Of a stretch of 64,000 bases of DNA, positions 1-64,000 are shown one piece after another. Numbering within the stretch: the stretch's first letter is position 1; each line of letters starts with the position of its first letter. Position numbers and translations under genes: made by a program. Source of the DNA: Turnera subulata (lineage: Eukaryota; Streptophyta; Magnoliopsida; Malpighiales; Passifloraceae); the NCBI GenBank assembly GCA_028386065.3, contig JAKUCV010001073.1:162061-226060 (forward strand). The letters are read 5' to 3'. Under the pieces are notes generated by a model. It worked only from the letters and a program-made list of their open reading frames with translations, made no database searches and had not been told where the DNA came from.

Positions 1-1
1 G

Positions 2-805
2 CCATTGGCAGACTTCAAGGATATATTCTACAACGAGTTCCTTACCGTTGGTTTCTTGGAGGACCAGAAAAAGCAGTTTCTTGAGGTGAAACAGGGGCCC
101 GATGAGTCAGTTTCTGCATTCATGATCCGATTTAGTATTCTTCTCTCCTACGCCAAGGAGTTTGTGCCCGATGAGGTGACACAGTGTAGGCGGTTTGTAG
201 ACGCTCTGCGCCGCGAGTTGGCGATAGTAGTGGCTGGTGGGAGACACCGAACTTGGGAGGCAGTTTGTGAGGCTGCTTTTGATGCTGAGAGGATTCAGTT
301 GATCGGGCAGGAGACCCGGCCAGCCGAGCGAGAGAAACAGTCAACAGTATCTGGACAAAATAGGCAACATTCTAGTTCAGGTGATGCAAGTTACATGAGT
401 CGACAGGGTTCTTCCTACCAAGGTTCGAAGAAGTCCCGAGGACAGAAATATCAGGGTGGACCGGGCAAGTCTTCGGGAGGAAAGCCTTATCAATCTGGAT
501 CTCAGAGGCGGGGCCCTTGGACAAGACCTCCTATTACATGTTGGTATTGCGGGAAGCAGGGACACCACAGGTCAGAGTGTTCCAAGAAGATTCGTGATAA
601 TGGAGGTAGTGGGTCCCAGTATACCGTATAGAACTCCGTGGCTAACGGTACAGTTCCTTCTGGTCCGAACCAGGGTGGTGGACACCAGGGAGGAAGTCGT
701 AGGAGTTCTGGAGCTCCGAGCCACGGAGGTGCTACTCGATCTGCTGCTACTCCTAGGGTGTACTCTATCACTCGGGAGGAAGCTACCGACACCCCAAAAG
801 AATGA
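2..805 (+). pseudogene. Ty3/gypsy gag fragment with zinc knuckle, one in-frame stop
   Basis: The frame is open to the left edge, so the true start is outside the window. Residues 1-100 look like a plant Ty3/gypsy capsid (retrotrans_gag family): the stretch around FLEVKQGPDESVSAFMIRF and RRFVDALRREL matches the usual capsid helices. A basic Ser/Gly/Gln-rich linker follows, then a CX2CX4HX4C zinc knuckle (CWYCGKQGHHRSEC, about 537-580). A TAG at 629-631 interrupts the frame; the same frame then runs on to TGA at 803-805, ending with a VYSITREEA-like segment that normally leads into the protease. Nothing of protease, RT or integrase follows. Gag would package element RNA into cytoplasmic particles; this copy is broken. 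Confidence 0.8.
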
Positions 806-1054
806 GATGTCTCGAGAGGTTCACTTTGCTTTGCTTTGTTTCTTTTCTTTTATTATTATTATTATTATTATGTAAAATTTCGAGGACGAATTACTAATAA
901 GAATGAAAAGTTGTCAACGCTTGTTTAGTGGAACATTAATATAAGTGGAAATTTATGCCATAATTAAGAGGAAACATAAATATTATTATTAATACTAATA
1001 TTATCATTACAAACATAAACATTACATTAATACTTTATAAAAATAAAAATACAT
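806..1054. other. AT-rich spacer with a stray pre-LTR motif
   Basis: A (TTA)n run (about 850-871) is followed by TTTCGAGGACGAATT at 879-893. This is nearly the motif that precedes the polypurine tract of gypsy elements in this window (compare 3109-3125 and 23374-23390). It may mark a deletion joint where the end of pol once lay. The rest is AT-rich and would be the 3' untranslated region of the antisense gene. Confidence 0.4.
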
Positions 1055-1738
1055 TCAACTCCTTGGAACGACGTTGACCCTGAAGCTGTTGGGGTCATTA
1101 TTGACGTTGACCGTGACCCTGTTGCTCCACGAGAACCACATGCCGCCTCTGTCGCTCTGGCCAGGAATCTCGAACCGGTTAGCTTGAGGGAACCGGAGTG
1201 GGATGAGACCGTGATCGTCCCGTGGTTGCCACTGTGTCTCTGTCAGAAGAACCATGTTCGGCTTATATTGGTTCTTCAGGTCCCTCAGAGTACGCGAGAA
1301 CTCCTGGGCACGCCTTGCTACTCCTCTGTAGTTCCACACCAGTAGTCGTGCCTTTGGCCAGGTTGGAGGTAGTCGAGTCATTCTGGGCATGCTCTGAGCC
1401 GTCATCGAGAGCTGGTAGTAGGCACCTTGCTCCACAGTTTGGCAAGTGGACTCCAGGTTGAACTCCTGCAGTCTTTCCGAGATGAAGAACATCACGGAGT
1501 TTGCCGATCCGTAGTAGGAGGTCCTCAGAGTGCCGCGATCCTCCAGGAAGAACACCTCTTCTATTGGAGTGACGAACAACCGCGATGAGTAGAGCTCATC
1601 GACGAAGACCAGTCAGGGCATCCTGCCGAGCTCGTTCGGTAGTTCTTCAGCACGTTCGTTGACCATGCTGTAGGCCAGTCGGTTTCTTCTGCCTAGGTTG
1701 GCACCTTCGACGAAAAAGACAGAGGATGGAGCAGGCAT
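1055..1738 (-). pseudogene. Antisense cargo gene, copy A: unknown domain + truncated LINE-type endonuclease-like domain
   Basis: Minus-strand ORF of 227 codons starting at the ATG at 1736-1738, with one in-frame TGA at 1613-1615 where copy B (38185-37158) has an Arg codon. A CGA-to-TGA change is the simplest cause. Residues 1-120 match no family I recognise; conserved pieces are VFFVEG, GRRNRLAYSMVNE, LVFVDELYSS, FFLED and GSAN. Residues about 130-220 resemble the N-terminal half of the exonuclease-endonuclease-phosphatase fold of LINE ORF2 proteins: LLVWNYRG, then KPNMVLLTET (metal-binding Asn and Glu positions), then GGMWFSW. The second half, with the DxN and His motifs, is absent, so nuclease activity is unlikely. 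The ORF runs opposite to gag and has its own TATA-like box 111 nt upstream. Function unknown. Confidence 0.7.
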
Positions 1739-1848
1739 TGTGTTTTGGACGTATGGGTGTTTTGTTTTTCTTGAGTTTTGAGGTTTCTTTGCCTGGGCGT
1801 GTGATTGCCTTAAAAATGCTTTTGATGACTTACTTCTCACCACACTGT

Positions 1849-1856
1849 CTTTTATA
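1849..1856 (-). promoter_or_regulatory. TATA-like box of antisense gene copy A
   Basis: TATAAAAG reads on the minus strand 111 nt before the ATG at 1738. The leader between them contains CAAAGAAAC and AAAACTCAA blocks that recur in the leader of copy B (minus strand, just upstream of 38185), which also has a TATA-like box at a similar distance. The shared layout favours a real promoter over chance. Confidence 0.5.
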
Positions 1857-1861
1857 ATCTT

Positions 1862-2578
1862 AGGAGGAGCGTGTTATTTGCTTTCGAATTTCAAGTTTTT
1901 GCTTTTTGAAATTTTACCGTTACTCCATTTATTGCTTCGACACTTTATGTGTTGGTTTTCGGGCAACAAATGCCAGAGGTTATCAGTCCTTTTCTATCTT
2001 ACGATTTTCAATTTCCTGGGCTACTTCATTTTGGTCTCCTTAAAACTTGTTCCTACATCTTTTATCACATGCACTCGTGACCGTTGTGGCTATACCGTTG
2101 GGACCACACCTCGAGTAGAGCGCATGTGCGACAAGCTTACAGCAGTTCGGACATCGTGGAGAGATACGGGACTTGTTAGACATTTTTGGCTCATGCGGAC
2201 TTTGTGGACAAGTGGATAACGTTTCTTTCGAGGGAAACAGGACGTTCCCATGATCACCGCCTTGCGAGTTAACGGACGTCTTTTCCAAGAGGGAAACCAA
2301 CGTCACCGTTAGCTGTGTATGTTACGTTTCTCGGGATCGAGGATGTTCACGATCGATGAAGGACGCCGAACATGGAAACATGTTTTGTTTTAACCTCATA
2401 ATGTTTTGACTTTATTAAACGAGTTTTGCTTCATTTATAATTTCTTTATGTTTGATTTTATATCTTTATTGCTGGTTTTAATCGATTTAAAACTAGATTT
2501 CGCAACGTAAGAGTTATGACTTACGAAGAAAGTTTATTTTATTGATTTCATGACGTTATACAACAAAGGAGAAGCACT
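1862..2578. other. Spacer between the two antisense genes
   Basis: About 0.7 kb with no recognisable protein similarity or repeat structure. It would hold the 3' end of the antisense transcript from 2956 and the upstream region of the gene starting at 1738. Short ORFs here look random. Confidence 0.3.
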
Positions 2579-2956
2579 CTACGAAGTTACATGATTCTTC
2601 AGATCTTTTACAAGTTCTTGTATGTTTGCGATCTGAGAAGAGAGTCCCATACAAGCCAGTTCAATCTGCGCCACCGCTGAGCTGACCTTCTTCAGTGAAG
2701 TGTCCAGCTGCTTCATTGTCTGTAGTGGAGTGCTGCTTTCAGCTGTTGCCTTGCCCTTCTTATCCTCAGTTTTCTTGTTGGCACGCTTCTTTCGCCATCT
2801 TGGAGAGACCACCATATGCTCCTTCAGGCCGATGATGTTGGTCTTGAACCGCTTCTTAGGAGGTTCCTCATCGGAGCTTGTCGGGAAAGCAGTACCGCCG
2901 ATGTAACTGTTATCCTCTGAGTCAGAGGTAGTACGGGATCTTAGTGGTGAGTCCAT
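2579..2956 (-). CDS. Antisense ORF: small basic, nuclear-type protein with coiled coil
   Basis: An intact 125-residue minus-strand ORF inside the gypsy element. Residues 1-35 are Ser/Asp/Glu-rich and acidic. Residues about 33-70 hold basic clusters that look like nuclear localisation signals (PPKKRFK, then RWRKKRANKKTEDKKGK). Residues about 80-122 form a heptad-like helix (LDTSLKKVSSAVAQIELA ... IQELVKDLK) likely to make a coiled coil. A TATA-like box lies 34 nt upstream of the ATG. I know no family for it. It could be a cargo regulatory protein or a captured host fragment. It is intact while gag in the same element is broken, but its short length leaves chance possible. Confidence 0.5.
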   Translation of the reverse strand: MDSPLRSRTTSDSEDNSYIGGTAFPTSSDEEPPKKRFKTNIIGLKEHMVVSPRWRKKRANKKTEDKKGKATAESSTPLQTMKQLDTSLKKVSSAVAQIELACMGLSSQIANIQELVKDLKNHVTS

Positions 2957-2989
2957 GATTCAGGATGAGTTATCAGTTATGAGGATTGG

Positions 2990-2997
2990 TTTATATA
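2990..2997 (-). promoter_or_regulatory. TATA-like box of the 2956-2579 antisense ORF
   Basis: TATATAAA on the minus strand within CCTATATAAACC, 34 nt before the ATG at 2956. If it works, the 5' leader would be only a few nucleotides long, which is unusual and lowers confidence. Confidence 0.4.
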
Positions 2998-3106
2998 GGC
3001 GGAGGAAACATCGCTTAAGGGTATAAGCGATATCTCGCGTTGAGTTTGGACACCCGGTGGAGTACACCAGAAGATCATCATGGTAGGACCTACGGATTTG
3101 ATGATT

Positions 3107-3145
3107 GAATTTCGAGGACGAAATTCTTTTTAAGGTGGGTAGAAC
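3107..3145 (+). other. Pre-LTR conserved motif and polypurine tract
   Basis: TTTCGAGGACGAAATTC followed by TTTTTAAGGTGGGTAGAAC ends directly at the LTR start (TG at 3146). The same motif order precedes the LTRs at 23401 and, on the minus strand, at 48739. The purine-rich stretch is the expected primer site for plus-strand DNA synthesis, here weakened by a T. Confidence 0.65.
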
Positions 3146-6100
3146 TGTAACGCCCCGGTTTTCGTTTCAATTTTAAAAAAAAAATTCAGATTTCGGAAAT
3201 GGAAATAAAATTAATTTATTTTCCATTGGACTTATTAATTATAAGTTGGTAATATGTCGTGTTCGAGTTTCGTCGGATATCAAGGGTGTTTCGGGACGAA
3301 ACACAGGGTTTATCGTTGTTGGGATAAAACTACGTCGTTTTGGGTGTGTAAGAAAAAAAAAAAACTCTTGGGAAGGGTCAACCTGGGCGGGTTGACCAAG
3401 CCAAGCCAAACGACATGTCGTTCGGCCGGGCTAGGTCAAGTCCCATGCGCCCTCTCCCTTCTCCTTCTTTTCTTCATTTCTTCTTCTCTATTTTTTTTTC
3501 CCCTTTCCTCCCCACTCAGCCGCCATCCCCAACGGTATTGTCTCCCACACCATCAACGGCCATCAACCCCACAACCTCCTCCTCCTTCTTTTCTTATCTC
3601 TTCCCTTCCTTTTCTTTTCAATCTCACACCCTCCACCATCATCCACACCATCTCGTCCCCTCTCCTTACTCACACAAAGACCGTCGCCGCCACCTCTCCA
3701 TTTCCTCTTTCCTTTGAGCCACCGCCGTCGCAGGTCGAACGGCGAGGATCTGAGGTCGACCTAACCTGTGACCGAACCAAGAGGACCCGGGAGCGAGTTC
3801 GGGTGTACGCCGCCATCGCCGTCCGCGACCGTGACGAGGAGGCCTGTGCGAGGTGTAGCCGTCACCGCGCCGTCGTCGTACTGGTAAGTCCCGCCGCCCA
3901 TCAATTCTTCTTCCTCCACTAGTCTCTTTAAGTTGATAGTGGTCCGTTGATGAGGTTATGTGTGCGTTTGTTTGTGGCCGGTAATTGATGGGGGTGTGTG
4001 TACATCGTGGAATTTTTTCGTGGCGGCGTTGGATTGTGGTGTTCAGGTTCGTGTCGCCGGATTGGGTGCTGCAGGAGCGGGTCGTGCTGGGCTGGGTTGC
4101 GGTTGGCTCGACCGGCTTGAAGGCTGCTGCTGCCGACAGATCGGGCAGTGTGTGTGCGTGTTCGGGTTGCTGCCATTCTCGGGCCTTGAACTCGGCAGTG
4201 GACAGAACCGGCATGAACAGTACCCTCGGGTGAGAATTCTAGCATCAATCCTTCATTTCTTCTATTCGTTTTGAGATTCTATGGTTGTGTAGTTGTTTGA
4301 ATGCGTTCTGTTCGTCTTTGGGTCTCAGTTAGGCTGTTGTGGTTCATTGGTCGGTGGATTCTGTTATTCCGGCGAGGTGACCGGAATCCGGCGAGCACGT
4401 ACTACTCCAGCGAGGCTCGGGAATTTTCCGGCGAAGGCTCGAATTCTGTCCAATGACATATATTTCTTGCTTAGACGGTATTAATCCTCTGTTTTGTCTC
4501 GGTTTTGTCTTGTACATGAATTTTGAATTATTTACCGAAATACACATTTATTTTTATTAAGCGAACTGTGGATTACCGAGAGCGGGAAGTGGAGTGTGTG
4601 GCCGGGAAGAATTACCGACACGGATAGAACCTTAGGCCAATAAACTCTTGGGTTCGGGAACGATCTTAGAATAGTTTTTAGAAAAACCGAGCCCAAGCCC
4701 AATAACCTAATTATAAAGTTAAGAACGTTTCATGGATTTAAGATATGGACTTAAGGCCTAAACGCTGATACTTAATTTACAGACATTAAGAACGGGCTCG
4801 AAGCCCAATTTTCATAATCGGTTAGTATGAACGTAGTGAAGTGGGCCTCGGCCCGAGATTCTTATTTAAGGAGTTAGTGGGCTTTAGGCCCGGGAATCGT
4901 TCATGGATTTGGGTCGCCGATCCTTAGATCCCTAATCGTTGGAGTTATGGATGGAAAAAAATATCCTTTTGGGCTTAGACCCGGAAATCTTATAATCGGT
5001 TAGTTAGGTTCGGGAGTTACTCGATTGGAGCATACCATTAGCTTACGTGCACATTTTTTTTACTTCTAAAATTGGTTTAGTGATTATATTATGTACCGGT
5101 ATTCAGGCACGGGAGATACCTCGGGAGCCGTAGGCTCAGATCGGGGAGAAGTCATAATCTGCATTTTGAGGTGACATTACAAGTCTTTATATATATGTTT
5201 TGTGAATGCATGTTGGTGTGGTTTGTTTGTTTACTTGCCTTGTTTGCTACATGCGGTGATTGGAATTGTATACCTGATTGTTCTCACATGCCTAATTTCT
5301 ATATGAGAAATTGTTATGGAATAAAACATGTATTATGTTTTTGGTGATAGTGTGTGGTTATGGGCCGAAGGCCGGATAAAACAAAAACACATAGAATTCA
5401 CACATCCCTGGAAAACATAATTTATCTCAACAGAAATGTAAAAGTGTAATTATGAATAAAATATTAAATTCTACTGTGGCGTCTGCTGGTAGCCCCGAGG
5501 GAGGGTTGGGTACCCTCGGGTCACTTTATGCTGTTTAGCATGGTATCCCAGGGGATGTAGATGCACCCCTGGAAGACTTGCACCGGTTAGGTGTGTCTGA
5601 GTGCACCCTCAGGTAGCTAGCGGCCACCCGAGATTTATCGATGGTTTTTGACCTCAGAATCTACCCCTTCTGAGGTTCTACACTTGGGTTTCACACCCGG
5701 ATCTGATCAGATGCACTACCGAGACTTGACTCACGGTAGAGGGCCCATAATAATAAAAATTATAACAACGAAATAATGCATTGAATCTAAATAATAAGGA
5801 CAATAATACAATAAGATGTTTATGTGTTGGTGTGTAATTCTGATATTGCTTGTATGCTGTACTTGTGCTCGTGAACTACTCACCCTACGAGCATGACTTC
5901 ACGTTCATGTATACTTAGACTTTTAATGTTCACTGAGTAGGCGACTCACATAATCGCCACCGTTGTTTTTCAGACTTTAGTTAGCGAGCTGTCTCACCTT
6001 TACCTTCGACTCAGAGTCCAGACGCAGATACTTCAGCAGGTAGTTGTGCATCATCTCTCGGTTGGATCCATAGGGCCCATATGCATGCTATTTTCTCTAT

Positions 6101-8140
6101 ATTGTTTTCTTTATATTATTTCATCTTCCACTGCATGAGAATTAATCTGAGATGTCATAAATGTTTTTACTTCTTTATCGGCGTTTTGCCGGAGTTTGAT
6201 TTTGTGATGTTATTTCGGCGTGATGCCGTGGTGGCTTACGAATTGTTAAGCCGGTTTATCTCTTTCATTTTATGACATCTCGGTGTTGATAAATTTCTTT
6301 AGATAATGTTTGTGTGCTGAAGCACCGGTATTTGTATCCCGGGTTTCGAGGGTATTTTGGCAAATCTCTTTCATTTAATTATTTATATTTTATTTTATTG
6401 GGATACGGGCCTCCACAAGATGGATTGGTGAAGGTGCTCTCCTTGAGGGGGATAAAAAGCATCACGTCCCGAGTTCGAATCCCTAGTGCTGCAGCATGGT
6501 AAAGGATTAAACCTTGAAAAGGTGTGAGCTGAGGGATGTGATGTAACAATACCTGAATATGGTGGGTCCCTCGGGGAGAGGGCCTTCACATCGTAAGTAG
6601 TCTATTGTTGTTGGCATCGGTTGCCAGTTGTTCTTTGTTTATTGTCGGTTTCTTTTGATAATTGTCGGATGAGTAGCACTTGTCATTTTTGATAGGAAAA
6701 TGAGACGTGGTCAACAGTTGGGCTATTATCATTTCTAAGGGTATGTCGATACCCAGAGATCGAGATTGGTGAAGATTGTTGTTGTTATGGTTACGAGTTG
6801 CTGTGATGGCCGCTGTTGCTGTTGCTGTGTTGTGATTCTACCCGGGGACCGGTTTGCGATGTTGATTGGGTATGGTCCGTGCAGGTTGCCGGCTACCCGG
6901 TGAGCGAGGCTCACGTGATTTTGAGATTGTTTTGGTACCGGGTTAGATGATCGGCAAGTACGGTATCAGTGTGTTATCATACGATGGGGAACCACTGTTG
7001 AGTATAGATTGTTAGGACTGGTGTGTGTGTTGTATAGTCTGTTGAGACTGGGTCGGTTACCCAACATATGGTTGAGTTGAGGTGTCCTGGTCGGGCACTA
7101 GTGTATGGTACAGTCTGTATTAGGTTGTCAGTGCATTGCATAGTCGATGGGGTGGACATTGGCATAGTCTGCATTGATCTTTGAGAGTGTATTTATCATG
7201 TCTTTCGTACACTACTCGTATGCCGTATTGTTGTGCTCTTGACTGTTAAGTATATGCTATGTTGTTCATCATGGGTTATGTGTCGGTGAGACTATGGAGA
7301 ATATTGTTGTTGTTATGGTTACGAGTTGCTGTGATGGCCGCTGTTGCTGTTGCTGTGTTGTGATTTTACCCAAGGACCGGTTTGTGATGTTGATTGGGTA
7401 TGGTCCGTGCAGGTTTCCGGCTACCCGGTGAGCGAGGCTCACGTGATTTTGAGTTTGTTTTGGTACCGGGTTAGATGATCGGCAAGTACGATATCAGTGT
7501 GTTATCATACGATGGGGAACCACTGTTGAGTATAGATTGTTAGGACTGGTGTGTGTGTGTTGTATAGTCTGTTGAGACTGGGTCGGTTACCCAACATATG
7601 GTTGAGTTGAGGTGTCCTGGTCGGGCACTAGTGTATGGTACAGTCTGTATTAGGTTGTCAGTGCATTGCATAGTCGATGGGGTGGACATTGGCATAGTCC
7701 GCATTGATCTTTGAGAGTGTATTTATCATGTCTTTCGTACACTACTCGTATGTCGTATTGTTGTGCTCTTGACTGTTAAGTATATGCTATGTTGTTCATC
7801 ATGGGTTATGTGTCGGTGAGATTATGGAGAATCTCACCCCTCACCTGCCCCATCGGCAGGCTTCGTTGTTCTTATGCAGGTATGCATCATGGCAGGCTGC
7901 GACATCTCCTCTGACGGATCTAGATCCATAGTTGCATCGAGTCGATTCATGCTGTTGCTGTAATTATTTAAATTGCTTCCGCTATGTTTTTGATACCTTG
8001 CACCCGTGGTCGGGTGACATGATATTTTCTTTGGGCCGTTAGGCCAGATTTTCGTGTTGTATTTCCTGTCTGTGCCACGTGTCGGCACTGTTTGTTCGGT
8101 AAACACTGTGTATGGGGTGAATAGTAGTCGGGGTGTTTCA
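3146..8140 (+). repeat. 3' LTR of the non-autonomous gypsy element (about 5.0 kb)
   Basis: Starts TGTAACGCCCCGG and ends GTCGGGGTGTTTCA; the ends are inverted complements of each other. It includes a pyrimidine-rich then GC-rich block (3440-4240), a cluster of GGGCY/RGCCC hairpins (4790-4990), short hairpins with GAA-containing loops (5363-5373, 6313-6324), a 528-bp tandem duplication (6775-7832), and a CACGTG site near the 3' end (about 8077). ORFs in the GC-rich block have no family similarity and are not called. Such length is at the upper end for plant gypsy LTRs. Confidence 0.8.
6775..7832 (+). repeat. Two-copy 528-530 bp tandem duplication inside the LTR
   Basis: Copy 1 is 6775-7302 and copy 2 is 7303-7832. 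They begin with ATTGTTGTTGTTATGGTTAC and end with GTCGGTGAG..TATGGAGAAT. Only scattered single-base and small indel differences separate them, so the duplication is younger than the LTR family. No coding function is visible. Confidence 0.9.
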
Positions 8141-8869
8141 GTAATACAGGTTTGTATGATAAGGGGTAGTTTGTGTAGGCCCAATATGGCTAAGGGGGGT
8201 GAATTAGTCCCCTTTTTTTTGCCTAATCTCTGATTTAGCACAGTTGATTCCAAATCCTTCTTTAACTCGGATTTGCAAATTAAGAACACTAACAACCACA
8301 CTAATGCACACTTAAGTGAGAAGGGTTAGAGAAATTGGCACAGCGATTTAGAATAGTTCGCCACTAAGGACTACATCCACTACTTAAGGAGTCCACCTTG
8401 AGATTTCTAACCTTCACTATAATGTGGCTTTTACGGGTTCAACCACAAGCTTTTACAAGCTTTTTTCTAGGCTAAGCTCAAACCTATCACTCACCACAAA
8501 CCTCACCGGTTTGTTGAATCCCACCTAAGCACGACTAATCCCAAGTTCCCACTAAGGTGTATTTAGTCTCACTGCAAAGAATCTTCAATGACAAAGTCAA
8601 GAAGAAGCACAATTAAGCTCAATACTTTAGCCTTAAAGATCACACTCAAATTAGGCTCTTTTGGAGAACTGCAAGTATAACTCAAGTAGTATAATGTCAA
8701 GACTTTGTAATCGCAGCTCTAACTTGAGTTCTTTAGTCTTCCTTCAATTTATAGAGGCTGGGGGAAGTGAGAACCTCATCATCCAATGGCCAGCTGTTAC
8801 TTTCTACTACCTCGGGATTTGGCATCATTGGCGCCAAAAAGGTCATCGCTTCAATTCCCAGAAAGTGGT
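8141..8869. other. Unclassified repeat-like DNA after the LTR
   Basis: No gene recognised. The stretch from 8176 (GGCCCAATATGGCTAAGGGG then GTGAATTAGTCCCC) through 8460 reads like a dispersed plant repeat, but I cannot place it in a named family. It runs into the tandem array that follows. Confidence 0.3.
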
Positions 8870-9425
8870 CTGCACATGCTGAGCCGACATCTAGGTTCGA
8901 TTCTCCTAGGTTGGACTGAATCGAAATGATCCGTTGAGAGAGCTTTTCAGTCCTTTTAAACGAACACCTGCAGAGTAGAAAGAAACAAGCTTGCAGGTTT
9001 TATGCACATGGGAGCGCCTCCAACAAGCGGCTCCAAAACTCAAGAAAGTCAGCATATGCTTAGCAAACTCCTAGGTTTGGTGATCCTAGGTTGGTCAGAT
9101 TCAAATCCATCCGTTGTGAAGCTTACCGAGATCTTTAATCAAACATTTTCTGAGTTAAACTGAGCTAGGTACCAGGTTTATAGAGTATGGGAGCACCTTC
9201 AACAAGTGGTCCCAAAATTCAAGAAAATCAGCACATGCTAGACAGACACCTAGGTTTGGTGATCCTAAGTTTGGGCTAAATCGAGATGGATCGTTGTCAG
9301 TCCTGCCCAGAGTACTAAACAAACATTTTCTGAGTTGAATCAAGCTTCGTTTCAGGTTTATAGAGTATGAAAGCGTCTCCAACAATTGCCCCAAAGTTAT
9401 AAGATAATCAATGTGGTCCATGGGC
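8870..9425. repeat. Tandem array of ~180-bp units (about three copies)
   Basis: Landmarks recur at a 179-180 bp step: GCACATGCT/GCATATGCT at about 8873, 9052 and 9231; TTTATAGAGTATG at about 9178 and 9358; CTCCAACAAGCGG/TTCAACAAGTGG at 9019 and 9199; CCTAGGTTTGGTGATCCTA at 9069 and 9249. Units are diverged (roughly 70-80% alike by eye). The length is satellite-like, but the copy number is too low to call a satellite from this window alone. Confidence 0.75.
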
Positions 9426-10184
9426 CATGAAAGTGACATCTCAAGAATAAACCCCAATAAAATGACACACATACCAATCAACCACAAACCTTAAAAAAAC
9501 TGATTTCATTATTTTATTTAGGGATTTGGGATGTGGATTAAAATATTCATTATTTTATTTAGGGGTTTGGGAGGTGGATTAAAATATTCATAAATCTAGT
9601 TTGTCATTAATTAAAATCAATTAGGTAATTAAATTAAATCACTAATTAGTACTAATTGGCTAATTAATTAAGCACTAATACATATATTAATTACCTTAAC
9701 CCAACGGTTTGTATCATATTAATATTACCATATCTAGCAAATATTTTTTGAAGTAATATAAATTTTAAATTAAATTATTAAAAAAATAAATATTAATATT
9801 TTTTATTAAATTGATAATTATTATTTACTCTTTATGTTCTTCACCCTTGTGTAGGTTAATTGGGGGAAGTCTACTTCACTTTTATTGGTAAAAGAGCTCC
9901 TTTCCATTTTTTTTTTGAGAAAAAAGAAGGAGGTTTGAATACTTCAATATGACAATAGAAAATACATTTGTGAGAAAAAAGAAAGTACTATTCTAATCAG
10001 TTGCAAAAGAAAAATATAGGTTTACACATGTTTGCAATTATTAAAAGAACTCAAGATATTTATAAAAAAAATAAAATAGCCTTGTAAAGTGTTCGAAAAT
10101 AATAAATCCACCCATAAAAAGTGCTCACTAAAACCCAACTTGTACAATATATAAGCCACCACTAAAAGGAGGCTAAGCTGTATT
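9426..10184. other. AT-rich DNA, no gene seen
   Basis: About 0.75 kb rich in TTAATTAA-type runs. GGGATTTGGGATGTGGATTAA and GGGTTTGGGAGGTGGATTAA (9520-9590) are a local duplication. 9984-10090 is one copy of a ~107-bp dispersed repeat whose second copy is at 11931-12039. No coding region supported. Confidence 0.4.
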
Positions 10185-10192
10185 GATACAAC

Positions 10193-11204
10193 CATGGTTG
10201 TTAAAAATGCGATTTTACTCGTAAAATCGTCCGTTTTTAAGATGTTAGGTTGCCAATTCGTGCTGACTCGCTTACAAAATCGTAAATCGGTCAAACTCGC
10301 AAGTTGACTCGTAAACTCGGTGAACTCGTGAGTTTATGCCGAATTTAACCGAGTTTGCTACACAAAGTTAAAACCTTTGGAAAGAAAACAAATTGAATTT
10401 GGTTGAGCCACTACTACTTTTTCCCTCTGGCCAAAAAAATAATTACTTCCTTCTCGTTGCTGGTGAATCTGGAGAGCAACTTGCCCACATAGCAGTCCCC
10501 GTTCAGCACCACCTTGAACAGGTAATTGTAGCCATCTTCAGCTTTGTACTCTTCTTTATTTGCTTTACTCAGCATCCTCTCCTCTGCGTTTTTCTTTTGC
10601 TTTATTGGAGAGAGATAGGGAGAAGGAAAGGGAGAAGGAGAGGATGTGGGAGAGAGATATTTGGGGAAGTAAAAACTAAAGTTTTATTTTCGTGTGCGGC
10701 TGTGCACGTGCATTCTTTGTGTTTTATTATTATTAATTTTTTTACTCTTTTGAGGTGGGAATGGGCAAGACCGTAAGACTATTACTAGATTGCTCTGTCT
10801 ATTTTGGTTTTGTCGTGGCTGGTTGGGCTGGACTCCAAATGCACCACCACAATTTGGGATGTGTTGTAATGGGCTTCGACGAAAGTGCAAGCAATAAGGA
10901 CTTGCGAGCTATTAGGCACTTGGAAATAGAATTGTAAAGTTAAAATGTTGCATTGCAATATTAAATTGAATATCAGTGACTTGTTGTCAATTTATATCAT
11001 ATTATTTAGGGTTTATTTCTAGGTTGAATTTTGATGGAAGTTAATATTTTCGAGATAAATTTTATTAATTAATCTATTTATAAATTTAATTAATAATAAT
11101 AATTAAATTTTGTGAGCTTTTACGATTTTACGTTACGTTTTTCACGATACGTTTTTTACTGCACGACTTCGAGTTTACGTAAAAACTTGTTTTTAACAAC
11201 CTTG
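10193..11204. mobile_element. Non-autonomous hAT-like element, 1,012 bp
   Basis: Flanked by an exact 8-bp direct repeat GATACAAC (10185-10192 and 11205-11212), the target-duplication size of the hAT superfamily. Ends are imperfect inverted repeats: CATGGTTGTTAAAAA at the left, and the complement of TTTTTAACAACCTTG at the right. Just inside both ends are further imperfect complements built from TTTTACG and TTTACGA. No transposase ORF is present, so movement would depend on a related autonomous element. The centre (10393-10522) has a short open stretch ending at a GT that could be a captured exon. Confidence 0.7.
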
Positions 11205-11212
11205 GATACAAC

Positions 11213-11930
11213 AGATAACAGAACCTGCATAACTCTACAATTCTAGGGTTTAGATCGTGGAGAGAAGGGGACCGATCCGACATATTGTGACGGTCTCCAC
11301 CGACCAATAATCCAAGTCGTGGCTCCCGATCCTGATACTACGCTTCTGCTTGCTAGGAGATACAGGTAAGTCTCATGCAACATTCTATATATGTATAGAA
11401 TCCTTCATTGGCAACAGAGCCTATAGGCTTGTTTTCTTATTGATTTTATTGATTTTGTGTAAATCTGAAATCATGGTGAATTGGGTATCTGTGATTTATC
11501 GGTGACTGATTTGTTCAACCCATGAAATCGTCCAGTTCATTTTAATTGATACAAATTGTGTGCTTCGACATGATATATATGTGATTGTATCAACTGTTCT
11601 CCGAGAATACAATACATGATTGTATTTGATGCAAAAGATTATATATTTTATTGGTAATAAAAAATTTGGTAAAATATCAAAAAGTGGGTCTGTGTTTTTG
11701 TTGTTGGAAAACGAAAATATGAAACCCGATACCCGAAAGGCACAACTCACGGCGGCAGATGGGAAAAGGGCTGCTCGTTGTGCCACTCATGGTGGAGCGA
11801 TCTTAAAGCATTGCACATGGTGGGGCGTTGCTTGAGTTGGGGAAGGCAGCTAATATAGGTGGAAGAGATCGATGAACACGGTGTCGAACTCGGACCCAAC
11901 AACGACAATTAACGAGTGCATAAGAATATG
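11213..11930. other. Unassigned sequence between hAT-like element and repeat copy
   Basis: No recognised protein. A CAG/GTAAGT-like donor context occurs at about 11364-11371 (GATACAGGTAAGTCTC), and 11720-11830 is locally GC-richer (CGGCGGCAGATGGG). These hint at a decayed gene fragment but are not enough for a call. Confidence 0.25.
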
Positions 11931-12039
11931 AAGGTACTATTCCAATAAGTTGCAAAAGAAAAATATAGGTTTACACATGTTTGCAATTATTAAAAGAACT
12001 CAAGATATTTATAAAAAAATTAAAATAGCCTTGTAGAGT
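11931..12039. repeat. Second copy of a ~107-bp dispersed repeat
   Basis: Nearly the same as 9984-10090, sharing GGTTTACACATGTTTGCAAT and TTAAAAGAACTCAAGATATT. A short third relic lies at about 12205-12250. The two long copies flank the hAT-like element at unequal distances, so they are not its target duplication. Confidence 0.75.
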
Positions 12040-12615
12040 AATAATAAAATAGAAGAAAAGTAACTAAATATATTGTGAAAATTTGAAAGCATACCTAAAA
12101 TCCTCATTAATTTGTATTGTAGTTTGCCTCTAATTTTTTTCTTGATTGAAGATGAACAACAATTTTAGAATTTGCCTTAAATATAGAAAACCAATCCGAA
12201 AGAACATGAAGGTACTATTCTGCTTAGTAGCAAAAAGAATATAGGTTTATAACCAATTCTCTCAAATAGCATATCAACCTCTTACTTTACGACTATGATC
12301 ACCGTAAGTATATGGTTAGTCCTCATTTTATAATACACTTGATGATTGTAGTATTGAATATATATGACCCTTTAATTTTCAAGAGGCATTAATTTAGGTA
12401 ACTTTTATTTTAAAATATATGTATGCATTGACTAGTAATCACACTTTCGGTATGGTAAGTTTTGGTTCATATTCCTTTTTTGTATTTGAAAGCATACCTA
12501 AAATCCGCAATGTTTCATATCCTACTTTGTGTGTTTGATATTCTTCATTTCACTAAACATGTCGGAATTCTTTGAACCAAATATGACGCACATTGTAGTG
12601 GAGAAACCATAAGAC
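12040..12615. other. AT-rich DNA, no gene seen
   Basis: Low GC with no long ORF. The short repeat relic at about 12205-12250 is the only structure I could find. Confidence 0.3.
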
Positions 12616-12646
12616 ACTAGCTCACTTCCCGTGGGTTCCATGGGAT
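12616..12646 (-). mobile_element. Helitron-like 3' terminus candidate (minus strand)
   Basis: On the minus strand, ATCCCATGGAACCCACGGGA can fold imperfectly and is followed about 7 nt later by CTAG(T). A short GC hairpin followed by CTRR is the 3' end signature of Helitrons. A close relative is on the minus strand at 57924-57953. No RepHel ORF and no 5' TC end identified, so this is tentative. Confidence 0.3.
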
Positions 12647-12906
12647 TATTTTCCTGTGGAAACAAAAAAAATAATTAAAATAGATTGGGAGAAATAAAAA
12701 GAATATAAAAACAAACATGATGCTTAATTAAGAGTGACAAAATAAAAACAAAACAAAAAAAAGAATGAGAGAGAATGAGTGAATGATAGAGAAATTGTAT
12801 CACACACAGACTGTATCTAGACCTTGTGTAGTGCAAATAGAAACAAAATAAAAAAGGAGTAAAAAAGAATGAATGAACAGAGACTATTATTTCATATACA
12901 CGGATA

Positions 12907-12990
12907 GAGTCCTATATCTGTATTTAAAGAGAGATGATGGAGAAGAAAGAGTCCTATATCTGTATTTAAAGAGAGATGATGGAGAAGAAA
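12907..12990. repeat. Perfect 42-bp tandem duplication
   Basis: The unit GAGTCCTATATCTGTATTTA (first 20 bases) repeats exactly at 12907-12948 and 12949-12990. No function is visible; likely replication slippage. Confidence 0.9.
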
Positions 12991-13529
12991 TTTGTGAAGA
13001 GATACACGATAAAAAAATGATAAAAGGTTAGTTTTGAATAACAATATTATCTTATCAATTGTAAAGTTTATCAATCTAAAACTAAAATAATTCATATATA
13101 TATATATATATATATTATATATAACAATAATATATTAATATATATACATATATATGTAATATTGAATGACTTTTATTTTCAAATCAATGACATAACTCAT
13201 CAGTTTTTTCTGATAAGAGTTTAATTTGTTTTTTCTGATAAGAGTTTAATTTTTATCAAATATAATTCATAGCTTTTCTGATGAGACTTAAATTCTTATC
13301 AAGATCTTTTTAATATTGAATTTTTTGGATAATTATATTTGTCATTATAGCCATATGTCAAAATTTAATTGATTAAAATTACACTTAAAACTCTCCACAT
13401 GGTAATACATAAAGACCTCTAAAATCCTATGTGTCAACACCTGGTGAGGGTATCAGCTTTACATATATATAATAGATTTTTTAGAATGTTAAAAGTTTTT
13501 TTTAATATTTAATTGTCATGTTAGGAGTA

Positions 13530-13532
<3 letters not shown>

Positions 13533-13596
<64 letters not shown>
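13533..13596. repeat. (TA)32 microsatellite
   Basis: An uninterrupted TA dinucleotide run of 64 bp. A shorter TA tract with interruptions lies at about 13094-13150. Expected to be length-polymorphic between individuals. Confidence 0.95.
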
Positions 13597-13599
<3 letters not shown>

Positions 13600-15289
13600 G
13601 CAGAACTCATTCCTGTGAATTTAAGAAGCTACGTGGCAACCTATATATCCAGGATTTGAATTTTAGTCTTTCTCAATTTCATTTAGTGGGTGAGAAGAAA
13701 AATAAAAAGACATGAACTATAATTTAAACTTGAAAGATTCATGAACAATAATTGATATTGTAAAGATTCATGAACCATAATTGATATTGTGGAAGACGAA
13801 GGGCTTAACATCTCCAATAAAATCTTACCATATCCCTCCCAAAACCCTCACTTTTTTGTTTTTTTGTTTTCTCTTTTTTTGTTTTCTCACTCATTTATAT
13901 AGCAGGATTTTTCTTACCTTCCTTCATATGTCAATCAACCAATCAAAAAATTTAGTATTATGGCTATAAGGCTGACCAATTCTCCGATGATGGCTTCAGC
14001 CCTAGGTTAGTCTCACTTTTTTCTTTTATTTGCTTCTCTGCAAATTTTCGTGTTTGTAGTCAATTTGTCAATCAATCAATCAACAAATTCAATATTGTGG
14101 GTTCTATAAGGGTGACCACTTCTCCGACGATGGCTTCAGCCCTTGGTTAGTCTCTCTTTTTTCCTTTTATTTGCTTCTTTGTAAATTTTCTGTGACAGCG
14201 CCAACCCTCTTTTTTTTTTTTAATTTGCTTCTCTGTAAAGTTTGTTCATACTTGTATGTATATATTACTAGATACGGCAAAAGGGAAGTGACATTAATGC
14301 TTTTGTTTGATTGTTTGTTTTAAATTTGGACACCACCACCCGCAGTTATTCAGGTAATATTTTGTATAGAGTCAGATTGTCCTACTCCTACACCCATAGT
14401 TATATATTCCACTTTGCAACTAAATTTGTGGTCATGAGACTTGCTAAGTTCTAAAAGTATCTGAGTTTCACTCTTTTGTTTCAGGCACGAGGTAGTTTTT
14501 AAAGCCATAATTGAGGATCCTAGAAGTGATTTTATTATTTTCTCAGTTGTTATGGTGCCATTTTGTGGAACTATATAACTTAATCTCATCTCAAGCATGA
14601 ACTGCAGCCTTTTGTATAACACAAAAGTTGTGCTTCGAGAACTCAAAACTACTCGCTCAACGAAGAGGGCAGCGAGCAATAGAGGATTGTGTCCGTAAAA
14701 CAAAACAAATATTGTCAAAAATTATTCTCTTATATTTTTAAAACACATAGTTGTATCCCTCTCCAATTCCCTGTGCAACCTCGAAGAACAAGAAGAGGAA
14801 GTGGAGGAAAAGTAAGTGATTGTTATGAAAATAGGTTTAGTTTCTTTATACAGAGAACATAAGACTGGGACGGCGACAAAGATTTAGCAAAGCAAATGAA
14901 GAAGATTGAAGTTGAGACTATAGTACTCAATCAAGCACCACTTTAAGTTTGGCAGGAGTAATTAGTAATTTTTTTGTTACTAATTAAATAAATAATATTG
15001 ACAATTTTAAGCTTGGTAGGAGTAACAAAGTGATATGATTTTTCTTTCTATTGATTGAAAAAAATAATATTGACAATTTCAATATTCGATTATCAAAAGA
15101 GTTACAAGAAGAGTTATTGACAAATTTTTGTGGATTATGTTGTTGCTCGAATTAACCATATATATCAAAAACATATGTGAGTTATACGAAAAATATTCAA
15201 CTCGAATTGGTATGATGACTACAATCAAATTTTCAAAATTATTTTAAATTTATGAAAAAGATGAGGAAAGCTCTCCTATCATAAAAAAT
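13597..15289. other. Intergenic DNA with a ~137-bp duplication, no confident gene
   Basis: 13931-14067 and 14068-14200 are diverged tandem copies, each carrying ATGGCTTCAGCCCT followed by GGTTAGTCTC, which resembles a first exon ending at a splice donor. A further possible short exon is 14755-14815 (Glu-rich, ending at GTAAGTG). A 122-codon minus-strand ORF (14350-14718) matches nothing I know. These pieces may be the remains of one gene, but I cannot join them convincingly. Confidence 0.3.
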
Positions 15290-15919
15290 GCCTATTCAAA
15301 CAGGTGTACTTATTAATTCAAATAATTTAGTTATTATGTTTAGAAATTAAAATTAAATTAATTAATATTTTAGTTATTATGTTCAGAAATCAAAATTAAA
15401 TTAATTAATATTTAATTTATTATGTTTAGAAATCAAAATTAAATTTAAAGGTATATACTAAATTTTTAGGTTGTATTTTGACTATTTACGAAACATACTT
15501 ATTAGGTTTGATAACCGAAATCAGTGATAAATATATACAATAAGTTCATAGAATACGATCTTTACATTGTCTTTATACAATTAAATCTCAGATGTACTTA
15601 TTAATTTTGTAAACCTAATTATCAATATGTATATTTTTAAAATTATGTTTAAGAATCGAAATTAACTAAAAATGTATACATTAAATTTTAACCATGTGGT
15701 TGGACTATTTATGAGAGTTACTTATAATGTTTGAAAACATAAATTTATAATAAATATATACAACCCAGTGCATTGTTTACAAATAATTTATTTATTAGGG
15801 TTACCAAACCCATTTAATAGGTTTGAAAATCGGAATGAATAATAAATATATACAACTCAATGTATAGAATTTTATTTATTAGGTAAAAAAATTGAAACTA
15901 ACTGTAAATGTATATATTA
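15290..15919. repeat. AT-rich complex repeat, left part (split by the gypsy insertion)
   Basis: Blocks such as ACTTATTAATTC...AATTATTAGG, ACAACCCAGTGCAT/ACAACTCAATGTAT and the palindrome-like CCCATTTAATAGG(TTTGAAAA) recur here and continue right after the gypsy insertion at 32587-34130. The insertion therefore split one repeat region of over 2 kb. Very low GC, no ORF. Confidence 0.65.
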
Positions 15920-18685
15920 TGTAACAGCCCGAGTAAAAATTTATATTTTACCGGGACTATAAAATGCTTTGTACAGTAATTTACCATATAAAAATAATCT
16001 TTGGTAATTATTTCATGGTAAATCGGGCATCGGATTCTAAAACCGAGCTCTCACCCACATTCGGGATTTTTCTGCGGATTTTACGGACCAAGTTGGAATT
16101 TTTCGGGTCCAGGAATCTTCAGAAAAGTCGGGATTAACCTCGAAAGAACGGACCATAAATAAAGGTAAGTGGGTATAATAGCTATTTTCTGGTCCAGGGG
16201 ATACACGGCTGCATAATTGAATTATGCAGCCGCCTTCTCCTGTTATACCTGTGACCTGCTGTGACGCCCATGTTCATGCAGTAAAGTGCTCGTGAACCTG
16301 CGTATACACCATCTTCTTTTTTTTCTTTCCTGCAGAACCATTAAACCCAGTACCACCCTCTTCTCTTCCTCTCTGCAAAAACCTGAAACCAATTCTTCTT
16401 TCTTTTGCAAAACACAAAACCAGTTTCCCTACATCCTTACAAAACCAACCAGGAAGAAAAAAAAAGGAAAAGAAAAAGAAAAACTTAACTGCACCAAAAC
16501 GATGCAGTACCCTCTCCATCTCTCTTTTTCTTCTTCTCCTTTCCTCGCCACCACCCGCCACCGTGACCACCATCATCTCACCACCATCTGCAGTCGCCGT
16601 CGTCACCCGCCATCTCTTCTTTTCTCCTCGCCGCTGCTGCAGAACGCGTCGTCGCCGTCGTCCAGTCGTGACAAATCAACGAGAGCCGCCCGAGTTTGTC
16701 CGCCGTCGTCGTTTCGCCGTTGCAGCCACTCGCGACGCCCCTCACACCGCCGCCGACAAGCGAGTTCGCCTCGCTGTCGATACGCCTGCAGCCTCCTTCC
16801 TCACCGTCTCCTCGCGTCGCCGGTACCGCTTTCTCCTCGCCTGCAGACCCGCCGATCTGTGGAGTGGAGCCCGACGAGACGCCGTTCCCTCCTCTCGGTG
16901 CTGCTGGGTTGGACTGCCTAGCCTGGGCCTACGTGTAGGCCTATGCCTGGGCTCCTAGTAGGGTCTAGGCTTGGCACTATGCAGGGTCTGGGCCAGTACT
17001 ATTCATGGCCCAGTCTGAATTAATAAAAAAAAAAAGAAAAGATATTCTGGAAATAAATATAATTTTGGGAAATATAAAAAAATAAAAAAATAATGTATAT
17101 TAAGGCTTATATTTCTGGGAAATAATATTCTGGAATTAATGGAGAAAAATAATAAAAATGATAATAAGGTTTATATTTATAGAAATAATACTTTGGAAAA
17201 AAATATATATATGGTATATAATTATTTTGAGGAAAATAAAAATGAAAAGGGTATTGTCAAAGTAAGTACATATCGGAATAATAACCGGATATCAGTATGG
17301 TATTTTTGACACTTGAAAATAAATGGTGAATTATGATGATAATGGAGAAATAACCCGAGGCAGTACCGAGACGAGTCAGTATTAATTTTATGGCTTATAG
17401 TATTAGTCTGGCATTTGCATTAATCTTATGTGTGCATATATTATTGTTTGATATGAGAGTTGATAACGAGCAGTATCCCGAGGAGCCAGAGCCGGGATAT
17501 TTCGAGGACTTTCAGGAATAGGAAATCGGCTAAGGTGAGGATAAGTAAATATTTATATACTGCCCGTGTTATCAAGTTGTTGTTTGTTTACTATGTGTGA
17601 TAATTGTTGGCTTAATTCTTTGTGGCTGTGAATGGCTTGTTGAGTGATGAATTAAATTGATGTTTGTTGTCGTTGATGAAGTTGAAATTATTGCTATTGT
17701 TGATGTTATTGATGATATTGGAATTGTTGGTATAAGTAAGTCTATTACTGTTGTTGTTGACTGTGAGGATTGTGTGGGTTGAGTACCGGGGGTACTAGTA
17801 TGGGATAACAGTTTGGGATAAGTTTGTATTATCCAGACGAGCGGAGAGGCTGTGAGCCTGCTCGGGATAATGAGATAATGGTCGGATAATAGAATCGTAG
17901 TAACTAGTTGAGGGAGGAGAAATATTAAAACTGAAAACACTTAGACATCTAGTAAGTCACAGTTAAATGTTGGAACAGCCAGATGGTAGTCTTTTATTTT
18001 ATGGTGCTGGGGGAGAATGTGGTTGGGGTCTGCTCCTTGTCTGTACCAATTATTATTTTAGGCGCTGGGGGAGAGTGTGCTTAGGGTCTGCTCCCTGTCT
18101 GTGCTAGTTATTACGTGGAGGTACCAGGGCAGGGTCCACGGGCTAGCTAGCTTGACTACCTGGCGACGGCCACCATTTAACTAGTGATACGGGCCCTGAT
18201 ATTAAAATTGGTATAGCGTGTCTAGAATCACCATGTGTGTTGTTTAAGGTTCGTGAGAACCTTAGTTAATTATTGATGATGTAACTTGGAAATTAACGGC
18301 TGTTTGTAAATGTATATTTGGTTATGGATTTTACCCGGTGAGCACTTTGGACTCACCCCTCGCCTGCGTGACCTGGTCACGTAGTTTGATTATGCGTAGC
18401 TCAGGTACGTTCGAGGCAAGCTGTGGTGCACCCTCAGCCAGGCCCGGATCCATCCTGCATTGCATCATATTCATTACTGTTGTTATGCTGTATTAAGACA
18501 TCCGCTACTTGCATTTTATTACTCTGTTTCTGAAGCTTGCTGTAGCAATGTCTCTGTATCGGGACGAATACCGTTGTTGTATTATTACTGTTGGCTTGTG
18601 ATATTTACCACTGTGGTTTCTGTAATAATTAATAGGTCCCACGTGTTTACTGTGTAAAACGGTAAATACGGATCGGGGCGTTTCA
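15920..18685 (+). repeat. LTR 1 of the tandem gypsy (2,766 bp)
   Basis: Begins TGTAACAGCCCG and ends GATCGGGGCGTTTCA. Contains a pyrimidine-rich then GC-rich block (16290-16960), an AT-rich block (17030-17300), and TTGTTG-rich sequence (17570-17760). CACGTG (about 18638) and GTAAAACGGTAAATACGG lie near the 3' end and recur in the other LTRs here. ORFs across the GC-rich block are not gene-like. Confidence 0.92.
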
Positions 18686-18705
18686 TTTTGGTAGCGGAAC
18701 GGGCA
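18686..18705 (+). other. Probable primer-binding site
   Basis: TTTTGGTAGCGGAACGGGCA directly follows the LTR end. Its start, TGGTAGCGGA, resembles the initiator-Met tRNA complement (TGGTATCAGAGC) used by most plant LTR elements, but differs in the middle. The equivalents at 26409 (TGGTAGCGGAGC) and, on the minus strand, at 53510-53527 (TGGTAGTGGAGC) are closer at the end. Confidence 0.55.
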
Positions 18706-18802
18706 GTAGGTCCTTGGTTGTTGTTTGATCGTCTGTGCATATCCTGCTCCACATGTTATAAATATGGTACTCATGCATGCATCTTCATATAGGAAGGACG
18801 AG

Positions 18803-21800
18803 ATGGATCCGGCTGAGGGACACCAGCATGCCGCCCAACAGCACTTGGAAGAGGACCAAGTGTCAATCGGTCAACCGCATGCATACGGAGAAGAACCACA
18901 TGTTTACGATGGGGTATCGGGTATACCATACCAGATGTCCTTGCAGATGATGCACATGATGACCCAGATCCTTCATCCACAGACAGCTGGGGGACCAGTC
19001 GAAGACCCTGTTTTTACCAAGCTATCTAAGCTTGGAGGTGAGCCCTTCTCAGGAGCGACTGACCCTCGTGAGGCGGATGAGTGGTTACGTCAGATCGCCA
19101 GGGTCATGCTTAAGATCAAGTGCACAACTGACCAGTGGGCGAACTATGCCGCTTCTATTTTCCGTGAAGAAGCAGCAACATGGTGGGAATCTACCACAAG
19201 AGACCTGCCAAAACCAGTGGTGATGTCATGGGCTAAGTTCACGGCCATGTTCAAGGACAAGTTCATTACTGAAGAATTTCAGGAATGCATGCAGCGCGAA
19301 TTCCTGGAATTGCGCCAGGATAATATGACCATGACGGAGTATAAGAAGATGTTTGATCATTTGTCCCTGTATGTTGGAGATCTGGTGGCAACAACCAAAG
19401 CCAGAAGCCAACGTTTCTGGAGAGGTCTACATCCTGACATCCAAGCTATCATGGAATGCAAGGATTATGCTAGATATCAGGAAATGGTAAGGGATGCTCA
19501 GAAGGCTGAAGTTACATGGCGTGATCAACAGGAGTATCGCCGGAAGAGAAATGCACCGCAGGTTCCTCCTAGTCAGAACAAGAAGCCATATGCACCTGCC
19601 GCTAGTGCGCCTACAGCTGGACGAGGACAGTATCAGCAGATGACTTATGGACGTGGTTGGGCTAACAACCGCGGAGCTTCAACCGGAGGATGGAGTGGAC
19701 CTGGAGTGACTATTTCTGGAGATAACCGCTTCCGATGCCCCATATCATCGGTCAGATGCTTTGAATGCAATGAGTTGGGACATTATCGTTATGCATGCCC
19801 AAAGCTTGGGAGAGTCAGTAACTCTGCACCGGCACCAACAGTTCAGGCCTCTGTGGCTAGCGTGACAAGTGGATCTAGAGCTCATGGACAAGGTCGTGGT
19901 CGTGGGAATCCTTCCGCAAGGACCCAATCTGGAGCTAACCAAAGCAAAGCAGTTCCTAGAGCTTTCGTCATCACCGCGGAAGAAGACCCTGATGCTGCCC
20001 AAGTTATAGCAGGTTTCTTTACAGTACATGGTAAGTTTGCATTCACATTAATTGATCCTGGAGCTACACATTCCTTTATAGCTCAAACTTATGCTATGCA
20101 ACATAACTGTGAAGAAATATCCCTAGAAAAACCGATGAGGGTTAGATTACCCGCAGGCATCATAGTGAGGTTAGATAGAGTCTGTAAGGATGTACCGTTA
20201 GTACTTAAGAACGAAACCTTTCCTGCTCGACTCATTGTTATGAACATGGGAGGATTTGATATAATCCTAGGCATGGATTGGTTATCAAAGTATCGAGCTT
20301 TGGTAGATTGTCGAGCTAAGCAAGTGAGGTTGACATTTGCCGAAGGTCGGACGATTGTTTTGTTCGGAGTGGGGAGAACTACAACCACATATAGTATCTT
20401 TGCTACCCAGGGCTACCGAATGAAGCAACATGGTCCAGATGCTTTGCTGACCCACATTCCAGAAGAAGAAACACAAGATTCCACGTCGGAAGATGTATCA
20501 GTTGTGAGGGAGTTCGTTGATGTTTTCCCAGATGATCTACCAGGTTTGCCACCTGAGTACACCATAGAGCTTGTACCTGGAATTACACTTATCTCGATGG
20601 CACCAACAGAGCTTCAGGAGCTGAAGAAGCAGCTAGACGAACTACTGGAGAAAGGTTTCATCAGACCTAGCACCTCACCATGGGGTGCACCAGTTTTGTT
20701 TGTGAAGAAGAAGGACGGTAGTCTGCGGATGTGTGTAGACTATCGACAGTTAAACAAGGTGACAGTCAAGAACAAGTACCCCGTTACCGAGGATTGATGA
20801 CCTTTTTTATCAGCTTCAAGGAGCAACGGTGTTTTCAAAGATTGATCTCCGATCGGGCTATCACCAGAACAAGATTTCGGAGAAGGGCATACCGAAGACA
20901 GCCTTTCGCACACGGTATGGCCACTTCGAATTCACTGTGGTGCCTTTCGGTCTGACCAATGCACCAGTAGTATTCATGTGCTTGATGCACTTGGTACTGA
21001 ATGAGTTCTTGATAAGTTCGTTGTGGTCTTCATCGACGATATCCTCATCTACTCCAAGAGCAAGGAAGAGCACGAAGAGCATTTGAGGATAGTGCTTCAA
21101 AGGTTACGGGAGAAGCAGCTGTATGCCAGATTCAGCAAGTGTGAATTTTGCTTGGAGAAGTTTCCTTCCTCAGACATGTAGTAGGCGGGGATGGAATAAA
21201 GGTTGATCCTGCCAAAGTTAAGGCCGTGTTGGAGTGGGAGCCTCCTAAGAATGTGTCCGAAGTCAGGAGTTTTCTTGGCCTTGCAGGATACTATCGGAGG
21301 TTCATAGAAGGTTTTTCCTTAATAGCCAGTCCATGACTAAGCTGTTGAGGAAAAAACAAGCTTTTGTTTAGAGCCCAGAGTGCCAACAGAGTTTTGAGGA
21401 GCTTAAGAAGAAGCTGACAGCGGCACCAGTGCTAACAGTACCGAAGCCAGGAGTTGAGTACGCGTTGTTTTGTGATGCATCAGGTCTTGGTTTAGGAGCC
21501 GTGCTGATGCAAGAAGGACGAGTGATTGCCTATACCTCTAAACAGCTAAGGACTCATGAGAAGAACTACCCGACGTATGATCTTGAGATGGCAGCTGTGA
21601 TTTTGGCTCTGAAGATTTGGAGACACTACTTGTTTGGAGAGAAGTGTCTAATCTTCACTAACCACAAAAGCCTTAAGTACATCATGACTCAGAAGGAGCT
21701 TAACCTGCGACAAAGATGCTGGGTTGAATTGCTTAATGATTATGATTGTACTATCTAGTATCACCCAAGAAAGGCTAATGTGGTAGCTGATGCTTTGAGC

Positions 21801-23366
21801 CAGAGACAATCGGATGATGCCTCGACTAGTTACTCGATGTTTTCACTTTTCGAGTTAAGGAAGTTGGGAGTTGACTTGGCAGTAGATGATACAGGAGCTT
21901 TGCTGGCACACATGAGTGTCAAGTCTAACCTAAGAGGATGGATAGTGGAGTTACAAGATGGAGATCCCGACCTGGTCAAGCTAAAGGAAGGAGTAAGGAG
22001 CGGAAGGGAAGATAAGTTTCGTATAGCTGATGATGGAGCACTGATGATTAGGAAACGGGTATGTGTACCCAGTGTCAGTAATCTGCGTAGTCAGATCCTG
22101 GATGAAGGTCATATGACGCCATATGCGTTGTATCCTGGAAGCACCAATATGTATTAGAACCTGAAGAGCCATTTTTTGTAGCCTCGTATGAAGAAGGACG
22201 TAGCAGAGTATGTCGTAAGATGCATTACTTGCCAGCAGGTGAAAGCCGAACATCAGGCTCCAGCAGGCAAGATGAGATCATTGACAATACCGGAGTGGAA
22301 GTAGGAGATGATCACTATGGATTTTGTGATTGGTTTACCGATGACTCGGAGGCAGCATGATGCTATTTGGGTCATCGTTGACCGATTAACAAAATCGGCT
22401 CATTTTCTCCCTATCCGCCAAACTGATACCATGGACACATTGGCGGGTAAGTATGTTGCTGAGATTGTGAGACTACACGGGATTCCAAAGACCATAGTCT
22501 CAGACAGAGATCCCAGATTCACATCACGATTCTGGAAGAGTTTATAAGCAGCGCTGGGAACCAAGTTGAGCTTCAGTACCGCTTTTCATCCTCAGACAGA
22601 AGGACAGTCTGAGAGGACTATACAGACACTGAAGGATATGCTTAGAGCTTGTGCACTTAACTTCAGTGGGAGTTGGGAAAAGTAACTACCCTTGGCAGAG
22701 TTTGCATATAACAATGGTTATCATTCCAGTATCAGTATGCCATCTTTTGAAGCCCTATATGGAAGAAAATATAGAAGTCCAGTTTGTTGGGATGAAGAAG
22801 GCTCAAGGCTGATCATTGGACCGGATTTAGTCAAACAAACAGTTGACAAGATCCAGACTGTGAGACAGTGTATGAGAGCTGCTCAGGATCGGCAGAAGAG
22901 CTACGCCGACAAACACCGACGTGAGATGGAGTATAACGTTGGTGAGAAGGTTTTTTTCAGAGTTGCACCCTGGAAAGGAGTGATCAGGTTCGGCAAAAGA
23001 GGAAAGCTGAGTCCAAGGTATATCGGGCCATATGAGATCGTTGAGAGGATTGGACCACTAGCTTACAGGTTGTCATTACCTGAAGAGCTTTCACGTATTC
23101 AAGACATGTTCCACGTCTCTATGCTGAGGAGATATCGAACGGACCCTAGTCATGTTGTGGCCCCAGTGGATGTGGAGGTAGCAGAGGACCTTACCTACAT
23201 AGAAGTGTCGGAACAGATTCTTGCTCGGGAAGTACGACAGATACGAAACCGCACCATTCCCATGGTAAAAGTCAAGTGGAGTAAGCATTCCGCTAATAAA
23301 TCAACATGGGAAGTCGAAGAGCATATGCAGTCCCAGCATCCGCATCTCTTCACCGGTTCAGAGTGA
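18803..23366 (+). pseudogene. Gypsy gag-pol, internal region 1 (gag-PR-RT-RH-INT-chromodomain), many lesions
   Basis: Start chosen at the ATG at 18803 (MDPAEGHQH), the same start as in the 53407 element. Order: capsid; CX2CX4HX4C knuckle ([14 protein letters not shown]); protease with [10 protein letters not shown] with [16 protein letters not shown]; RNase H with [14 protein letters not shown]; integrase with an HHCC-like finger and D-D-E core; a GPY/F-like module (RYIGPYEIV); and a C-terminal chromodomain-like end (VKVKWSKHS..STWEVEEHM). Lesions: frameshifts near 20780, 21013, 21150 and 21333, and stops near 21370, 21756, 22155, 22183, 22302, 22545 and 22683. Two small in-frame deletions lie near 20555 and 20600. 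The last 224 codons (22692-23366) are open. Cannot make active enzymes. Confidence 0.9.
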
Positions 23367-23373
23367 ATTTCGG

Positions 23374-23400
23374 GGACGAAATTCTTTTAAGGGGGTAGAC
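23374..23400 (+). other. Pre-LTR motif and polypurine tract of internal region 1
   Basis: GGACGAAATTCTTTTAAGGG and then GGTAGAC end directly at the TG of LTR 2. The G-rich purine run AAGGGGGTAGA is the expected plus-strand primer. Confidence 0.75.
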
Positions 23401-26400
23401 TGTAACAGCCCGACTAAAAATTTATATTTTACCGCGACTATAAAATGCTTTGTACAGTAATTTTCTATATAAAAATAATCTTTGGTAATTATTTCAAGGT
23501 AAATCGGGCATCGGATTCTAAAATCGAGCTCTCACCCACGTTCGGGATTTTTCTGCGAATTTTACGGACCAAGTTGGAATTTTTCGGGTCCAGGAATCTT
23601 CAGAAAAGTAGGATTAACCTCGATGGAACGGACCAGAAATAAAGGTAAGTGGGTATAGTAGATATTTTCTGGTCCAGACGATACACGACTGCATAATTGA
23701 ATTATGCAGCCGCCTTTTCCTATTATACTTGTGACCTGCTGTGACGCCCGTGTTCATGCAGTAAAGTGCTCGTGAACAAGCGTATACACCATCTTTTTTT
23801 TTCTTTCCTACAGAACGATTAAACCCAGTACCACCCTCTTCTCTTCCTCTCTGCAAAAACCTGAAACCAATTCTTCTTTCTTCTGCAAAACACAAAACCA
23901 GTTTCCCTACATCCTCACAAAACCAACCAGGAAGGAAAAAAAAAAGGAAAAGAAAAAAAAAACTCACCTGCACCAAAACGACGCAGTACCCTCTCCATCT
24001 CTCTTTTTCTTCTTCTCCTTTCCTCGCCACCACCCGCCACCGTGACCACCATCATCTCACCACCATCTGCAGTCGCCGTCGTCACCCGCCATCTCTTCCT
24101 TTCTCCTCGCCGCTGCTGCAGAACGCGTCGTCGCCGTCGTCCAGTCGTGACAAATCAACGAGAGCCGCACGAGTTTGTCCGCCGTCGCCGTCTCGCCGTT
24201 GCAGCCACTTGCGACGCCCCTCACACAGCCGTTGCCGTCTCACCGTTGCAGCCACTCGTGACGCCCCTCACACCGCCGCCGACAAGCGACTTCGCCTCGC
24301 TGCCGATACGCCTGCAGCCTCCTTCCTCGCTGTCTCCTCGCGCCGCCGGTACTGCTTTCTCCTCGCATACAGACCCGCCGATCTGTGGAGTGGAGCCCGA
24401 CGAGACGTCGTTCCCTCCTCTCGGTGCTGCTGTCGCACGCCTCCCCTTCAGCTGCATCTTCGTCGCCTCGTTGCCGCCCGCCTGTGCTTTGCTCAGCCGC
24501 CGCCGCCACGATTCCAAGATGAGCAGCCGGGTTGAAGACGACCCAGATGGGTCGAGTTTGACCCGTTTCCACGAGTCGGGTCGAGGTCTGGGTTGGGTTG
24601 CCATGGGTTTTGGGCTGCTGGGCTGGACTGCCTAGCCTGGGCCAGCGTGTGGGCCTATGCCTGGGCTCCTAGTAGGGTCTGGGCTTGGCACTATGCAGGG
24701 TCTGGGCCGGTACTGTTCATGGCCCAGTCTGAATTAATAAAAAAAAAGAAGAAAAGATATTCTGGAAATAAATATAATTCTAAGAAATATTAAAAAAATA
24801 AAAAAAATAAAAAATAATGTATATTTAGGCTTATATTTCTGGGAAATAATATTCTGGAATTAATGGAGAAAAATAATAAAAATGATAATAAGGTTTATAT
24901 TTATGAAAATAATACTTTGGAAAAAAATATATATGGTATATAATTATTTTGAGGAAAATAAAAATGAAAAGGGTATTATCAAAGTAAGTACGTACCGGAA
25001 TAATAACCGGGTATCAGTATGGTATTTTTGACACTTGAAAATAAATGGTGAATTATGATGATAATGGAGAAATAACCCGAGGCAGTACCAAGACGAGTCA
25101 ATATTAATTTTACGGCTTACAGTATTAGTCTGGCATTTGCATATCATCTTATGTATGCATATATTATTGTTTGATATTGGAGTTGACAACGAGCAGTATC
25201 CTGAGGAGCCAGAGCCGGGACATTTCGAGGACTTCCAGGAATAGGAAATCGGCTAAGGTGAGGATAAGTAAATATTTATATACTGCCCGTGTTATCAAGT
25301 TGCTGTTTGTTTACTATGTGTGACAATTGCTGGCTTAATTCTTTGTGGCTGTGAATGGCTTGTTGAGTGATGAATTAAATTGATGTTTGTTGCCGTTGAT
25401 TATGTTGAAATTATTGCTACTGTTGATGTTATTGATGATATTGGAATTGTTGGTATAAGTAAGTCTATTACTGTTGTTGTTGACTGTGAGGATTGTGTGG
25501 GTTGAGTACTGGGGGTACTAGTATGGGATAACAGTTTGGGATAAGTTTGTATTATCCAAACGAGCGGAGAGGCTGTGAGCCTGCTCGGGATAATGAGATA
25601 ATGGTCGGGTAATAGAATCGTAGTAACTAGTTGAGGGAGGAGAAATAATAAAACTGAAAACACTTAGACTTCTAGTAAGTCACAATTAAATGTTGAAACA
25701 GCCAGATGGTAGTCTTTTATTTTATGATGCTGGGGGAGAGTGTGCTTGGGGTCTGCTCCCTGTCTGTACCAATTATTATTTTAGGCGCTGGGGGAGAGTG
25801 TGCTTGGGGTCTGCTCCCTATCTGTGCCAGTTATTACGTGGAGGTACCAGGGCGGCGTCCACGGGCTAGCTAGCTTGACTACCTGGCGACGACCACCATT
25901 TAACTAGTGATACGGGCCCTGATAATAAAATTGGTCTAGCGTGTCTAGAATCACCATGTGTGTTGTTTAATGATCGTGAGAACCTTAGTTAATTATTGAT
26001 GATGTGACTTGGAAATTAACGGTTGTTTGTAAATGTATATTTGCTTATGGATTTTACCCGGTGAGCACTTCCGACTCACCCCTCGCCTGTGTGACCTGGT
26101 CACGTAGTTTGATTGTGCGTAGCTCAGGTACGTTCGAGGCAAGCTGTGGCGCACCCTCTGCCAGGCCCATATCCATCCTGCGTTGCATCATATTCATTAA
26201 TATTGTTATGCTGTATTAAGACTTCCGCTGCTTGCATTTTCTTACTCTGTTTCTGTAGCTTGCTGTAACAATGTCTCCGTATAGGGACGAATACCGTTGT
26301 TGTATTATTACTGTTGGCTTGTGATATTTACAACTGTGGTTTCTGTAATAATTAATAGGTCCCACGTGTGTACTGTGTAAAACGATAAATACGGATCGGG

Positions 26401-26408
26401 GCGTTTCA
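23401..26408 (+). repeat. LTR 2 of the tandem gypsy (3,008 bp), shared by both units
   Basis: Same ends as LTR 1. About 240 bp longer because the GC-rich block has an extra partial copy (CCGTTGCAGCCACT..GTGACGCCCCTCACA occurs twice at about 24190-24280) and an added stretch at about 24430-24610. It serves as 3' LTR of unit 1 and 5' LTR of unit 2. A primer-site-like sequence follows at 26409. Confidence 0.92.
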
Positions 26409-26522
26409 TTTTGGTAGCGGAGCGGGCTGTAGGTCCTTGGTTGTTGTTCGATCGTCTGTGCATTTCCTGCACCACATGTTATAAATATGGTACTCATGCA
26501 TACATCTTCATATAGGAAGGAC

Positions 26523-29500
26523 GAGATGGATCCGACTGAGGGACACCAGCATGCCGCCCAACAGCACCTGGAAGAGGACCAAGTGTCAATCGGTCAACCG
26601 CATGCGTACGGAGAAGAACCACATGTTTACGATGGGGTACCAGGTATACCATACCAGATGTCCTTGCAGATGAGGCACATGATAACCCAGATCCTTCATC
26701 GACTGACAGCTGGGGGACCAGTCGAAGACCCTGTTTTTACCAAGCTATCTGAGCTTGGAGGTGAGCTCTTCTCAGGAGCGACTGACCCTCGTGAGGCGGA
26801 CGAGTGGTTACGTCAGATCGCCAAGGTCATGCTTAAGATCAAGTGCACAACTGACCAGTGGGCGAACAATGCCGCTTCTCTTTTCTGTGAAGAAGCAGCA
26901 ACATGGTGGGAATCTACCACAAGAGACCTGCCGAAACTAGTGGTGATGCCATGGGCTGAGTTCACGGCCATGTTCAAGGACAAGTTCATTACTGAAGAAT
27001 TTCAGGAACGCATGCAGCGCGAATTCCTAGAATTGCGCTAGGATAATATGACCGTGACGGAGTATGAGATGAAGTTTGATCATTTGTCCCTGTATGTTGG
27101 AGATCTGGTGGCAACAACCAAAGCCAGATGCCAACGTTTCTGGAGAGGTCTACATCCTGACATCCAAGCTATCATGGGATGCAAGGATTGTGCTGGATAT
27201 CAAGACAAGGTAAGGGATGCTTAGAAGACTGAAGTTACATGGCGTAATCAACAGGAGTATCGCCGGAAGAGAAATGCACCGCAGGTTCCTCCTAGTCAGA
27301 ACAAGAAGCCATATGCACCTATCGCTAGTGCGCCTACAGCTGGACGAGGACAGTATCAGCAGATGACTTATGGACGTGGTTGGGCTAAAAACTGCGGAGC
27401 TTCAACCGGAGGATGGAGTGGACCTGGAGTGACTAATTCTAAAGATAACCGCTTCCGACGCCCCATATCATCAGTCAGATGCTTTGGATGCATTGAGTTG
27501 GGACATTATCGTTATGCATGGCCAAAGCTTGGGAGAGTCAGTAACTCTGCACCGGCACCAACAGTTCAGGCCTCTGTGGCTAGCGTGCCAAGTGGATCTA
27601 GAGCTCATGGACAAGGTCGTGGCCGTGGAAATCCTTCCGCAAGGACCCAATCTGGAGCTAACCAAAGCACAGCAGTTCCTAGAGCTTTCGTCATCACCGC
27701 AGAAGAAGACCCTGATGCTGCCCAAGTTATAGCAAGTATCTTTACAGTACATGGTAGTGTTGCATTCACAGTATTTTATCCTTGAGCTACACATTCCTTT
27801 ATTGCTCAAACCTATGCTATGCAACATAACTGTGAAGAAATATCCCTAGAAAAGCCGATGAGGGTTAGATTACCCGCATGCATCATAGTGAGGTTAGATA
27901 GAGTTTGTAAGGATGTACCGTTAGTACTTGAGAACGTAACCTTTCCTGCTCGACTCATTGTCATGAACATGGGAGGATTTGATATAATCCTAGGCATGGT
28001 TTGGTTATCGAAGTATCGAGCTTTGGTAGATTGTCGAGCTAAGCAAGTGAGGTTGACATTCGCCGAAGGTCGGACGATTGTTCTGTTCGGAGTGGGGAGA
28101 ACTACAACCACATGTAGTATCTCTGCTACCCAGGGCTACCGAATAAAGCAACATGGTCCAGATGCTTTGCTGACCCACATTCCAGATGAAGAAACACAAG
28201 ATTCTACCCCGGAAGATGTAGTAGTTGTGAGGGAGTTCGTTAATGTTTTCCCAGATGATCTACCAGGTTTGCCACCCGACAGAGAGGTTGAGTACACCAT
28301 CGAGCTTGTACCTGGAATTACACCTATCTTGATGGCACCATACAGGATGGCACCAACAGAGCTTCAGGAGCTGAAGAAGCAACTAGACGAACTATTGGAG
28401 AAAGGTTTCATCAGACCTAGCACCTCACCATGGGGTGCACCAGTTTTGTTTGTGAAGAAGAAGGACGGTAGTCTTAGGATGTGTGTAGACTATCGACAGT
28501 TAAATAAGGTGACAGTCAAGAACAAGTACCCGTTACCGAGGATTGATGACCATTTTGATCAGCTTCAAGGAGCAACGGTGTTTTCAAAGATTAATCTCCG
28601 ATCGGGCTATCACCAGATCAAGATTTCGGAGAAGGACATACCGAAGACAGCCTTTCGCACACGGTATGGCCACTTCGAATTCACTGTGGTACCTTTCGGT
28701 CTGACCAATGCACCAGCAGTATTCATGTGCTTGATGCACTTGGTACTGAATGAGTTCTTGGATAAGTTCGTTGTGGTCTTCATCGACGATATCCTCATCT
28801 ACTCCAAGAGCAAGGAAGAGCACGAAGAGCATTTGAGGATAGTGCTTCAAAGGTTACGGGAGAAGCAGTTGTATGTCAGATTCAGCAAGTGTGAATTTTA
28901 GCTTGGAGAAGTTTCCTTCCTCAGACATGTAGTAGGCGGGGATGGAATAAAGGTTGATCCTGCCAAAGTTAAGGCTGTGTTGGAGTGGGAGCCTCCTAAG
29001 AATGTGTCCGAAGTCAGGAGTTTTCTTGGCCTTGCAGGATACTATCGGAGGTTCATAGAAGGTTTTTCCTTCCCATGACTAAGCTGTTGAGGAAAGAACA
29101 AGCTTTTGTTTGGAGCCCGGAGTGCCAACAGAGTTTTGAGGAGCTTAAGAAGAAGCTGACAACGGCACCAGTGCTAACAGTACCGAAGCCAGGAGTTGAG
29201 TACGTGTTGTTTTGTGATGCATCAGGTCTTGGTTTAGGAGCCGTGCTGATGCAAGAAGGACGAGTGATTGCCTATGCCTCTAGACAACTAAGGACTCATG
29301 AGAAGAACTACCCGACGTGTGATCTTGAGATGGCAGCTGTGATTTTGGCTCTGAAGATTTGGAGACACTACTTGTTTGGAGAGAAGTGTCGAATCTTCAC
29401 CGACCACAAAAGCCTTAAGTACATCATGACTCAGAAGGAGCTTAACCTGCGACAAAGACGCTGGGTTGAATTGCTTAATGATTATGATTGTACTCTCGAG

Positions 29501-30602
29501 TATCACCCAGGAAAGGCTAATGTGGTAGCTGATGCTTTGAGCCAGAGACAATCGGATGATGCCTCCACTAGTTACTCGATGTTTTCACTTATCGAGTTAA
29601 TGAAGTTGGGAGTTGACTTGGCAGTGGATGATACAGGAGCTTTGTTGGCACACATGAGTGTCAAGTCTAACCTAAGAGGATGGATAGTGGAGTTACAAGA
29701 TGGAGATCCCGACCTGGGCAAGCTAAAGGAAGGAGTAAGGAGCGGAAGGGAAGATAAGTTTTGTATAGCTGATGATGGAGCAATGATGATTGATGTCAGT
29801 AATCTGCATAGTCAGATCCTGGATGAAGGTCATATGACGCCATATGCGATGCATCCTAGAAACATCAAGAAGTATCAGAACCTGAAGAGCCATTTTTTGT
29901 GGCCTCGTATGAAGAAAGACGTAGCAGAGTATGTCGCAACATGCATTACTTGCCAGCAGGTGAAAGCCACACATCAGGCTCCAGCAGGCAAGATGAGATC
30001 ATTGACAGTACCGAAGTGGAAGTGGGAGATGATCACTATGGATTTTGTGATTGGTTTACCGATGACTCGGAGGCAGCATGATGCTATTTGGGTCATCGTT
30101 GACCGGTTAACAAAATCGGCTCATTTTCTCCCTATCCGCCAAACTGATACCATGGACACATTGGCGGATAAGTATGTTGCTGAGATTGAGAGACTACACG
30201 GGATTCCAAAGACCATAGTCTCAGACAGAGATCCCAGATTCACATCACGATTCTGGAAGAGTTTACAAGTAGCGCTGGGAACCAAGTTGAGCTTCAGTAC
30301 CGCTTTTCATCCTCAGACAGATGGACAGTCTAAGAGGACTATACAGACACTGGAGGATATGCTTAGAGCTTGTGCACTCAACTTCAGTGGGAGTTGGGAT
30401 AAGTACCTACCCTTGGGAGAGTTTGCATATAACAATGGCTATCATTCCAGTATCGGTATGCCACTTTTTGAAGCCCTCTATGGAAGAAAGTGTAAAAGTC
30501 CAGTTTGTTGGGATGAAGAAGGCTCAAGGCTGATCATTGGACCGGATTTAGTCAAATAGACAGTTGACAAGATCCGACGGTGAGACAGTGTATGAGAGCT
30601 AC
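26523..30602 (+). pseudogene. Gypsy gag-pol, internal region 2, stops plus 3' truncation
   Basis: Same domain order as internal region 1 up to integrase. Stops: TAG about 27039 in capsid, TAG about 27232, TGA about 27783 where the protease Gly of DPGA should be, TAG about 28899 in RT, and TAG 30557-30559. A ~10-bp deletion near 29072 shifts frame between RT and RNase H, and a small deletion removes residues near 29790. The longest open parts are RT (27819-28901, with [10 protein letters not shown]) and RNase H-integrase (29075-30559, with the DRDPRF and HPQTDGQ motifs of the D-D-E core). In the zinc knuckle region the last Cys is Trp (about 27519). After about 30602 the sequence jumps into LTR sequence, so the integrase end, chromodomain and polypurine tract are lost. 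Confidence 0.9.
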
Positions 30603-32586
30603 AGATTTTACGGACCAAGTTGGAATTTTTCGGGTCCAGGAATCTTCAGAAAAGTCGGGATCAACCTCGATGGAACGGACCAGAAATAAAGGTAAGTGGG
30701 TATAGTAGATATTTTCTGGTCCAGACGATACACGACTGCATAATTGAATTATGCAGCCGCCTTCTCCTGTTATACCTGTGACCTGCTGTGACGCCCGTGT
30801 TCATGCAGTAAAGTGCTCGTGAACCTGCGTATACACCATCTTCTTTTTTTTTTCTTTCCTGCAGAACCACTAAACCCAATACCACCCTCTTCTCTTCCTC
30901 TCTGCAAAAACCTGAAACCAATTCTTCTTTCTTCTGCAAAACACAAAACCAGTTTCCCTATATCCTCACAAAACCAACTAGGAAGAAAAAAAAAGGAAAA
31001 GAAAAAGAAAAACTCACCTGCACCAAAACGACGCAGTACCCTCTCCATCTCTCTTTTTCTTCTTCTCCTTTCCTCGCCACCACCCGCCACCGTGACCACT
31101 ATCATCTCACCACCATCTACAGTCGCCGTCGTCACCCGCTATCAGTATGGTATTATCAAAGTAAGCACGTACCGGAATAATAACCGGGTATCAGTATGGT
31201 ATTTTTGACACTTGAAAATAAATGGTGAATTATGATGATAATGGAGAAATAACCCGAGGCAGTACCGAGACGAGTCAGTATTAATTTTACGGCTTACAGT
31301 ATTAGTCTGGCATTTGCATATCATCTTATGTGTGCATATATTATTGTTTGATATAGGAGTTGATAACGAGCAGTATCCCGAGGAGCCAGAGCCGGGACAT
31401 TTCGAGGAGTTTCAGGAATAGGAAATCGGCTAAGGTGAGGATAAGTAAATATTTATATGCTGCCCGTGTTATCAAGTTGCTGTTTGTTTACTATGTGTGA
31501 TAATTGCTGGCTTAATTCTTTGTGGTTGTGAATGGCTTGTTGAGTGATGAATTAAATTGATGTTTGTTGTCGTTGATGATGTTGAAATTATTGCTACTGT
31601 TGATGTTATTGATGATATTGGAATTGTTGGTATAAGTAAGTCTATTACTGTTGTTGTTGACTGTGAGGATTGTGTGGGTTGAGTACCGGAGGTACTAGTA
31701 AGGGATAACAGTTTGGGATAAGTTTGTATTATCCAGACGAGCGGAGAGGCTGTGAGCCTGCTCGGGATAATGAGATAATGGTCGGATAATAGAATCGTAG
31801 TAACTAGTTGAGGGAGGAGAAATATTAAAACTGAAGAACACTTAGACATCTAGTAAGTCACAGTTAAATGTTGGAACAGCCAGATGGTAGTCTTTTATTG
31901 TATGGTGCTGGGGGAGAGTGTGCTTGGGGTCTGCTCCCTATCTGTACCAATTATTATTTTAGGCGTTGGGGGAGAGTGTGCTTGGGGTTTGCTCCCTATC
32001 TGTGCCAGTTATTACGTGGAGGTACCAGGGCGGGGTCCACGGGCTAGCTAGCTTGACTACCTGGCGACGGCCACCATTTAACTAGTGATAGGGGCCCTGA
32101 TAATAAAATTAGTATAGCGTGTCTAGAATCACCATGTGTGTTGTTTAAGGTTCGTGAGAACCTTAGTTAATTATTGATGATGTGACTTGGAAATTAACGG
32201 TTGTTTGTATGTGTATATTTGCTTATGGATTTTACCCGGTGAGCACTTCCGACTCACCCCTCGCCTGCGTGACCTGGTCACGTAGTTTGATTGTGCGTAG
32301 CTCAGGTACGTTCGAGGCAAGCTGTGGCGCACCCTCTGCCAGGCCCGAATCCTTCCTGCGTTGCATCATATTCATTACTGTTGTTATGTTGTATTAAGAC
32401 TTCCGCTGCTTGCATTTTATTACTCTGTTTCTGTAGCTTGCTGTAACAATGTCTCCGTATTGGGACGAATACCGTTGTTGTATTATTACTGTTAGCTTGT
32501 GATATTTACCGCTGTAGTTTCTGTAATAATTAATAGGTCCCACGTGTTTACTGTGTAAAACGGTAAATACGGATCGGGGCGTTTCA
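30603..32586 (+). repeat. LTR 3 of the tandem gypsy, 5'-truncated and internally deleted
   Basis: Lacks about the first 157 bp of the LTR; the joint is at GATTTTACGG. A further ~880 bp is missing at about 31140, where GTCGTCACCCGCT joins ATCAGTATGGTATTATC; this removes most of the GC-rich and AT-rich blocks. The 3' end is intact (GGGGCGTTTCA at 32586) and is followed by the TATTA target duplication. Confidence 0.88.
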
Positions 32587-34136
32587 TATTAAATATAAAC
32601 AATATGCTTGGACTACTTATGGAACCTACTTATTAGATTTGAAAGGTAAAATAAATAATAAATATACACAATATTCAATATATAGAATTTTATCCTTTTG
32701 TCTATATATAATGGAACGCAAAATCTACTTATTAAATTTATAAACATCCTAATTTTATAAATATATTTATTAAATTTTTACAATGTGTCCGGATTATTTA
32801 GAAAACCTATTTAATAGGTTTGAAAATCGGAATGAATAATAAATATATATAACCCAATGTATAGAATTTTATTTATTAAGTTCATAAATTTAAACTAACC
32901 ATAAATATATAATAAATTTATACAGTGTACCTGGATTATTTATAAGACCTACTTATCAGGATCGAAAACTAAAATAAATAATCAATATGTACAACACAAT
33001 GCATAGAATTTTATCTTCACATTATCTTTGATACTATTGAATGTTAGATATACTTATTAATTCTATAAACCTAATTACCAATAAATATATTTTTAAATTA
33101 CGTTTAAGAATCAAAACTAACTAAAAATGTATATATTAAATTTATACCATGTAGGTTGGACTATTATATGAGAGTTATAATGTTTGAAAACCTAAATTTA
33201 TAATAAATATATATAACCCAGTGCATAGTATACATATATTTTATTTATCAGGGTTAGAAAACCTATTTAATAGGTTTGAAAACCGGAAGGAATAATAAAT
33301 ATATAAAATTCAATGCGTAGAATGTTATTTATTAGGTTTAAAAATCGAAACTAACTATAAATGTATATATTAAATTTATACAATGTGTCTGGACTATTTA
33401 AGGGGCCTACTTACTAGGCTCGAAAGCCAAAATCAACAATAAGTATATACAATTCAATGTATAGAATTTTATCCATACATTGTGTATAAATGGGACCCAA
33501 AATCTACTTATTAAATTTATAAACCTACTCATCAATATGTGTAATTTTATCCTAATTTTATAAATCTACTAATAAATGTATCTATTAAATTAGTACAATG
33601 CGTCCGGGCTATTTAGAAAACCTATTTAATAGGTTTGAAAACTGGAATTAATAATAAATATATATAACTCAATGTATAAAATTTTATTTATTAGGTTCAA
33701 ACATCGAACAAAATGTATATATTAAAATTTTTACAATATGCCTGGACTATTTACAAGACCTACTTATTAGGCTCGGAAGACAACATCAATAACAAATATA
33801 TACAACTCAATGGATAGAATTTTATCCTCATATTGTCCTTATACAATTGAATCCCAGATAAATTTATTAATTTTACCAAACTAATTATCAATACACGTAT
33901 TTTTAAAATCACGTTTAAAAATCACAACTGACTAAAAATATATATATTAAATTAAATTTGTACCATGTGGCTGGACTATTTATGAAAATTACTTATAATA
34001 TTTGAAAATTTAAATTTATAATAATATAAATAAAGATATATATAATATGTATATATATATTATATATATAGTGCATAATTTACATATAATTAAAGCTAAT
34101 TGTAAAAAAAAAAAGAAATTAAAAAACTCATAAAAA
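32587..34136. repeat. AT-rich complex repeat, right part
   Basis: Continuation of 15290-15919 after the gypsy insertion. The palindrome-bearing block AACCTATTTAATAGGTTTGA occurs at about 32807, 33260 and 33618 (diverged fourth at about 15807). Other recurrent blocks are CCTGGACTATTTA(C/T), TATAGAATTTTAT and TATATATTAAATTTATAC. Units are irregular (about 360-450 bp). No ORF. Confidence 0.65.
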
Positions 34137-34166
34137 TGCTAGCCCGTGTATTTCGTAGAGTACTAG
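34137..34166 (+). mobile_element. Helitron-like 3' terminus candidate
   Basis: GCTAGCCCGTGTATTTCGTA then GAGTACTAG, reminiscent of a hairpin followed by CTAG at a Helitron 3' end. It would close an element whose body is the AT-rich repeat to the left. The hairpin is poor and I could not fix a 5' TC end (a CTAG-bearing candidate near 14270 is unconvincing). Confidence 0.25.
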
Positions 34167-34532
34167 TTTAATTGTATATTATAACAAAATGACATACACA
34201 AATTGACACGTGGAACAAAAGAATTCTTATTTTCGTACAGATTTAATACATATATATACTTATATTTATTGTAAAAAAAATTCTCAAAAAAAAATAATTT
34301 GTCAATCAAATTGTATTTTATATAAAAAGTGCAAGACTAGTACATTTGGGACAAAAGAACAAAATTGTAAAAACCTTAAGACCTTAACATTTTATAGACA
34401 ACGAGACATTTGTCAATTCTCATGTTCTGATCTCAGTTTGATGGCAAATATATTTCTGGGAAAGAACCTTTGGCTATTTCTTCAGAAAATCTTCCTGTTC
34501 CCTTAATAACTTTCATCGTTTTTTATCGTTAC
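34167..34532. other. AT-rich spacer, ending in the left target duplication of the copia element
   Basis: No gene recognised; a 98-codon ORF at 34210-34506 is Lys/Ser/Thr-rich and unlike any family I know. Bases 34528-34532 (GTTAC) are the left target duplication, repeated at 41265-41269. Confidence 0.4.
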
Positions 34533-34744
34533 TGTTATAAAACGTGTGATTAATGGATGTCATTATCATCCACCTAACACTATATTGTTGTATATTTAAA
34601 CAATGAATGAAAAATATTGAGTAGTAGAACGAGCTCAGCCTTCCCCTCCTTCAACGTTTCTTTTTTCCTCTGCTGCCTCCTCCTACATCATTTTCTTCTC
34701 TATTAAACAACTTCTCCATTAAACAACACATATTATTTACAACA
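34533..34744 (+). repeat. 5' LTR of the copia element
   Basis: 212 bp, TG...CA ends, about 98.6% identical to the 3' LTR by hand count. Followed directly by CGTTATCAGCACGATT (34745-34760), a sequence typical of the primer-site position in plant copia elements; I have not matched it to a specific tRNA. Confidence 0.93.
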
Positions 34745-36180
34745 CGTTATCAGCACGATTTGTTCTCTACCGAGAGCATGAAATCAAAAAAAAAAACACA
34801 AGAACAACAACAACATCAAACACAGAGGAGAACCCGAAACTAAAGATTCAAGCAATTAATTTTATTTCTAATACACACAAGATGTTTCTGCCAAGCCTAA
34901 AACCAAAGAACCCGAAACCTCCACTGACATCACCTCCCACGCAGCAAGGTAGATCGTCTCCTGGTGAATACTCCGGTGAAGTTTGGTCATCGTCCTCCGC
35001 CGCACGCTCCGCCACTCGCTGCCCGAAGCAGCGGTCCTTCCCCCCACGCGTCGTCTTCCAGCCGCGCGTGAGCCGTCTCCAGCCACCATCTGACGCCGCG
35101 CTTCCACCAGCAGCGTCGCCTTGATGTTCCGACCACAACCCAGTTCTCCTTCACCGCCCGTGCCGCCGGCGACGACGATACCACCAAGCCGAACCATCTA
35201 CCATCAGAAACAACTAACCGAGATTAAGAGAAAGAAAAGAGAAAAGAAAAAAATAGAAGATCGTGATGATGGTGGGTTTGTTGGCTAATAAAAAAAAAAT
35301 TTGAGAGGAGAGCTGCGTGATTAGAAAAGGAAAGGAATAAGAAAGAAAGAAATTTTTTTTTTGGAGAAGAAGGCATGAGGAAGAGAAAGGGGAAGGAGAG
35401 ATCGGTTAGTGTGTTTTGGGGAAGGAAAAAGAATAGAAAACAAAGAAAAAAGGAGAGAGGAGAAAGATAAAGAAAAGAAAAAAAAGGGGAAGGTAAACGA
35501 GAGAGGGGAAGTGTCGGTAGGAGTAGTTAAAAAAAAAAATCTGAAAAAGCTGGCAAGTAGTGGGGGTCTTAGGCTCGGCTCAGCTTGGGTCGCCTCGGCT
35601 CGGCTCTGGTCGGTTGGGCTGGGCCAGGGACTGTGTTGGACTGAATATTTTAACTCAGCCCGAAAGAAAAATAATATACCGGAATAGTATCCGGATACTA
35701 GTATAATATATTATATATATTATTGCTGAAAGATTTATCGAGTAAGCATATTTTCTGTTTTTTTTTCGATTGGGCTATTAAAAAGGCCCATTATTCATTT
35801 AATGGCCGGCTAAGCCGCCTATTTCTTTATGTTTTAATTGGGCTCGTGTAAGGCCCATCACATTATTTTGCGGCAATTTAATTTTCATTGGGTTCGCAAT
35901 AGGCCCATTGCATTTAATTTTCAGCAATTTAATTTTCATTGGGCTAATTAATTAAAGGCCCATTGCATTTAATTTTCCGCTATTTATTTTAATTGGGCTA
36001 TAACAGGGCTCATTGCCTTTAATTTTCTTGCCTTTAATTTTACTCATGGGCTCCTAATAGGCCCATTATTTTATTTTTCGTCATTTATTTTACTTGGGGT
36101 AATTAATAAAAGGCCCCTTGCTTATTTACTTTAATTAATTATTTATTAATTTAATTATGATATTTGAATTTAAGACCCTT
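34745..36180 (+). other. Copia leader region
   Basis: Non-coding. 34900-35200 is GC-rich. 35575-35730 (GGTTGGGCTGGGCC..CAGCCCG..CCGGATACTAGTATAAT) resembles a piece of the gypsy LTRs at 16900-17300, suggesting a hybrid or shared leader. 35765-36120 is an array of GGGC/GCCC inverted pairs. No gag is recognisable. Confidence 0.45.
35765..36120 (+). repeat. Array of GGGCT...AGGCCCA inverted-repeat modules
   Basis: Six to seven modules, each TTGGGCT - 8 to 14 bases - AGGCCCAT, followed by TTATTTAATTTTC-like spacer and recurring every 50-60 bp (for example near 35768, 35838, 35889, 35940, 35994, 36047, 36098). Each can fold as a hairpin. The spacer CATTGCATTTAATTTTC is itself repeated. Confidence 0.75.
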
Positions 36181-37010
36181 AAAATTTCCAGAAGAAATTT
36201 ATAATGGGCATTAAATGCGAAAATGTATTTAAATGAGAATAGTCTGGAAGACTAAATGAAAAAGTCCAGAAGAATCGGGAAAAGAAAAATGCAGCAACGA
36301 CTTGAAGTCTGGCAGCCAAAAGGTCCTGCAAATATTTATGTGACCAACAGAAATGGGACATTAATGACCACAAGTGTACGCATCTGAAGAAATGCGTGTC
36401 CCAACAGGACAAATGTAATATGGATGAAACCATATTTGGTCAAGATGATGACCATGATATTGTATGCCCACCAGTAGGTGGATGTTGTATGACCACTAGA
36501 AGGTGGCTATTTGTATGACCATCAAGAAGATGGATACTGATTTTATTCTTGCTTACCCTGAAGGTACAAGAAAATATATATTAATTGTTTTAATTTTTAT
36601 GCTTAAATTTATTTTATATTCCGCTTTATTATTTTATATTCAATTTATTTTATGTTCAGTTTAAATTATTACGCATTGGAATTTATTTTATTTACTTTTT
36701 AGTACTTTATAATTGTTTCTTAGAATAATGCCTGAAGCATTAGTCTCGAAGACAATGCAAAATTGACATCCACAGGGGGAGAATTATATGAGTGGATGTC
36801 AATATAAGATATTATTACATCTCGAAATGAAAAATGATTAACACGCTCCAGAAGAGCATAAATTCGAATATGTTCCTGAAGAACACATGTTTTAATATGA
36901 TCTAGAAGATCGTATATTTATACGAGTACAGACACCCCCAGTAATAAAATGAATTATTATGGATCCCAAAATGAATTGACTCAGATTTATTCCCTGAAGC
37001 GAATAAGACA
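36180..37010 (+). pseudogene. Copia polyprotein remnant (upstream part) with hairpin motifs
   Basis: Decayed reading frames, including a PEEH-type peptide repeat (APEEH then VPEEH, 36844-36887). No intact domain can be named. Perfect hairpins of the form stem-CTGAA/CAGAA-stem occur at 36182-36200, 36240-36254, 36554-36566, 36726-36742, 36845-36857, 36871-36885, 36899-36911 and around 36988-37007. Relatives with other loops lie near 36382, 36470, 36494 and 36520. The hairpins stop where the antisense gene block begins. Confidence 0.5.
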
Positions 37011-37157
37011 GTATAATTATTTGTGTCTGTGGGCGTAAATGAGATAATAAATAAAAAGGCTCAAAGTAAACATGCATATTATTATTGCAAAAACAGATCC
37101 ATAACTGGAGAACATTCAAAGAAGAATGGTTCTCATACATATGTTTGAACAAGTAAT

Positions 37158-38185
37158 CTATCGGTTGGGTTCAACATTAACCCTGAAACTCTGAGCCTCA
37201 CCATTAATGTTGACTCTAACACTGTCGTTCCAGGAGAACCACATACCACCCCTGTTGTTTTCTCCAGGTATCTCAAACCGATTCGTTGGAGGAAAACGAA
37301 GTGGAATCACACCATGATTCTCCCCTGCTTGCCACAAAGTCTCTGTAATCAGTACCATGTTAGGCTTGTACTGATTCTTCAGATCCCTTAAGGTACGCAC
37401 AAAGACTTGAGACCTTCTTGCTATACCCCTGCAATTCCACAATAAAAGTCGTACCTTAGGCCATGTAGGTGGTAACCCAGTCACACTTGGGACGCTCCGA
37501 GCCATCATAGAAACCTGATAATAACTACTTTGATTTAAAATTTGACATGAAGGCTCTAGCTGAAATTCCTGCATCCTAGCAGATATGAAAAACATTATAG
37601 AGTTAGCTGAGCCATAAAAATTTGTCCTAAGATTACCTTGGTCCTCCAGGAAGAAAGTTTCTTCCATTGGAGTCACAAAGAACCTAGACGAGTATAGCTC
37701 ATCTACAAAAACCAAACGTGGGATTCTTGCTAGCTCATTAGGCAGTTCCTCTTGTTGTTCATTTACCATGCTATAGGCCAATCTATTTCTTCTGCCTAGT
37801 GAGGCACCCTCAACAAAGAAAACAGTAGCTGGGGANNNNNNNNNNNNNNNNNNNNNNNNNNNNNNNNNNNNNNNNNNNNNNNNNNNNNNNNNNNNNNNNN
37901 NNNNNNNNNNNNNNNNNNNNNNNNNNNNNNNNNNNNNNNNNNNNNNNNNNNNNNNNNNNNNNNNNNNNNNNNNNNNNNNNNNNNNNNNNNNAGGAAGAAA
38001 GTTTCTTCCATTGGAGTCACAAAGAACCTAGACGAGTATAGCTCATCTACAAAAACCAAACGTGGGATTCTTGCTAGCTCATTAGGCAGTTCCTCTTGTT
38101 GTTCATTTACCATGCTATAGGCCAATCTATTTCTTCTGCCTAGTGAGGCACCCTCAACAAAGAAAACAGTAGCTGGGGAAGGCAT
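37158..38185 (-). CDS. Antisense cargo gene, copy B (intact apart from an assembly gap)
   Basis: ATG at 38183-38185, stop at 37158-37160. The run of Ns at 37836-37991 is flanked by an exact 188-bp duplicate (37648-37835 and 37992-38179). If one duplicate is an assembly artefact, the ORF is 227 codons with no stop, the same length as copy A (1055-1738). I count about 71% identical residues, while many codons differ synonymously. The N-terminal 120 residues are of unknown family. Residues about 130-220 resemble the first half of a LINE-type endonuclease (LLLWNCRG, KPNMVLITET, GGMWFSW). The catalytic second half is missing. It lies opposite to the copia genes, has a TATA-like box 98 nt upstream, and its block lacks the element's hairpin motifs, as expected of inserted cargo. 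Confidence 0.7.
37648..38179. other. Assembly gap of 156 Ns flanked by an exact 188-bp duplicate
   Basis: Ns occupy 37836-37991. The 188 bases before the gap (37648-37835) are repeated without a difference after it (37992-38179). Identical ends at a gap usually mean two overlapping contigs were scaffolded rather than merged. The alternative, a real recent tandem duplication, would break the gene. Confidence 0.9.
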
Positions 38186-38278
38186 TTTTGCTTGGTTGAG
38201 TTTTCTGTTTCTTTGCTTTGATGAATTTTTCTATATCTATGAGTTTTCCTGTATCTCCCCATGTAATCCTTCCCCCTT

Positions 38279-38284
38279 CTTATA
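38279..38284 (-). promoter_or_regulatory. TATA-like box of antisense gene copy B
   Basis: GGCTATAAGAAGG on the minus strand, 98 nt upstream of the ATG at 38185. The leader shares AGCAAAGAAAC and AAAACTCAA with the leader of copy A, where the TATA-like box is 111 nt upstream. Confidence 0.5.
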
Positions 38285-38439
38285 GCCTGAGCATAGATAG
38301 CCAGGTGTCCCCGAAAAGATCCAGAAGATTTTTCGGTGGATTATTTTATTACTCAGAAAATTCCAAAGCTTTACAACCCTCGAGGATTCGCTTTTGGAAA
38401 TGTCTGCCGCTACATTAATTATTGCTCAATAATTCTGAT

Positions 38440-40925
38440 CTTTTCCGACATGAATGGCAGGAATAAGCCTAATATTGACACATGTATTGCAGCCTGAAGC
38501 TTGCAGTTGAGTAATTGAAACTTAACATATCTAGCCAGAAGCTGGAATGCACTAGCCTGGAGCTAGCAATTTTAAGTGTTTAGATACACAGCTTGCGCAG
38601 CCTGAAGCGGGCACCAACTTGAAGTTGGTTCATGGATTTATTATTTGGCATGACCGGATGGGCCATCCCGGGTTAATAATGATGCACGAAATTTATTGGA
38701 ACATTCATTGAAAAACCAGAAGTTTTACAATTAATGAATTTCTATGAGTTTGTTTGCTGCGAAAGTTATTATACGGTCTTCCTAAGATGAGAATGGCCTA
38801 GTATCACCAGCAAAGTTTGAGAATAGTTCAGGGAGATAAACGCGGACTGATAAATCCGCGGTGTTAACCATCTAGGTAATTTTTACGATGCATCGACTAG
38901 ATGGTCTATTATGTGACGCAAGTTGGCATTGTGCGCACTGATTTAATAATTAAGCCACTTGCGGTATATGTCCCTACTTATGTTATTAGACTATATGTCT
39001 AGATAATGTTGGTATGTTTCTTCAATGGAGAATGTATATCATTGGAAATAAACCCAAAGAGATCTGGGCCATATTGACAATTGATTGCAGGACCATTGAT
39101 GAAATATGACTATGATATTTTATACGCAGTAAATGTGCATCAAGCCAATAAGATATTATAAGATCATAAGATCTCCCCATTGGTTCTTGGTCACAAAATA
39201 TCTCCCATCTTCGGACCGTTGGTTGTACAGTATATTATGCTTCACCACAGCATAGTTAATCTGGTCCTTAAAGAAGTTTGGGAATAGATGTTGGGTAATC
39301 TCCATCAAAACACAACATTATTAAGACTATTGACTAAAAGATTGGAGATTCATTTATAGCGAAATTTGCTTATTGATAAATTTGATATGTGTGTATACCC
39401 AACATCAGGGGGAGAAAGAAGCAGCTGGATCAAGTTTGTTGAAATGCATAATATATATGAATGTTGATCCTCATATAAATTAGTATGAACCTGAAGTTCA
39501 AAAGAAGATTCATTTGTAGAAAAGTTGATATGCAATTGCCAGACACATTTAAATTAAGTGTGACCATATACCAGCTGCAGATGCTCCTGTTTAAATTGAT
39601 GTTCCTGAAGAACAATATAAGTATGCAAATGAATCCATAGTTTATACTCGGTTCCAAAAAGAAAAGAAATTCTCAATAGAGAAAAAGGAGCAAATGTGAT
39701 AAGATGGCCCCAGTTAAAAAAAAAATATATATGCCTTCAGTAGAGGTTTGAATTAAAAGTCCTCCAGAAGAGGTTGATTCTCTGACACAATTGATAAATT
39801 TTCAGAAGTAACTCAGGTACCTGAAATAAATGAGCATGATAAGATCTCAATTACAGTGTCAGGAATAAGATGGAACCGACGAGAAATAACCGTCGACGGA
39901 ATACAATTTTAATTAATAGCGCTAAATATTAAAAATGAGGATCATGAACCTACTAATGAAAGTAGGCGTTGTATGATTGGCCAAAATAAAGAGATATAAT
40001 TAAAGGCTGTGTTTGACTCGCTTATGAAGCGAGATATTTTTCGGACCTGTAGTCCGTACACCAGAGTGTGTAAAATTGATTAGTCGTAGAAACGGGTATT
40101 TGTGCGGAAAATATAAATAAGATATAAAGCACGGTTGCACAAGGTTTTACCCAAACGACCTGATTTTAATTATGAGGAGATTTACTCCCCTGTGGTGGAT
40201 GCAATTATGTTAATAAGTCTGGCATTATATGAAAAGAATTTGAAATGCATCTAGTGAATACTATTACAGCCTATTTATTAATATGGATCCATAAGTCATG
40301 ATATATACATGAAGATCCCTGAAGGATCCAAGTTGCCTGAAGCAACTAATTCCCGGGAAATTACAAAATAGCGTTGAACTGATCTTTACATAATTTAAAT
40401 CATTTTGAGTATGGATAAACTTATTTATGATTGGAACTCCCGAAGAAGCTTCCAGATACCGTGCTATTAGATTGGTCCTGGAGTACCCTGTTGAAGTGCA
40501 ATATGTATTACTAAGAAAATAAAGCCTGAAGCTTTTGACTTAAGCGTATTGGCAAGATAAGAATTTGCTCTTATCTTCGGGGTATAAAAGATGAGGTATC
40601 ATGTTAATCCTGTAAGCCCGAAGAAAGAAGAGTTGGTTCTAGCAGATGCCGATCCCCCACTTGATCCACAAAAGGCACAGCCGGACATCTGCCACAACTT
40701 TACACATGAAATTGTTGCATCATTGGGACTACAAAAGGAGAGAGGGCAAGACAGATGCTCCGACAACAAAAATTATGAAGATAAAGCTACCTACATTGTC
40801 CAGTTGGAATAATAATGTATCAAAGGTAATCAGACAAGGCCTACATCACCAGAAGTTGACAAGAGGATTATTGACGTTCAACGACAACAAGAAATCAAGA
40901 GAGGCCAAAATGAGGGGGAGTAAAA
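38440..40925 (+). pseudogene. Copia pol remnant: integrase end, reverse transcriptase, RNase H
   Basis: Broken into short frames, but collinear with plant copia Pol. About 39355-39415 is the integrase C-terminal FTARFADC..FPTLGG-type segment. About 39480-39660 resembles the following linker (IPAADAPV.IDVPEEQ). About 39845-40010 is the SGIRWNRR..LNI segment. About 40130-40260 is RT (PDFNYEEIYSPVVDAIMLISLALYE can be followed in two pieces). About 40300-40350 reads IPEGSKLPEA. About 40620-40920 is an RNase H remnant (NYEDKATYIVQL, DVQ). Many stops and frameshifts remove activity. At least nine perfect short hairpins with GAA loops lie within it. Confidence 0.75.
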
Positions 40926-41052
40926 TACGCACTGTACTCTTTTTTCCTTCACCAAGTTTTTATCCCACAGGGTTTTCCTTGGTAAGGTTTTTTAATGAGG
41001 CAGTTCTCCCTTAGCGTATTCTTCCTAATGTATAATGACATCCAAAGGGGAG
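40926..41052 (+). other. Conserved copia 3' tail and polypurine tract
   Basis: ACTCTTTTTTCCTTCACCAA, then TTTATCCCACAGGGTTTTCC and TTGGTAAGGTTTTTTAATGA, match the tail found downstream of pol in many plant copia elements. CCTTGGTAAGG forms a small hairpin. ATCCAAAGGGGAG (41040-41052) is the polypurine tract abutting the 3' LTR. Confidence 0.75.
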
Positions 41053-41264
41053 TGTTATAAAACGTGTGATTAGTGGATGTCATTATCATCCACCTAACAC
41101 TATATTGTTGTATATTTAAACAATGAATGAAAAATACTGAGTAGTAGAACGAGCTCAGCCTTCCCCTCCTTCAACGTTTCTTTTCTCCTCTGCTGCCTCC
41201 TCCTACATCATTTTCTTCTCTATTAAACAACTTCTCCATTAAACAACACATATTATTTACAACA
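41053..41264 (+). repeat. 3' LTR of the copia element
   Basis: 212 bp, differing from the 5' LTR by three transitions (TAGTGG for TAATGG, AATACTGAG for AATATTGAG, TTTTCTCC for TTTTTTCC). The target duplication GTTAC follows at 41265-41269. Confidence 0.93.
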
Positions 41265-41860
41265 GTTACTCTTTTTTTTTTCTTTTTTCTTGAAAATTGC
41301 AAAATCTTCCCCTTCCTCTACCCCTAAAATGTCAACCTGTGGTGTGAATAAATAGCGAGACACCGGTACTGGAGAGTTCCGGAGCACTTGAGTTTGTACA
41401 AGCCATTTCGGGTATCTGAGTTGGACAATTGACATTTCCAAGATAATACTTGCCCAATTCATCCCTAAGAGAGGAAAGAGACACAGCGAAAACTACATAT
41501 TCATTCCAAACTTGTAGCAGTAGCAATCCCACGAATATAAAATAGTTGAGAGCAGGATTGAATTTTGATGAAATAAATAGTTTACATGTAATTTTATTTT
41601 ATTTTTTGTTTTTATCAGTGTTTACATGTAAAATGACTGCAAAGGATTATCACGCTATGATATTGAAGGTTTCAGTCTTCACTCAAAAGTTTCATCTTGG
41701 TAACCTTTGGAATCAGAAAGAAAAATAAAAATTTCTATAAAGGCAGCTAATAATTAGCTAAAACAAGAACCATAATCTTGGAGAGATATTGTCACGGAGA
41801 CAATGTATAGAAAGTTTGCTAACCACAAAAAAGATATAACAGAGTGACATGACAGTATAC
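41265..41860. other. 3' flank of CYP37 up to the copia insertion
   Basis: About 0.6 kb holding the presumed 3' untranslated region and polyadenylation site of CYP37 (minus strand). TTTATT at about 41593 reads AATAAA on the minus strand and is a candidate signal. No other gene seen. Confidence 0.45.
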
Positions 41861-44800
41861 CTATATACTCTCATTTGGCAATACAAGGCGATCTTGACCT
41901 TCCACCAGCTTTGCAGATTGAATCACATCTCCAGTCTTTATCTGCGAAAGAATCTCTCTCCCAGTTGTTGTATATCTGCAAATTAAAGCAGTGCATGACA
42001 TTTAGCCCCTCTTAAATTTTTTTGTGTATCAACAGAAACACAACAGTCTTTGATCCATAACACAATATATATTCAACAGCGTTGCTCCTCGAGAAAATTT
42101 GAACGTACCCAAAAACTGAAAACTGCCCTTCGTCAAAAGATAACCCTCCTAAGCCAGACTATGAAACAAGTACAGAAGATCCTCAATCACTCCAGATGTA
42201 AAAATTGAAAGAATAATCGTAAACTTGGGTTCACAAAGACAAAGAGAAATATAATGTGGGGATTGGATTGCACTTACATTTCTTTTATCGTAAAGGTAAA
42301 AGAAAAACTGATAGGGTGCTGAATATTCTTCTGAAACCTCACTGTGTGCCATTGCAACAGCTCCATAGACTGAAAGTGGAAGAACTGGCAACTCCCCATC
42401 CTTCAAATTTTTTACAAAAAAAAAAAATTTGAAAAAGAGAACTCATATAGAAAGTTCCAACTAGAGAAATATGGTGCTTGTATTATATCATAAAGGCTGC
42501 TGTGCTTGTACCTGAACATCTAATGTTGTTCGGTACAAGGGTTCAAATTGGCCTGAGGGCTTAATCTCTAATGGAACACTGAAACCACTGTTCTTATCAT
42601 GACCATCTTCACTGAGGACAGCTTGGTTGACGGTGTTCAGCTTTGCCCCATTGTATGCCCCATCAACTACCTATAAGATTAATCAGTAATTTTTTCCTTC
42701 TGTCAGAAGCAATTTTGAAGAACTCCAATAACTCTAAAGGCTTTCTATTCAGTCACTGTTTTAGCAGGAAAGAAATCTTCAAGTCATAAAAACTTTGATG
42801 AAGAGAAAGACGAGAAAAATATAGTGCTAGGAGAACACCATATGTGACGATGAAAAGAACTGCGTACACTAAGGGACCCAAATTTAAATAATTTAAATAA
42901 GGCAGAGGTGAGTTTTAACTACCTTACCAGTTTTGCAAAATTCCCAGCAGTTAATGGTGCCGAATATCCATCAATAACAACCTAAATCCGAGGGGTAATG
43001 ATCAGTAGGAGTTAAACATACACTGCAACCAACCACAGTTGGTATCTGTTTGGTCACAACCTAACCATATATCCAAACTGTCCCAATGCTGCTATTCAAT
43101 TCTTGCAGATATAAGGGAAAACTTTTGGGCAGGGGCATTTTGGAAAAAGAAAAGAATTGAAGTGAAAAGAAAGACATCCCATCGACCATTGTTCTACTTT
43201 CACATAGGTTTTTGGAGTAAAACGAGCAGAATGATTAACCTGAAACTCGTCACAGAAATCTTCCTATATGTAAGAGAAAACAGGATAAGAAGAGTTATAT
43301 ATAAGAACAACTGGGAAAATGTGCGGGATTATTAAGCATGTCTAACCTGAATTTTGGCAGTCTTCCTTGACTCACCACCAGCTTCCGGGGAAAATGTTGA
43401 ACCATCCACTTTCTCAACAGTGAATTCAACAATTCCTCTTCCTGTTAGCCTAAAGCGAAAATTTAAAAGGTAGCACAAAGCCAACGCATAGCAAAAGAAG
43501 TCTCAGAAAAGTCAATTATATTAATCATCATACACAAAGTAAAAAAAAAAACGCAAAAATTTTTAAAAATAAAAATGAAAACTGTTCCTGAGGAAGAAGT
43601 GACTGGAGTGCCCAATATTTTTCCAATGCCTGCAGCTTTTTTGTGAGTTTTTGATGTATAGACAACTTAAGAAAATCACACTCTTATTTCCACAAATTAA
43701 ATGTGATTCTTGACCATGAGCTTATCAAGTGCTTCGTTCCTGACCTTGCCTTCCAAGAATCAGGCAGGATTCTCCTTGCTGTATTATATATATTTTGAAA
43801 AGTTTTAGTTCCCATTTATTGGGGATTTGAGATTCTTGTGACTTGAGTAATTCTAACTAAAGATAAATACAAAAAGTATAAAGTTTAGAGCCAAAAAGTA
43901 AATTTTACCTAAAAATGCAGAAAATAAGTAGTCTCAAAACCTTATGCAAATGTAGTTCGATTTAATGTCGCATGAACATGCAAATCATGCAACATGTGTA
44001 TGTACTTCATTTTCCTGGATTTAATGCTCATGAGTATCACCATGCCAATTCACAAGCACCAAGAGTCTCCTCAGTCCATTCAGGTCAAAGGCAGTCTACC
44101 TTGTCCAGCATTAGAAGATTCATCAAATTTTAAATCAATCGTTTGACCCAAATCCTCAAAAGTATACCATGACATTATTTCGTTTTGCCTCAAGTTCTAT
44201 ATGGTTTGTGTGCCTGGGAGCATGCCAGCGAATTGGCTTGGATTAGCACCACTAGCTAGAGCTGAAATTTAATTTCAAGAAGATAGGTAGTAAGGTTTGA
44301 ACTTCTGTGCATTCGATCATAGTGACTTCCCAAAAGCTTAAGATAAACTAAGAATAAAATTCTCTCTAATATATTGATTTGTGCATCACAGGAAACCAGT
44401 TGCAGCTATTTGTGAATTGGAAAATTAGTTTCAATCTTTTTTGTAGACAGTGTTCTAACATCATATCAGGACTCAAAGCCATTTATATAAAAGGCTGTAG
44501 CAATCCTATTCATAATATTACGGAAATAAGGATATTCCTCCAGAGGACTAACCTGGGATATTTCAAGTACTGCTCAGGCAACAAAAATGACAACCCAGGA
44601 GCCTGTCACAAGAACTATCATTAAGATTTCTGCCATTCTTCAATTGTATTTATTTCTCCATATAATTGAAGTCTCGGGTACACACTGCATGTTTCCAATA
44701 TCATGGCAGTAACTAATCTGAAGAAATATCAATTCTTATGTGATTCTGCCTAAAAAATAATAACGCTTTTTGCAGGGGAAGAACCATCAAATTTTGACAG

Positions 44801-47067
44801 AGGAGGTATGTTTACCTGCAGCAACTCCAGCTCTGCAACGGTATCCAATGAAGATGCAAGGCCAACAGAGACTTTATCTGGGTCTTGATCCTTGATACAT
44901 TGAAGGAGTGTTTGCAAACCAACCTATCAAACAAGAGGCATTTTACTGGTGCTCTGATATGCTTTAGTTTACAACATGAAAATTCAATGTTCTTATCACT
45001 GATCAAGGTGTAAAAGATATACAACAAGAAATTGTACAGAAATGCTATTATGGAATATCAAACTGAAAAAGAGGTCAGCAAGTTTCTTGGCAGCTCCCAG
45101 GAAACTGATGTTTAGTCAGACGTGTATATTTACTAGGCTCAATAAGAGCACAAATGAATAGTTTATGCACATTCCTCATAGTCTTTTGCACTCGATTGAT
45201 ATTAGAAATCCACTTACTAAATCTAGTATAGGACAGAGAGATGCTACAACATGAAAGCAGTAGGTTTTTTGTTTCTAGACGCAGCTGAAGTGTTTCATTT
45301 ACCTTCCCGTCTATTAGAGATGCATATATGGTTTTTGCTTGTTCCTTCGAGTCTGCTGGTATACTGGCCAAGATAGCATCTTTTTCATCCTTTGCTATCT
45401 GAATCATGATAGACGACAATGACAAGATAGATAAATAAGCGTTTATCCAGGATTATTGATGAAGAAATGGAATGAAACAGAGTAAGATAACGTATGGCTT
45501 CATTGGTTACTAAGAAGATGGGGCTCACAATGTAAAACAAGTAGTAACATGAAAAAATGGAATCATACTGTGGAACCAGAGTAGAGTAGGAATAAAAGAA
45601 CAAGTGCGCTGAGAAAAGTGGTGAGGATAAATTACCAATTTATGAGAGTATAAAGCCAAATTAGTTAACAGTTGATGAACTAGCAGAACAACTAACATAA
45701 TTTCTTTATACATCGGAAGAATGTGACACGCACCTTCAGTGCCTTTTTAACGTTGCCCTCCATTGATCCATAAGGCTTTCTTTGTGGAATCCTTAGCAAG
45801 TATGAGATATCCTCCAGGGTTGTCTAAATCAACAGCGCAAGTTGGTGCATGAATTAGATTATTACCGTAGCTGGAGAAGGTAAGTGAAAGCCCATTTCTA
45901 ATAACTTACCTGTATAGTCTTCATGCTCGAGTTTGCTGGGATAGCCCTTCTCAAGGCAAGTTCTCCTGTTCTTGGGACCTTTGTATCTGGGGAATAAAGA
46001 ACCGCTTTTGCTGGAGAAATAGGTCCAATTTGCCAACCATCCAAAGGTAGTGGTGAAGAAATTTGGACCAAAATAAAGGCCGCAGCGATTAGACTCTTAA
46101 GTTTGTTCATTCCACATTCAAAGGTAGGCATGTACACATTGACCAGATCCTGCATAACTGAATAACCATTTTAGAAAAATACTTCAGGCTTTCTTCATTT
46201 GCTTGGCATGTCTCCGTATCAAACATTTGAACTTTTTCTAATTGTTGGATAGAAAGGATGCTGTACATCAACATTATTTTTCCAAGGATAAAACCAGTAT
46301 GCGCATAGCAGGATCATCATTGCCATAGGTGGGACCTAATGTTCCTCATCTGATCACAAATGGCACCAATTCTATTGCTTCCGGTTAACAGAAACCAATA
46401 TAATTAACCGTATCAGTTTGTTCATGAAAAGAGAAAAGAACAAACATTATCAGATCTAAACTGGTGGAGGCCGAATCACATTTCATCAACACATTCACCA
46501 ACTCAAGAACCATATATATTTGTGGCAAAGATATATATAACTGATTAATGTTGTCTCAACCACTCAAATGTTGATAAAAGAAGTAAATTGCCAAAGACCA
46601 ATTATCAGAAAGAAGAAGCAAATCCCATGATTTTTTTTTTGTCCAATCGGGGAACTATAAGCCTTACTAAATTGGTTAAACTTAATGGTACACCAGCAAG
46701 AATTTTAGCTAAATGGCGCGTTGTGGTGGCATTCAGCCGTGTTGGTTCTTTTAGGATTAACCTCACAAAAGCTAAAAGAACCAGTTATCCCCCACAAGAA
46801 CTCAGGCATCCCATTTTTGAAAGAATAAAACAAAACAGAAAAAAAAAAAACCAGAACAGAAAGGAGAAAGAGAAGAAACCAAACCTTGGCATTAGCACTG
46901 GATTTTGTGGAGCTGCAGTTGATAGTGAGGTGAGGTGATCTTGCAGATGCTCTGGTGCGGGAAAGGGGAGAGACCTGAAATGTGAAACGTGTAGGATGGA
47001 ACAGCTCATGTTTATGATTATGAAGCAAAGGAGAGATGACGGCGGGAGTGGATAGAGAGAGAGCCAT
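41861..47067 (-). CDS. CYP37: Thylakoid-lumen cyclophilin-type protein CYP37
   Basis: Twelve exons with GT-AG introns, all in phase: 47067-46885, 46149-45910, 45823-45734, 45398-45303, 44923-44816, 44602-44553, 43449-43347, 42981-42928, 42670-42512, 42400-42278, 42158-42109, 41975-41861. Predicted protein: 456 residues, close to the usual length of plant CYP37. Residues 1-61 are Ser/Thr/Arg-rich, like a chloroplast transit peptide. Residues about 80-110 are a hydrophobic lumen-targeting segment ending in the A-K-A cleavage motif. Residues about 120-240 are the helical N-terminal domain shared with CYP38/TLP40. Residues about 290-456 are the cyclophilin-like domain (DGYSAPLTAGNFAKLV, VYGAVAMAH, YQFFFYLYDKRN). 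The active-site Arg region of true cyclophilins is replaced by YNGAKLNTVNQ, so isomerase activity is doubtful. Probable role: an assembly or regulatory helper in the thylakoid lumen. Confidence 0.96.
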
Positions 47068-47639
47068 TGTTTTGCTTCTTCAAAGCACAAGCAGTGATCT
47101 TTGTAAGTTATTATTACAGTGGAGCGAGAGCGAGAGCGGGCGTTGTGTGAGGTTTTTGGCGGGCCTCATCTGATCTTGACAATCCTATGTGGTTCTTTCT
47201 TATTGGCTATCAGCCCAGCATTTTGTTCCCTTTTTTTCTTAAAAAAAAAAAAAGACGAAAGGATATGAAAAGAACAAAAATTAACATCTTTTTTTCCTTT
47301 TCTTCATTGAACTTAAAAATGCACCTCTCGTTCTTTCTAGTTACGGTTGAGATTAGGGATGGCAATTTTTCCAGGTCTACCCGATATCTACCCGAAATCT
47401 GCTTTTATGGATAGGATATTACCCGACTTTGATCGAATAAAAAAAGAATAGGGTATTACCTGGACCCGGATTGACAGGGTCCTGGTAGGGTCTAGGTCTG
47501 GGTAAGGGTCTAGGTTTTACCCTACCCGTTAGACCATATCCATTATAATATTTGAAAATTTATAACTGTATTATAAAAATCAACTTGAGTTTTTTTTGTT
47601 TCTTTAATTCTTTTCCACTCACCTCTTCTCCCTTTTCTA
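47068..47639 (-). promoter_or_regulatory. 5' flank and likely promoter of CYP37
   Basis: Only about 0.57 kb separates the ATG from a truncated gypsy LTR. On the minus strand a GCCAAT box lies at about 47204-47209. TTTTGGCGGG (plus strand, 47155-47164) fits the E2F consensus WTTSSCSS. No clear TATA box was seen. The distal part (47356-47540; GGGATGGCAATTTTTCC, then ACCCG/GGGT-rich sequence) looks like a decayed non-autonomous repeat rather than native promoter. Confidence 0.45.
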
Positions 47640-48739
47640 ATTCTGGGTCAGCCCAAGAAATATTATTCCAGCCCAACCAGCCTACACATTCAAGCCCACA
47701 CCCAAGTTGTGCCCAAGCCCAGCCCACAACCGGGTCAACCCCAGGTCAACAGGCGCGACCCGGGTCCGTAACCCAGCCGCGGGAGGGTCACATCCAGCGC
47801 AACCGGGTCGTGCTCACCTTGATGCAAACGGCCGGCGATGCGAGACGACGGGCGGAACGAGCGGCGCGAGGAGACGACTGCAGGCGGGAAGGCGACGAAG
47901 ACTGAGGCGCAGGATGGCGACGACGAAGGGAACGCGAGGGAAGGGGTACTCGGCTGCAGGCGGTGGACGTCGTTGGCGTTGCAGCAAACCCGGCTGCTTG
48001 CTCGTCGTCGGCGTGCAGCGGTGAGGAGGAGCTGCGTCGTGTCGGAAGGAAGAGGAGGAGACAAAGAGAGGATGGCAGGTGGCGGCGTTGGTGCTGCAGG
48101 GGTGTTCGGTGGCGGTGGTTTCACGAGGAAAAGAGAAGAAGAAAGGGGGAAGGGGGCTTGCAAAACGATGGCGTTTTGCTTGGTGGGTGAGTGTTTTTCT
48201 TTTTTTTTTTTTCCGGTCTGTGGTGAAGGAGTGTTGATAGGGGGTTTTTTTTTTGCAGAAGAAAAACAGGAAGGAAATGGTGGCTGTGGTTGTAGGCAGG
48301 AGGAAGATGAAGGTAAAGGCTGTGTGCATGGTGAGGCAGGAAGATTACAGCTTATAGGCGTCCAAAATACTGGTAAGTCACAGGCTACACAGGAGATGGC
48401 GGCTGAATTATTGAACTTCAATTATGCAGTTACTATGCTGCATGTGAAGTGTGACCCACCTGGACCAGAGAATATCCAAAATTCCCACTTATCTTAATTT
48501 CTGGTCCGTTAAATCGAGGATAAACCCGGCTTTTCCGAAGATTCCCGGACCCGGAAAAATTCCAATTTTGGTCCGTAAAATCCTCAGAAAAATCCCGAAC
48601 GTGGGACTATGCTCGGTTTCAGAATCCAAAGCTCGATTTACCACATTTTATTTACCCAAGATTAAAAATCAATGGTAAATTACTGTAAATTAACTTAAAC
48701 AGTCCCGGTAAAAATGAAATTTTTACCTGGGCTGTTACA
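47640..48739 (-). repeat. 3' LTR of the minus-strand gypsy, truncated
   Basis: Begins (minus strand) TGTAACAGCCCAGG at 48739 and matches 56226-55149 of the 5' LTR. The match ends at about 47640 in ATTCTGGGTCAGCCC, leaving about 1.6 kb of LTR (including the 3' end) missing. Includes the GC-rich block (47700-48170). ORFs there are shared with the 5' LTR and are not gene-like. Confidence 0.88.
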
Positions 48740-48775
48740 GCCTACCCACCTTAAAAAGAATTTCGTCCCCGAAAT
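48740..48775 (-). other. Polypurine tract and pre-LTR motif
   Basis: On the minus strand the stop codon is followed by TTTCGGGGACGAAATTC, TTTTTAAGGTGGGTAGGC and then the LTR. Same arrangement as at 3107-3145 and 23374-23400. Confidence 0.75.
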
Positions 48776-51700
48776 TCACTCCGAAGCTGTGAACAAGTGC
48801 GGATACTGAGAACGCATATGCTCCTCAACTTCCCACGTGGACTCATTCGCAGAGTGCTTGCTCCACTTAACCTTTACCATTGGAATGACTCTGTTCCTCA
48901 ACTGTCTGGCTTCCCGGGCAAGAATCTGCTCCGGCATTTCTGTATATGTAAGATCCTCTGTGACCTCAACATCTACTGTAGTAACCACATGGCTCGGATC
49001 TGATCTGTACCTCCTCAACATGGAAACATGGAATACGTCATGAATCCGTGACAACTCCTCCGGTAGAGATAATTTGTACGCCAATGGTCCAACCCTTTCC
49101 ACAATCTCATACGGTCCAATGTACCTGGGACTCAGCTTCCCTCTTTTCCCGAATCTGATTACACCTTTCCATGGTGCAACTCGGAGGAAAACTCGTTCTC
49201 CCACTTGGTACTCCATCTCTCGACGATGCTTATCGGCATAGCTCTTCTGTCGGTCCTGTGCTGCCTTCATACTCTGCTTAACTGTCTGAATCTTGTCAAC
49301 AGTCTGCTTAACCAAATCCGGACCAACGATCAAACGAAGACCTTCTTCATCTCAACATACTGGACTTCGACACTTCCTTCTGTAGAGAGCCTCAAAAGGT
49401 GGCATGCCAATACTGGAATGATAACTATTGTTGTAAGCAAACTCCGCTAAAGGCAAATACTGGTCCCAACTTCCACTGAAGTTAAGAGCACAAGCTCTTA
49501 GCATGTCTTCTAGTGTCTGTATAGTCCTCTCCGATTGTCCGTCAGTCTGAGGATGGAATGCAGTACTAAAACTCAGCTTCGTCCCCAAAGCTATTTGCAG
49601 ACTCTTCCAAAACCGCGATGTAAATCTCGGGTCTCTGTCTGAGACTATGGACTTAGGAATCCCATGTAGTCTCACAATCTCTGCAACATATTGCTTCGCC
49701 AACTTATCCAAGGTGTCTGTCTGTCGAATAGGAAGAAAATGGGCCGATTTTGTAAGTCGATCAACGATAACCCAGATGGCATCTTGCTGTCTCCGGGTCA
49801 ACGGTAATCCAACCACAAAATCCATGGTAATCATCTCCCACTTCCACTCTGGCACTGACAAAGATCTCATCTTCCCTACCGGAGCCTGATGTTCAACTTT
49901 CACTTGCTGGCAAGTGATACACTTAGCCACATACTCGGCTACATCCTTCTTCATGCGTGGCCACCAAAAATGACTTCTCAGATTCTGGTACATTTTGGTG
50001 CTCCCGGGGTGCATAGCATACGGTGTCATATGTCCTTCTTTCAGAATCTGACTACGCAGGTCACCAAAACTGGGTACACATAGACGCTTTCCCAGCATCA
50101 ATGCACTATCCTCTGCTATGTGGAACTTATCTTCCTTTCCACTACGGACTGCTTCCTTTAGCTTGATCAGGTCAGGATCTCCATCCTGTAACTCCACAAT
50201 CCAACCTCTCAGGTTAGACTTAACTTCAATATGAGTCAACAAAACTCCTGTCTTATCAACTGACAAATCAACTCCCATCTTCCTTAACTCGATGAGTGAG
50301 GACATCGAGTAAGTCGTGGAAGCATCTTCTGGCTGTCTCCGGCTCAAAGCATCAGCTACAACATTAGCTTTCCCAGGGTGATACTCAATAGTACAATCAT
50401 AATCATTCAGTAACTCAACCCAACGTCTTTGTCGCAGGTTAAGCTCCTTCTGAGTCATGATGTACTTGAGACTCTTATGATCTGTGAAGATCCGGCATCT
50501 CTCTCCAAACAGATAATGCCGCCAAATCTTCAAAGCAAGAATCACTGCGGCCATCTCCAGATCATGTGTCGGGTAATTCTTCTCATGCGGTCTCAACTGC
50601 CTCGAAGCATAGGCAATCACTTGACCTTCTTGCATCAGAACAGCTCCCAAACCAAGACCTGAAGCATCGCAAAACAGTACGTACTCCACTCCTAGCTTAG
50701 GTACTGTCAAAACTGGTGCTGTTGTCAACTTCTTCTTCAGTTCATCAAAACTCTGCTGACAGACATCACTCCATACAAAGGCTTGATCTTTCCTCAATAG
50801 CTTGGTCATGGGACTGGCTATCAAGGAAAAACCCTCGATGAACCTCCGGTAATATCCTGCAAGGCCAAGAAAACTCCTGACTTCTGGTACCGTCTTAGGC
50901 AGCTCCCACTCCAGAACGGCTTTTACTTTAGCAGGATCAACCTTAATTCCATCCCCGGATACAACATGTCCAAGGAATGCAACTTCTTCGAGCCAGAACT
51001 CGCATTTGCTAAACTTAGCGTACAACTCTTTCTCTCGCAACCTCTGAAGTACTACCTTCAGGAACTCTTCATATTTTTCCCTGTTCTTAGAGTATATCAA
51101 AATATCGTCGATGAAGACTACCACAAACTTATCCAAGAACTCGTTCAGGACCAAGTGCATCAAGCACATGAAAACTGCTGGTGCATTGGTCAAGCCAAAA
51201 GGAACCACTGTGAACTCAAAATGACCATACCGAGTGCAGAAGGCTGTCTTCGGTATGTCCTTCTCTGCAATTTTGACCTGATGGTAGCCAGATCGAAGAT
51301 CAATCTTGGAGAATACAGTAGCTCCCTGTAACTGATCGAAAAGATCATCAATTCTGGGAAGCGGATACTTATTCTTCACTGTCACCTTGTTCAGCTGTCG
51401 ATAGTCCACACACATGCGCAAACTACCATCCTTCTTCTTCACAAAGAGGACTGGTGATCCCCAAGGTGAGATACTAGGTCTGATGAAACCTTTCTCTAAC
51501 AGCTCATCCAACTGTTTCTTCAACTCCTGGAGTTTCGTCGGTGCCATCCGATATGGTGCCATCGAGATAGGCGTCACTCTTGGCATCAAATCGATGGTGT
51601 ACTCAACTTCTCTGTCAGGTGGCAATCCTAGCAAATCTTCTGGAAACACATCTGAAAACTCCCTCACAACCATGATGTCTCCCAAAACCGGAGTCTGAAC

Positions 51701-53407
51701 TTCTTCACCCTTGGCATAGGTCAACAAAGCATCTGGACCATGCGGCTTCATTTCGACATCCTGATTAGCAGAGATACTACACATAGTAGCAGCTCTCCCA
51801 ATACCTGTCAACAAAATCTTATGTCCACCTTCGGAAGTCAACAACACTTCCTTGGTTCGACAGTTCACCACAGCACTGTACTTGGACAACCAATCCATCC
51901 CCAATATGATATCAAAACCTCCCATGTTCATCACGATCAACCGTGCAAGAAAAATCTCGCGATCATATGAAAGCGAAACATCTCTGCACACATGGGTTAA
52001 TCTGACTACTATACCCACAGGTAACCTAACTCTCATTGGACAAACCAAACTCTCTCCCGTACAGTTATGTGGTATTGCAAAACTTTGCGCAATAAATGAA
52101 TGCGTAGCACCAGGGTCTATCAATGTATAAGCAGTACTACCAAAGATTGTAAAGGTACCTGCTATGACATCAGCATTCTCTGGGTCCTCCTCAGCAGTGA
52201 TAACGAACGCCCTTGGCACAGCTGCACTCTGATTCATGGCTGACTGGGTCCTAGCAGGAACAGCTCTACGTCCTCGGCCTCGGCCAACTCTTGTACCACT
52301 AGGAACACTGGCAACTAAAGCTTGCACTGTCTGAGTAGGTGTTGTACCTCCAGATCTTCCCAACTTGGGACAAGCATATCGATAATGCCCAACTTCATTA
52401 CACTCATAGCACCTCACTTGAGACATAGGAAGTCTCGGGCGAGTATCCCCAGATGAAGTCCCTCCAGACTGAGTCCAAGAACTGCCTCTGTTATAGGTAT
52501 TATTGTTCCATCCACGTCCTTGACTCATGGGCATAGAGCGGCCCTGTCCATACCCTGATCGGTTAGCAGGTGTCTGGAACCTCTTGTTCTGTCCCCCAGA
52601 ACTCTGTGCAGCTTGTCTCTTGCAAATCTCCTGTTGCTCCTTCTCATTATTCAGCCAAATGATCTCAGCTCTCAAAGCATCTGTCAGCATGTCCTGGTAA
52701 GTCTCATAGACCTTGCATCCCATGACTGTCTGGATGCCAGATCGAAGACCATCCCAGAAACGTTTGCATCTGGCCTCCGGAGTAGCTACAAACTCACTGG
52801 CATAGATGGACAAGCGGTTGAACTTAATCTCATACTCATTGACCGTCTGGTATGGTCCCATTCGCAATCCCAGAAACTCTCGCCTCAGCTGATCCTGGTA
52901 TGCCTCAGAAACAAACTTCCTTCGGAACATCTCTATGAACTGATTCCATGGCATAATGATAGGTGTCGGTATGTCCCTGGTGGTAGACTCCCACCAATCA
53001 ACGGCATCTCCTCGGAACATGGCAGTGGCGTACCTGGCCCACCTGTCATTCCTGCATGTCAGCCTCAGCATAACCCTATTCATCTGTATGAGCCAACGGT
53101 CAGCATCCTGTGGTGTAGTGACACCAGTGAAAACCTCAGCCCCAAGCTTTTCCAGCTTCATATACACTGGATCCTCAACAGGTCCTTGGTTTTCCTGTTC
53201 CCGAGCTTCCATAGCTGCGATACGGGCATCCCTGGCATCTTGCCTTTGCAGAATCTGAGTTACCACGTTTAACATCTGCGCAGGGTCTCCCAAAGGAACA
53301 TTCGCAGGGTGTTCCAGACCTCCCGCAACTTGCTGCGGTTGATCCACCGATACCTGGTCGTCATCCAGGTGAACTCCAGCATGTTGATTCCCTCCAACCG
53401 GATCCAT
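48776..53407 (-). pseudogene. Gypsy gag-pol polyprotein, single frame, one TGA
   Basis: One frame of 1,543 codons from the ATG at 53407, broken only by a TGA at 49352-49354 where the related elements have Trp in CWDEEG. Domains in order by residue: capsid (about 1-270); CX2CX4HX4C knuckle ([14 protein letters not shown], about 340); aspartic protease with [10 protein letters not shown] with VDYRQLNK and [10 protein letters not shown]; RNase H with [14 protein letters not shown] and the DHKSLKYI segment; integrase with an HHCC-type finger (H..H..CITC), the MDFVVGLP Asp, DRDPRF Asp and QSERTIQ Glu; a GPY/F module; and a C-terminal chromodomain-like segment ending in WEVEEHMRSQYPHLF. The last directs insertion toward marked chromatin in chromoviruses. 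The TGA truncates integrase before the GPY/F and chromodomain parts. Confidence 0.93.
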
Positions 53408-53527
53408 TCGTACCTATATGAGAATGTATGTATGCATATCACGTCATGTCAAATCTTATGCACAAACAAACAGTCAAGCAACCACAGTTATGTCCCTAAT
53501 GACCTACAGCCTGCTCCACTACCAAAC
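53408..53527 (-). other. Leader with probable primer-binding site
   Basis: 120 bp between the 5' LTR and gag. On the minus strand GTTTGGTAGTGGAGCAGGC directly follows the LTR end; TGGTAGTGGAGC matches the initiator-Met tRNA complement at 9 of 12 positions. Confidence 0.55.
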
Positions 53528-56226
53528 TGAAGCGCCCCGACCCGAATTTACCGTAACACAGTAAACACGTGCCGAAACTATTCATATTGATAGAACAGAC
53601 AGTACATCGTGCAAATATTATACAACAGCAATCGTCAAATACAATTGTCACCCACACTCGGGGACCATTATTCAATCCAAACACAGTGCTCAACAGCAAC
53701 AGCAGATAGTATCAGTAATATATATCACAGGAATTCAGCAACACAGCATCGTATATCACACAGCAGCGGAATTGTAATACAGCATCATATGCAATAGAAC
53801 AGCAGCGGAAGACTTAATGCACATGCAGCAGAGGTATGGATCCGGAGTCAGGCGGAGAAGAAAGCAGCAGCCATCGAACAACGTACCTGAACTACGAAAC
53901 AACTTAACCTACGGGATGAAACCCCGCAGGCGAGGGGTGAGTCCGAAGTGCTCACCGACGAAGGATAAACAGTGATATGCAAGCAACCGTAATACTCAAA
54001 AGCAATCACAAACAAGTAATATCATATCACAATAACTGAGCCAAGGCCAAAAGAATATTTACTAATAATACCAATTTTATCTTCCGAGCCCCCGTCACTG
54101 GACAAGCTAGGGTCGTACCTGGCTATCAACTAATTCCGGATGCTAGGTCAAAAACCAATCCACATCTCAAAACCCCGGATATTTGGTATACCCAAACCAC
54201 TGGGTATTCGGTATACCCCAACCTCAGGCAACAACATGCCAACCGGATATTCGGTATATCCGAGCCACTGGGTATTCGGTATACCCTAACCACAGGCAAA
54301 AAGCCAAACAAACCAATATCCGAACCACTGGGTATTTGGTATACCCTAACCTCAGGCAATAAGCCAAACAAACCAAGAACCGACCATAGCATCCCAAAAT
54401 TAATTTTCAAACCATCGGGTCGTACCACTACTTCCACATGACAATTATAACAACATCTCAATCAATTCCAATTCTAATTTCATATTCCAATTTCTTTTTC
54501 TCAATTCCACAGTCAATAGTTCAACATCAATCTCAGCATATTATCCACAGAATCAATATCACAGTCCAAAAGCATCAATAATATCCACAGCAGATACTCA
54601 GCCAACAATCAACAATTCAGCAGTTCAATCGAACAACAAAGCACACAAAGTATTACAGGCAATATAACAAGGGTTATCCATCCTCACCTTAGCCGATAAT
54701 CAATTATGGAATTGTCCAGCAAGTTCCAAGTCTGGTTCCTCAGCAAATTGCTCGTTATCAACTCCTATATCAATCAAATAATATGCACACATAAGATGGT
54801 ATGCAAATGCCATGCTAATACTGTATACCGAAAACTAAATATAAACTCGGCTCGGTTACTCCCCCCTAGATTAATTTTCCATTATTATCATCATTCACCA
54901 TTTATTTCAAGTGCTAAAATATCATACTATGCTTATTCCTATACCCGGATAATATGCCGATATAATACTTTAATATTATTCTTTCCTTAATTATTTCCCT
55001 CAAAATTTTTATTTCCCATATATAATATACTATATATATCCAACGTTATTTCCCCTCTTAACAATTATTTTATACCATATATATATTCCCAGAATTATTT
55101 TCCTTCATGTAATTATATTTCCAGATTATAATCATCTTTTTTTTTTAATTCTGGGTCAGCCCAACCAGCCTACACACTCAAGCCCACACCCAAGTTGTGC
55201 CCAAGCCCACCCCACAACCGGGTCAACCCCAGGTCAACAGGCGCGACCCGGGTCCGTAACCCAGCCGCGGGCGGGTCACATCCAGCGCAACCGGGTCGTG
55301 CTCACCTTGATGCAAACGGCCGGCGATGCGAGACGACGGGCGGAACGAGCGGCGCGAGGAGACGACTGCAGGCGGGAAGGCGACGAAGACTGAGGCGCAG
55401 GACGGCGACGACGAAGGGAACGCGAGGGAAGGGGTACTCGGCTGCAGGCGGTGGACGTCGTTGGCGTTGCAGCAAACCCGACGGCTTGCTCGTCGTCGGC
55501 GTGCAGCGGTGAGGAGGAGCTGCGTCGTGTCGGAAGGAAGAGGAGGAGACAAAGAGAGGATGGCAGGTGGCGGCGTTGGTGCTGCAGGGGTGTTCGGTGG
55601 CGGTGGTTTCACGAGGAAAAGAGAAGAAGAAAGGGGGAAGGGGGCTTGCAAAACGATGGCGTTTTGCTTGGTGGGTGAGTGTTTTTCTTTTTTTTTTTCC
55701 GGTCTGTGGTGAAGGAGTGTTGATAGGGTTTTTTTTTTTTTGCAGAAGAAAAACAGGAAGGAAATGGTGGCTGTGGTTGTAGGCAGGAGGAAGATGAAGG
55801 TAAAGGCTGTGTGCATGGTGAGGCAGGAAGATTACAGCTTATAGGCGTCCAAAATACTGGTAAGTCACAGGCTACACAGGAGATGGCGGCTGAATTATTG
55901 AACTTCAATTATGCAGTTACTATGTTGCATGTGAAGTGTGACCCACCTGGACCAGAGAATATCCAAAATTCCCACTTATCTTAATTTCTGGTCCGTTAAA
56001 TCGAGGATAAACCCGGCTTTTCCGAAGATTCCCGGACCCGGAAAAATTCCAACTTTGGTCCGTAAAATCCTCAGAAAAATCCCGAACGTGGGACTATGCT
56101 CGGTTTCAGAATCCAAAGCTCGATTTACCATAATTTATTTACCCTAGATTAAAAATCAATGGTAAATTACTGTAAATTAACTTAAACAGTCCCGGTAAAA
56201 ATGAAATTTTTACCTGGGCTGTTACA
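53528..56226 (-). repeat. 5' LTR of the minus-strand gypsy (2,699 bp)
   Basis: Plus-strand ends are TGAAGCGCCCCGAC (53528) and CTGGGCTGTTACA (56226), matching the other gypsy LTRs. Contains a diverged tandem repeat with GGTATTCGGTATACC palindromes (about 54175-54360), a GC-rich block (55180-55680) and a CACGTG site near the 3' end (about 53567). Confidence 0.92.
54175..54360 (-). repeat. Diverged tandem repeat with GGTATACC palindromes
   Basis: Three to four copies of a unit containing CACTGGGTATTCGGTATACC followed by CTAACC(A/T)CAGGCAA. Related to the cleaner 68-bp array at 60821-61020 in the solo LTR, so the array is an old feature of this LTR lineage. Confidence 0.75.
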
Positions 56227-56276
56227 GCGAGGGCTAAAATTGGAAAAAAAATGGTGATTGGACGAATGAAACCCTA

Positions 56277-56965
56277 CTCTCGGGTGTGTTTGGTTCACAG
56301 GACGGGACGGGAGGGGCGAGACTGGGCTGGATAACTGTTCTGTCCAATGTAGCGTTTGGTATGGTGTACACATGATGGGACTATTGTGCTGAATTATGCT
56401 TGGTTAGCTTTGGACTGGACTGAACTAAATGCTGTAATGACAATATTGCCCCTGATATTGTAAAAAAATTAAGTATGTAATATAACAAAATATATAATTT
56501 CATTAGGTAATTATTTTTTACTGCAAATATATTTTGACAATGTGATCAAAGTTAGAAAATATTTTGCCGTAAAGATTTTTTTATAGTTCATAGATACATA
56601 AAATACTTTGAGATCTTAACTTTTTTAATTTGAAAAAATAATTTTCAAACAATTTATCTACTTATCAAGAAAATAACAATTTTCCAATGGACAATCTTTT
56701 TGGCGTATATACCTAATTTTTTAAATTGGGGATATTTTTGAGTTATGATGAAAAGAGCAAGGGCAAAACGAAGACATAAAATCCTTGTCCCGTCCAAGCC
56801 CATCATGTCCACTCCTTTTGGAGTGGACAAAAATCACACAATTTCGTTCCACCTTGTCCCTGTTTGTCCCAAAGGCGCGTCTCATGCTCGGTTCACCAAG
56901 CGCAGGACAACTCTTTTTGTCCCGTCCCGTCCCAGTTTGTACCACGTACCAAACGCACGTGAGAG
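56277..56965. mobile_element. Possible TIR (MITE-like) element, 689 bp
   Basis: Left end CTCTCGGGTGTGTTTGGT and the complement of the right end, CTCTCACGTGCGTTTGGT, agree at 15 of 18 positions. Subterminal GGACGGGACGGG (left) pairs with CCCGTCCCGTCC (right). The GTTTGGT core is common at ends of small plant DNA transposons. I see no convincing target duplication, so the family and exact ends are open. No transposase. Confidence 0.45.
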
Positions 56966-57558
56966 ATAGATATTGAAGAACAACACGCAATGTTTTTTTT
57001 TTCAGATAAAAAGTTATGATGTATTAATGTATATAAAAATATAACATAATTTACAAATGTAAGACTTGGATATATATTATGTATCAAACTAAATCATAAA
57101 GTAAAAATAATTATTTGTAAAATATGTCAATTTATAATTTTTTGTTATAAGTATCTCATCTATAAATTAAATTAAATTTATTGTTCTAATTGTTTTTTTT
57201 TATTTTTACAGCACAAGTTCTTAAATTTATTTTCCAAACAAATTCTCTATTTGAATGGATTTTCGGTATAGAGGTCTTGATGGATCCGTTTGCACAGCCT
57301 TCTTGATTTTAATGTTAGGATGTAGGATTTTTCTATGGTGCTCCATGAGTATGATACTCACGCAATTATGTCCATTGGATATGGATGGTTAAATGATAAC
57401 CATTAGATATGATAATTTTATAATAACATTATTTTTTTATTTTTATTTTTATTTTTAATCATATAAGAAAATATTTTAGGTAGGAACTCATCCAAGATGG
57501 TAAGATCCCAAATATTATGATAGTCGTTATATTAGTAGCTCTTACTCTTCTTAATAAG
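56966..57558. other. AT-rich DNA, no gene seen
   Basis: About 0.6 kb of low-GC sequence with T- and A-runs; nothing recognisable. Confidence 0.3.
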
Positions 57559-57890
57559 AGGTTGACCTAATAACTTTATAGGTCGACCTAGTAATTTTAT
57601 AAGTATATGTTTTATTTAAGAGATTTAATAAGAGGTCTACCTATTAACTTATAGGTTAATCTATCAATATTCATATTAAGGTTGACCTGTTAATTGAAGG
57701 GGTCGACCTATTATATTTTTTTATGGTCCACTTTGAAGGGATCTATATGATATTATTGATAGGATATTATAAGATAAACTTGTTTTATGGTTAACTGAAG
57801 GGGTCGACCTGATTAATTGAAAAGGTCGACCTCTTTAATTGAGTTTTTCTTAGGTCGACCAATTTAATTGAAAAGGTCAACCTGTTCAGG
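57559..57890. repeat. Cluster of nine GGTCGACC-type palindromes
   Basis: Five exact GGTCGACC copies (about 57581, 57701, 57803, 57824, 57852) and four with one change (about 57560, 57633, 57680, 57874) in 330 bp. Several are preceded by TTAATTGAA(A/G)(A/G)GG, so the cluster is an irregular tandem repeat of a unit of roughly 20-60 bp. No ORF. Confidence 0.7.
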
Positions 57891-57923
57891 TGTTAATTTG
57901 CTGGGATTGATTATGATAAATTA

Positions 57924-57953
57924 CTAGCTCACTACCTGTGGATTCCACGGGCC
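57924..57953 (-). mobile_element. Helitron-like 3' terminus candidate (minus strand)
   Basis: On the minus strand, GCCCGTGGAATCCACAGGTA forms a short hairpin (GTGGA/TCCAC) followed by CTAG about 7 nt later. Related to 12616-12646, where GTGAGCTAGT is shared. The element body would lie to the right (A-rich repeats and beyond), with the 5' end outside the window or unrecognised. Confidence 0.3.
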
Positions 57954-58379
57954 TAGTTAGTATTAGTATAATAATATGTAGTTTAAAGTATTTTTTTGAC
58001 ACACATAGTATTTTTTAAGCAATTAAATAGTTCATAATTTTTTTCCTGATTTAGTATATTTTTTTCCTTTGTTTCCACCTCTATTTTTTTACACAATTTT
58101 TCATTCTTTTTACTAATATGTTCCACATCTATTTCTTGTTGCATCTTTCAACAACTGTATTTCGGTCAACAAAATCAAACAAATGAATAGGGATATTTTT
58201 TATATCTCCTATACTACTTGTTCAATTTTGGTAGAACCATAAAACAAAATTTTAAATTGGTGCTTCACTGGTCGGTTTTGACTGGTTTCTTTAACCATCT
58301 TGAAATTAGAGATTTTATAGACCAAGCTTTCTTGCAATTTGGCACGAAAATGTTGTGCAAAACTTTTCTTTATTATAGC
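57954..58379. other. AT-rich DNA, no gene seen
   Basis: Low GC, T-runs, no ORF or repeat of note before the A-rich array begins. Confidence 0.3.
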
Positions 58380-59519
58380 ATGCATCATTGAACCCTATTT
58401 CAAAATCACACAAATTTTTTTTAAAAAGTTAGGAAAAATTTTTGAAAATAAAATAATGCCAAAAAAATAAAAACCGAAAAAATAATACCAAAGGAAAAAT
58501 AAGTAAGCAAAAAAATAATATAATGCCAAAAAAATACAATGAGGTAAAAATAAAAACATAAAGTAAAATAAATCTGGAAAATTAAGAAAAATAAATACAA
58601 TGCGAAAAATAAAAACAAAAAATAATATAAAACTGGAAAATAAAGAAAAACAAATCAATGCGAAAAAAAAAGAATATATAAATCTGGTAATTTATTAAGA
58701 CAAATACAATGTGTAAAAAATAAAAACAGAAAATAATATAAATCTGGAAAATTAAGAAAAACAAATACAATGAAAAAAAATAAAAACAGAAAAATAATAT
58801 ATAAAATTTGCAATTTATAAAAATAAATACAATGCTAATAAAAAATAGAAAATAATATCAATCTGAAAATTAAGAAAAACAAATACAAAGCCAAAAAAAT
58901 AAAAATAGGAAAATCATATATAAATCTGGAGGAAAAAAATACAATGCGGGGAAAAAAGAATATATGAATATGGTAATTTATTAAAACAAATACAATACTC
59001 ATTAGTATAAAAAAACAAATACAATGCGAAAAAAATAAAAACCGAAAGTAATATAAATCTGGAAAATTAAGAAAAACAAATACAATGCAAAAAAAATAAA
59101 AATAGAAAAATAATATATAAAACTTGTAATTTATAAAAATAAATAAAATGCTAATAAAAAATAGAAAATAATATCAATCTAAAAATTAAGAAAAACAAAT
59201 ACAAAGCCAAAAAAATAAAAACAGGAAAATCATATATAAACCTGGAGGAAAAAAATGCAATGCGGGGGAAAAAAGAATAGATGAATCTGGTAATTTATTA
59301 AAACAAATACAATGCGAATAAATAAAAGCAAAAAATAATATAAATCTTGAAAATTAAGAAAAATAAATACAATTAGGTAATATAAAAACAAAAAAATAAT
59401 ATATACATCTGCTAAAAAGAAAAACAATGCAAAAAACAAACAAATAATATAAATAACTGGAAAATAATATACATAACTGGAAATCTAGAAAATAATATAT
59501 AAAACTGGAAATTTAAAAC
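58380..59519. repeat. A-rich tandem repeat region, left part
   Basis: Irregular units of about 60-65 bp built from AATATAAATCTGGAAAATTA, AGAAAAACAAATACAATGCG and AAAAAATAAAAACAGAAAA recur many times. The same units resume at 63233, after the solo LTR. Apparent minus-strand ORFs here (Phe/Ile/Tyr-rich) only reflect the A-rich composition. Confidence 0.8.
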
Positions 59520-59741
59520 TGAAACGCCCCGACCCGTATTTACCGTATACAGTAAACACGTGCCGGAACTGTGACAACCCAGCCCAACAAGGCCTAGCAT
59601 ACAGTGTATAAAGCATAATCCTGGCTCAACAGCCCAAGAATATAAACAACAATATGGCCCTACGGCCCAACAACAATAACAATATGCACAGCGGAAGACT
59701 TAAACTCACTAACACTGTATGTGACACATGCAATCTATGGA

Positions 59742-60102
59742 TCCAAGCCTGTCCAAGGGAAACGCTGCAGCCTGTCTGGAATGCACCAAGCCTGTACATG
59801 AAACAACTCATCCTACGGGATGAAACCCCGCAGGCGAGGGGTGAGTCCGAAGCGCTCACCGACGAAAGATAAACAGTGATATATAATCAACCGTAACACT
59901 TTCGAAGTAATGCAACCATCANTCCAAGCCTGTCCAAGGGAAACGCTGCAGCCTGTCTGGAATGCACCAAGCCTGTACATGAAACAACTCATCCTACGGG
60001 ATGAAACCCCGCAGGCGAGGGGTGAGTCCGAAGCGCTCACCGACGAAAGATAAACAGTGATATATAATCAACCGTAACACTTTCGAAGTAATGCAACCAT
60101 CA
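59742..60102. other. Exact 180-bp duplicate around a single N (assembly joint)
   Basis: 59742-59921 and 59923-60102 are identical, separated by one N at 59922. As at 37648-38179, this is best read as unmerged overlapping contig ends. It makes the solo LTR appear about 181 bp too long. Confidence 0.9.
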
Positions 60103-60820
60103 AATCAGATGAATCTATCACAAACAATATAACAGTGGAATCCTACTAAATCATATCAAGGCCAAGACCAAGAGAATGCTTATTAATTTTTATTACCCAT
60201 TTTACCTTCCGGGTCCGTCACTGGACAAGCTAGGGTCGTACCTGGTTATTAACTAATTCCGGATGCCAGGCCCAACCACAATCCGGGATCGACATCCCCA
60301 TATCATAAATCCGGGATCAACATCCCAATATCTCAAATCCGGGGTCAACACCCCAACCAACTAACCCACTGGCCATGACACCACATAACTAGTATCTAAC
60401 CATCTAGTCGTACCACTACTTCCAAGTGACAAATATAACATCATCTCAAATATTCCTCTTACATCAATCAATAGCCCACATCCTCAACTTATTTTCATAT
60501 CAACAATTCCAATTCACTAACAGCAAGTCATGTAAATCCAAACACAATTCAACGGTCCAATCAAACAACAAAGCATATCCAACCAGAGCAAATAGTCACA
60601 TATCAAGACAGTCCATCTCCACATCAGCCAACAAGCACTTTAAATATAACATAACCAAGAACATAAATAAGGGACAATCATAACCCAAACACATACGAAT
60701 ACTTCTATGTGTGACCTTCTAACTCTAGTTAACTTTATTATCCCGTTTTAATTTGGGCCCTGTCACGTATCAAGTGTTGGCTGGTCCGCAGTGCCACTTT
60801 CCAAACAGGCATCGACATGC

Positions 60821-61020
60821 CAACCGGATATTTGGCATATCCGAGCCACTGGGTATTCGGTATACCCTCACCACAAGCATCAATATACCAACCGGATATT
60901 CGGCATATCCGAGCCACTGAGTATTCGGTATACCCTCACCACAAATATCAACATACCAACCGGATATTCGGCATATCCGAGCCACTGGGTATTCGGTATA
61001 CCCCCAACCACAGACATCGA
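60821..61020 (-). repeat. Three 68-bp tandem units with palindromes
   Basis: CAACCGGATATT(T/C)GGCATA starts at 60821, 60889 and 60957. Each unit also carries GAGCCACTG(G/A)GTATTCGG then TATACCC. GGATATTCGGCATATCC and GGTATTCGGTATACC are near-perfect hairpins sharing an ATTCGG centre, so each unit holds two similar foldbacks. Confidence 0.88.
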
Positions 61021-63232
61021 CCAGACCACTCCATACCAACACTTAATGTCCGTGACGCTAACAGTCTAAGTGAGGTTAACCAATTATTCATTTTTTATTA
61101 AATTACCAATTATCAAATCCCTGAGCAGGCTACCTGCCCCACAGCTCATCTGGGTTATCTCATCTTATCACAAATCAACCAAGATTTATAAACACTCCAG
61201 TTATCACCAGTAATAAGCCAATTAACGAAGCAATATATCACAATATATAATCAACAACATTTAATCAATTAAACCAAGTAATACACAACATACGCAGGCC
61301 TGACACAATTTATCAACAAACATTAACAATTCCATAGCAATCAAGTAACAGTCAACAATTATCCCAGCAGATCAATCAAACAACAAAAATACACAAACAA
61401 CAAAGATACACACACAGCATTACGGGCACATATCAAGGTTTATCCATCCTCACCTTAGCCGATTACTCAACTCTGAAAACATCAGCCGGAACCAAAGCCG
61501 GTCCCACAAGAACTGCTTGATATCAAACCTATATAACAAAACACATATGCTCACATAAGATGCACATAATCGGTATGCCATGATGCTATACTGCAAAATA
61601 AACCCATCCCGGTTCGTATCCTTTATTATTATCCCTTACCGAAAATATTATATCGTACGTATATCCGAATATAATTTCGGTACCATATTTTAATTAAAAC
61701 TCTTTCCTATATATATACATTTTTATAAAATAATTATACTTTTTCCTAAATAATAAACAACATAATTTACTAGAAAATACAACGTATGTATATATTTTCC
61801 AAATTAATTTCCATAAAATATTATTCTTGCCAAAACATGATTACTAAATATTTTTATCTTTAATAAACATATTTCCAGAAAAATAATCATATAAGCTTAT
61901 TTTCTTAAAATAAATACGAATTTATAAATTCATATATATTTTTTAAAGACATATTACATTTCAAGGCAGTTATATTATCAAAGTAATTATCCATTTATAC
62001 CATATATTCGTATTTTCCAGAAAGTAGTTAGTTACTATAATTTCTAGAAAGATAATAATATTCCAGAAAAATACTTTTATGGTATATATATATATTTTCT
62101 AAGGTTTCCAAAATATATATGTATATATATTTCTAAGATATATTTATATTTCCAGAATATATATATGTTTATTTTTATTTTTTTATTTTTAATTTATTAT
62201 TATTTTTTTTATTCTGGGCTGGGTTATAAATAGTGCTGGACCAGGCCTTGCACAGTACCAGCCCATACCCAACCAGGCCCAGACTCAGCCCATGCGCAGC
62301 CCAGTCCAAGCCTAAGCCCACAACCCATCATCACGAGCCCAACACAACAAGAGAAGCCCATCACGTTTATAGCCCATAACCCATCCTATAAGCATGTCAG
62401 CCCAACCAAAAGAAAACATGTAGCAGCCCACATGTACATAACCCGTCTTCAACCTCATGCAAAGCACTGCTCACCTTGGCGGTTGCATGAGCTTGGCGGG
62501 CGACGAGCGACAAGCAGCGGCGAGGCGAGCGGACGACGAGGCACAGGAGCGGGGCGGAAGGCGCGGTTGTGCACGGGAGGAAGGACGGGTGGTGGACGTC
62601 TGCATGGCGGCTCGGCCGAAGGTGCAACCAGGTGAAGGTTGTGCACGGGCGGTGGTGCAGGCGAGCAGGAAGGTGGCGGCGTGGCAGCTTATTCACGGGA
62701 AAAGAGGAGGCGGGGATGAGGGCGGCTGGTACTGCGTGGAGGACGAAGGTGGTGCCGCTGGCTTGGTGGTCTCGGCGGTGGTTTGAGCTCGGGTTGGTGG
62801 CGGTCGGGGAAGGAGAAGATGGAGATGAAGAGATGGTGACGAGATGGGGTGTGTGTGGTCGGGTAGATGAGTTCATGGGGGAGAAGAAAAGAAAAGCAGA
62901 TGAAAAGGAGGGTCACGGGGAAACAGTTGGCGCCGCCTGCATTATTGCCTCAATAATGCAGGCGTGTCCAAACCGGTACCAGAAAATAACGATATATCCC
63001 CTTATTTATTTTCCGATATGTTTTTTTTTTCGAGGATTTTGGGACCCGAAAAATACCATCTTAGGTCCGTAAAATCCACCGCAAAATCACAAGCGCGGGA
63101 AAACCCTCGGTTTCGAAAAACGACTCCCGATTTACCTTGAATTAATTACCCAAGATTAATTCAACAGTAAATTACGGTAAAACAATTTCTACAGTCCCGG
63201 TAAAAATCCAAAATTTTACCCGGGCTGTTACA

Positions 63233-64000
63233 AAAACAAACAAATATAATGTGAAAAAAATATAATATATAAATCTAGTAATTTATACAAACAAATACAA
63301 TGTGATAAATATAAAAAAAGTAAAATATTAACTGGAAAATAATATAAATAACTGGAAATTTGAAAAATGATATATAAATCTGAAAATTAAGAAAGACAAA
63401 AACAATGTCAACAAAATAAAAATATAAAAATAATATAAATAGCTGGAAAATTAAAACAAACAAATACAATGCCAAAAAAAACAGAAAGCATGTAAAATGG
63501 AAACTTACCTTTTCATCAATTAGAATTAAATCTAGACTGATAAGGATATTGTTCAATTTGGTATTCTAAGGACTCCCACATCCTTGAAACACGAACTTGA
63601 ATTGTAAAAAAGTCATTTTCAGGGCGTAATTCGTCCAAAGTATTTGAATTCCTTGCCCTGGAAAGAAAAATTATAAATATTATAAGAATGAAAAATACAC
63701 AGATTCTAAAACTAAAAAATATAATAACATTTAAAGAAAAATATAGAAACTAAAAAGAGAATACTAAAGAAACTAAAAGAAACAATGAATAAAAAAAAAA
63801 TTGTATTGCATTAAAAGTAATGTAAAAAAGAGAAACTAAAAAAAACTAATACTAACATCCGTCCTGGAAGCCAAAAGAAAGAAGGGGAGAAGAGAGAAAA
63901 AATAGAAAAGGAACTGTAACACACACACAACTGTAGACATGTATTTATACAGAATAAGAGCTTTAGAGATGAGACATTAATCATAATTCCTTAATTATCA
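63233..64000. repeat. A-rich repeat region, right part, and unassigned flank
   Basis: 63233-63480 resumes the A-rich tandem units of 58380-59519. 63490-63680 is less repetitive and may be an old gene or element fragment, but I recognise nothing. 63690-64000 is again A-rich and resembles 12660-12900 in composition. Confidence 0.5.

Follow-up and report, generated by a model that had tools for sequence, protein, structure and literature searches.

An antisense protein-coding gene in gypsy and copia-like LTR retrotransposons of Turnera subulata

The analysed window is a stretch of 64,000 nucleotides from Turnera subulata (contig JAKUCV010001073.1, positions 162,061 to 226,060 of the forward strand). 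It contains two copies of one gene, copy A in a gypsy element (element A) and copy B in a second LTR element with copia-like features (element B; Table 1). The sequence-only reading, made before this analysis, had proposed that each copy runs opposite to its host element, and this was borne out by the orientation of the elements. The frames of copies A and B (1055-1738 and 37158-37835, both on the minus strand) are collinear, with 161 of 226 residues identical (71%) and zero indels, in agreement with the earlier hand count. A 15-residue run, TLRDLKNQYKPNMVL, is indeed identical in both proteins; the number of codons that differ within it is 9 of 15 (counted by eye), not 8 as stated earlier.

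Table 1. Coordinates of the antisense genes and of their host elements in the window.
Feature	Position	Strand	Remark
Gag of gypsy host element A, zinc knuckle	5..631	+	cut by window start; Retrotrans_gag E 3.7e-5
Copy A, antisense gene, 227 codons plus stop	1055..1738	-	in-frame TGA, codon 42, 1613-1615
Copy A TATA-like box, 118 nt 5' of ATG	1850..1856	-	putative promoter element; chance possible
Second antisense ORF of gypsy element A, 125 aa	2579..2956	-	basic PKKRFK stretch
Element A 3' LTR, TGTAACGCCCCGG...CCACA	3146..6417	+	end inferred from L070 alignment
Element B target duplication GTTAC	34528-34532 and 41265-41269
Element B 5' LTR, copia host, 212 bp	34533..34744	+	then CGTTATCAGCACGA, primer-site-like (putative role)
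Copy B, uninterrupted open stretch (residues 3-227, stop)	37158..37835	-
Assembly gap, 156 N, within copy B	37836..37991
Copy B start, Met1 onward, beyond gap	37992..38185	-	repeats 37648-37835 exactly, with six further bases
Decayed Ty1/copia reverse transcriptase remnant (RVT_2), stops and frameshifts	40090..40338	+	E 9.8e-4, below Pfam cut-off
Element B 3' LTR	41053..41264	+	preceded by purine tract AAAGGGGAG

Neither copy in the window is an uninterrupted frame as it stands in the assembly. Copy A had been described as an ORF of 227 residues; it has the 227 codons and the stop, but the frame is interrupted by the TGA. Four other A copies (L002, L004, L007 and L070, with L002 and L070 representing a single copy) have an open frame of 227 codons. 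Copy B had been given as a single ORF at 38185-37158. The gene is real, but this frame is broken by the gap of 156 N, which is flanked by an exact 188-bp duplicate (37992-38179 repeats 37648-37835), so that the start codon is visible only beyond the gap. The earlier range thus reflects an artefact of the assembly at the site of a real gene, and the duplicate is probably an unmerged contig overlap.

Element A was characterized with the help of L070, in which it is nearly whole, with LTRs that are 98% alike over the 959 bp in hand. L070 contains a gag frame (Retrotrans_gag, 4.2e-6) with two antisense ORFs alongside, and no pol-like frame of at least 100 aa was seen when its ORF list was inspected by eye; the Pfam scan covered its two gag frames. 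The second antisense ORF was matched in L001-L008 and L070; the copy in L070 gave no Pfam family above cut-off and no TRP28 or SMC match. A tblastx comparison of 800-3200 with 36500-40500 yielded no match outside the first antisense gene. A further A subfamily, A3 (L075), retains the primer site and leader of a gypsy element together with the opening codons of a gag-like frame (ATGGATCCAGTC..., read by eye), and the antisense gene follows directly after the start of that frame. Two A3 copies (G000 C2848:3999-4679 and C978:136661-137341) are part of open frames 1,559 and 1,307 codons long, possibly due to adjoining N runs, while the other listed A3 matches lie in open frames of 236-310 codons.

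The window contains element B in full, and its LTR pair shows three differences in 212 bp. Another B element (C374) is flanked by a different target duplication, TCATA, and a third (C4643) probably has CTATG, with only 115 bp of LTR and a 15-bp start aligning. Assignment to copia is suggested by RVT_2 remnants under the Pfam cut-off in the window and in L069 (E 3.8e-4) and by a weak gag_pre-integrs match; L071 gave no RVT_2 and no Pfam hit. Copy B is situated 5' of the reverse transcriptase remnant (37158-38185 against 40090-40338). Some lesions of this remnant, as compared by eye, are common to several copies in which the antisense gene is open, and the copies therefore seem to derive from an already broken ancestor. 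The host elements seen look non-autonomous.

Elsewhere in the window, gypsy elements with gag-pol frames were found at 48776-53407 (-), 18725-23366 (+) and 26487-30559 (+), one frame comprising 1,351 aa. Their leader resembles the A3 leader, and tblastn of the antisense gene against these three elements found no copy. A group of ORFs at about 44750-47090 (-) looks, on inspection by eye, like the exons of an ordinary host gene whose product may begin with a plastid-targeting signal. Short arrays of diverged repeats occupy 15445-15892, 32757-33842 and 58435-63504, the last being AT-rich.

Abundance was estimated by exact matches to short protein motifs in the 519-Mb genome. The seven-residue motif QYKPNMV gave 4,744 matches, compared with 9 for a reversed-pattern control, and RGGMWFSW gave 1,392, compared with 2. 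Since these counts lie far over the controls, the gene family exceeds chance. By their codons, the first 100 RGGMWFSW places listed comprised 34 of B type and 66 of A type (hand count). The sequence was read at 9 of the 100 listed QYKPNMV places; four of the nine showed one variant with no RGGMWFSW listed nearby, and one of these (C24:58780) lies inside a stop-free match 89% identical to B3. Conceivably, a large third family also stands behind the 4,744 matches. Stop-free matches numbered 129 (B), 122 (B3) and 145 (A3) among the 150 best each (hand counts), in lists that were selected for similarity and are thus biased to good copies, those of B and B3 overlapping.

The claim that one gene is common to gypsy and copia elements and antisense in both was supported by the sequences around the gene, which at each of 38 loci (8 of A type and 30 of B type) match element A or element B with the gene in antisense orientation. 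These loci were located by way of the gene itself and are best hits, from which a rare host copy could escape, and they include the reference copies L002 and L014 as well as the window copies L001 and L009. L029 additionally contains 188 nt that run the other way, and only 157 of the 1,500 bases in the left flank of L024 match. A third element with ends of its own, which had been named as the finding that would speak against a gene tied to its LTR hosts, was not supported: similarity between A and B stops at the ORF, and decayed ends are possible.

Upstream of the genes, a TATA-like box had been described at about 100 nt from the start codon, and it is present at 99 nt (B) and 118 nt (A) from the ATG. 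Of 10 aligned copies, eight have it between -99 and -117, and two copia copies have it at -59 or -68; it could be a chance occurrence in AT-rich DNA. The proposed similarity of the A and B leaders was not detected, blastn similarity being confined to the ORF apart from matches of at most 22 nt. In L019, the coding part is of B type, and the leader resembles, by eye, that of the minus copy of L073.

Selection was assessed from the ratio of nonsynonymous to synonymous differences (pN/pS). Forty-four loci were examined; a start-motif search found 38, of which 34 were kept, 31 of them unique. The four that were dropped had fewer than 227 codons (three broken and one window copy with the gap), so the table leans to intact copies; L073 has two gene copies, and only its minus copy was included. 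Between subfamilies, pN/pS was 0.103 (A1-A3) and 0.104 (B-B3). Within subfamilies it was 0.066 (A3-A3), 0.243 (A1-A1) and 0.083 (B-B), the last being biased low because B loci were picked by protein score. Between A and B it was 0.185-0.195, with synonymous differences of 0.80 or more, i.e., saturated. A dN/dS near 1, set beforehand as the result that would contradict protein-level selection, was not found, pN/pS being well below 1. Thus, the antisense gene is under strong purifying selection, with a pN/pS of about 0.10 between subfamilies. The second antisense ORF of element A is constrained as well: pN/pS was mostly 0.16-0.30, with 0.51 and 0.60 in the two closest pairs (six loci; L004 and L008 were left out because their frames are broken or missing). 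For the element A gag it was 0.34, with few changes.

These values bear on the idea that the antisense transcript itself is the product, i.e., that it forms dsRNA regulating or silencing the sense element RNA while the protein is irrelevant. Such a role has been proposed for antisense transcripts of other LTR elements (PMC7264820), but it predicts neither the low pN/pS between subfamilies nor the distribution of the nucleotide differences between A and B, which number 48, 27 and 131 at the three codon positions, the third position thus holding 131 of 206. We regard it as highly improbable.

The protein falls into two parts. Residues 131-218 match the start of a LINE ORF2 endonuclease, over its first ~90 residues. 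A profile of this endonuclease start, built from nine unique segments of 30 loci found with PF14529 in this genome, scored 44 bits against the gene product, compared with at most 5.5 in 2,000 shuffles, and 30.4 to 45.0 bits over 21 distinct gene copies; hhalign gave a probability of 96.8. In blastp, the gene product and the LINE-type locus L055 shared 29 of 86 residues (E 3e-9; 4e-9 in a second one-to-one comparison), and tblastn over the collected loci returned further LINE-type loci with E down to 7.5e-7. The frame of L055 contains Exo_endo_phos (2e-12), Exo_endo_phos_2 and RVT_1 (1e-33), which identifies the relative as a LINE-type ORF2.

The N-terminal WNCxG...E...GGxW block of the LINE endonuclease is present in the gene product. 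The motifs GDFN and SDH, which are catalytic motifs of LINE endonucleases, occur in L055 past the end of the common stretch and are absent from the gene product. The frame ends at residue 227 with no reverse transcriptase after it, whereas RVT_1 follows in L055. Since the protein ends before GDFN and SDH, it is probably without nuclease activity, a reading taken from motif content. General databases returned less. Copies A and B gave no Pfam match at E up to 10, and hence no endonuclease family, TRP28 (PF04195) or SMC domain. In L075, PF03372 matched over positions 2-83 of 225 with E 0.019, under the cut-off, and an NCBIfam endonuclease family matched with E 0.017, far below its cut-off; L069 gave no such NCBIfam match. 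With a profile of the gene and the LINE segments, exodeoxyribonuclease III (E 0.072) and an AP endonuclease (0.23) were the sole matches, the right kind of protein though not significant. The protein search suggested with the original claim, run with copy B and alignment A1 against 5.8 billion proteins among which plants may be sparse, found no match at E up to 1, and neither did a search of PDB sequences with copy B. The N-terminal 130 residues had no match in the protein, Pfam and further searches. An AlphaFold model of A2 was poor (pLDDT 51) and a PDB fold search with it gave no match at E 0.001, so structure was left out of the argument.

The homology to a LINE endonuclease could be taken to mean that the gene is a functionless LINE fragment inserted by chance in both elements. 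Yet the fused N-terminal part is as well conserved between A3 and B (98 of 130 residues identical) as the LINE-like part (71 of 97), and purifying selection and thousands of motif copies are further evidence against a chance fragment, which we therefore consider scarcely credible.

The main functional rival to an accessory role in retrotransposition is that the protein serves as an anti-silencing or host-interaction factor and does not act on the retrotransposition complex. It would then resemble the VANC proteins of VANDAL transposons, described in the accessible portions of two reports as element-encoded anti-silencing proteins (PMC10398659, PMC5735166). The likeness to VANCs is a functional analogy, to which the basic PKKRFK stretch in the second antisense ORF of element A may be added; no VANC link in sequence or structure came up in the general searches. 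We consider this role unlikely.

Evidence for exchange of the gene came from comparisons among copies. When L071 is compared with the minus copy of L073, the proportion of differences is 0.376 in the 200-bp leader bin, and pS is 0.42-0.72 over codons 1-190 but 0.09 over codons 191-228; the downstream flank differs at 0.07 and the pol-side flank at 0.09-0.21. The drop near codon 190 is supported by a Fisher p of 1.5e-5, a rough value since the breakpoint was picked after looking at the data. The simplest reading of these aligned copies is that a diverged block of promoter plus 190 codons was swapped into a similar copia backbone; the block looks exchanged. A similar synonymous drop at the gene end was seen in an A3-A3 pair (L075 and L076; p 0.005). 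The low synonymous divergence of the last 38 codons in the two pairs could stem either from a breakpoint of recombination or from constraint on a nucleotide signal. In element A, the window and L070 differ with a pS of 0.19 in the second antisense ORF, 0.064 in the first and 0.078 in gag; the higher divergence of the second ORF suggests mosaics in element A as well.

Since the gene is present in both gypsy and copia-like elements, an old passage between the superfamilies is suggested. Pairwise divergences, taken without a tree, group by host superfamily, which implies only one old event of this kind. Two separate captures would look similar. On this alternative, a gypsy and a copia element would each have taken up one of two related host genes that were LINE-derived beforehand, with no gene moving between the families. 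The synonymous saturation between A and B fits two old captures, codon usage differs (GC3 of 0.63-0.70 for A and 0.41-0.44 for B), and the flanks are unalike beyond short matches. Against this, no copy was found outside the two element types at the 38 flanked loci, within the reach of best hits noted above, and the gene is antisense, full-length and intronless in both, all of which two captures must repeat. Host homologues may nevertheless exist, given that the protein database possibly holds few plants. Separate capture is a serious contender, albeit one we think improbable.

We lean towards the reading that an antisense protein-coding gene resides in a gypsy element with no pol seen and in a copia-like element with a decayed reverse transcriptase, and that its likely product is a small accessory protein that aids spread by binding rather than cutting nucleic acid. 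The gene would have arisen when the N-terminal part of 130 residues was fused to a broken LINE endonuclease, and it would have passed once, long ago, between gypsy and copia. Within families, blocks of promoter plus gene may later have been swapped, the simplest route being template switching between two co-packaged element RNAs. The gene would be transcribed from its own promoter, and the protein may act in trans on RNA, DNA or particles. Lacking the later motifs, its endonuclease part would bind rather than cut, with nuclease activity lost. A bolder and rather doubtful extension is a mobile antisense cassette common to both LTR superfamilies, in which a broken LINE endonuclease became a helper traded among pol-less elements by recombination, perhaps tethering particles to DNA or poisoning rival LINEs. 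If true, the cassette would be an accessory gene of a community of genomic parasites rather than of one element.

The closest known systems are other accessory ORFs of retroelements. TR-GAGs are non-autonomous LTR elements with LTRs and gag and no pol. Element A, as seen in the single element L070, likewise has LTRs and gag with no pol frame seen and fits this description; it differs by its two conserved antisense ORFs. Compared with a plant LINE ORF2, whose matched endonuclease we take to be of the L1 type, the gene has neither the remainder of the endonuclease nor a reverse transcriptase, and it has a new N-terminal part of 130 residues.

The antisense additional ORFs of plant elements (maize Grande gene23, rice RIRE2, Silene Retand and bean pvRetro13) are likewise conserved, antisense and present in many LTR element copies. 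As far as the accessible text of the sources goes, their hosts are Ty3/gypsy elements and they lie mostly between pol and the 3' LTR (PMC7264820, PMC11963269, PMC4093653), gene23 is reportedly transcribed from its own promoter (PMC7264820, PMC11963269), and the Retand ORFs mostly carry TRP28 and some bean ORFs an SMC domain (PMC11963269, PMC4093653). The origin of most such ORFs has been called unknown, and a nested-TE origin is, according to a review, unsupported because they show no similarity to other TEs (PMC7264820). The present gene shares the conserved ORF antisense to gag-pol inside LTRs. It differs in position, since the B gene lies 5' of the reverse transcriptase remnant and A shows no pol, and in domain content, the TRP28 or SMC domain being absent and a LINE endonuclease start present instead. 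A Ty3/gypsy host was found for A (Retrotrans_gag) but not for B (copia RVT_2, below cut-off). For plant copia elements, an angiosperm survey, in its available part, records no domain gain (PMC9289625).

In bdelloid rotifers, the same types of accessory ORF3 occur in LTR retrotransposons and Penelope-like elements, which the accessible part of the report reads as gene sharing (PMC5408684). There, as here, an accessory ORF spans very different retroelement classes. The animal elements have enzymatic ORFs that, in that part of the report, mostly keep catalytic residues (PMC5408684), whereas here the endonuclease is truncated and encoded on the antisense strand of elements in which no working pol was seen. 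Among the matches listed in the literature searched (titles and openings of abstracts, mostly outside subscription journals), no antisense LINE-endonuclease-derived gene common to copia and gypsy elements was described. The gene is real, abundant, constrained and present in two superfamilies, and it extends the known antisense additional ORFs by one with a traceable part, a LINE endonuclease, in both superfamilies of one genome. It is a good test case for exchange between element families and, since it is open while the copia reverse transcriptase decays in the copies examined, also for selection on trans-acting accessory proteins of non-autonomous retroelements.
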